Positions 1 through 40,215 of a DNA stretch of 40,215 nt are shown here, piece after piece. The stretch lies in contig JAAELK010000062.1 of assembly GCA_024226935.1 (NCBI GenBank), positions 1-40,215 on the forward strand. Reading direction: 5' to 3'. A program made the position numbers and the translations under genes. The first letter of the stretch is position 1; every line of letters begins with the position of its first letter. Source of the DNA: Desulfobacteraceae bacterium. Its GTDB lineage: Bacteria; Desulfobacterota; Desulfobacteria; Desulfobacterales; Desulfobacteraceae. The notes beneath the pieces were generated by a model. That model worked only from the letters and a program-made list of their open reading frames with translations. It made no database searches and was not told the DNA's origin.

Positions 1-330
1 AAATTGCATTTTTTTATGATTTTATGTGTTGCCTTAAAAATAATTTTATGCCACTGTTTGTTATTAAATGGAGTTCTTCTTGTCTTTTTACTTTAGACAC
101 CTTCCAATTGCGCATAACTTTTGCTCTGACCGCGGGGTTCGTTTGATTCACCAGGCCCTGGGTAAGTATCAAAATAAATATGGGGCCAAATGTTTTTTGA
201 AACCCAAAATCTACAAACCGACAAAAACACTTTACCTTTACTTTCAGTAACTATAGACTTATTGCCCTGGGGATCAACTTAGATTATCATTGGATTTAAT
301 TATTTATTTAATACAACTTGGAGCACTATC
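1..330. other. Left-edge intergenic region, no supported gene
   Basis: AT-rich stretch before the solute-binding protein gene. A 60-codon frame on the plus strand (68-250) has no ribosome-binding site and no recognisable motif, so I do not call it. The only functional element I can support is the ribosome-binding site of the next gene, GGAG at about 320-323, eight bases before its ATG. I see no convincing promoter, hairpin or repeat. Confidence 0.5.
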
Positions 331-1140
331 ATGTTATCTTTAAAGTCGGTAAGCATATCTATATTAATACTATTAAACCTCGGATTCTCCAGTACCGTAT
401 TTGCTGATCCTGCATTACGTGTCTGCACCACAGGTGACTATCCACCTCTAAGTTCATATGATGCAAAAACACAGACCTACCAAGGCTTTGCCATCTCTAT
501 TGCCAGGCAATTTGGAAAATATCTCAATCGCCAGGTGGTTTTTGTACCAAGCACTTGGTCAAACATGAATAAAGACTTACAAACAAAATGTGATATTGCC
601 ATGGGTGGAATTACCAACACCCCCGGGCGGGCAGCACTATTTAATCTATCTGAAAATATTTTGCCCAATCACAAAGCACCTATTTTCTCAAATATGAATA
701 ATATCCATTTTAAAAATTTTGTAGATATTGATAAAAAAGAGATAACAATTATTGAAAACAAAGGAGGCACCAACGAACCCTTTGCAAAAACACATATCAT
801 TAATGCCGCAATTAAAATTTTACCTGAAAATGCCCAGGTTTATGCCTGTTTAAACAAATATCCCAATCGTAAATATGTAATGTTTACCGATGCAATTGAA
901 ATTGAATACCGCAGCAACCAACCGGGAAGTATCTTGAGCAATAAGGGGATTAAATTTAAGGATATTCCAAATGACCCTGAAAGTTATAAGATCTATATGA
1001 CCAATAAAACAGATGAAGGTAAAATATTGATTGATGCAATGAACAAATTTCATCAATCACACCCCAAGAAATTTAAGCAATGGTATCAAGCATCTTTGCA
1101 TCTCAATTATCCGCAAACCAAGGTCAGCTGCCCTTTTTAA
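331..1140 (+). CDS. Periplasmic solute-binding protein, cyclohexadienyl dehydratase (PheC)-like
   Basis: A 269-residue exported protein of the bacterial extracellular solute-binding family 3 fold. Residues 1-25 form a signal peptide with a hydrophobic core ending in VFA, and the mature chain begins DPALRV. The start of the mature domain (VCTTGDYPPLS), the DIAMGGI segment near residue 91, a GGTNEPFA segment near 148 and FTDAIE near 185 match the order of motifs I know from periplasmic cyclohexadienyl dehydratases and their amino-acid-binding relatives. The length fits the family. PheC dehydrates prephenate or arogenate in the periplasm; relatives only bind amino acids for ABC uptake. No permease or ATPase gene is adjacent, which leans slightly towards an enzyme or orphan receptor. 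The substrate cannot be read from the sequence. The ATG at 331 has GGAG eight bases upstream. Confidence 0.75.
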   Translation: MLSLKSVSISILILLNLGFSSTVFADPALRVCTTGDYPPLSSYDAKTQTYQGFAISIARQFGKYLNRQVVFVPSTWSNMNKDLQTKCDIAMGGITNTPGRAALFNLSENILPNHKAPIFSNMNNIHFKNFVDIDKKEITIIENKGGTNEPFAKTHIINAAIKILPENAQVYACLNKYPNRKYVMFTDAIEIEYRSNQPGSILSNKGIKFKDIPNDPESYKIYMTNKTDEGKILIDAMNKFHQSHPKKFKQWYQASLHLNYPQTKVSCPF

Positions 1141-1207
1141 ATCAAAAGAGATCAAAGGCACAGGGTGGCCTCCATGTTTTTTTTTAAAATCGGTCCCCTA
1201 AAAAAAC

Positions 1208-1236
1208 TTGACACAGGGACTGGATAACTATATCAT
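1208..1236 (+). promoter_or_regulatory. Sigma-70-type promoter of the tetR-efflux operon
   Basis: TTGACA at 1208-1213, a 17-base spacer and TATCAT at 1231-1236. The -35 box is perfect, the spacing is optimal and the -10 box has one mismatch. It lies about 105 bases before the TetR start and points into the efflux operon. The -10 box abuts the first of two palindromes that look like repressor operators. Confidence 0.7.
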
Positions 1237-1269
1237 GACCCTATAGTCATTTTTTTGACTCGCCGGTCA
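1236..1269. promoter_or_regulatory. Tandem palindromic operators, probable TetR-family binding sites
   Basis: Two copies of a 14-bp palindrome with consensus TGACY-N4-RGTCA. TGACCCTATAGTCA is at 1236-1249 and TGACTCGCCGGTCA at 1256-1269. All five positions of each arm pair within each copy. The centres are 20 bp apart, about two helical turns, so two repressor dimers could bind the same face of the DNA. The first copy begins at the last base of the -10 box and the second covers the expected transcribed start. A repressor bound here would block the operon that encodes the adjacent TetR protein. The protein-site pairing is inferred from position. Confidence 0.65.
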
Positions 1270-1342
1270 CGCCACATAAATCAAGGGTTGCTCTGGAGAC
1301 TTATCAGGGCAACCCTTGGCTATTTTAAGAAAAGGAAACGAC

Positions 1343-1927
1343 ATGACTGCTGTCCGCAGGAAAAAGGAATTAGTTGATAATTTAATTAAGGATGAAATTG
1401 TAAAGACAGTTTTGACCCTTGTTCAAAAAGAGCATGCCATAACCATGGATGAAATTGCAAAACAATGCGGAATAGCCAAGGGCACCTTATATAACTATTT
1501 TGCAAATAAAGAAGAACTGCTAAATTATGTTCATGATGCTGTAATCCTCCCCATGCAACAAACACATAATGCCATATTTGAAAGCCCCAAAGACCCACTG
1601 GATAAACTCCATGAATTTATTGAAGCGGTATTTAACGTTAGAGAAGATGTCTACCTTTATTTTCACTTTGTTCAAGACAAAAAAACCGTAGGTGATGCAA
1701 TCAACGAAAGACATAATTTTATGATACGCCCCCTGGTTAAGTTATGTTCCCAGGGCATCCAGAAGGGTAATTTTATCGACGTTGACCCCTATGTTCTGGC
1801 AGAAATGATTTACGGAACTGTGGTAGGTCCTGTGAAATTCATGCTGCCCAGATGTGCGCAAAAACACGATAGAAAAAAAATCAAAACAGATATAATCTGT
1901 CTCATTGACAAAATTATACTCAAGTAA
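1343..1927 (+). CDS. TetR/AcrR-family transcriptional repressor of the efflux operon
   Basis: A 194-residue one-component regulator. The N-terminal helix-turn-helix lies at about residues 15-62, with MDEIAKQCGIAKGTLYNYF as the recognition unit typical of TetR proteins. The C-terminal part is the divergent all-helical ligand-binding and dimerisation domain. I chose the ATG at 1343 because AAAAGGAAA precedes it at good spacing; an in-frame TTG at 1316 lacks such a site. It is the first gene after a strong promoter with twin palindromes, and its stop is 12 bases before the adaptor gene. This is the usual layout of an autoregulated repressor that senses an efflux substrate and releases the pump operon. 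The inducer is unknown. Confidence 0.9.
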   Translation: MTAVRRKKELVDNLIKDEIVKTVLTLVQKEHAITMDEIAKQCGIAKGTLYNYFANKEELLNYVHDAVILPMQQTHNAIFESPKDPLDKLHEFIEAVFNVREDVYLYFHFVQDKKTVGDAINERHNFMIRPLVKLCSQGIQKGNFIDVDPYVLAEMIYGTVVGPVKFMLPRCAQKHDRKKIKTDIICLIDKIILK

Positions 1928-1939
1928 TCAGGAGAAAAC

Positions 1940-3082
1940 ATGAGGGTGAAATTATTAACAGGATTAACTTTTCTGATCCTTTTAGGCATCGGTTATTTTT
2001 TATTCATGGGACAAGAACAAGTAATACCTGCTCAAATAAAAAAGCAAGCCTCCCCCCCTGTGGAAGTAACGGTGTATACAATAAAACAAGAAACGATGAT
2101 ATTCACCAAAGATCTTTTTGGCCGCACCAGCGCCTATCAAACAGCACAGATACGTCCCCAGGTATCAGGGATTATCCTCAAACGCTTATTTACAGAAGGA
2201 AGTGTCGTAAAAAAAGGACAACAGCTTTATCAGATTGATCCTGCAACCTATATGACGGCATATAACAGTGCTGCGGCCAGTCTTGGCCAGGCCAAGGCGG
2301 ATCTTACGGCTGCCGAACCTAAGGCCAGAAGATATGCAAAACTTGTAAAATCAGGGGGTGTCAGTCGCCAGGCCTATGATGATGTCGTGGCCTCTCTGGC
2401 CCAGTCAAAAGCCTTGGTCACGGTTGCAAAAGCCAATCTGGCAACGGCTCAAATCAACCTGAATTATACCAAAGTGTTTGCACCCATATCCGGCCGAATC
2501 GGCAAATCTTTTGTCACCCAGGGAGCTTTAGTCACAACCGACCAGACAACGGCACTTGCAACCATACAAAACCTAAATCAAATATATGTGGATGTGAGCC
2601 AGTCAAGTCAAGCCCTCATGAAACTGCGCAAACAAATGGACACAAAAAACCAAAACCCTGAAGCTACACTGTTCACAGACGGTGAGACCTATGCCCACAA
2701 AGGAAAAATAATGTTTTCCGATGTAACGGTGGACGAGGGAACGGGCATGGTTCTTTTGAGGATACTCTTTCCCAATCCCAATGACGAGCTGCTCCCAGGA
2801 TTGTTTGTCAAGGCCCGGGTGGAGCAATCCAGACAAGATGACGCGATAACCATACCACAACAGTCAGTTGTTAGAAATGCCGATAACAGTACTACTGTGT
2901 GGGTTGTTGATAAGACAGGCACGGTCAATACCCGGAAAATCACCGTTTCCCAAGCCATTGGAAACAAATGGCTGGTAACATCCGGTCTGAAACGAGGAGA
3001 CAAGATTGTGGTGGAGGGACTGCAAAAAATCCAGCCCGCTGCAAAGGTAACCTCCGTGGAAATGCAGCCTTCCAACAATTGA
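1940..3082 (+). CDS. RND efflux periplasmic adaptor (membrane fusion protein, AcrA/MexA-like)
   Basis: A 380-residue adaptor that bridges the inner-membrane RND pump and the outer-membrane channel. Residues 1-25 are a hydrophobic anchor or uncleaved signal; there is no lipobox cysteine, unlike AcrA. Next come a biotinyl-lipoyl-like half (QIRPQVSGII, near 73-82), an alanine-rich helical hairpin (about 100-175), the second lipoyl half (FAPISGRIGKS, near 181) and beta-barrel and membrane-proximal domains to the end (IVVEGLQKIQPAAKV). Length and domain order are normal for the family. GGAG sits five bases before the ATG. The downstream pump gene starts 15 bases after the stop. Confidence 0.93.
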   Translation: MRVKLLTGLTFLILLGIGYFLFMGQEQVIPAQIKKQASPPVEVTVYTIKQETMIFTKDLFGRTSAYQTAQIRPQVSGIILKRLFTEGSVVKKGQQLYQIDPATYMTAYNSAAASLGQAKADLTAAEPKARRYAKLVKSGGVSRQAYDDVVASLAQSKALVTVAKANLATAQINLNYTKVFAPISGRIGKSFVTQGALVTTDQTTALATIQNLNQIYVDVSQSSQALMKLRKQMDTKNQNPEATLFTDGETYAHKGKIMFSDVTVDEGTGMVLLRILFPNPNDELLPGLFVKARVEQSRQDDAITIPQQSVVRNADNSTTVWVVDKTGTVNTRKITVSQAIGNKWLVTSGLKRGDKIVVEGLQKIQPAAKVTSVEMQPSNN

Positions 3083-3097
3083 TAACAGGATAAGAGA

Positions 3098-6000
3098 ATG
3101 TCGAAATTTTTTATAGATCGCCCCATATTTGCATGGGTTATTGCCATCGTCATCATGCTGGCCGGACTCTTTGCTGTATTTAGCTTGCCGGTGGCACAAT
3201 ACCCCCCAATTGCACCGCCCAGCATCAATATCTCAACTTCCTATCCCGGGGCATCCGCAAAAACACTGGAGAACAGTGTAACCCAGGTCATTGAGCAAAA
3301 TCTGACAGGAATTGATAATCTCAGATATTTTTCCTCCGCAAGCGACAGCAGCGGCAACTTATCTATTACCTTGACATTTGAACCGGAAGCAGATCCCGAC
3401 ATCGCCCAGGTACAGGTACAAAACAAGGTACAGGCAGTAACAAGCTCTCTGCCCCAGGAGGTTCAAAGCCAGGGTGTGACTGTCAGTAAAGCATCAAAGA
3501 GTTTTCTCATGATCGTCGCCCTTTATTCAAAGGACAGGAGCATGAATGAACATGACATAAGCGACTATATTGTATCCAATATGGCAGATCCACTAAGTCG
3601 TGTTCAAGGCGTGGGGGATTTGACCGTCTTCGGGCAGCAACACTCCATGCGCATCTGGCTTAATCCGGAAAAACTGCACAGCTACGGCCTGATGCCTTCC
3701 GAGGTAAAAGCTGCCATACAGGCACGCAACTATGATGTTACCCCGGGTCAATTGGGCGGAACACCGGCGGTTAAAGGACAACAGTTAAACGCAATAATAT
3801 CAGCCCAGTCCAAACTGCAAACCATAGCTGATTTTGAAAAAATTCTGATAAAGGTAAACCGAGATGGATCCCAGGTCAGACTCAAAGATGTTGCAAGAGT
3901 TGAGCTGGGGGTTCAAAACTATGATTCAATAGGCAGATTCAAGGGACAACCTGCTGCCGGCATGGCTGTCAGTCTTAGCACAGGGGCCAATGTTCTTGAT
4001 ACAAACAATCGCGTCAAGGCAAAAGTTAAAGAACTGGAAGCTTTCATGCCCAAGGGACTAAGCGTAGTATATCCCTACGACACAACCCCCTTTGTCAGAA
4101 TCTCCATCCATGAAGTCGTAAAGACAATTTTCGAGGCCATTGTTCTAGTCTTTTTAATCATGTATCTGTTCTTACAAAACTTTCGAGCAACTCTGATACC
4201 TACAATCGCCGTGCCTGTAGTTTTGCTGGGAACCTTTGGTATTTTATCTATCTGCGGACTTACCATCAACGTACTTACCATGTTTGCCGTGGTGCTGGCC
4301 ATAGGCCTTTTGGTGGATGATGCCATTGTTGTGGTGGAGAACGTTGAGCGGGTTATGACCGAAAAGAGGCTTTCCCCCAAAAAAGCAACCCAGGAGTCCA
4401 TGGAGCAGATCACCGGAGCCCTGGTGGGTATTGCCCTGGTACTTTCCGCCGTATTTATTCCCATGGCCTTTTTCAGCGGTTCCACAGGGATAATCTACCG
4501 CCAGTTTTCCATTACCATTGTATCGGCCATGACCCTGTCTGTTCTTGTGGCTCTGGTCCTGACACCGGCACTGTGTGCCACCATGCTCAAACCCCTGGAC
4601 GCTGCCCACAACCAAGAAAAAAAGGGTTTTTTCGGCTGGTTTAATAAAAATTTTAATGCGGGAAGACTCAAATACCGCAAAAGCGTGGGATATATTGCGG
4701 CAAGATCCTTCAGATTTATCATTATCTACCTCTTGATTATTGGCGGGCTTTTCTACATGTTCCGACAGTTGCCCACATCATTTTTGCCCGATGAAGATCA
4801 GGGTATGATGATGATAATGCTTTCCGCCCCCCCCGGCGCCACAATGGAACGAACCAGACAGAGTATGAAAAAGGTGGAAGATTATTTTATGACCCAGGAG
4901 GCCAAGAATGTTAACAGCGTCTTCACCGTTACGGGCAAAAGTTTTGCCGGGAATGGACAAAATGTGGGAATGGGTTTTGTACAACTAAAAGACTGGTCCC
5001 TGCGAACCAGCCCTGATCAACAATCTGCTGCCATTGCCCAGAGGGCCATGGCCAAACTGCATACCATCAAAGACGCCTCTGTATTTGCCTTTATCCCCCC
5101 CCCTATTACCGAGCTTGGCAACGCTAGCGGTTTTGATTTTGAACTGATTGATCAGGCAGGCCTCGGACATAACGCCCTGGTAAAGGCAAAAAAGCTTATG
5201 CTTGGCCTGGCATCAAAAGACCCCAGGCTCATAGGCGTTCGTCCAAACGGCATGGAAGACGTGTCCCAATATAAACTGGATATTGATTATGATAAGGCTG
5301 AAGCCCTGGGTGTAGCCAATTCAGACATCACCGATATCCTTACAACCGCCTGGGGATCAACCTATGTAAACGATTTTATCGATAAAGGGCGGGTTAAAAA
5401 AGTATATATGCAGGGAGATGCCCGTTTTAGAATGCTCCCTGGAGATATAAACAAATGGTATGTTCGTAATGCAAAAGATGAAATGGTGCCGTTTTCATCC
5501 TTTATCAAAGGGCATTGGACATATGGTTCTCCCAAACTTGAACGATATAACGGATTCTCATCCATGGAAATCCTGGGTGCCCCTGCCCCCGGGATCAGTT
5601 CCGGAGATGCCATGGCAATAATTCAAACCCTGGCAAAAAAATTACCAAAAGGAATCGGGCTTAAATGGACAGGACTGTCCTACGAAGAACAGATGGCTGG
5701 ATCACAGACAGGGCTTTTATATGCTGTTTCTCTTCTCTTTGTATTCTTGTGCCTTGCGGCATTGTACGAAAGCTGGTCGATTCCTTTTTCAGTAATACTC
5801 ATCGTTCCCTTGGGAATTATTGGTGCAGTTCTTGCCACTTTTATGGCCAGGCTTTCCAACGACGTGTATTTTCAGATAGGACTGCTCACGACCACGGGCC
5901 TGGCTGCTAAAAATGCCATTCTCATCGTTGCCTTTGCAAAGGAACTCTATGAAGACGGGAATCCCATTATCGATTCCGCCATGGCGGCGGCGGGGCAAAG

Positions 6001-6241
6001 ACTTCGTCCAATTATCATGACATCCATGGCATTCCTTCTGGGAGTTACCCCCCTTGCCATATCAAACGGAGCCGGATCTGCCAGCCAGAATGCCATCGGC
6101 ATCGGAATCATTGGTGGCATGGTAAGTGCGACAACCCTGGTCATCATATTTGTACCGCTATTCTTTATTATCATTGAAAAATGGTCGGAGAAAAGACAAA
6201 AGATTAAACATGGCCGAAATGAGGAAAAATATGTCAAATAA
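3098..6241 (+). CDS. RND multidrug efflux permease (AcrB/HAE1-type)
   Basis: A 1047-residue proton-driven inner-membrane pump of the hydrophobe/amphiphile efflux family. It begins with the usual [14 protein letters not shown] first membrane helix, followed by the first large periplasmic porter loop. Membrane helices 2-6 include [17 protein letters not shown] near residue 405, whose paired aspartates are the proton-relay residues of AcrB. A second periplasmic loop follows from about 560 to 870, and the last helices contain GLAAKNAIL and [14 protein letters not shown]. It is full length with no frameshift. It pairs with the adaptor upstream and the outer-membrane channel downstream, whose coding region overlaps its 3' end by 11 bases. 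Substrates cannot be predicted from sequence. Confidence 0.96.
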
Positions 6242-7658
6242 AATAATTGCTATGGCAGCAGCAATATTGCTGCTGCTCACAACCGGCTGTACCATGATAC
6301 CCGAATATAAACGTCCGGATCTTCCCGTCGCAAATAGCTGGCCTACAGGCACTGCCTATCCCCAGGCCGACTCCAATGACAAGCCGTCTGCCGGCGTGGT
6401 ATCCGACATCGCCTGGAAAGATTATTTCAAATCGGAACACCTTAAAGCCCTTATAGAAAGGACCTTGAAAAATAACCGAAACCTGAGAGTTGCCGCACTC
6501 AATATTGATAGGGCAAAGGCAGCATACAGAATACAGCGTTCGGAAAGCTTTCCAACAATTACGGGGGAAAGTTCATTTTCCAGAACTGGTACACCTGAAG
6601 ATCTCAGATCCTCAGGTGACTCTTCAACCAATTCCACCCTTAGTGCAAATCTTGCTGTGACGGCCTATGAACTGGATTTTTTCGGCCGGGTCAAAAGTCT
6701 TAATAAAGAAGCTCTTGAAACCTATCTATCAACCAGGCAAGCCCTTTTAAATACACGTATTGTGTTGATAGCTGAGACCACAGACGCCTATCTTACATAT
6801 CTGGCCGATAAAAAACTGCTGAAACTTGCAAAAGACACATTAAAGGCACAGCAAGAAACATATGCCGTGGTTAAACAACAATATCATCTAGGTTCAGTGC
6901 CCCAGCTTGACCTGGCCCAGGCAACCACATCCGTCGAAAGCGCAAAAGTTTCCATCGCCGCATATACCCGTGATATGGCCCAGGCAAAAAATACCATCGT
7001 CCTACTCGCGGGATCCGGCGTGGATGACCTTCTTAATAACCATGAAACCATAGACAACATCCAATTTATGGAAAACCTTCCCAAAGGCCTGCCTTCCACA
7101 ATTTTAACGGCAAGACCCGACATCCGGGAGGCAGAGCACCAATTGAAAGCCGCAAATGCGGATATTGGAGCCGCCAGAGCTGCCCTTTATCCAAAGATCA
7201 GCCTTACAGGTGCCTTTGGGCTTGCCAGTGACAGCCTGTCCTCACTATTTAAGTCAGGCGCTGCCAGGGCATGGAACTTTACCCCTTCGGTTTCCATCCC
7301 TATATTCAACCGAGAGGGCCTCAACGCGAGCCTGGAAGTAGCCAAGGTGGATGAAAAAATTGCCGCCAATTCATATGAAGCCGCGATCCAGACCGCCTTT
7401 AAGGAGGTGGCTGACCAATTAGCTGCCAGGGGAACATATAAAAACCAATTGGCTGCTCAAAATGCGCTGGTTAACGCCAGTCAAAAAGCATATGAACTAT
7501 CTTCTGCCAGATATGAAAACGGTATTGATGATTTTTTGACCGTCTTGGATTCCCAGAGATCTCTTTTTGAAGTCGAACAACAGGCAGTGATAATCAAGCA
7601 AGCTTATTTAAGTAACATTGTTAATATATACAAAGTACTGGGAGGAGGACGACTATAA
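6231..7658 (+). CDS. RND efflux outer-membrane lipoprotein channel (OprM/NodT family)
   Basis: A 475-residue TolC-like channel that completes the tripartite pump. The N terminus is a lipoprotein signal with lipobox LLTTGC, so the mature protein is acylated on cysteine. It continues with [11 protein letters not shown], the YxxP-type opening typical of NodT-family proteins. Two internally homologous outer-membrane efflux repeats follow; the first contains YELDFFGRV and the second [21 protein letters not shown] place the start at 6231 because GAGGA lies five bases upstream, and this gives a normal lipoprotein signal; upstream in-frame starts would add a charged extension. The coding region overlaps the pump stop by 11 bases, which indicates translational coupling. 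Confidence 0.93.
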
Positions 7659-7745
7659 TCTCCCGACAATTATTTTTTTTACAAATATCACCCAAATGAT
7701 CCAAGGTGTTTGTCCAATATATTAAATATAAAGAAAAGAACCTTC

Positions 7746-8936
7746 ATGCAATCTCAAACAAAATTATCTAAATCCAACCATATTCCATTTTTACTCCCCC
7801 TACTGGGAATGCTGGCTGCCTTTCCGCCCCTGTCGACTGATATGTATCTGCCGGCCATTCCCCATCTTGTAAAACTATGGGGAGTTGATCTGACAACCAT
7901 TAATCTTACCCTGGTCTGTTTTTTTTTAAGTTATAGTCCGGCTCTTCTGATATATGGTCCCCTTTCCGACCGATTCGGCAGAAAAAAACCCCTGCTGGCA
8001 GGAATAAGTTTATTCATTATCGGCTGTCTTTTATGTGCCAGCGCAGAATCGGTACAGACCCTGATTTATGCCAGAATACTTCAGGCCGTTGGAGCTGCCG
8101 GTCCCTCGGCCCTAGGTTTTTCCATCACCAAGGATCACTATTCAGGCCCGGAACGCCATAAAATACTGGCCATGATCGCTATTATTGTTTCCATAACACC
8201 CATGATGGGACCAACATTGGGATCCTGGGTCATGATGCTTGGAAGCTGGCACACTATTTTCGTTCTCCAGGCAGCCGTTGCAATCATCTGTATTTTTGGT
8301 GTCTGCTACATGCCAGAAACCAATACAACGCCACGGTATATCCCCATAAAAAAAATAGCAGGACCCTATTTATCCCTGTTCAAAAATCCACGTTTTTTAA
8401 TCTTCACCCTGGTGTTTGCTATCGTAATGAGTCCGTTTTTTGCCTTTATTGCAGCCTCGGCCGATATTTACATCACCGGGTTCAAAATATCGGAACAGGC
8501 CTTTGGTCTTTTTTTCGGCCTCAATGCCCTGTCTTTCATGGCAGGCTCTTTTATCTGCATGAAGCTTGTAATGAAACTCAATGATACAACATTATTCAGG
8601 CTTGGATTCGGCCACAAGATCATTGGAGGCTTGCTGCTCATAATACTCCCCCATTCATATATCTTATCCTTTACCATCCCCATGTGCCTTATCGCCTTTG
8701 GCTTCGGACTGACCCGTCCTTTAAGCGTAAACCTTATTTTGGAAACAACAAACAAGGATACAGGCTCGACCTCATCATTGATGATGTTTACCAATTTTAT
8801 TTTTGCTGCCATCATCATGTGGTTCATCTCCCTGTGCGGAGAATGGAAAATGATAACCATCGGTTTTCTGGCCGTTTCAACAAGCCTTATAGCCCTCTTT
8901 GTTCTTCGGAGTATGGTAAAAAAAGACAAGGACTAA
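7746..8936 (+). CDS. MFS drug exporter, Bcr/CflA family
   Basis: A 396-residue major facilitator with 12 predicted membrane helices. STDMYLPAIPHL near residue 30 and GPLSDRFGRKKPLL near 75 are the first-helix and A-motif signatures of the Bcr/CflA drug:H+ antiporters. The ATG at 7746 is preferred over an in-frame TTG at 7710 because it gives the normal short cytoplasmic N terminus; the upstream AAGAAAAGAA is only a weak ribosome-binding site. It follows the RND channel by 87 bases in the same direction, so it may be read from the tetR promoter. A 5-bp GGGAG/CTCCC hairpin followed by a T-run just after the channel stop could reduce read-through. The substrate is unknown. Confidence 0.9.
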   Translation: MQSQTKLSKSNHIPFLLPLLGMLAAFPPLSTDMYLPAIPHLVKLWGVDLTTINLTLVCFFLSYSPALLIYGPLSDRFGRKKPLLAGISLFIIGCLLCASAESVQTLIYARILQAVGAAGPSALGFSITKDHYSGPERHKILAMIAIIVSITPMMGPTLGSWVMMLGSWHTIFVLQAAVAIICIFGVCYMPETNTTPRYIPIKKIAGPYLSLFKNPRFLIFTLVFAIVMSPFFAFIAASADIYITGFKISEQAFGLFFGLNALSFMAGSFICMKLVMKLNDTTLFRLGFGHKIIGGLLLIILPHSYILSFTIPMCLIAFGFGLTRPLSVNLILETTNKDTGSTSSLMMFTNFIFAAIIMWFISLCGEWKMITIGFLAVSTSLIALFVLRSMVKKDKD

Positions 8937-9303
8937 CCACCAAAATCCCAGGGGGAAAGGGAGGACAATTTTAAGAAATTCATATTTTCAGGCAATTGCC
9001 TCTCTCAGCCTCCGGGATTCGGATCTTTAGCACTACCAAGAACAGCACTGGGGGATATTATTCTAAGTTCGTATTCCTCAAGCGACAACCTGCTACGCAT
9101 GGCTTCATCAGAAAATATTTCACCTAATCGCATTATAGATCTTTTATTAAATAGTCCGCAAATAAAATCAACAAACTAAAGCAACGAGCTGCCCCAATTT
9201 ACTGATTTAACGAATAAGGGTGACTCAGATACAAGGCGTATTAAAAGTTTAATACGCCTTTGACTTTTGATGCAACGTAAGTAAATGAGCCCAATTTTCA
9301 ATC
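8937..9303. other. Convergent intergenic region with a palindrome and a 42-codon frame
   Basis: This region separates the 3' ends of the MFS gene (plus) and the antiporter gene (minus). It holds the perfect palindrome described separately. It also holds a 42-codon minus-strand frame (9005-9133) that opens MRLGEIFSDEAM. The residue composition of that frame looks protein-like, but it lacks a clear ribosome-binding site and I recognise no family. It could be a gene remnant or a chance frame. Confidence 0.4.
9233..9260. repeat. Perfect 13-bp inverted repeat (possible terminator or small repeat element)
   Basis: AAGGCGTATTAAA and its exact reverse complement are separated by two bases. On either strand this would fold into a strong hairpin. 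It lies between two convergent genes, so transcription termination is a reasonable role, but neither side has the T-run of a classic intrinsic terminator. Weakly similar ATTTACT words lie outside the arms in inverted orientation, at roughly 9200 and 9285. That would also fit a dispersed miniature repeat element. Confidence 0.5.
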
Positions 9304-10845
9304 CTAACTACTGGATTCATCAAATGCAACACGATTACCTATTTTTTCCAATGGTAAATCGGGGTTTTCAATTACACAGATTGCATCATCGTCTGAATTT
9401 TGAGATTTACCTTTAAGTTTTACAGCAGGTTCACTGGGTAAACCAAATAATGGAATAAATCTATCCGCACCCGTCAAAGTCAAAAAAAGAATGGAAGCAA
9501 CGGCAATCATTGCTAAAAAATTATATCTTATAATATCAAATGGAACAATTTTTTGAAGAGGATATACAGAAGAGGTGATACCCACATAAAAACCGATATA
9601 AACATGCCATGGTATCAGTTGTGAACCGAAGACTCCAAGGGCATCCCCAAAAGTTGCATTTCTCAATCTAAGCTTATACATATCCTCTTCTGAGGCCTCG
9701 ACATTCTCATCTGTAATATTTTTAACTATGGGACCGATTGTTACAATTTGTGCCATCTCATCGGAAAGGGCAGCATTTCCGAAAATAGATAAAACTCCAT
9801 TATAAAACATCAATTGCCTGACATTCTTTGAAAGAGAGGTCACCAACCTTGATAAAGGAGCAAATGCCTGCATTTTTGCCATTATTCCACTGAAAGCACC
9901 AACCCACATCATCATCACAATAACCCAGGAGCCAGCATCTTTAAATCCCAATAATATAAGATCCATAAATTCTTTTCCACTGGTGACGGTACCGGCATAA
10001 AACCCGAATAAAACCGATGACAAAATTCCCAATCCAAGACATACAAGGGTGGGAAGTCCTTTGATGGCAGCTACCAATACTATGACCAGAGGAATACACA
10101 TATAATATGGCACTCCACTTTCTACCTGTTTCAACAAAATAACCGCCGATGCCCGTTCTTTACTGAGTGCCTCCCAAACCGGCTGGGGAATTTGCCTGAT
10201 TGCCTCGGCGGCATTGCCGGTCGCACCTGATAACCCGGTACTAAAAAGATAAAAGACAACTGCTGCTGAACCAAGACACAATAATGACCACAGGCCCTGG
10301 TGCTTTATGCGATCAATCACATCTACTTTATGGATACCTGAACTCACGACGGTGGTATCGGAAATAAGGCCGATATTATCGCCAAAACATGCCCCCCCCG
10401 CAATTGCCGCCGTTATTAGAAAAAAATTTCCCCCGACAATATGATTAAGCCATAAAAATACAGGAGCACATGCGGCAAATGTGCCCCATGATGTTCCAGT
10501 TGCAACAGATAATATGGAAGTTACCAGAAGGCCTGTTACTGCAACGGTTTTAGCCGTCAAACCTAGATTTAAAGAGATAATAATAATAGAAGCTCCTACC
10601 CCTGTGGCCATAAAAATTTCCGCCATTGCATAGGCAAACATCAGTATAAAAAAAACCAATTGCATCTCTTTTGCATTATCCACCGCTGAATCGACTACAT
10701 CCTGAAATTTTATCTTTTCTGCAACATAGGCAACAATGGCAGCATATATTGTTGCTATTGGTGCCGCTATCAAAGCATCAAAACCACTTATCATCAATAT
10801 TGTCATCACCAACACAGGACTTAATTTCAATAAACTAAAAAACAT
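9304..10845 (-). CDS. nhaC: Na+/H+ antiporter, NhaC family
   Basis: A 513-residue integral membrane protein with about 11-13 hydrophobic segments. ATGTSWGTFAACAPVFLW near residue 117 and GGACFGDNIGLISDTTVVSS near 150 are hallmark segments of NhaC-type antiporters. A second conserved region, GNAALSDEMAQIVTIGPIV near 355, lies in the C-terminal half. The family exchanges cytoplasmic Na+ (or an organic anion pair such as malate/lactate in some members) for protons across the inner membrane. GAGGAG precedes the ATG at ideal spacing. The C-terminal 45 residues are a polar cytoplasmic tail. It appears to be transcribed alone. Substrate specificity within the family is not certain. Confidence 0.88.
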   Translation of the reverse strand: MFFSLLKLSPVLVMTILMISGFDALIAAPIATIYAAIVAYVAEKIKFQDVVDSAVDNAKEMQLVFFILMFAYAMAEIFMATGVGASIIIISLNLGLTAKTVAVTGLLVTSILSVATGTSWGTFAACAPVFLWLNHIVGGNFFLITAAIAGGACFGDNIGLISDTTVVSSGIHKVDVIDRIKHQGLWSLLCLGSAAVVFYLFSTGLSGATGNAAEAIRQIPQPVWEALSKERASAVILLKQVESGVPYYMCIPLVIVLVAAIKGLPTLVCLGLGILSSVLFGFYAGTVTSGKEFMDLILLGFKDAGSWVIVMMMWVGAFSGIMAKMQAFAPLSRLVTSLSKNVRQLMFYNGVLSIFGNAALSDEMAQIVTIGPIVKNITDENVEASEEDMYKLRLRNATFGDALGVFGSQLIPWHVYIGFYVGITSSVYPLQKIVPFDIIRYNFLAMIAVASILFLTLTGADRFIPLFGLPSEPAVKLKGKSQNSDDDAICVIENPDLPLEKIGNRVAFDESSS

Positions 10846-11540
10846 ATTTCTCCTCGATGATCATTTTAAATATTAACTCAACAATTTCACGACTCGTTTG
10901 TTCCTGGCCCAGATCTTTCCAACAAAAAAGACAAATTTTTTTTCCAGTTTGTCAATGATACGCTTATCTGACTGCAACAAAGTCTTCGAAATTTAAGGCT
11001 TTCATTTCGAAATCCTGGTATTAAAACCACTTTACCGATAAAGAATTTCAAGTTCTTAATGGCTGGATCGCATATTTTTCGCCAAACCAATCTTACAACT
11101 GCCACAGATAAGCAGTTGAAAAATACCATTATGAATCCTGGGAGAATACTCAAATGTAGATATATTTGATAGATTGCGGTTGGTATATTTCAGAGAATTT
11201 TTTATTTACCCGATGGTTTTTAGAAGACAAACCACCCGCCATGAAAAGAGAAAGTTCAATCATCCTACACACTTCTCCATTCATATAATAAACTCCTGTC
11301 TTTACAAAAAATTAATTACAAACTAAAAATGAAAACAAAACCTAACAAAGCCTGTTTTATTTGTCAAGTTTTTCTGCCCCCTGTTTTTTTAAAGATAAAG
11401 AGTACAAAAAAAACAATAGCCGATGGATATCCTAAGATTTTGATGGTAATATAAAAAAGAAATTTGGATACGAAAACATTAATAATTCACCCATTTATTA
11501 ATAGGCTTTATTTAGTTGAAATGGATAAGAAGGAATAAAA
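10846..11540. other. AT-rich intergenic region of about 0.7 kb with only weak small ORFs
   Basis: There is no gene here that I can support. On the minus strand a promoter-like sequence at 11339-11367 is followed by a 44-codon frame (11150-11284, starting MNGEVCRMIELS), which has AGGAG eight bases before its ATG. Its TGA overlaps an in-frame TTG that opens an 88-codon frame (11153 down to 10887). Neither product resembles a family I know. They may be decayed coding sequence or a long leader for the antiporter gene. On the plus strand only AAGGAAT, the ribosome-binding site of the next gene, is clear. Confidence 0.4.
11339..11367 (-). promoter_or_regulatory. Candidate sigma-70 promoter upstream of the antiporter gene
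   Basis: Read on the minus strand: TTGACA (complement of 11362-11367), a 17-base spacer, then TAGGTT (complement of 11339-11344). The -35 box is perfect; the -10 box matches only three of six positions. It would transcribe the small minus-strand frames and, some 490 bases on, the NhaC gene. Confidence 0.35.
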
Positions 11541-12278
11541 ATGGAAAATAAAATCAAACATTTGCTTTTGATCTGCTTAATCACAATTTCAGGTTTGATA
11601 TCCACACAAACAGTCCATGCGGAAAGCAAAATATTTAACGAAGATACAACAATTACCCAAGGCGCAACAATCGACACTAATGAAACCTGGATGGTAAATA
11701 TAGGTGCGGTTCTTACCATTAAATTAAACACTTCTGCATCCATATGCAATAAGGGAGTGATCAATAATATGGGTACCATCAAGATCATAGGTGATATCAA
11801 CATTGACGATATCGGTATAGTAAACACCATCAAGAATATCGGCACCATCAACAACTACTACAAGATCTGGAATAATGGCTCAATCTCTTCTGATGGAGTT
11901 ATTAATAATGATAGTGTTATCTATAACGAAGGAATATTATTTATAAAAAGCGGCATCCTCAACAACAACGACTTTAGCGATTTCAAAAACTATCCAAGTG
12001 GTTTCGTAGTAAACAAAGGAATATTCAACAATCACAGTCATTTTTCCATTGATGGTGTTTTCACAAATAATAATACTATTAACAACTACGGTTCTTTAGA
12101 GATAACAAGTGTACTCTTAAACAATGGCTTCACTAATAACCATGGTATCCTTGACAGCTCCAAATCACCTGAACTTGGAGTTGTAAACAAAGGCTATATC
12201 TTCAACTTTTGTGACAGTTTCTTTATTTGCAATCTCCACGTTGATGGTATTCACGTGCAAAACATTTCACCAGTATGA
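11541..12278 (+). CDS. Secreted Asn-rich repeat protein, probable beta-solenoid
   Basis: A 245-residue exported protein of unknown function. Residues 1-27 are a signal peptide ending VHA before ESKIF. The rest is built from loose repeats of about 8-15 residues with the pattern N-N/K-G-x-I/F-x-I, for example INNMGTIKI, NIGTINNY, IWNNGSI, VVNKGIFNN and INNYGSLEI. Alternating hydrophobic positions and asparagine/glycine turns of this kind are usual in right-handed beta-helix surface or adhesin proteins. There is no anchor, autotransporter barrel or sorting signal. Two cysteines near the C terminus (FNFCDSFFIC) could form a disulfide. AAGGAAT precedes the ATG. The gene is AT-rich compared with its neighbours. 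It ends 66 bases from the convergent megasynthase gene, with a hairpin terminator between them. Confidence 0.7.
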   Translation: MENKIKHLLLICLITISGLISTQTVHAESKIFNEDTTITQGATIDTNETWMVNIGAVLTIKLNTSASICNKGVINNMGTIKIIGDINIDDIGIVNTIKNIGTINNYYKIWNNGSISSDGVINNDSVIYNEGILFIKSGILNNNDFSDFKNYPSGFVVNKGIFNNHSHFSIDGVFTNNNTINNYGSLEITSVLLNNGFTNNHGILDSSKSPELGVVNKGYIFNFCDSFFICNLHVDGIHVQNISPV

Positions 12279-12279
12279 T

Positions 12280-12321
12280 AAAAAAAAGGCTGCCTGCAAA
12301 ATTGCAGACAGCCTCTTTTTC
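12280..12321. terminator. Bidirectional intrinsic terminator
   Basis: A stem GGCTGCCTGCAA (12288-12299) pairs with TTGCAGACAGCC (12302-12313) with one mismatch and a very short loop. It is flanked by seven or more A on the left and a T-rich run (TCTTTTT) on the right. It can end both the plus-strand repeat-protein transcript and the minus-strand megasynthase transcript, whose stop codons lie on either side. Confidence 0.85.
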
Positions 12322-12344
12322 ATTTTACAACAAATGGGAACTGT

Positions 12345-15300
12345 TTATAACACTGTTTCCCCTTTTTCCTTTTTTGCAGACACAAAGGAAATCTTATCTG
12401 CGATCCTGTCTTCTACGGCCAGAGGGCCTAACTTTACCATTTCAAACCCTAAAATTTCCACAAACACATTGCCTTTGGCATCGGTCAGGGTCAAATTATA
12501 GGTATTTGTTTCTGCACCGGAGTTGATTTTTTGAGTAACACAAAAATAAGATCTATTTTTTTGGATAGTACCATAAAAATTCATGGAATGAATCTTGTAG
12601 GGCAATACCGTTATAGAGCTTGTAAAAAACTCCAAAAGACCACCTGTCTGGAACATGGCATCCACCAGAACAGGCCCAGCTACAAACATAGGATCTTTCA
12701 CTCCCTTAAAAAATTCCCCGGGATTTTTATCCTCAAGGCTGGTCACAAGGGTGGTTCCATCAAAGGAATTAATATCCATGATAGTGCCAAAGACCCCAAA
12801 CATGAACAACCGGCTGGGGTGATAAACCAGGGTTTCAATATCCCCGTCAAAGGAGACAGGGGAAAATTGGGGTAGATCAATTTTCTTGGGTGCAAGACCC
12901 GTTTTTGAAAATTGATAACTGCCCTGGTAATGAAGTTTGGGATCTCCCACAACAACTCCCTTGGGATTTTTAAACACAGAAGAAATATTGCAGTCAAAAG
13001 CATTCTCATCTGTTTGTTTACCCTGGATCAATAATTCTTTTGGCCTTCCCTTGAGCAATTTAATTCCATAGGGAATGGAAAAATCGGACAAATTTGTCAG
13101 ATGTTTGCTGTCACCGGACAAGGACCTTGCCACTTCGGCCATAGTCTCAATCCCAGTGGAACCAAGAAATAGAGGAACATCTCCCATGGTATGATCATGG
13201 AGGAAGATATCGCGTTTCAAATCAAGCACCCTGGAATAGGTTACACTGGAACTTGTCTGGTCAACAATATCATCCAGAAAGGGAAAAGCTTTATCACTGG
13301 GATCACCCAAGAGACCATCAATATCAAAGTCATAATCCATACCGGAAAAAACCATTTCAGATTCTGTCCTGTCCAAAAGATCAGCCATGAAAAATTTCAC
13401 TCCCTGATCCATGGGCAAAAACTGAATTCCCCGATCTTCCAGAACTTTTTTTACTGTTGGATTTGTGGCCATTCCCACCCCACCCCAGGCTGTCCAGGCA
13501 TAAACCTTATAGGTTCTTTCCGGATGACGCTGTTTTTCCAAAAACATGGTCTTACCGAGAAAATCATTGGCAGCCGTGTAATCCACCTGACCCTGGTTAC
13601 CAAACCGGGCAGTGACCGAAGAAAAAGTGAAAAAATATTTATAGTCACGATCTTTAGCCGCTTCCAGTAAATTGCGCATACCCTTGATCTTGACATCCAC
13701 CACCAGTTCAAAGGACCATAGTTCTTTTTTAGGAATGAACTGACTCATTTCCATACCGGCTGCATGAAAGATACCGTCAATATGGTCACAGGAGTCCACA
13801 GCTTTTTTCACAGCTTTAAAGTCCGTAACATCCACACATTTGTAATCCACCTGAATCCCCAAAGATTGAAGGTATTCAATGTTTTCCACCGACTGACGTA
13901 CCCGGATCAACCGATCCAACGCCCGTTTGATTTCAACGGGTTTAACCCCCGGCATGTCGCTACGAAGCAATGCCATAAGATCTGCTGAACTGGATGACTT
14001 CTCTAAATATTTCGGATCAGTGGCATAGATATCATTGATATCCAGGATGACCAGATTGACCTTATAAGTCTCCACTACCCGTTTAAGGATTTCATAGGTA
14101 ATTCCCCCGGCACCGCCTGTTACAAGCAGGGTGTCATTTTCGGAGACGATCCTCTGGGTCCTGTCTGCGATACTTTGATGCATGGAAAGGACATAACGTT
14201 TTTTATTCTTATACCCAACCTCGCACCTTCCATCTTCGGACAAAAGTTCACCAATGAACAAATCTACAATCCGGTCCAGGCTCTTTTTAGGATGCTTATA
14301 AGAAAAATCCACCACCTTGACCTGGGTGTCAGGCATCTCTTTATTGACTGTTTTCATAAGCCCTGCCAACCCGGCAAACATGGGATGAATTTCGCCTCCA
14401 CCGGCCATATAAGGAAAAATCACGGAATCAAAGGTGATAGCACCCATAATATTTCCTTTGCCATCCAGAATATCAAACAGGCTTTTTATCAGAACAAAGG
14501 CAGATTTTATGGTAGTATCCAATTCTTCGTCCGATGCAAAGACAGGATTTTTTACCTCTGCCGCATTTTTACCAGCAAAATAATAATCCAGGGGAGCCAG
14601 ATGGATAAAGCCGTTCACCCCGGAAGTTTTGGTTTTAAACCCTTCCAGTTTCTCTTCCATCCCCTTGATATCACTAAGATCCAAATCAAGATCAACCGGA
14701 TTATTACCATTTTGAACACCCATGGTAATAACCTCACCTCCAAGCCCCTTTATCCTGTCAATAACGGCCCCGGCAAACCCGTGACTATCCAGGGAGATCA
14801 GAATTTTCTTTCCCTTAAAATCCCTGGTAGAAGCCTTGGGCATAGCTGCCTCATCCACCCGTACCACCAATCGTTTGATGGGGGATGTTACATCTGGAAA
14901 CCCATGGGAAGAATCAACAGGTAAAACCTTTTCCACTCCATCCCCCGATCCTGTAACCGATATGGGCTCTTTAGCCGGAGCTATGGTTATCTGGGCTCTT
15001 TGATTTATATAGTCAGCCAGTTTAGCAATGGTGTTCAACTCTCTGAGTTTCAAATCATCGGGCACGGAAAAATCGAAGATGGAAGCAACCTTTGCAAAAA
15101 TTTCCACCTGTTTTACCGTATCAATTCCCAGATCTGCTTCCAGATCTAGGTCATCTTCCAGCATGTCAGCTGCATACCCCGTCTGCTGTGCAATCACGTC
15201 CCGCACAGTATCAATGGCATCATTACCAGGAATTTGACTGGCTATCCCGGGAGAACCAACCGAATCAGGAGTCTTAGGAGCTGTTGGAACAGATGGCTCA

Positions 15301-18300
15301 GGCTTTAAAACCTGCGCCTGGGAAGTACCACCGATTCGAGCTTGAACATATTCGGCCAGTCTGGCAATTGTGTTCAGATCCCGCAATTTCAAATCATCTG
15401 GCACGGAAAAACCAAAGGTAGAAGCCACCTTGGCAAAAATCTCCACCTGTTTTACCGTATCAATTCCCAGATCTGCTTCCAGATCCAGGTCACCTTCCAA
15501 CATATCCGCCGCATAACCGGTCTGTTCAGCAATCACTTCTTTAACCGTTGCAACGGCATCGGGTGCAACAACTAAAGCTTCCTGCTTGGGTTGTGAAGCC
15601 AAAGCCTTGTCAGCAACAGCCAAAACAGGTGATTCAACAGGAGTTGCCACCCTGCTACCAACATAGTCCGCCAGTTTTTGAATGGTATTTAAATTTCTAA
15701 GTTTCAAGTCATCGGGCACGGAAAAACCAAAGGTAGAAGCCACCTTGGCAAAAATCTCCACCTGTTTTACCGTATCAATTCCAAGATCTGCTTCCAGATC
15801 CAGATCATCCTCCAGCATGTCAGCTGCATACCCGGTCTGCTCAGCAATCACCGTTTTTACCATCTCAATGGCATTGGAAGAACCAGCAGGAGCTAAAGGA
15901 GCAGATACCAAAACTTCAGGGACGGCCGCGGGGATATCTACCCGGGTAGCCACATAGGCCCCTAATTTTTCAATGGTGTTCAACTCCCGCAATTTCAGAT
16001 CATCGGGCACTGGAAAACTAAAAGCTGCTGCAATATTGCCAAAGATTTCCACCTGTTTTACCGTATCAATTCCCAGATCAGCTTCCAGATCCAGATCATC
16101 TTCCAGCATATCAGCCGCATAACCGGTCTGTTCAGCAATAATCTGTTTTACCTTCGCAACCGGAACTGCGGCAGGTTCCAGAACAGACTGGGGGTTAGAA
16201 TCTAAAACGGCTGTTTCAATGACAGGAGCCGACGGACTGACCGAAACCTGACCTGTTTTTGACACCTGGCTTTTATTTTCCGACCCGTCAAACTTTTTCG
16301 TATCAGGTTCCAACGGCCCTGTTTCTGGATCCCCGGCAATAACACAAAGAGTATTATCGATCACTTTAAGTTCCGGCTTTTGGGAACCGGTTATCTTTCT
16401 GAGCCATTTATGATAGGCCCGATTGCCTTTAACTGGATTTTCCTCCACCCGCTTAACAAAAACAAAAGCAAAATGGGATCCAAAGCCAGCGGACAGATGA
16501 AGACCATACTCAGAATCAATTTTATCCTGGCCGGAAAAATTAAGTTTTCTGAAATGGCTGGGTATTTTTTTAAGATTAGCAATGGGGGGTGCCTTGCGTT
16601 TTTGCAAAGCCTTAACCATAACTACATCCTCAATTGCAGCTCCCAGGGTATGACCGGTAAAGCCCTTGGTGTTAGAGATACAGATCTTGCTCAAATACTT
16701 GGAAAAAGTAGTTTCAAGGGCTGTAACTTCAGCATCGGCACTACCTCCCCTGGCCGGAGTATAGGTTTCATGGGACATAAAGAGCAGCTTATCTGCATAA
16801 TCTTCCTTCCTCAACCCCGTCCGATTTTCCACCTTGGTAATGAATTTTTTCATTTCACTGGCCATATGGGGAACATCAATATTAAAGGTGTGATAAGCTG
16901 AATTGGCCATATGTGTTCCAAGAATCTCACACTGACCGGTCATACCACGTTTATTCACACTGGACTGGTCTTCGATGACCATGCCGATGGCACCTGAACC
17001 CAGAATTGTTCCATTACGGTCTTCGTCAAAGGGCTTAGCGCCTTCGGACACTCTTTTTTTAATGGTGGCAGCCCCCAGAGCTAAAAAGCCAGAACCCACC
17101 CATTGATTCTGGGTAGGTGAGGTAGCATTTTCCCCGCCTATGACCAGAACTCGCTTGCACCTGCCCACCCGAATCCAATCTTCTGCAATACCGATGGCAA
17201 GGGTGGTGGAAGCACAAGCGGAAGATACCAGGGTATTTGGTCCCTTGGCCTTGATGATCTGGGCAAGATGGGCAGATCCCAATGGGCAGTAATTGGCCAC
17301 AAAGTTCCGATCAAACTTGTAAGTATCAACATCGGTACGTTTCCGGGATTTTGCCTTGAAGAACCATTCCGTGAGTTCTTCCTTAATCTCCATCTCCTTT
17401 ACCTTCTCCATGAGGTAATAATAGATCTTTTCAAATTCCTCATAGGGTTTGAGAAACAGTTTTCCATAATAATATTTCTCAAGCTCCTTGATCAGGGTTT
17501 CAGAATTAGGCCATAAAGAAGTAATAATAACACCGGTTTCCTCCTGCATCTCCTCGGGAAGAGCAAATCCGGCCGGAATCATGGTCTTGCCGCCCTTCAT
17601 TTTCTTGTATTGCATAACCAAGGGGATATTGGCATCCTTAAGAGCTTCTATCCCTGCGGCAATGCCCATGGCCATGGCCACATCATATTGTTCCTTTATA
17701 CCGTATTCATCGGTGAGATCAAAATATCCCAACTGACCAGCCAAATGGATGACATCCTCTGTTTTGGTGATCTGAACAAATTTAGCATTACCATCGGGTT
17801 GTTTAAAAAGCTTAGTGATATTTTTATCAGTCAACTCTTCCATGGCAGCTGTGGATAAGGGTTCAATAAAATTTTTGCCGTTAAGGATGGCATCAAAATT
17901 ATCCTTGGAAAAGACACGACGAGCCTTGCCCGGCAATCCCACAGAAACACCTGAAATCATAATACGCTGGGTATTGAAATTAAACCGTTCCATGGCATCA
18001 ACAGCCAAATTACGCTTCTGATGCTGGAACTCCTTATACAATATCCGATCCACAAAGCTCTGATTATTTTGTTTGAATGATTCAAAATCTTCTGACATTT
18101 CTATTTCAGGTAACTCCTCTTTAACTGCTACTTGGTGCTCAACAATCTCCTCTGGCTCCGGATGTACAATGGTCTTAGGCTCAAATATGGCGTTGCATGA
18201 AATCAGATATTGGCGACAAGCCTCAAAAGAGGCAACCTCGCCGACCCTTGCATCCACTGACACGGCCGTACCATATTCACCCACATTGATATTTTTCAAC

Positions 18301-21300
18301 AAATTAACCAGGAGTCGAGATGGACCGATTTCAATGAAATGAGTCCGACCGGAGACATAGACATTTTCAATGGATTTAATAAACTCAACGGGAGAAACAA
18401 TCTGCTTTGCAAGCAGGTCTTTTACCTCTTCCGGCTGGTCCGGGTAAGGTTGGGCCATGGTATTGGAAATAATCCTTCCATACCGGGTATTATTAAATTG
18501 AAGGGGAGCAAGATAAGCTCTTAATTTATCCGAGGCTTCTTTTAGCATCGGGGTATGAAAAGCACCGGTAAGATTAAGTTTCTTATAAACCACAGCCTGC
18601 TGGGACAGATATTGACAAAATTTTTCAATATCCTCAGCCTTACCGGATACAGCAGTCTGTTTTTCACTATTCTTATTGGTAATATAAATATTTGACACAA
18701 AGGATTTTCGAATAAGGCTGGCCGTCTCTTTTTCATTTTTAAAGACCACCATGATTTTACCTGGATCCTTCAGTGTTGATTCATACATGAGATCCGAGCG
18801 TTTAATGATAAGCCGCATGGCATCTTCAAATCCCAACATCCCGGAACAAAAAAGAGCTGTATATTCCCCCACACTATGGCCAATAAAATAATCCGGAGCA
18901 AACCCTTCCATGGCCAAACGACTACAAATAGCAGCAGAAGAAAGGAAAACAGCCGGTTGAGTATTCTGGGTGGAATTGAGTCTATCATCTTCTTTGAACA
19001 TCATATCCAGCAAAGAATATCCCCGCAATTTTTTGAAGATGGTATCCCCTTTTTCCAGAACAGACCGGATATGGGCATCAGCCTCAAACAATTCTTTCAT
19101 CATGCCGGGCCTCTGGGCTCCCTGGCCTGATAACAAGGCCACCATACGTAATTTCTTTCCCCTATGATCCGCGGAATAGGAAGTATCACCAAGCACCAGA
19201 TCATCTCCAGGCAAAGTCTTGTATTCAACTTCAATCACCGGCTGAGCACTTGCCGATTGAACACTTGCCGATTGAACACTTGCCGATTGAACACTTGCTG
19301 ATTGAACACTTGCTGACTCAACACTTTCGGACTGGTCAAAACCGGCCAATTGTCGTTCCAAAACCCTGGGCAGGCAGCTCACAATCATATGACCGTGGTT
19401 TCCACCAATACCGTTAACATTGGCAGCAAACATGAAAGTTTGATCAGAACTTCTGGACACCACCTTCGTGGCTGGTTTCAAGATTTTAGAATCATTGAGT
19501 GTGGAATATTTTTGATCATAATTAAAGTCGGGTAAAATTTGTCCCTTGGAGTTCATGAGCATAAGCTTAGCCAGGGCAACAGCCGGATTGGCCGCCTTGA
19601 AATACCCAAACTGAGGCTTAATGTTGGCGCAATACATTTCATGATTAAAACAAGCCTCGGTCACTTGTTTCTCAATAATATCTCCAAAAATATTGGAAAA
19701 GGCAAAAAGATCCAGGTGATTGATATCCGATTTTCTGATACCAGATTTTTGGTAGGCCTCATTGATGACAGATACAAAGGTCTGCTCGGAAGGTGCCAAC
19801 AGGTGATCGGGTACACTGGAACGAATAGTGCACTCATTAATCTCACCTAAAATCTTCATACCGGCATCTTTGGCTTTTTTATAGGTGGTCAGGACATGAA
19901 TGGCAGCGCCCTCACCCATAACATAACCTTCTGCACGGGAATCAAAATATTTACATGCCCCCTCGGATAAAAGTCCTAGACGCTTAAAGGCCATGAGTAC
20001 TGCAGGGTAAAGATTACAGTCCACCCCGCCAGCCAGAACAAAGTCCAGATCCTTATGTTTCAAATTCCTTGTGGCATTGCGGATGGCAATGGTGGAGGAA
20101 GCACAGGAGGCATCCAACACATAATTAGGCCCGTTAAGATCGAAAAAATTAGCAATTCTACCGGAAATAATATTGGATAAAAGTCCGGGGGTAGTATCTT
20201 CATTATTTTCCGGAATATCTGAACAGATGGCATCCACAATCTCTTGACCCACAGTCCCTGCAATATCAGCAGGAAGCCCAGAACAATTTTTGATCAAATT
20301 ACCGATAAAGTTTTTCCGGACCCGGATAATATTCTTACTCTGGCGTTCCCCGGAAATAGTCCCCAGAATGACCCCGGTCCTAACAGAAGCTCCTTTTTTT
20401 TCCAATAAACCACAGGATTCCAAAGCTTCACCGGCGGCTTCCAACCCGAAGAGCTGGCCGCGCTCAATGGATCTAACCATTTTAGGGGGCATTCTGTATT
20501 TGATACTGTTAAATTTATAATCTTTTATGACACCGGCCTTGATCTTGGGTAACCTGTAATGGGAATTTTTATCAAAGGCTGCATAGGCATCGTTATCGAA
20601 ATGTTCCTTGGGAATATGGGATAATTGTTTTTCCCCGGTGGATAATTTTTCCCAAAATTCTTCAGTATTGCTGGCCCCGGGAAGAAACACGCCAAGACCT
20701 GCAACCACAATCCTGTCTTCATTAAAATCATAGGTCAGGTCCGAAAAGATATCGCGTTTCATAGCCTCATACCCATCTGTCATCTCTTCCACGACCATAT
20801 GATAGTTAATACCCCCAAACCCATAGGAAGAAATCCCGGCCTTTCGGGTCTTACCAGTTCCAGGGTCCCAGGCTTTGGCATCTTCCACAATATACATGGA
20901 AGAATCACTCAAATCACAGTTATCGGACAGGGTCTTAAATTTCCCATTGGGAGGCAAAACTCCTTTATTCACTGCAAGCAAGGCTTTTAATAAACCGGCA
21001 GATCCAGCACACCCAAGCAGATGGCCTATCTGGGATTTGATGGAACTAACTCCTGCATGGGCATTTTTATACATGGTTGCAAGGGTTTTCAACTCAACCT
21101 CATCACCCACCTGGGTGGAAGTACCATGGGCTTCGATAAACCCTATGTCCTCGGGAAGAATTTCCGGCCGGATATTTTCAAAACAACGGGCCAGACTCAT
21201 CTCCTGACCTTTGGGCTTAGGAGCAGCAATAGCTTTGCCTTTTCCATCGGAACTACCCCCAATGGAATTAATAACCCCTAAGATCTTATCCTTATCCCTG

Positions 21301-24242
21301 ATGGCATCTTTCATACGTTTTAAAACAAACACCACAGAACCTTCACCCAGAACAAAGCCGTCGGCACGACCATCAAAAGGATAGGACCCCGTTGCAGACA
21401 AAGCTCCTATCTTGGCAAATCCGATAAAAGATTCCGGAGCCAAATGGGTATTTACCCCACCCACAATAACCTGATCGTGATCACCGGATAAAAGTTCCCC
21501 CACCGCAGCCTCAATGGCAGTGATGGAAGATGCACAGGCCGCATCCACAACATAGTTGGCACCCCTGGCACCCAAGTGCCGGGCAATTCTGGAGGCTTCA
21601 ATATTCAAAAGAATTCCGTGGACGGGATCATACCCCTTATGTTCCCCTTCCATCCCATTTTGCAGAGCCTGTTTAATTTTTTCTTTTTCAGCATCTCCAA
21701 GGGTAGCGTACTCCTTGGTTTTCTCCAGCATGGAAACCACTTCCGGATACCAGTATTTAAGCTGGATCTCATTTGCCAATTCATTGGCAAGGCAAGTGGC
21801 AATAATAACAGCTGTCCTTTGGGGATCATCGGTTATCAACCTGTCATCTTCCCCCAGAAGCCCTGCATTTTCCACTGCTTTATAAGCTGTAGAAAGCGCC
21901 ATTTGCTGACTTCGGGACAGATGTTTTTCCTTGCCTTCATCATAACCGAATCGATCACTATCAAATTTGAAATCATCCACATGACCGGCCAAAATAGTAT
22001 AGGTGGTATCATCGGCGTTCTTATCCGGATTATAATATAAATCTCTGTCAAAACGGGCTTTGGGCATCTCACTGATGGAATATTTTTTATTCAGAATATT
22101 CTCCCAGAGCATGTCCGGATTATCTGCATGGGGAAGAGTACAACCAATACCCACCACGGCAATCTCGTCTTTGATTTTATTTACCGGACTGGAAAAGATC
22201 TCCAATTGATTGATGTGTGCGAACAGGTCGGCCTTGCCACTAAAATATTGATCATGGATCTCTTTGATGGAAACAGGTTCCTTGAAAAAAGCCAGGCTAT
22301 CACCCACCAGAAAATTTCCCTTTTCCCTATGTTCAGCATCGTCAAACCAAGTGTAGTTATCTTTTCCTGGATTTTTAAAATCCGGCAGAAAACCTTTAGC
22401 ACCAATGAGTAGAGAGCCGATATTGCGTTTTTCAAAGGAGCGTTTTCGCTGGGATAATTTTTCATTATTCAAAATCATCCGGGCTTCATGTTCCTCCATT
22501 TCCTTGGCAAAACGGGTGGGAGCTGTTCTGGATGCAAGCCCCAGACTCCTGCCAATGACCACTGTTTCATCTTTTTCAATGATAATTTCCTGATATTGTT
22601 TTTTCACAGCTTTTGTGTCAACAATTTCATTGGAAAACAGATAGGCAGTACCTACCTGAATCCCGATTTTTGCCCCCCTGGCAGCAAGAAAGGAAGCCAT
22701 ACCAGAGATGAAAAAAGAGGCAAAGGCCGTGGTAATACCACCGGCAAAAACCAGATAAAGGTCGGATAAATCCCGTGATGTATTGATCAATTTTGCTATG
22801 GCGGCTTCCCATAGAACCATGCTGGACAGGGAACCCACATGCCCACCTGCTTCACCACCCTCAAAAATAAACCTGCGACACCCATTTTCCAGTGCATTTT
22901 CCATCATGGAAACAGATGGAGTGTGCAGATAGGTTTTGGTGCCAGCCTTTTCCAGTTCAACCACCTGGGAGGGAATACCACCTGCAAACAAAGCATAGGG
23001 TACCTTGTATTTTTTTACCATATCCAGATGCTTGTGAACTGCGGGATTAAAGGCTTCAATACCCACAAGACCGGCGCCAAAATTTATAACTTTGTCTGCC
23101 CCATCTTTGAGCATATCATCGGCCAGGGTTTCGGGCTGGCTCCCCACAGCAAAAAAGGGTAAGGCTCCGGCTTCCAATACCATATTAGCAAATTGACTAT
23201 TGTCCGAAATATTAGCCATGGGTCCCTGGATCAATGGGAACTTGGTGGATTGATCTTTTGCAAAAGCAGAATCCGGCACCACCGGATCATACCGGTCAAT
23301 AAAATCAAGATTTTCCCCGATAACAGTAAAAAAAGAAGATACCATGGATTCAAGACTGGTAGATTCCCTGGCAAAGTCCTTGGCAAAAACCCCATCCTGG
23401 CCGAGATAGAACAAGGACTGAATAAATGAGACATCCTGATTATCCAGACCAACTATGTTATTGGCAATGGACTGATAAATCTGATTATGCCCATCACTTG
23501 CCTCGGCAACCTGAACAGCTTCCTGTTTAAGATCCCTGACAATCTTGGTCCCCAGCTTTGCAAAAACCCGATAAATCTCTTTATCCTGGAAAATAATTTC
23601 AGTGGAATCTCCTTCATCCACCATGGCCAACAATTTTTTAAAATTTTGTGATACAGGGGCCTCATCTGCCAACAACACCTGACTGTCCATAACAAACCCG
23701 GACACTCCTGCAGCCAGCATACCGGCAGCAGTATACCTGCCAACACCTCCATGGATAAAAACAGGCAGATCACTATTTTTCAAATACCATTGCATGAGGA
23801 TAAAAGAAGAATATCTGGACACCTTTCCCGCAGCCTCATTCCCCTTGAGAATCAAACCATGGGGATCAACGGCCTTTATATTATCAATCAGATGAATATC
23901 ATTAATTTCAAGAATTATTTTTGTACCACTAAAATTAGAAAAATCAGCGGCCTTATCCTCTTTAGAAAGGGGGACAATCAAAAGATCAAGGTTAGGCATA
24001 TTTTTCTGCTTCAGGGCAGCAATGGTATCATGGTCATGGGAAGATAACCGCAAGCCAAAGCCAAGATTTTCCCTGGAAAGCAAAGAAGCCTTTTCCAGAA
24101 TATCATCATGACTTAAAAACTCCGTATCAAAGACAGGTAAAGCACCAGACCGGTAGATGGCATGAAAATAGCTGGAGTCAAATACCTTGACGGGTGTATA
24201 AATCATCAAAGGCAATCTTGAATTCAGTATTCTTGTAATCAT
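12345..24242 (-). CDS. Single-chain PUFA-synthase-like type I megasynthase (NPD-NPD-KS-KS*-AT-KS-4xACP-KR-DH)
   Basis: A 3965-residue iterative polyketide/fatty-acid synthase. In order: two nitronate-monooxygenase/PfaD-like flavin barrels (about 1-240 and 330-600; GGEAGGHVG near 466); KS1 (692-1140) with C903, H1039 and H1074; KS2 (1175-1620) with C1380 but no catalytic histidines; an SASVQ-repeat linker; a malonyl-type AT (1700-1990, GHSVGEYTA, S1790); KS3 (2090-2620) with C2343, H2491 and H2531; four acyl carrier domains (GIDTVKQ centred on T2727, T2824, T2929 and T3042); a ketoreductase (about 3130-3620, GGAGGI, Y3555); and a hot-dog dehydratase (about 3650-3950, LHDHTMG and DAMFQ). I start at the second of two close ATGs because GGAG is eight bases upstream. 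KS, AT, tandem ACP, KR and DH follow PfaA; the barrels correspond to PfaD. No thioesterase is visible. The product is unknown, probably a long reduced acyl chain. Confidence 0.9.
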   Translation of the reverse strand: MITRILNSRLPLMIYTPVKVFDSSYFHAIYRSGALPVFDTEFLSHDDILEKASLLSRENLGFGLRLSSHDHDTIAALKQKNMPNLDLLIVPLSKEDKAADFSNFSGTKIILEINDIHLIDNIKAVDPHGLILKGNEAAGKVSRYSSFILMQWYLKNSDLPVFIHGGVGRYTAAGMLAAGVSGFVMDSQVLLADEAPVSQNFKKLLAMVDEGDSTEIIFQDKEIYRVFAKLGTKIVRDLKQEAVQVAEASDGHNQIYQSIANNIVGLDNQDVSFIQSLFYLGQDGVFAKDFARESTSLESMVSSFFTVIGENLDFIDRYDPVVPDSAFAKDQSTKFPLIQGPMANISDNSQFANMVLEAGALPFFAVGSQPETLADDMLKDGADKVINFGAGLVGIEAFNPAVHKHLDMVKKYKVPYALFAGGIPSQVVELEKAGTKTYLHTPSVSMMENALENGCRRFIFEGGEAGGHVGSLSSMVLWEAAIAKLINTSRDLSDLYLVFAGGITTAFASFFISGMASFLAARGAKIGIQVGTAYLFSNEIVDTKAVKKQYQEIIIEKDETVVIGRSLGLASRTAPTRFAKEMEEHEARMILNNEKLSQRKRSFEKRNIGSLLIGAKGFLPDFKNPGKDNYTWFDDAEHREKGNFLVGDSLAFFKEPVSIKEIHDQYFSGKADLFAHINQLEIFSSPVNKIKDEIAVVGIGCTLPHADNPDMLWENILNKKYSISEMPKARFDRDLYYNPDKNADDTTYTILAGHVDDFKFDSDRFGYDEGKEKHLSRSQQMALSTAYKAVENAGLLGEDDRLITDDPQRTAVIIATCLANELANEIQLKYWYPEVVSMLEKTKEYATLGDAEKEKIKQALQNGMEGEHKGYDPVHGILLNIEASRIARHLGARGANYVVDAACASSITAIEAAVGELLSGDHDQVIVGGVNTHLAPESFIGFAKIGALSATGSYPFDGRADGFVLGEGSVVFVLKRMKDAIRDKDKILGVINSIGGSSDGKGKAIAAPKPKGQEMSLARCFENIRPEILPEDIGFIEAHGTSTQVGDEVELKTLATMYKNAHAGVSSIKSQIGHLLGCAGSAGLLKALLAVNKGVLPPNGKFKTLSDNCDLSDSSMYIVEDAKAWDPGTGKTRKAGISSYGFGGINYHMVVEEMTDGYEAMKRDIFSDLTYDFNEDRIVVAGLGVFLPGASNTEEFWEKLSTGEKQLSHIPKEHFDNDAYAAFDKNSHYRLPKIKAGVIKDYKFNSIKYRMPPKMVRSIERGQLFGLEAAGEALESCGLLEKKGASVRTGVILGTISGERQSKNIIRVRKNFIGNLIKNCSGLPADIAGTVGQEIVDAICSDIPENNEDTTPGLLSNIISGRIANFFDLNGPNYVLDASCASSTIAIRNATRNLKHKDLDFVLAGGVDCNLYPAVLMAFKRLGLLSEGACKYFDSRAEGYVMGEGAAIHVLTTYKKAKDAGMKILGEINECTIRSSVPDHLLAPSEQTFVSVINEAYQKSGIRKSDINHLDLFAFSNIFGDIIEKQVTEACFNHEMYCANIKPQFGYFKAANPAVALAKLMLMNSKGQILPDFNYDQKYSTLNDSKILKPATKVVSRSSDQTFMFAANVNGIGGNHGHMIVSCLPRVLERQLAGFDQSESVESASVQSASVQSASVQSASVQSASAQPVIEVEYKTLPGDDLVLGDTSYSADHRGKKLRMVALLSGQGAQRPGMMKELFEADAHIRSVLEKGDTIFKKLRGYSLLDMMFKEDDRLNSTQNTQPAVFLSSAAICSRLAMEGFAPDYFIGHSVGEYTALFCSGMLGFEDAMRLIIKRSDLMYESTLKDPGKIMVVFKNEKETASLIRKSFVSNIYITNKNSEKQTAVSGKAEDIEKFCQYLSQQAVVYKKLNLTGAFHTPMLKEASDKLRAYLAPLQFNNTRYGRIISNTMAQPYPDQPEEVKDLLAKQIVSPVEFIKSIENVYVSGRTHFIEIGPSRLLVNLLKNINVGEYGTAVSVDARVGEVASFEACRQYLISCNAIFEPKTIVHPEPEEIVEHQVAVKEELPEIEMSEDFESFKQNNQSFVDRILYKEFQHQKRNLAVDAMERFNFNTQRIMISGVSVGLPGKARRVFSKDNFDAILNGKNFIEPLSTAAMEELTDKNITKLFKQPDGNAKFVQITKTEDVIHLAGQLGYFDLTDEYGIKEQYDVAMAMGIAAGIEALKDANIPLVMQYKKMKGGKTMIPAGFALPEEMQEETGVIITSLWPNSETLIKELEKYYYGKLFLKPYEEFEKIYYYLMEKVKEMEIKEELTEWFFKAKSRKRTDVDTYKFDRNFVANYCPLGSAHLAQIIKAKGPNTLVSSACASTTLAIGIAEDWIRVGRCKRVLVIGGENATSPTQNQWVGSGFLALGAATIKKRVSEGAKPFDEDRNGTILGSGAIGMVIEDQSSVNKRGMTGQCEILGTHMANSAYHTFNIDVPHMASEMKKFITKVENRTGLRKEDYADKLLFMSHETYTPARGGSADAEVTALETTFSKYLSKICISNTKGFTGHTLGAAIEDVVMVKALQKRKAPPIANLKKIPSHFRKLNFSGQDKIDSEYGLHLSAGFGSHFAFVFVKRVEENPVKGNRAYHKWLRKITGSQKPELKVIDNTLCVIAGDPETGPLEPDTKKFDGSENKSQVSKTGQVSVSPSAPVIETAVLDSNPQSVLEPAAVPVAKVKQIIAEQTGYAADMLEDDLDLEADLGIDTVKQVEIFGNIAAAFSFPVPDDLKLRELNTIEKLGAYVATRVDIPAAVPEVLVSAPLAPAGSSNAIEMVKTVIAEQTGYAADMLEDDLDLEADLGIDTVKQVEIFAKVASTFGFSVPDDLKLRNLNTIQKLADYVGSRVATPVESPVLAVADKALASQPKQEALVVAPDAVATVKEVIAEQTGYAADMLEGDLDLEADLGIDTVKQVEIFAKVASTFGFSVPDDLKLRDLNTIARLAEYVQARIGGTSQAQVLKPEPSVPTAPKTPDSVGSPGIASQIPGNDAIDTVRDVIAQQTGYAADMLEDDLDLEADLGIDTVKQVEIFAKVASIFDFSVPDDLKLRELNTIAKLADYINQRAQITIAPAKEPISVTGSGDGVEKVLPVDSSHGFPDVTSPIKRLVVRVDEAAMPKASTRDFKGKKILISLDSHGFAGAVIDRIKGLGGEVITMGVQNGNNPVDLDLDLSDIKGMEEKLEGFKTKTSGVNGFIHLAPLDYYFAGKNAAEVKNPVFASDEELDTTIKSAFVLIKSLFDILDGKGNIMGAITFDSVIFPYMAGGGEIHPMFAGLAGLMKTVNKEMPDTQVKVVDFSYKHPKKSLDRIVDLFIGELLSEDGRCEVGYKNKKRYVLSMHQSIADRTQRIVSENDTLLVTGGAGGITYEILKRVVETYKVNLVILDINDIYATDPKYLEKSSSSADLMALLRSDMPGVKPVEIKRALDRLIRVRQSVENIEYLQSLGIQVDYKCVDVTDFKAVKKAVDSCDHIDGIFHAAGMEMSQFIPKKELWSFELVVDVKIKGMRNLLEAAKDRDYKYFFTFSSVTARFGNQGQVDYTAANDFLGKTMFLEKQRHPERTYKVYAWTAWGGVGMATNPTVKKVLEDRGIQFLPMDQGVKFFMADLLDRTESEMVFSGMDYDFDIDGLLGDPSDKAFPFLDDIVDQTSSSVTYSRVLDLKRDIFLHDHTMGDVPLFLGSTGIETMAEVARSLSGDSKHLTNLSDFSIPYGIKLLKGRPKELLIQGKQTDENAFDCNISSVFKNPKGVVVGDPKLHYQGSYQFSKTGLAPKKIDLPQFSPVSFDGDIETLVYHPSRLFMFGVFGTIMDINSFDGTTLVTSLEDKNPGEFFKGVKDPMFVAGPVLVDAMFQTGGLLEFFTSSITVLPYKIHSMNFYGTIQKNRSYFCVTQKINSGAETNTYNLTLTDAKGNVFVEILGFEMVKLGPLAVEDRIADKISFVSAKKEKGETVL
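15060..16155 (-). repeat. Four tandem acyl-carrier-protein modules
   Basis: Four copies of a carrier module inside the megasynthase, centred near 16064, 15773, 15458 and 15119 on the plus strand and spaced about 290-340 bp apart. Each encodes the same core (GYAADMLE, DLDLEADLGIDTVKQVEIF and VPDDLKLR-LNTI) joined by Pro/Ala-rich linkers. The copies are very similar at nucleotide level, which suggests recent duplication or gene conversion. Tandem ACPs are a hallmark of PUFA synthases, where ACP number influences yield. All four copies have Thr where Ser normally carries phosphopantetheine. Confidence 0.85.
19245..19320 (-). repeat. 15-bp tandem repeat encoding an SASVQ linker
   Basis: About five copies of a 15-base unit (coding strand TCAGCAAGTGTTCAA and variants) that encode SASVQ repeats. 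They lie in the flexible linker between KS2 and the acyltransferase domain. The unit is in frame, so copy-number changes by slippage would alter linker length without breaking the protein. The copies differ from each other by single bases. Confidence 0.75.
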
Positions 24243-24540
24243 AAACATAACTCCATATATAGTTTTTGGTATCATCTTTATTTGACTGCCTGCCAAATGA
24301 AAAACGATGGTTCTCAAACATTTATTTTAATTTCAATTTCCATTTTATATATCAAAGAGTGTGCCACCCTGTATGTTTTTTCTAACACCCTGAAATAAAA
24401 ACCATTTATAAAAAAAAATGTTTTTTTCATCATAACCACCTTTAAATATTCTGGCATTTTATGTATACTGGCCATACAAAATTGCTCAAAGATTTAAATA
24501 TTTTTAATAGATTAATCTGCTTCAACCAAATGGAGATCCT
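24243..24540. other. Divergent control region between megasynthase and regulator
   Basis: About 300 bases shared by two divergent genes. On the minus strand it holds a -24/-12-type promoter candidate, listed separately. On the plus side TATACT (24464-24469) with TTTAAA 17 bases upstream is a weak sigma-70 candidate for the regulator gene. An imperfect dyad TGTAT-N7-ATACA (24462-24478) overlaps that -10 box and is a candidate binding site for the regulator itself or another factor. Runs of A and T near 24410-24427 may bend the DNA. Roles are inferred. Confidence 0.45.
24351..24366 (-). promoter_or_regulatory. Candidate sigma-54 (-24/-12) promoter of the megasynthase
   Basis: On the minus strand TGGCACACTCTTTGAT matches TGGCAC-N5-TTGCA with a perfect -24 element. 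The distance between the invariant GG and the -12 dinucleotide is correct (10 bases), but the -12 element reads GA instead of GC. Transcription would start near 24340, about 100 bases before the megasynthase ATG. The adjacent divergent gene encodes a sigma-54 activator, which supports the assignment. Confidence 0.55.
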
Positions 24541-26034
24541 GTGAGAAAAATTCAATTGGACCAAAAAGAAAGACAATTCTTCAAAACCGTCCATAATGCA
24601 GCCTTTGCAAACCCGTTCAGCGAGCTAAGGGAAAAATTGGACCAGAAGATTGCCGGACTTTTCCCTTCTGCATCCCGCAGGGAAAGCAAAGACAAAGGCG
24701 TCTGGGAAGTGGATAAACGTTTAAAAAAACTGGAAACGGAAAATAAAGCAAATATAAATGACTACCAGGACGGGGACAAAGAAATACTTCGGGTGGTCTA
24801 TCTATTCGATATCTTCCATAAATTCAGGGACAAATTTGATCAATTAATCAAAGAGCAGATCAAAGCCAAAGACTCACCGGTCAAAGTTGATTTTGTTGAA
24901 CAAGCAAAACAGATGGTTCTTCAAAAAGGTTTTGACACCAAAACCTTTTACCATTATTTCGCCCTATCCTACCAGTTGAGGAGGGCATTTTATTTTATAT
25001 CCCACGCCCTGGTGGGCAATAGTACCTGTATGCGCAACCTGAAAAAACATCTCTGGTATAATATTTTCACCCATAATATTGAACTCTATGACAATGTTCT
25101 ATGGAACAAAATGGAGGATTTTTCCACCCTGCTCATAGGTGAGACCGGAACCGGGAAAGGAACAGCAGCCCAGGCCATAGGTCGAAGCGGCTATATCCCC
25201 TTCGATATCAAAAAAGGATATTTCACAGAAAGCTTTACCCAGGCCTTTTCCTCCCTGAACCTCTCCCAATACCCTGAGACCCTTTTAGAATCCGAATTAT
25301 TCGGCCACACCAAGGGGGCATTCACCGGAGCTGTTGAAGACTACCAAGGGGTTTTTGACAGGTGCAGCCCCCACGGCTCCATCCTATTGGATGAAATCGG
25401 AGAGATCCCCAACCATGTACAAATCAAACTTTTACGGGTTCTCCAGGAAAGGCACTTTTCCCCCGTGGGGGCACACACAACTTTACGGTTTAATGGCCGT
25501 GTCATTGCCGCCACCAACCGCCCCAAAGAAGAGATCATGGGTGGCAAAATTTTCAGGGATGACTTTTACTATCGACTCTGTTCAGATATCATCGAGGTTC
25601 CCCCCTTGCGAACCAGAATCAAAGAATCTCCATCGGAACTGGATGATCTTTTGAATTTCACCATCCACCGCATGACCGGTATGGATTCACAAAAATTAAC
25701 CCAAGAAGTAAAAAGAATCATTGACCGCCGGCTGGGAAAGAATTATCAATGGCCAGGTAATGTCAGGGAATTAGAGCAATGCGTTAGAAGCGTATTATTG
25801 AAAAGAGATTACAAGGGCACTAAAATCAGAGAACCAGCCCAGTTATCCCTTTCCAAACTCCTTCAACGGGGAATAAAAGAAAAAAATATTACAGTACCAG
25901 ACCTTGTGGCAGGGTACTGTAAACTGCTCTATGACACCCTTGGAACCTACGAAAAAGTGGCCCGAAAAACGGGGCTGGACCGACGAACCATAAAAAAATA
26001 CATAGAGACCCATACAAAAGGACACAAAGACTGA
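24541..26034 (+). CDS. Sigma-54-dependent transcriptional activator (enhancer-binding protein)
   Basis: A 497-residue AAA+ activator of RNA polymerase-sigma-54. The N-terminal 180 residues are charged and helical and match no receiver, GAF or PAS domain that I can recognise, so the signal is unknown. The ATPase domain has Walker A GETGTGKG (about 200-207), ESELFGHTKGAFTGA with the sigma-54 contact loop GAFTGA at 259-264, Walker B ILLDEIGE near 282 and WPGNVRELEQCV near 405. The C-terminal Fis-type helix-turn-helix lies at about 466-492 (YEKVARKTGLDRRTIKKYI). It starts at GTG 24541, with GGAG five bases upstream. It is divergent from the megasynthase and overlaps the acyltransferase gene by one base, so it is probably the local regulator of this lipid locus. 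Confidence 0.92.
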   Translation: MRKIQLDQKERQFFKTVHNAAFANPFSELREKLDQKIAGLFPSASRRESKDKGVWEVDKRLKKLETENKANINDYQDGDKEILRVVYLFDIFHKFRDKFDQLIKEQIKAKDSPVKVDFVEQAKQMVLQKGFDTKTFYHYFALSYQLRRAFYFISHALVGNSTCMRNLKKHLWYNIFTHNIELYDNVLWNKMEDFSTLLIGETGTGKGTAAQAIGRSGYIPFDIKKGYFTESFTQAFSSLNLSQYPETLLESELFGHTKGAFTGAVEDYQGVFDRCSPHGSILLDEIGEIPNHVQIKLLRVLQERHFSPVGAHTTLRFNGRVIAATNRPKEEIMGGKIFRDDFYYRLCSDIIEVPPLRTRIKESPSELDDLLNFTIHRMTGMDSQKLTQEVKRIIDRRLGKNYQWPGNVRELEQCVRSVLLKRDYKGTKIREPAQLSLSKLLQRGIKEKNITVPDLVAGYCKLLYDTLGTYEKVARKTGLDRRTIKKYIETHTKGHKD

Positions 26035-26924
26035 TGCTTTCTTTTTTACCCTCCCCCCTCAAAGGTATTTTATCCTTTCTACTTGCCCTGGTTAATACTA
26101 TTTGCCTGACTATACCCCTGATTTTTCTATCTCTATTTAAATTTATCATCCCCTTGCCTTCTGCCATTGTAATTGTGGATAAAATTCTAATCGCCATTGC
26201 CACTTTATGGATCAACATAAATTCATTAAATTCGGCTCTGTTCTCTAAAATTGATTGGGATATCCGCGGGATGGAAAAATTAAAAAAAAAGGAGTGGTAT
26301 CTGGTCATGTCCAACCACCAGTCCTGGGTAGACATCCTAGTGCTTCAAAAAACATTGAACAAAAAAATTCCCATGTTAAAATTTTTTTTAAAAAAAGAAC
26401 TCATTTGGGTTCCCTTTCTGGGGATTGCCTGGTGGGCATTGGATTTTCCATTCATGAAACGGTATTCAAAAAAAATTCTTGCCCAAAAACCACATCTGCG
26501 GGGCAAGGACCTTGAAAGTACAAAAAAAGCTTGTAAAAAGTTTAAGCACACACCCATATCCATCATGAATTTTGTAGAAGGCACACGGTTCACCCCCCAA
26601 AAAAACAGTAATCAAAAGGCACCCTTTACCCATCTGCTCACCCCAAGAGCCGGTGGAGTTGCATTTGTTCTGGGATCCATGGGGGACTATCTGCACAAAA
26701 TAATTGATGTTACCATCATATATCCCGATAAAATCCCAAGTTTTTGGGACTTTCTCTCCGGAAAACCCAAAAAAATTATTATTGATCTTAAAGTTTTAGA
26801 GGTGAACCAGGCACTGAAAGGAGATTATTTTAATGACCCGGAATACAAAGCCACCTTTTGTAAATGGCTGAACAGGATATGGATAGAAAAAGATGAAAGA
26901 ATAAGCCGGATCAAGAACCAATAG
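26034..26924 (+). CDS. PlsC-type 1-acylglycerol-3-phosphate acyltransferase (YihG-like)
   Basis: A 296-residue membrane-associated acyltransferase that probably transfers an acyl chain to a glycerophosphate or lysophospholipid. Two hydrophobic segments occupy about residues 10-65. The catalytic NHxxxxD motif is NHQSWVD with H95 and D100; the substrate-binding FVEGTR motif has E182 and R185. The sequence between them (FPFMKRY) and the length resemble the YihG/LCLAT-like branch rather than classic PlsC. The ATG overlaps the regulator stop in TGATG, so the two are translationally coupled. The link to the divergent synthase suggests that it places the synthase product into a lipid; this is inference, and it could instead be a general phospholipid enzyme. 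Confidence 0.85.
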   Translation: MLSFLPSPLKGILSFLLALVNTICLTIPLIFLSLFKFIIPLPSAIVIVDKILIAIATLWININSLNSALFSKIDWDIRGMEKLKKKEWYLVMSNHQSWVDILVLQKTLNKKIPMLKFFLKKELIWVPFLGIAWWALDFPFMKRYSKKILAQKPHLRGKDLESTKKACKKFKHTPISIMNFVEGTRFTPQKNSNQKAPFTHLLTPRAGGVAFVLGSMGDYLHKIIDVTIIYPDKIPSFWDFLSGKPKKIIIDLKVLEVNQALKGDYFNDPEYKATFCKWLNRIWIEKDERISRIKNQ

Positions 26925-26943
26925 CCTGGCACTATTATTTTTT
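26920..26943 (+). terminator. Weak hairpin plus T-run after the acyltransferase gene
   Basis: AATAG and CTATT form a 5-bp stem around a seven-base loop, and a T-run follows. The left arm includes the stop codon. The stem is short and AT-rich, so terminator activity is uncertain. The opposite-strand FapA-like gene ends 27 bases further on. Confidence 0.3.
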
Positions 26944-26969
26944 ACTGCTTATTTTAAATTGATATTTTT

Positions 26970-29159
26970 TTAAATATTCTGGATTTGCATTTCATAAATC
27001 TGTCTACTTTCGTCCCCTTCCGCCTTGAAAAGAACCTCTCTTATTTTCACATGCCGGGTAAGTTTATCCAGAGTGATAACACTATGCTTGCCATGAATAG
27101 TGATTCCCGGTTGAATAGCTCCATCACAACATACAAGAGCATTCCCTGGATTATCTTTAGCCCACTGGGTAATACTATTTTTTTCCAGGATCAAGTCATC
27201 AATATCTTTCCCGAAAGAAACCATATCCTTATCAAGTTTTTTAATGGCCTTTTCAATGGCCTCACTCTTCTCAAAACACCGATCTATATTTTCTTCAGCG
27301 CTCTTGGCATACTTTTTTAATTGTGCCAATTGCTCCTCTAATTCACCAAGGATATTTTTATTTTCAGGGTCTTTTATTTTTGTCTCCACCTCCCCTTGAT
27401 CAAGCTGGCCCCGATCCTGGACATGGGCAAATTGGGTAATTTTTTTCTGGAGTTCCGAGTTCTGTTCTTCTAACTTGTTCTTTTTTATCTGGAAATTTCC
27501 GATATCATCTTTCAAAGCGCGGACCCTGGTCTTAATTTTTCCAAGCTCCTTTTCGGTAAATATATCCTGCCCGACTTTGACCACACTGGATGCAGCCATT
27601 TGTGTCCCGATATGCTTGGCAGTAATCCCCATCTTGGCAACCACCTTGGAAGAAATTAACTTACCGCTTTCAAGGGCACATGAACCGGCAGTTTCAATTT
27701 GAGAATCTACTATTTCATTAGACACTACAATATTGCCCATACAGGAAATCTCAGATTTATGAATAAATTTAGCAAATACATTGCCCTTGGCATAGATTTT
27801 ACCTTCATTAATACCACCTTCCACCACCACATCGCCGTCTGCTTCCAGAATACCACCATCCAACTCTAGGGTTTTAATATCATTACCCCGAACCTTGAAC
27901 CCGGATTTTATACAACCCTTAATAGTCACATTTCCATCATAATCAATGTGACCGGTTTCATAGTCCACGTCCCCTTCGGTTGTATATTCACTATGGACAA
28001 AAATCTGCCCGGACAAAGAACATTTAGGATATCCACGAACATCCGCCAGAACCTTAAGTCCATCCTCAGACAACTTGACCCCGTTTCCAAACCGCAGCTC
28101 TATATCCTCACCGGCCACGGCCTCCACCTTATCCCCATAGATATTTTGTCCCTGACTGGACAAAACCATGGGAGTTTTTTCTGCCAGAACCGTCCCTTCT
28201 TCCACAAGGGGAATCTCCCCTCTTTCCTTAAAATCTATATTTCCATCTGCATCAAGACCACCGGCTTTGAGATAATCTGTATTGAAAAAAAACTCCAGTT
28301 TTGCATCCTTGCCCTGAATCGGCATGACCCCCCTGGCGATTCTAAAAGACTGGGTTTTAAAACCCGACGATTTAATAAAACCGTCTATCATATCATCCGC
28401 GACTATACCCGCCACAATCTCTTTTTCAAACAAGACCTCTTTTATATCCCCTACCAGGACGTCTGTTTTGAATTGATCTGTTTTTGAAATAAATGCTGCC
28501 ATGAAATCCTTGGAAATTTGCAGCTTTATACCGCCTGTTATAATCTCCGGGGCCAATAAAGTATCTACCTCTTCTTTTGTTTCAGACTTCTTTTCCTGAT
28601 CTGTTTTCTGATCTGTTTCCTGACCTGTTTCCTGACCTGTTTCCTGACCTGTTTCCTGACCTGCTTCCTGACCTGCTTCCGAAGACTCTTGCCCGGAAAC
28701 AGTTTTTTTATCGGATTCAGCTTTTTTGTTCTGGGTTATATCCCGCTTTTGCAATTTAAGAATATAATCTTTCTGTTCTATAGTCAGCATCCCAGCCTCC
28801 ACCAACATATCTCCTATCAAACTGGGTTTATGCCCCCCCCTGATGGCTTTTTCCTGTTCCTCCAAAGCCAGATCCAGAACACTTTTATTGATAAACCCCT
28901 TGCTGATAGCAAGGGCACCGAATCGATACTCTTTCTGACGAATTTCAAGGGTTTTTGCTGCCCGGGAAAGCCGTTCTATATTTTGCCCCGACACCAATTC
29001 TTTGGAAACCAAATAATCTTTCAAATCTTTTTCAAGATCAATGGACCCTGCACATTTGACCAATCCGGTTTCCAACTCCTCTTTTGTGATCAATTGATTT
29101 TTTACAGCTAGAAGCCCGATCAATGGACATTTCATCTTATTTTCACGCCCGTTTGCCAT
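26970..29159 (-). CDS. FapA/DUF342-family polymer-forming beta-helix protein
   Basis: A 729-residue cytoplasmic protein. Residues 1-140 are a helical module with two similar halves (GLLAVKNQLITKEEL, FGALAISKGFINKSVL and GDMLVEAGMLTIEQKDYIL) like those at the N termini of some signalling and pilus-associated proteins. A GQET-type low-complexity linker follows. The FapA/DUF342 core (about 215-560) has RIARGVMPIQGKDAKLEFF, then stacked turns such as GDVDYETGHIDYDGNVTIKG and GGILEADGDVVVEGGI. The last part is a coiled coil (about 565-670) and a short beta tail. GGAG is five bases before the ATG. It is the last gene of the parA-parB-ispH/ubiA operon, 19 bases after the fusion gene. Function in this family is not settled; membrane or polymer scaffolding is proposed for relatives. 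Confidence 0.8.
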   Translation of the reverse strand: MANGRENKMKCPLIGLLAVKNQLITKEELETGLVKCAGSIDLEKDLKDYLVSKELVSGQNIERLSRAAKTLEIRQKEYRFGALAISKGFINKSVLDLALEEQEKAIRGGHKPSLIGDMLVEAGMLTIEQKDYILKLQKRDITQNKKAESDKKTVSGQESSEAGQEAGQETGQETGQETGQETDQKTDQEKKSETKEEVDTLLAPEIITGGIKLQISKDFMAAFISKTDQFKTDVLVGDIKEVLFEKEIVAGIVADDMIDGFIKSSGFKTQSFRIARGVMPIQGKDAKLEFFFNTDYLKAGGLDADGNIDFKERGEIPLVEEGTVLAEKTPMVLSSQGQNIYGDKVEAVAGEDIELRFGNGVKLSEDGLKVLADVRGYPKCSLSGQIFVHSEYTTEGDVDYETGHIDYDGNVTIKGCIKSGFKVRGNDIKTLELDGGILEADGDVVVEGGINEGKIYAKGNVFAKFIHKSEISCMGNIVVSNEIVDSQIETAGSCALESGKLISSKVVAKMGITAKHIGTQMAASSVVKVGQDIFTEKELGKIKTRVRALKDDIGNFQIKKNKLEEQNSELQKKITQFAHVQDRGQLDQGEVETKIKDPENKNILGELEEQLAQLKKYAKSAEENIDRCFEKSEAIEKAIKKLDKDMVSFGKDIDDLILEKNSITQWAKDNPGNALVCCDGAIQPGITIHGKHSVITLDKLTRHVKIREVLFKAEGDESRQIYEMQIQNI
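28597..28680 (-). repeat. 12-bp tandem repeat encoding GQET linker
   Basis: Seven or so copies of a 12-base unit (plus-strand CTGACCTGTTTC and variants) inside the FapA-like gene. They encode GQET/GQEA/DQKT repeats between the N-terminal helical module and the DUF342 core. The repeat is in frame and nearly perfect in the middle copies, so it should vary in length between strains. Confidence 0.8.
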
Positions 29160-29178
29160 ACCATCTCCCAGTTATTTA

Positions 29179-30891
29179 TCAAATAATGGCTGCCACTACC
29201 CCGGCAAACAAAAAAGAAGACTCGATTAAAAACTCATATTGCCGACCGGATAACAAGCTATCTTTTTTATGCAATCTAATCAATAGAAGCATAAAAAGGG
29301 GCACAAAGGCAAGTAGGAATGCATTATTAGCGAATAAATCGGTCCAATAAGCAAATATTAAAATAAAAATATTAAAGGCCAACACATATTGAATAAGACT
29401 AAAACTTTTTTCAGGACCCAAAAGAATAGGAAGAGTTTCCTTTCCCGTAATCCGATCCCCTTGAATTGCCAACACATCAAAAAAAGCAGTTCTGGCAAAG
29501 ACCAAACCCGTGGAAAAAACAAAAGTGGTCACCCCGGGCAGAATATAACCAGAATTTGCAATTGCCGGCAATAAACTGGTAACAATCCCCCAGGCAATGG
29601 CAATGAGGATGGTTTTAGACCCGGGTATATCTTTAATCCGGGTAATTTTACTATTCCCAAAAACAACAGGAATACTTTTTAAATTATAAGACAATCCCAA
29701 GAGACTCATTACAAGCAGAATACAAAAAGAAACAAATCCAGTTGTATAAGCCAAATAGAGCCCTCCTGCCCCGGAACCAAGAGCAAGCACCCGCAAAAAA
29801 GCCTGGTGGTTTTTATAAAAGACAGCCCGTTCAGGATGATTATAAGTATCCGATTTAATAGTAATTATATTATTTAAAATCTGCATGGACAACACATACA
29901 ACATGGCAACGGCAGAATGAATAAGTATCTGTGAGAAATCCTGAACCATGGCGCAGGCATATGTCAGCCCTCCGGCACCACCGGCCAGCAAAAGGTTGCT
30001 CTTAAGCAAAAAATCCCTGATTTGTACCAATACTCCAATTATGGGACGCTGCTTTTGCACATTATATGCTACCTTTGCACAGGTATCATTGATAATCCAA
30101 TTGGGCGTGGATGCCCCGGCTGTAATCGCAATAGATTTTGCCGATTCCAAAGCCTTGTAATCAATTTGCGAAGCATCTTCAATAAGAGTAGCCAAAGTGC
30201 CTGTTTCCTTTGCAACCTGGACAAGACGCCTGGTATTACCGGATTGTTTTCCACCCACAACAATCACGGCATCATTTTTTTGGGCCAATTGCCGCACCTC
30301 GGACTGCCGTTTTTCCGTGGATCCACAAATTGTGTTAAAAATTTTATAATGGGGAGCATTCCGGGCACACCATGCTTTTATCTGCTCATAAAACACAGTA
30401 TTCTGAGTAGTCTGGGCAACCACCACGGCATTTTCAAATGCAGGCAAGGTCTTTAATTGTTCCATGGAGGTAATTGTATAACCATTTCCCCTGGCATACC
30501 CCAAAAGCCCCACCACTTCCGGATGCTTCTTATCTCCGATAATAATTGTGGCATAACCCTTTTTCGCATAACGATTGATAATCACCTGGACACTGACCAC
30601 CCTGGGGCAAGTAGCATTCAAAACAGTAAATCCTGCTTTTTCCAAGGACAACTCATCTTCAGGCGGAACTCCATGTGCCCGGATCAGGACAATCCCCTCT
30701 CCTTTTTCCGGGATGGTCTCAAACCGAAAAATTTTTTTATTTTCCAGCATTTCCAAAACCTGGGGGTTATGGATAAGTGGTCCATAGGTAAATATAGGTT
30801 CGCCGGCACAATTTGATGCATCCAAGACCATATCCACCGCACGCCGGACCCCCATACAAAAACCTGCTGTCTTTGCAACGGTTATTTTCAT
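29179..30891 (-). CDS. ispH: IspH (HMBPP reductase) fused to a UbiA-family prenyltransferase domain
   Basis: A 570-residue fusion. Residues 1-280 are IspH, the iron-sulfur enzyme that converts HMBPP to IPP and DMAPP in the last step of the MEP pathway. The three cluster cysteines lie in GFCMGV, NATCPRV and TICGST, and substrate-site segments RAHGVPP, QTTQN and TAGASTPNW are present. Residues 290-570 form a polytopic domain with about eight helices and UbiA signatures: LSYNLKSIPV, the GSKTILIAIAWG segment, and FFDVLAIQGDRITGKETLPILLG with the second aspartate motif. The first motif is weaker, reading NNIITIKSDTYN instead of NDxxDxxxD. The ATG at 30891 overlaps the parB stop in ATGA. The fusion could pass prenyl diphosphate towards a membrane acceptor, but the UbiA substrate is unknown. 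Confidence 0.88.
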   Translation of the reverse strand: MKITVAKTAGFCMGVRRAVDMVLDASNCAGEPIFTYGPLIHNPQVLEMLENKKIFRFETIPEKGEGIVLIRAHGVPPEDELSLEKAGFTVLNATCPRVVSVQVIINRYAKKGYATIIIGDKKHPEVVGLLGYARGNGYTITSMEQLKTLPAFENAVVVAQTTQNTVFYEQIKAWCARNAPHYKIFNTICGSTEKRQSEVRQLAQKNDAVIVVGGKQSGNTRRLVQVAKETGTLATLIEDASQIDYKALESAKSIAITAGASTPNWIINDTCAKVAYNVQKQRPIIGVLVQIRDFLLKSNLLLAGGAGGLTYACAMVQDFSQILIHSAVAMLYVLSMQILNNIITIKSDTYNHPERAVFYKNHQAFLRVLALGSGAGGLYLAYTTGFVSFCILLVMSLLGLSYNLKSIPVVFGNSKITRIKDIPGSKTILIAIAWGIVTSLLPAIANSGYILPGVTTFVFSTGLVFARTAFFDVLAIQGDRITGKETLPILLGPEKSFSLIQYVLAFNIFILIFAYWTDLFANNAFLLAFVPLFMLLLIRLHKKDSLLSGRQYEFLIESSFLFAGVVAAII

Positions 30892-31757
30892 GGAATACAA
30901 CTCAATAGATCCACAATACGATCAAATTCCGATTTGGATTTAAAATTAATTTCGATCCTGCCCCGATCACCGTTCTTTTTAATTTTAACCTGGCTTTTAA
31001 TCCGGGTTGAGATCTGAGTGGAGGCTTGCTCCAAAAGTTTTTCTTCGACTGCTGAAATTTTTTGAGCCACTTTTTTGGGTTCCTGCTTGGCCTGATTAAC
31101 CAATCGTTCAGTTTCCCGCACAGAAAGCCCCCTCTCCAGCACCTGATTGAAAAGATAGAGTTGGTTTTCCAGGGACCCCCCACCCAGTAGCGCCCGGGCA
31201 TGGCCCATGGTAATTTTTTCATCAATAAGACTTTTCTTTATTTCCCGGGGCAGGCTTCGAAGCCTGAGAAGATTAGCGATGGTAGACCGATTTTTTCCAA
31301 TTCTCTTAGCCACCTTTTCCTGGGTATATTTGAACTCATCGATGAGTCTGAAATAAGCTTCTGCTTCTTCCAGCACATTAAGATTTTCTCTTTGTATATT
31401 TTCAATAATGGAAACTTCCAACACCTGCTCATCGGTTAAATCCTTTACCACCACAGGCACATGGGAAAGCCCTGCCGCTTCAGCCGCCCGCAGTCGGCGT
31501 TCTCCTGCAATAAGCTCATAACCATCGCCCATGCGACGGACCAACAAGGGCTGCAATATACCCTGTTGGGCAATGGAATCCCGGAGACGATTCAGTTCTT
31601 CCGAACTGAATCGTCTCCGTGGCTGATATCTATTGGGGGCTATATCACCAACGGGGCACATAAAAAAATCAGAACCGATTTCCGGAGAATTCAAATCTGG
31701 AATCAACGCAGATATCCCGCGCCCCAGACCGGTATGTTTTTTTTTCTTTTTCATCAT
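30888..31757 (-). CDS. parB: Chromosome partitioning protein ParB/Spo0J
   Basis: A 289-residue DNA-binding CTPase that loads at parS and spreads to organise origin segregation with ParA. The N terminus KKHTGLGRGISALIPD carries the lysine-rich ParA-contacting tail. The CTP-binding region has NRYQPRRRF (near 42) and AGERRLRAA (near 84), followed by ENIQRENLN. The helix-turn-helix (about 140-165, EKVAKRIGKNRSTIANLLRL) recognises parS. The C-terminal dimerisation segment ends in EFDRIVDLLSCIP. Length is normal for a chromosomal ParB. It overlaps parA by ATGA and the ispH fusion by ATGA, so all are translationally coupled. I did not find a consensus parS palindrome in the flanking DNA. Confidence 0.96.
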   Translation of the reverse strand: MMKKKKKHTGLGRGISALIPDLNSPEIGSDFFMCPVGDIAPNRYQPRRRFSSEELNRLRDSIAQQGILQPLLVRRMGDGYELIAGERRLRAAEAAGLSHVPVVVKDLTDEQVLEVSIIENIQRENLNVLEEAEAYFRLIDEFKYTQEKVAKRIGKNRSTIANLLRLRSLPREIKKSLIDEKITMGHARALLGGGSLENQLYLFNQVLERGLSVRETERLVNQAKQEPKKVAQKISAVEEKLLEQASTQISTRIKSQVKIKKNGDRGRIEINFKSKSEFDRIVDLLSCIP

Positions 31758-32512
31758 CGTCTTAAAAGCTCCCTGGCAAAAGATAAATAACTTTTAGCCC
31801 CCTGTGATTGCTTATCATATAATATAATCGGCAAACCATAACTGGGCGCCTCACCCAACTTTACATTCCGAGGTATCTTTGTTTTAAACACCATATCCTT
31901 AAAATATTGTTTGGCATCCTCCACCACATTTTGAGCCAGATTAGTCCGTTTATCAAACATTGTCAAAAGAATCCCTTTAATTTTTAATCCAGGATTAAAG
32001 GATGCCTTCACCCGCTTGATGGTATCCAACAACTGCCCCAATCCCTCCAGAGCGAAAAATTCGCATTGCAGAGGAATCAATACGGAATGGGAAGCTGTAA
32101 AAGCATTTAAGGTAAGAAGACTCAAGGCGGGGGGGCAATCAATAACAATAAAGTCAAACCGATCAATCACCTTGGCTAAAAGCTGTTTAAGCTTTGCCTC
32201 CCGCAGGTCTGCTGCTACCATTTCTATCTCAAAACCGATAAGATCCACATTGGCCGGAATAATATAAAGCTTGGGTAACATAGTGGGAAGAATAATCTCG
32301 TCAATATAAACCTCCCCTATCAGCCCCTGGTACAAAGATGCTGGAAGGCTTGGTTTATCAATCCCCATACCGGTGGTGGCATTTGCCTGGGAGTCACAAT
32401 CTATAAGCAACACCCGTTTTCCCAATTTTGCAAGAGAGGCTGCCAGGTTGATCGCAGTAGTTGTCTTACCAACGCCCCCCTTCTGGTTCGCAATACTGAT
32501 AATCTGAGTCAT
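31754..32512 (-). CDS. parA: Chromosome partitioning ATPase ParA/Soj
   Basis: A 252-residue deviant Walker ATPase that binds DNA non-specifically in its ATP dimer form and drives origin segregation with ParB. It begins IISIANQKGGVGKTTTAINLAASL, with the deviant Walker A KGGVGKT at residues 10-16. LLIDCDSQANATTG near 36 is the A' motif and FIVIDCPPALSLLT near 120 the Walker B. The short N terminus without an extra helix-turn-helix is typical of chromosomal Soj rather than plasmid ParA. AAGGAA precedes the ATG at about ten bases. It is the first gene of the four-gene minus-strand operon. Confidence 0.97.
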   Translation of the reverse strand: MTQIISIANQKGGVGKTTTAINLAASLAKLGKRVLLIDCDSQANATTGMGIDKPSLPASLYQGLIGEVYIDEIILPTMLPKLYIIPANVDLIGFEIEMVAADLREAKLKQLLAKVIDRFDFIVIDCPPALSLLTLNAFTASHSVLIPLQCEFFALEGLGQLLDTIKRVKASFNPGLKIKGILLTMFDKRTNLAQNVVEDAKQYFKDMVFKTKIPRNVKLGEAPSYGLPIILYDKQSQGAKSYLSFARELLRR

Positions 32513-32615
32513 AGTGATAATTTCCTTACCATAATTAAATCAATGAGGCAAACAGATATAACAAAGACTTCCCTTCTTTACCCAGGCGAATCGACTAATG
32601 AACATTAGTAGACAT

Positions 32616-32660
32616 AAAAACCCCGATAAAAACAATCAGCCTTTTACCGGGGTTTTTTTT
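32616..32660 (-). terminator. Intrinsic terminator downstream of the HdrD-like selenoprotein gene
   Basis: AAAAACCCCGATAAAA pairs with TTTTACCGGGGTTTTT around a ten-base loop with one internal mismatch. On the minus strand the stem is followed by TTTTT, 24 bases after the stop of the HdrD-like gene. It also carries a T-run of eight on the plus strand, so it could act in both directions. It insulates that gene from the parA promoter region. Confidence 0.8.
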
Positions 32661-32683
32661 ATATCTATATCAAATTTTACACC

Positions 32684-34003
32684 TTACATTTCAGATTCAG
32701 GATGAAATATATCCACTTCCTTTAAGTCATCTCCAAGATACGTTCTCTCATTGGGACCTAAAATACCAAGGGAAAGGTTAAGCAATGTCCACAGATGGAC
32801 AGTCTCCCATGCATGATCGTTAACTTCGGACATATCATGGACCTGGGCATGGCAATTATGACAAGGCGTAATACAATAAGGAGCCTTGGTAGCCAGAATC
32901 TGATTGGCCTTGGTCTGACCATAAGCCCGTCTCTGCTCGGTAAATCCGGACTGAAGAAATCCTCCTCCACCGCCGCAGCAAAAATTATTGGATCGATTAG
33001 GTGTCATATCTACAAAGTTTTCTTCCCCAACCACAGCTCTTACCACGTATCGCAAATCTTCGGCAACGGGATCACCAAAGGTCTTTCGGACCAATTGACA
33101 AGGATCCTGAACCGTGAACTTGATCTGACGTTCCCTATTCCAGTCCGAAGAGGGTTTAAGTTTTCCTTCTCGTATCCACTGGGCATAAAGCTGAATAATA
33201 CTTTGAATCTCAAAATTGTAAGGGATATTGAATTTTTTCAGTCCTGCCAGGACTGCAAAGAGTTCATGCCCTCACTCGGTGTTCAACCAGACCTTACAGC
33301 CCAGATCCTCCACCGCCTTAACTTTGGTTCGAACAATTTTTTCCCAATTTTCATTGTCTGCTGCAAACATACAATAATTTTCTGCAGCCCAACCTTTGGT
33401 GCCATAGGTCCAGTCGGCACCGGCCAGATGCATAATTTTCCATAGGGGGACCATCTCATCGGGTTCGGTTACAGGCTCCCTGGAGTTCTGATTCAAAAAA
33501 TAATGGGCACCTTCCCGGTTAACATCTGCCTTCATGTCCACAAATTCAGGTTGGGATTCCTGGTATTCTTCCAGAACATCCCCTATAACAAATTCGAAAT
33601 CTTCCTCCGTGGCCCCCATGGCAGAACAGGTATCATTTCTCAGAGCCATGTCACAAGAACCTGTAATACCCTTTGGCTTATCTTCCTTGGCCCAGTTTGC
33701 CCTGGCATTGAAAACAAGCTGGGGTATGTTAATTTGCATTGGACATACATACATGCATCTTGTACACATGGAACACATCCACACCCAGTTTGAACTCAAA
33801 ATTTCTTCATCCATGCCCAGTGCTGCCATCCGAAGAAATTTCCTCGGATCCATTCCATCCAGGCCGGTTGCAGGACACCCGGATGCACATGCACCACAGG
33901 TCAGACACGCATTCAAGTTTCCGCCTTCGGGCAGAAGCTTCATTACCTTATCTTTAAAGACGCTTTTTCTGGCGCCTCCAATTTTAATAGCTGTATCACC
34001 CAT
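32684..34003 (-). CDS. HdrD/DsrK-like iron-sulfur oxidoreductase with in-frame UGA (selenocysteine)
   Basis: A 439-residue cytoplasmic electron-transfer protein, read through a TGA at 33272-33274 (residue 244). The N-terminal ferredoxin domain binds two [4Fe-4S] clusters: C33, C36, C39 and C43, then C77, C80, C83 and C87. Two CCG (cysteine-rich) domains follow, as in heterodisulfide reductase HdrB/HdrD and DsrK. In the first, the TGA replaces the cysteine of the usual ECGH motif (NTE-U-GHE). The second has FCCGGGGGF (near 342) and CITPCHNCH. After the TGA the frame stays open for 195 residues and keeps family motifs, so it is not a decayed gene. A compact hairpin lies 16 bases past the TGA. 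AGGGGG precedes the ATG. The partner is unknown; such proteins usually link quinone or thiol redox to sulfur or methanogenic-type disulfide chemistry. Confidence 0.85.
33239..33274 (-). promoter_or_regulatory. Candidate bacterial SECIS element
   Basis: Directly after the in-frame TGA, 16 bases separate it from CAGTCCTGGCAGGACTG (plus 33239-33255). This is a perfect 6-bp stem with a five-base loop, TGGCA. Three more T-A pairs can form below a bulged G. The loop begins 22 bases after the TGA and has G as its second base, which fits the known bacterial pattern (short stem, G near the start of the loop, roughly 16-37 bases from the codon). This is where SelB would bind to insert selenocysteine. 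Confidence 0.7.
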
Positions 34004-34137
34004 GCTATTTTTCCCCCTATCTATCTATGCATTTAAAGTAATTTTACTTTATTTTACAGCGCCCTATCTCTGGAGCAGAGTATTTTGTCTCTTATTATTC
34101 AAACCATGTCAATAAAAAAATTTCCAAATACTAATAT

Positions 34138-34168
34138 TTGACATTTTTTATTAGTGAACTACTATTCT
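34138..34168 (+). promoter_or_regulatory. Candidate promoter of the hrpA-type helicase gene
   Basis: TTGACA at 34138-34143 is a perfect -35 box. The best -10 options are ACTATT after 17 bases or TATTCT after 19; neither is strong. If real, transcription begins near the ATG at 34175. That would place the alternative GTG at 34154 inside the promoter and favour the ATG as start. Confidence 0.35.
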
Positions 34169-34174
34169 CTTATT

Positions 34175-37100
34175 ATGGATATCCTCAAAAGAATAGAAAC
34201 GCTTGTGCCCAAAGCAATGGGCAAGGATCAATATATCATCTATAGGACCTTAAGATCAATAAAAAAACAAGCTAAAATCCCAGGCAACCCCCCGGCAAAT
34301 AATACTAAAGAGTGCCGACATCTTTTAAAAAAAGTTCAAAATTCCGTCTCCCTAAGGGAGAGTCGACAACAATGCCGGCCCAGATCCCTTAATTTTGACC
34401 CCGACCTGCCCATTACCGGGAAAAAAGATGAAATCATTGGGGCCATCAAAAAAAATCCTGTGGTGATAATTTCTGGTGAAACAGGCTCCGGGAAAACCAC
34501 CCAAATCCCCAAATTCTGCCTGGAAGCAGGCTTTGGGATACAAGGAATGATCGGATGCACCCAGCCCCGACGCATTGCGGCCATCAATGTGGCCAAACGA
34601 ATCGCCTTCGAGTTGGATGAAACCCTGGGGCAATCCGTGGGATATAAAATCAGATTTGATGACAAAACTCCAGCCAATGCCTATATAAAACTCATGACCG
34701 ACGGCATTCTCCTGGCGGAAACCCAGCAAGACCGGTTTTTAAGCCAATATGATGTTCTAATCGTGGATGAGGCCCATGAAAGAAGCCTGAACATCGATTT
34801 TACCCTGGGGTTGCTGCGTAAATTAGTACACCAGCGAAAAGATCTTAAATTGATCATCACCTCCGCCACAATTGATACAAAAAAGTTTTCCGATGCCTTT
34901 GACAAAGCACCGATCATAGAGGTTTCCGGCCGAATGTATCCAGTGGAAACCATTTATATGCCTGTCTTTTCCGATGATAAAGAAAACAATTCAGACAGTG
35001 AAGACCAGGGCTATGTGGAGGCCGCAGCTAAAGCCGCAGAACTGTTGCTCACACGATCCCGGACAGGGGATATCCTTATTTTTATGCCGACGGAACAAGA
35101 TATCGGGGAAACCCTTGAACTGATCCGGGGCAAAAACCACCCAGGTGTCGTTATTTTACCATTATTTGCCAGACTGTCTGCCCGGGAACAATCAAAGATT
35201 TTTTCAAGGGGCCCGGGAAGAAAAATCATTATTTCCACCAATGTGGCAGAAACATCTCTCACCATTCCGGGCATCAAATATGTAGTTGATACAGGACTTG
35301 CACGAATACCCAGCTATTCCCCCCGAACCCGGACCACAGCCCTTCCTGTGAGCCCTATTTCCCAAAGTTCTGCCAACCAGCGCCAGGGACGGTGCGGCAG
35401 AATTGAAAATGGGATTTGTATCAGGCTGTACGATGAAGATGATTTTAAAGGACGTCCTTTTTTCACCTCCCCTGAAATCCTGAGAAGCAACCTGGCAGAA
35501 GTCATTTTGCGGATGATATTTTTGAATCTGGGAGATGTGGCAGGCTTTCCCTTCATTGACCCCCCTGCTCCCAAAAGCATCAAAGACGGATTTGACACCT
35601 TACTAGAACTGGGTGCCATCCGGAAAAAAACAAAGTGCCCCGATAAAGGAGCAGAAAAAAAACAATACAGCCTGACCCGGACCGGCCGGATCATGGCCAA
35701 AATCCCCGTGGACCCAAAACTTTCCCGGATATTAATTGAAGCACAAACAAAGAACTGTTTAAAAGAAGCAACCATCATTGTCACGGCCCTCACCATTGCC
35801 GATGTCCGCCAGCGACCGGCCGACAAAATACAGGCCGCCGCCCAAAAACATGCCCTGTTCAAAGATCCGTCCTCTGATTTTATCACTCTTCTCAATATAT
35901 GGAATGCCTATAAAACCGCCGAAACAAGTTTAAAATCCAGATCCAAACTAAGAAATTGGTGTGTGGACCATTTTCTTTCCTTTAAACGCCTCCACGAATG
36001 GCAGGATATCCACCGCCAGATCAGCCGTATGCTCAAAGAACATGACATAAAAGAAAACAATACTCCGGGTGGTATCCCCCCTGGGACAACAATTGGAACC
36101 TATGGCCTCAAATCAAAAGAATTTGATTTAGGCGGACCTCTATACATTGCCCTGCACAAAGCTCTGCTGTCCGGCTACCTGGCTGGCATTGCCCATAAAA
36201 AAGAAAAAAATATTTTCATGGCAACCAAGGGCCAACAAGCCGTTATCTTTCCCGGATCTGGGCTTTTTAACAAGGCGGGCGCCTGGATTGTCGCCGCTGA
36301 ATTTGTCAAAACCAGTCAACTCTTTGCCCGGGGGGTTGCCAATATAGATCCTGCCTGGCTCGAAGAGATCGGAAAAGACTTGTGTACCCACACCTATTCA
36401 GATCCCCACTGGGAAAAAAAAAGAGGAGAGGTGGTGGTAAGTCAGCAGGTCTCATTATTCGGACTCATCATTGTCAACAATCGAAGGGTTGCCTATGGCC
36501 GGGTAAACCCTGAAGAGGCAACCCAGATATTTATCAGACACGCTCTGGTCCAGGGGGAAATCCATCAACCCTTGAAATTCATAGATCATAATCAACAACT
36601 AATTGATGGTCTTGAAGTACTGGAAAACAAAATCCGTAAAAAAAATATCCTAGCCTCGGAGGAAGATATCTATGAATTTTATCATTCACGGCTGCCCGGA
36701 CCCTTTTTTAATATTCACACCTTTAACAAATTTCTCAAAAACCAAAAGGATGATAATTTTTTGCGCATGACCCTTTCCGATCTTCAAAAAGTCCAGGTGG
36801 ATGATCAGGAACTGGCCCAATTTCCAGATACACTTACCATGGAACAAGGCAATTTTCCCCTGGAATATGAATTTAACCCCGGAGCTTACAGCGACGGGGT
36901 CACCCTCAAAGTTCCTGTAGATTCGGCAGCCCTTGTGTCAAAACACAGCGTAGACCAACTTGTACCCGGCCTGTTTGAAGATAAAATCACAGCCCTAATC
37001 AAAAACCTTCCAAAAAAATATAGAATCTGCCTGGTGCCGGTCCAGGACACGGCCGCCATCATCGCAAGACAGATGCCCAAAGAAGACAAACCTCTATTTA

Positions 37101-38215
37101 CACTGCTCTCCTCATTCATCCAAAAAAAATTTCATCTCAATATCCCGGCGACCCTATGGTCCGAAGAAAAACTTCCGGCCCACTTAAAAATGCGGATTTC
37201 CATCCGGGATAAAAACAACATGGAAATCAAATCCATGCGGGATCTGTCCCTTTTAGGACAATTTGCATCCCAGCGCCCCACCAATAAAAATACAGCCTTT
37301 GAAAAACTGTGTAAAGCCCATGAAAAAAACCGGATCCAAGACTGGTCCTTCCCCGACCTTATGCCATTTATCTGTCTTACCCAACCGGACGGATTTATCC
37401 AAAAAATATACCCCGGCCTGGAAATTAAATCCTGTGACCAAAGTTTATCCCTGAGACTGTTCAAATCCAGACAAATCGCTCTGACCAACCACATCAAGGG
37501 AATCCAGAAGCTGTTTGAGCTCACCTTTCCCGATAATTTCAAAGCCCTGAAAAAAGATATTAAAACCGCCACCGGTCTAAAACAGATAGCCCCCTATTTC
37601 AATGGATCCGCCCAATTCACCGAACAGATTTTCCTGGCCATCACAAAAAATCTATTCGGAAAAGATTTACGTACCAAAACAGATTTTAACGCCCATGGAG
37701 CCAAAATTTTTCCCCAACTATATACCAAAACCCAGAAAATTCTAAAAACAATTTTGGCCGTGGGTAGAGAATATGAGGCCTGTTTTGCCCTGATCCAGAA
37801 ATTATCCCTTCAATACAAAAAAAAACCCGTCAGTTTTGAAATGCTCACCCTGTTATTCAAGGAATTAAAAAACCTGATCCCGACAAATTTTATCGAACTT
37901 TATACCCTGGATAGAATAGAACAACTTCCACGCTACCTTGCCTGCATTCGCATCAGAGCCCAACGGGCCGTGGATAGCCCGGTCAAAGAGACTCAAAAGG
38001 CCCTTTTAATCGAACCATTTACCAATAAATTAAACACCCTTTTGAACTGCCTATCTGAAAAATCTTCCCAGGAAAAAGCAGGAGCTGTGGAATCCTTTTA
38101 CTGGCTGCTGGAGGAATATAAGATTTCCGTGTTTGCCCAGCAATTAAAAACAAATGTAAAAATATCAGCTAAAAAACTGGACAAAGAATTGATCAATATT
38201 TCGACCATGGTTTAG
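34175..38215 (+). CDS. hrpA: ATP-dependent RNA helicase HrpA (DEAH-box)
   Basis: A protein of about 1346 residues, close to the 1300 of E. coli HrpA. Motif I GETGSGKTTQ lies near residue 100, motif II DEAH within VDEAHERSLN near 196, motif III SAT near 230, and motif VI QRQGRCGR near 400. The helicase-associated and oligonucleotide-binding-like domains follow (about 430-700). The long C-terminal half (from about 740) is the HrpA-specific DUF3418-type region, with GVTLKVPV and an LxxLFELTFPDNF-like segment. HrpA helicases remodel RNA and rescue stalled or collided ribosomes. No good ribosome-binding site precedes either the GTG at 34154 or the ATG at 34175; I use the ATG because a promoter-like sequence covers the GTG. 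It is divergent from the selenoprotein gene. Confidence 0.92.
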   Translation: MDILKRIETLVPKAMGKDQYIIYRTLRSIKKQAKIPGNPPANNTKECRHLLKKVQNSVSLRESRQQCRPRSLNFDPDLPITGKKDEIIGAIKKNPVVIISGETGSGKTTQIPKFCLEAGFGIQGMIGCTQPRRIAAINVAKRIAFELDETLGQSVGYKIRFDDKTPANAYIKLMTDGILLAETQQDRFLSQYDVLIVDEAHERSLNIDFTLGLLRKLVHQRKDLKLIITSATIDTKKFSDAFDKAPIIEVSGRMYPVETIYMPVFSDDKENNSDSEDQGYVEAAAKAAELLLTRSRTGDILIFMPTEQDIGETLELIRGKNHPGVVILPLFARLSAREQSKIFSRGPGRKIIISTNVAETSLTIPGIKYVVDTGLARIPSYSPRTRTTALPVSPISQSSANQRQGRCGRIENGICIRLYDEDDFKGRPFFTSPEILRSNLAEVILRMIFLNLGDVAGFPFIDPPAPKSIKDGFDTLLELGAIRKKTKCPDKGAEKKQYSLTRTGRIMAKIPVDPKLSRILIEAQTKNCLKEATIIVTALTIADVRQRPADKIQAAAQKHALFKDPSSDFITLLNIWNAYKTAETSLKSRSKLRNWCVDHFLSFKRLHEWQDIHRQISRMLKEHDIKENNTPGGIPPGTTIGTYGLKSKEFDLGGPLYIALHKALLSGYLAGIAHKKEKNIFMATKGQQAVIFPGSGLFNKAGAWIVAAEFVKTSQLFARGVANIDPAWLEEIGKDLCTHTYSDPHWEKKRGEVVVSQQVSLFGLIIVNNRRVAYGRVNPEEATQIFIRHALVQGEIHQPLKFIDHNQQLIDGLEVLENKIRKKNILASEEDIYEFYHSRLPGPFFNIHTFNKFLKNQKDDNFLRMTLSDLQKVQVDDQELAQFPDTLTMEQGNFPLEYEFNPGAYSDGVTLKVPVDSAALVSKHSVDQLVPGLFEDKITALIKNLPKKYRICLVPVQDTAAIIARQMPKEDKPLFTLLSSFIQKKFHLNIPATLWSEEKLPAHLKMRISIRDKNNMEIKSMRDLSLLGQFASQRPTNKNTAFEKLCKAHEKNRIQDWSFPDLMPFICLTQPDGFIQKIYPGLEIKSCDQSLSLRLFKSRQIALTNHIKGIQKLFELTFPDNFKALKKDIKTATGLKQIAPYFNGSAQFTEQIFLAITKNLFGKDLRTKTDFNAHGAKIFPQLYTKTQKILKTILAVGREYEACFALIQKLSLQYKKKPVSFEMLTLLFKELKNLIPTNFIELYTLDRIEQLPRYLACIRIRAQRAVDSPVKETQKALLIEPFTNKLNTLLNCLSEKSSQEKAGAVESFYWLLEEYKISVFAQQLKTNVKISAKKLDKELINISTMV

Positions 38216-38217
38216 GA

Positions 38218-38472
38218 TTAAAAAGAAGTTTTTTTCAACCGCAAAAGGACCTGTGCTTCCAGGTGGGCAATCACAAGAGAAAGGGCCCGACTCTCGGACA
38301 CAGGTCCCGAATTATTCCACCCGATCTTAAGAGCCTCATCCTTTTTTTTTCTGAAAAGAGCCAGAGAATCTACCAGGGACTTCCAGGCAAAAAGTTTTTG
38401 CAAAACATGCCGTTCTGCTGAAGTCAAGGCTGCCGTATCAATTTTTTCTCCACTATTAATTATGATAATCAT
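38218..38472 (-). CDS. Small hypothetical protein
   Basis: An 84-residue acidic/basic helical protein with no family that I recognise. It begins MIIIINSGEKIDTAALTSAE and continues with long amphipathic helices (AERHVLQKLFAWKSLVDSLALF, then SRALSLVIAHLEAQVLLRL). There is no signal peptide or membrane segment. It ends two bases from the helicase stop in convergent orientation. A promoter-like pair, TTGTGA-N16-TATACT, lies on the minus strand at 38532-38559, about 60 bases upstream. The ribosome-binding site is weak (AGGCGAT). The compact amphipathic composition makes a real gene likely. Confidence 0.55.
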   Translation of the reverse strand: MIIIINSGEKIDTAALTSAERHVLQKLFAWKSLVDSLALFRKKKDEALKIGWNNSGPVSESRALSLVIAHLEAQVLLRLKKTSF

Positions 38473-38531
38473 TTTAATCGCCTGTTATTTAAATCCTTGG
38501 TCAAAAAAATTAGATTTATTTTCCAGAATGG

Positions 38532-38559
38532 AGTATATCAGATATAATCTTTATCACAA
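38532..38559 (-). promoter_or_regulatory. Candidate sigma-70 promoter of the small hypothetical gene
   Basis: On the minus strand TTGTGA, a 16-base spacer and TATACT. The -35 box matches four of six positions and the -10 box five of six. It points to the 84-residue gene with a leader of about 55 bases. Confidence 0.35.
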
Positions 38560-38688
38560 ATGCAGCATTAAAAAAAGAATCGATATTAAGCTTTCAATCT
38601 TGGCCCCTTGAAACCAATACCTGAATGCTTAGAGTACCAGAAAGAATAGAACTAAAAAAAATTTAAATTAGAAATTAAGGATATTATT

Positions 38689-39387
38689 GTGTTTACTGAA
38701 ACAATCACATTTCCGGCAGCCTTTATTGCCGGATTGCTCTCTTTTCTTTCCCCCTGCGTGCTGCCCCTGATACCAGCCTATTTTTCCTTTATCACCGGTT
38801 TATCCGTGGATGAACTGACCGCTGACAACAAAAAAATCCGAAAAAAAGTGATTCTATCCACCCTGGCCTACGTGGCAGGGTTTTCATTAATTTTCATCCT
38901 GTTCGGGGCATCGGCCTCCTTTATAGGGGGACTGGCTTCCCGCTATTCCTGGGTAATCCGTTACCTTGGAGGCGGCATTATACTAGTATTTGGCCTCCAC
39001 CTTCTGGGTATCATCAACATCCAACGATTTCAATTTGAGAAGAGATTCCATGTTAAGGAAAAACCCATGCATCTGCTGGGTACTTTTGTCATAGGCATGG
39101 CCTTTGGGGCCGGATGGACTCCTTGCATCGGCCCGATGCTTGGCAGTATCCTCATTGTAGCTGGCAACCAGGAAACCATTTCCAAGGGAATCTGGCTGCT
39201 GGCAGTCTATTCTGCAGGCCTTGCTCTTCCCTTTATCCTGATATCAATTTTTATTAATTCCATGCTTGGATTCATGAAACGGGCCACCAAATTAATCGGA
39301 GTGATAAACAAGGTTGCCGGTATTTTACTCATCAGTATCGGACTCTTGCTGATATTTGATAAATTTCAAATGCTGGCAATCCTTTAA
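38689..39387 (+). CDS. ccdA: CcdA-family thiol-disulfide membrane transporter (cytochrome c biogenesis)
   Basis: A 232-residue protein with six predicted membrane helices that equals the transmembrane core of DsbD. The two redox cysteines are C23 in FLSPCVLPLIPAYF and C146 in GAGWTPCIGPMLG, each at the start of a helix as in CcdA. It moves reducing equivalents from cytoplasmic thioredoxin to periplasmic thioredoxin-like proteins, commonly for haem attachment to cytochrome c. The start is GTG at 38689, with AAGGAT seven bases upstream. No ResA-like thioredoxin gene or other ccs gene lies next to it in this window. It appears to be a single gene. Confidence 0.92.
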   Translation: MFTETITFPAAFIAGLLSFLSPCVLPLIPAYFSFITGLSVDELTADNKKIRKKVILSTLAYVAGFSLIFILFGASASFIGGLASRYSWVIRYLGGGIILVFGLHLLGIINIQRFQFEKRFHVKEKPMHLLGTFVIGMAFGAGWTPCIGPMLGSILIVAGNQETISKGIWLLAVYSAGLALPFILISIFINSMLGFMKRATKLIGVINKVAGILLISIGLLLIFDKFQMLAIL

Positions 39388-39401
39388 AAACCCGTCAACA
39401 A

Positions 39402-39843
39402 TCAGATAAACCCTGCGACAATCTGATTAAATTTATTGGGGTTTTCGATGAACATGAAATGATTACCACCTTCATTTTCTTCGAAAACTTCCAATTGTGC
39501 CCCTTTAATTTGCCGGGCTATCCACTCCAGAGATTTACAGGGAACAGCACTCATCCTCCCACCTATGATAAGTGTGGGAAGAGTGATACGCACAATCACA
39601 TCACGCCAGTCTTGAAAAATATGATTCAAAATCAGGACTTTCAGACTCTCCGTGACCGCGATGATCAATGGCGATCACGCGACAACTATTGCTAAACTCC
39701 TCAATTTGATATTTGAACTCCTCGGCACTTTGGGACCAGCCGGGAATAAGCAAAAGAGGTTTACCCGACCCCGCTTCCAAATAGTGCAACCTCACACCAT
39801 CACTTGTTGTAAAATACTTGGATTGGAATTTTGTCCTGTTCAT
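39402..39843 (-). pseudogene. Alpha/beta hydrolase, internally deleted and frameshifted
   Basis: Both ends of an alpha/beta hydrolase are present but the middle is missing. The N-terminal part (39843 to about 39620) has DGVRLHYLEAGSGKPLLLIPGWSQSAEEF and IAIDHRGHGESESPDF. The C-terminal part, in another frame (about 39640 to 39402), has FQDWRDVIVRITLPTLIIGG and GGNHFMFIENPNKFNQ, including the catalytic histidine. The GxSxG nucleophile elbow and cap domain, about 120-140 residues, are gone. The junction lies near 39620-39640 and also shifts frame, so the first frame stops shortly afterwards. AAAGGGG still precedes the ATG. A full-length enzyme cannot be made. Confidence 0.85.
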
Positions 39844-39964
39844 TTTTGTGCCCCTTTCTTCAAATTGTAATTATATACTTAACAATTTTTGAAAAATGCC
39901 CGTTTAATATATAGTGCTTGAACGAAAACTCACCCATCTCCCGAGTTGCTGCAAAAGCCTGACA

Positions 39965-40215
39965 TTATTGAGTTACAGTAGCAAAACACTCCGGCTTAAA
40001 TCTATTTAGATAGGCGATTGGATCCCTGGCTCCCAATTTAAATTGATCATGATTATGGGTATCGATGACAATATATTCGTTCCTTTCAATCGAATAAAGA
40101 TTAAATACATGGGAATAGATATGATCTTTATATGATCCATTAATTATTGTTCCTGTATACTCGATGATCCAGTTTTTAAAGAAAGAAGGCTGGTCAAGTC
40201 GATGGTATAATATCA
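39965..40215 (-). CDS. 3' end of an unrecognised gene, cut by the window edge
   Basis: The minus strand is open from the right edge to a TAA at 39965-39967, giving the last 82 residues of a protein. The segment includes FFKNWIIEYTGTI, SHVFNLYSIERNEYIVIDTHN and LGARDPIAYLNRF. The composition (aromatic, charged, alternating) is that of a folded protein, and the other minus-strand frames carry stops. I do not recognise the family. The gene is oriented towards the hydrolase pseudogene and ends about 120 bases before it. Confidence 0.5.
   Translation of the reverse strand, partial: ILYHRLDQPSFFKNWIIEYTGTIINGSYKDHIYSHVFNLYSIERNEYIVIDTHNHDQFKLGARDPIAYLNRFKPECFATVTQ

What the first reader, a model, noticed from the sequence alone, without database searches (positions are those of the whole stretch)
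12345..24242. A whole PUFA-synthase-like pathway in one 3965-residue polypeptide with N-terminal tandem flavin barrels
Seen: two NPD/PfaD-like barrels precede KS-KS*-AT-KS-4xACP-KR-DH in a single uninterrupted frame. Established: classic pfa loci split these functions over PfaA (KS-MAT-ACPs-KR-DH), PfaC (KS-CLF-DH-DH) and PfaD (enoyl reductase), and diverse Pfa-like synthases are known in Deltaproteobacteria. Inference: here the PfaD-like function is fused to the front and duplicated, a third KS sits after the AT, and the paired FabA-like dehydratases of PfaC are missing. The product is therefore probably not a standard EPA/DHA-type fatty acid. The first barrel looks more divergent than the second and may be structural.
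Basis: partly seen in the sequence, partly recalled or inferred. Interest (0 to 1): 0.85.

Follow-up and report, generated by a model that had tools for sequence, protein, structure and literature searches.

The report
Giant fatty-acid synthase with threonine carriers
Bacteria related to known sulfate reducers encode what looks like a complete fatty-acid factory in one giant protein whose carrier domains bear threonine where textbook carriers bear serine, and genes of the usual bacterial pathway appear to be missing beside it.

Summary
The frame and domain order are real: ER1-ER2-KS1-KS2*-AT-KS3-4xACP-KR-DH in one frame of 3990 codons (about 3965 aa from ATG 24242). The barrels are FabK-like rather than PfaD-like. 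Barrel 1 lacks the catalytic His in 36 of 36 orthologues, barrel 2 keeps it in 36 of 36. KS2 lacks both His, and the DH is a PKS-type double hotdog. An orthologue sits in a genome whose chromosome length equals Desulfobacterium autotrophicum HRM2, so this is probably Shulse & Allen's uncharacterised 'Type S'. It occurs in 73 of 86 genomes of the window's family. None of the four family members in the order sample has FabZ or FabF over cut-off, and where two relatives read fabG-acpP-fabF-rpiB, 30 of 30 family loci read only acpP-rpiB. Best reading: a core single-chain type I fatty acid synthase that replaced FAS II, an idea raised in 2011 for HRM2. A distinct Sfp-type PPTase sits next to, or is fused to, many of these synthases. 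Thr-linked phosphopantetheine is inferred, not shown.

The parts
12345..24317 (-). Megasynthase gene; probable start ATG at 24242 (3965 aa)
23358..24230 (-). ER1: FabK/NMO-like barrel without catalytic His (EAAGK here; K/N/Q/P/R/M/L/S/C in 36 orthologues)
22203..23282 (-). ER2: FabK-like barrel with motif GPM and EAGGH intact
20763..22175 (-). KS1, Cys-His-His intact
19398..20735 (-). KS2*, both His lost (F/V/G/L and Y), Cys kept in 34 of 36
18297..19133 (-). AT (GHSVGE, GAFH)
16248..17795 (-). KS3, Cys-His-His intact, separate clade
15951..16154 (-). ACP1, Thr codon ACG at 16062-16064
15660..15860 (-). ACP2, Thr codon at 15771-15773 (position computed)
15345..15548 (-). ACP3, Thr codon at 15456-15458 (position computed)
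15006..15212 (-). ACP4, Thr codon at 15117-15119 (position computed)
13485..14132 (-). KR
12393..13250 (-). DH: PKS-type double hotdog with His and Asp
24351..24366 (-). sigma-54-like site TGGCAC-N5-TTGAT; a like site is the top-scoring one upstream of 16 of 16 family synthases examined
24541..26034 (+). divergent sigma-54 activator, conserved next to most synthases examined
26034..26924 (+). YihG-type acyltransferase, linked only in part of the window's family

Best explanation
The protein is an iterative, self-contained type I fatty acid synthase. AT loads malonyl groups on four ACPs. KS1 and KS3 condense, and KS2* is a non-catalytic partner. KR reduces, the double-hotdog DH dehydrates, and ER2 reduces the enoyl group with FMN while ER1 is its pseudo-subunit, so that the tandem barrels form an intramolecular version of the ER dimer. 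In the window's family it has taken over de novo fatty acid supply from a reduced FAS II. Chains probably pass to the retained AcpP or CoA and on to acyltransferases. Its carriers are modified on threonine by a dedicated Sfp-type PPTase, which is next to the synthase in many relatives and unlinked (contig C225) in this genome. Shown: domains, catalytic residues, conservation, Thr at the sites, absence of FabF/FabZ over cut-off and reduced operon, PPTase linkage. Inferred: core role, chain release, Thr-phosphopantetheine, ER1-ER2 pairing.
For: Catalytic residues conserved in 36 of 36 orthologues for KS1, KS3, AT and ER2, and wherever the region aligns for KR (30) and DH (29). Synthase in 73 of 86 family genomes at E<=1e-40, the 13 misses all under 90% complete. 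FabZ over cut-off in 0 of 4 own-family and 0 of 3 f18 genomes (all 7 with the synthase) against 117 of the other 139. FabF likewise 0 of 7 against 119 of 139. Among 104 genomes at least 90% complete, 7 of 8 lacking both have the synthase against 14 of 96, Fisher p 3.8e-5. acpP next to rpiB with no FabF or FabG hit in 30 of 30 loci against FabG-acpP-FabF-rpiB in 2 relatives. Thr in 113 of 113 distinct ACP windows found by motif, four synonymous codons. PPTase related to C225 within 1.4 kb downstream in 9 of 15 loci whose 3' end is present, plus L105, L139 (adjacent), L140 (divergent), L138 (fused). win_C225 groups with the PPTase next to the HRM2-length genome's synthase, 98/95.
Against: No lipid or protein data. 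16 of 23 synthase-bearing genomes in the order sample still hold FabZ, FabF or both, and the p-value treats related genomes as independent (two families). One f18 genome (G166) has a stand-alone 160-aa FabZ-like match of 85.8 bits, under the cut-off 113. Own contig C522 has a FabG-like protein over the FabG cut-off (303.7 against 297.75) and KS proteins up to 349 bits, in a flexirubin-like cluster. The genome has a second Pfa set with FabA dehydratases, widespread in the family, which could supply core chains. FabH, FabD, PlsX were not searched. FabI is rare in the whole order (11 of 146), so its absence says nothing. A sigma-54 activator beside the gene is unusual for a housekeeping synthase. 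No linked PPTase in 6 of 15 loci nor L106. In two family genomes (G021, G071) the KS3 match is broken by stops. E. coli ACP S36T is reported as not modifiable (PMC3340395).
Confidence: 0.6

Rival explanations
1. A secondary-lipid synthase making a special long chain (for cysts, glycolipids or hydrocarbons), while the family's core fatty acids come from the separate PfaD/PfaA-FabA-FabA and PfaC-like set.
For: FabA-like domains are found in 81 of 86 family genomes, mostly in giant frames, and in the own genome lie in PfaA- and PfaC-like proteins. Sigma-54 control is suggested. Shulse & Allen class such clusters as secondary lipid synthases.
Against: The PfaC-like gene lies next to genes that look like oleA, oleB and oleC (names inferred from Pfam), a hydrocarbon context. 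The synthase has every activity on one chain. It is found in every family genome at least 90% complete, and it co-occurs with absence of FabF and FabZ in a second family, f18.
Confidence: 0.25
2. The ACPs are not phosphopantetheinylated. The Thr marks dead carriers and acyl groups are carried by AcpP acting in trans.
For: E. coli ACP S36T is reported unmodifiable. AcpP (Ser) is retained next to rpiB.
Against: Several copies per chain remain well conserved, with the site itself held as Thr through four codons. Dead carriers would be expected to drift to other residues. A PPTase is adjacent or fused in many synthases.
Confidence: 0.15
3. An ordinary PUFA synthase rearranged into one chain.
For: PfaA model reaches 866 bits. 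The KS-AT-ACPn-KR-DH core is Pfa-like.
Against: Below the PfaA cut-off. No FabA-type DH/isomerase in the chain. FabK-like barrels. KS3 outside the Pfa KS group.
Confidence: 0.08

Closest known systems
Type S secondary lipid synthase of Desulfobacterium autotrophicum HRM2 (Shulse & Allen 2011, PMC3098273; abstract, section 7 and passages seen)
   Same: Genome G058, whose main contig is 5,589,073 bases, exactly the published HRM2 chromosome, carries an orthologue with the same order, Thr ACPs and a downstream PPTase. The authors note missing fabA/fabZ and suggest a core FAS role.
   Different: The text I saw gives no domain order for Type S, no Thr, no operon comparison; the figure could not be read. 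That their Type S is this gene and not HRM2's FabA-bearing one is inferred.
PfaA/PfaC/PfaD PUFA synthases
   Same: KS-AT-tandem ACP-KR-DH core, flavin barrel ER
   Different: One chain, tandem FabK-like barrels, extra KS3, no FabA-type DH, Thr carriers
KS-AT-KS-ACP-KR-DH synthase of Nonomuraea gerenzanensis next to acetyl-CoA carboxylase (L084); resembles 'Type R' KS-MAT-CLF-ACP-KR
   Same: KS3 38% identical, KS1 40%, ACP also Thr
   Different: No barrels, no KS2, one ACP; Type R likeness is by order only
Thraustochytrid ERb-ERc heterodimer (PMC13311796; abstract and sections 2.4-2.6 seen)
   Same: Two unequal barrels pairing as one ER
   Different: There both barrels keep the His; here barrel 1 has lost it and both lie in one chain; pairing here is not shown

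Membership tests
PfaA (TIGR02813) | score over curated cut-off 1010 bits | tested here: not met
   865.6 bits
Canonical Pfa system | FabA-like DH/isomerase pair | tested here: not met
   no PF07977 match at E<=0.001 in the protein; such domains lie in other contigs
PfaD | PfaD-type barrel (TIGR02814) | tested here: inconclusive
   not among the 25 of 55 families shown; phmmer finds FabK but no PfaD chain; Foldseek ranks PfaD below FabK; own PfaD on C332 scores 607
Type S of Shulse & Allen | orthologue in D. autotrophicum HRM2 with associated PPTase of P1b' (hShxH) type | tested here: met
   L148: synthase plus PPTase with ISISH about 94 bases downstream; identity of the genome rests on chromosome length
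Core fatty acid synthase | loss of the other route | tested here: inconclusive
   FabF and FabZ missing over cut-off; FabH, FabD, PlsX not searched; second Pfa set present
Core fatty acid synthase | makes the C14-C18 membrane chains | not testable with these tools
   needs knockout and lipidomics
Functional acyl carrier | 4'-phosphopantetheine on the site residue | not testable with these tools
   Thr at 113 of 113 distinct sites; needs MS

The most novel reading that the evidence does not exclude
A lineage of natural acyl carrier domains uses threonine, not serine, as the phosphopantetheine acceptor, served by its own PPTase, and in two families this Thr-carrier megasynthase is the main or sole remaining de novo fatty acid synthase of Gram-negative anaerobes.
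Probability: 0.5. Interest if true: 0.87.

Novelty: new variant of a known kind. Interest (0 to 1): 0.75.

Why it matters
Serine is taken as the universal attachment site of phosphopantetheine, and E. coli ACP with threonine there is reported dead (PMC3340395). A conserved natural threonine class with a linked PPTase would overturn that rule and give an orthogonal carrier/PPTase pair. A one-chain synthase that replaced FAS II in Gram-negative anaerobes would be a separate case of bacterial type I FAS, directly testable in cultured Desulfospira or Desulfobacterium.

Tried and rejected
FabI as a FAS II marker: uninformative, 11 of 146 genomes in the order at E<=1e-20. ORF 11541-12278 as a candidate PPTase: rejected, a repetitive protein with a signal-like start and no family match. 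Stand-alone KS genes on C522 as a hidden FAS II: judged unlikely, a flexirubin/aryl-polyene-like cluster (FlxB 335 bits, just under its cut-off 340; no KS over the FabF cut-off; but the SDR there does pass the FabG cut-off). AlphaFold of the tandem barrels is poor (mean pLDDT 59), so no claim is made on ER1-ER2 contacts. A simple regex for ER motif III did not tell the two barrels apart and was replaced by aligned counting. The PPTase tree does not resolve the linked PPTases as one clade; only C225 with L148 is supported. FabG in the two comparison operons was first named by position and then checked by model. Literature on Thr carriers: searches showed no report in the held library; the JACS Au 2026 survey (PMC13291983, passages) has no 'threonine' and no 'Desulfo' in its main text. 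Architecture searches: 10, 16, 17, 26, 84. A spinach ACP Ser-to-Thr study from 1989 is recalled but was not seen.

Full report
OBSERVATION. The minus strand of the window is open from 24317 to 12345 (3990 codons). Pfam gives NMO, three KS, AT, four PP-binding, KR and PS-DH. NCBIfam's PfaA model reaches 866 bits, under its cut-off of 1010. The first barrel is weak in Pfam (24.1 bits), but phmmer against solved chains gives FabK at 1.5e-5 for barrel 1 and 5e-20 for barrel 2, with no PfaD chain within the limits used (E 1 and 0.01). Foldseek on a low-confidence model (pLDDT 59) also ranks FabK first, with PfaD lower. The DH model (mean pLDDT 70) matches PKS double-hotdog dehydratases, best CurK DH at 1.6e-14.

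ACTIVE SITES. Aligned counts over 36 orthologous proteins (24 of the window's family, 12 of other families of the order): ER2 motif-III His 36 of 36; ER1 His 0 of 36; KS1 and KS3 Cys-His-His 36 of 36; KS2 without its two His in all 34 where the region aligns, with Cys in 34 of 36 (Asp in 2); AT Ser and His 36 of 36; KR Tyr 30 of 30 and DH His/Asp 29 of 29 where the region aligns (no alignment in 6 and 7, several of these on cut contigs). The motif definition for the flavin barrels comes from PMC13311796 (section 2.5). So one ER, two KS, one AT, one KR and one DH look competent: a complete saturating cycle.

THREONINE CARRIERS. All four window ACPs read LEADLGID-T-VKQ (ACP1 re-read). In the synthase loci examined, 113 of 113 distinct ACP windows have Thr, encoded ACG 74, ACC 17, ACA 15, ACT 7, which argues for selection on the residue. 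The count uses loci L008-L030, L043-L070 and L137 and finds ACPs by a motif that leaves the site residue free; copies that depart from the motif elsewhere, and loci without a complete window, are not in it. The most distant orthologue (G327, another family of the phylum, KS3 38%) and a Nonomuraea protein (KS-AT-KS-ACP-KR-DH, no barrels, beside acetyl-CoA carboxylase) also have Thr. Ten other proteins read as comparison all have Ser: own C332 PfaA, Persicobacter (2), Rhodococcus, Beijerinckia, Methylosinus, S. globosus, Azospirillum (2), Embleya. Of that group, the five whose KS were counted have one KS in that protein, so Thr tracks KS3 in this small sample. In E. coli, ACP S36T is said not to be modified by 4'-PP and not to support growth (PMC3340395, passages).

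PPTASE. The own genome (95% complete) has two PF01648 matches, both of Sfp size, and none of AcpS size. C559 has FNLSH, C225 has ISLSH. These correspond to motifs P1b and P1b' that Shulse & Allen tie to Types A-L and M-T (passages). Relatives of C225 lie next to synthases: 9 of 15 loci with an intact 3' end (eight with the match starting within 0.9 kb of the synthase end, L150 at 1.3 kb), also L105 and L139 (directly downstream), L140 (divergent, about 0.3 kb), and L138, where a PPTase domain is fused to the C-terminus (TIGR00556 53.1 bits over cut-off 45.35; PF01648 found in the six PPTases scanned). Linked PPTases were not found in 6 of those 15 nor in L106. The PPTase tree supports C225 with the L148 PPTase (98/95) but leaves the rest unresolved.

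DISTRIBUTION AND FAS II. In the window's family 73 of 86 genomes have the KS3 region at E<=1e-40, and the 13 without are all under 90% complete; in G021 and G071 the match is broken by stops. Across the order 23 of 146 have it, across the phylum 3 of 297. FabZ passes its cut-off in 117 of 146 and FabF in 119 of 146. All four own-family genomes in that sample and all three of family f18 have the synthase and neither enzyme over cut-off; G166 of f18 has a stand-alone FabZ-like match of 85.8 bits under the cut-off of 113. Among 104 genomes at least 90% complete, 8 lack both: 7 with the synthase, 1 (G143) without; of the other 96, 14 have the synthase (Fisher p 3.8e-5; genomes are related, so this is descriptive). 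16 of the 23 synthase-bearing genomes keep FabZ, FabF or both, so the synthase does not require FAS II loss. FabI is rare in the order. In the family, FabA-like domains (81 of 86 genomes) lie mostly in very large frames; 13 of the listed matches lie in frames under 360 aa (list truncated).

OPERON. Two relatives that hold both FAS II and the synthase (G131, G093) read FabG-acpP-FabF-rpiB-glyA-rib genes; their FabG and FabF pass the model cut-offs (TIGR01830 335 and 337 bits, TIGR03150 633 and 636). The own genome has gltX | acpP-rpiB-glyA-rib without FabG or FabF there. In 30 of 30 family loci read (the 30 best of 77 genomes with an rpiB match) acpP adjoins rpiB and neither FabF nor FabG is found in the stretch of up to about 1.5 kb on each side. 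AcpP retention fits a role as acyl donor to later enzymes.

NEIGHBOURHOOD. A sigma-54 activator lies divergently beside the synthase in 17 of 20 loci (one of the three without is cut at that end), in 15 of 16 family loci L008-L028 (L016 lacks the synthase's start), and in L139 and L140, but was not found beside L106. The YihG-type acyltransferase is linked only in part of the family. A sigma-54-like site (consensus C replaced by A or T at the -12 element in these sites) is the best-scoring site within 300 bases upstream of 16 of 16 family synthases; 4 of 1000 shuffles of the window's upstream region reach its score of 15 of 16, and 55 reach 14.

KS TREE. KS3 of the window's kind, G327 and Nonomuraea form one clade (100/100) outside the group that holds KS1, KS2, PfaA and PfaC KS; its place next to C522_KSc may be a long-branch effect. 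KS1 groups with G327 and Nonomuraea KS1 (91/84). KS2 has no domain of its own in G327 and Nonomuraea, so it was probably added in the lineage of the order.

KNOWN OR NEW. Shulse & Allen 2011 named Type S in D. autotrophicum HRM2, noted missing fabA and fabZ, and suggested a core FAS role. G058, with HRM2's exact chromosome length, holds an orthologue with the same order, Thr ACPs and an adjacent PPTase. Thus the synthase is probably a known uncharacterised type and the core-FAS idea is theirs for one strain. What I add: family-wide conservation, missing FabF, the reduced operon, an active-site audit, Thr carriers, and the linked PPTase. A 2016 review calls the HRM2 genes possible remnants (PMC4882568, passage); the conservation argues against that.

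Noticed in passing
window 29179-30900 (-): IspH (LytB) fused to a UbiA prenyltransferase in one 573-aa frame, conserved beside many synthase loci.
   Followed up: partly
L037 (own contig C332) and L038 (own contig C176): Separate PfaD and PfaA with C-terminal FabA-FabA domains; PfaC-like protein followed by OleA-, OleB- and OleC-like genes, names inferred from Pfam.
   Followed up: partly
L078/L079 (own contig C522): Flexirubin/aryl-polyene-like cluster with several stand-alone KS and two ACPs.
   Followed up: partly
window 11541-12278 (+): 245-aa asparagine-rich repetitive protein with a signal-like start, no family match.
   Followed up: no
L138 3836-14575 (-): Synthase with a PPTase domain fused at its C-terminus in one 3579-aa chain.
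   Followed up: yes
G041 and G048: Second, 58-59% identical KS3 copies suggest a paralogous synthase in some family genomes.
   Followed up: no
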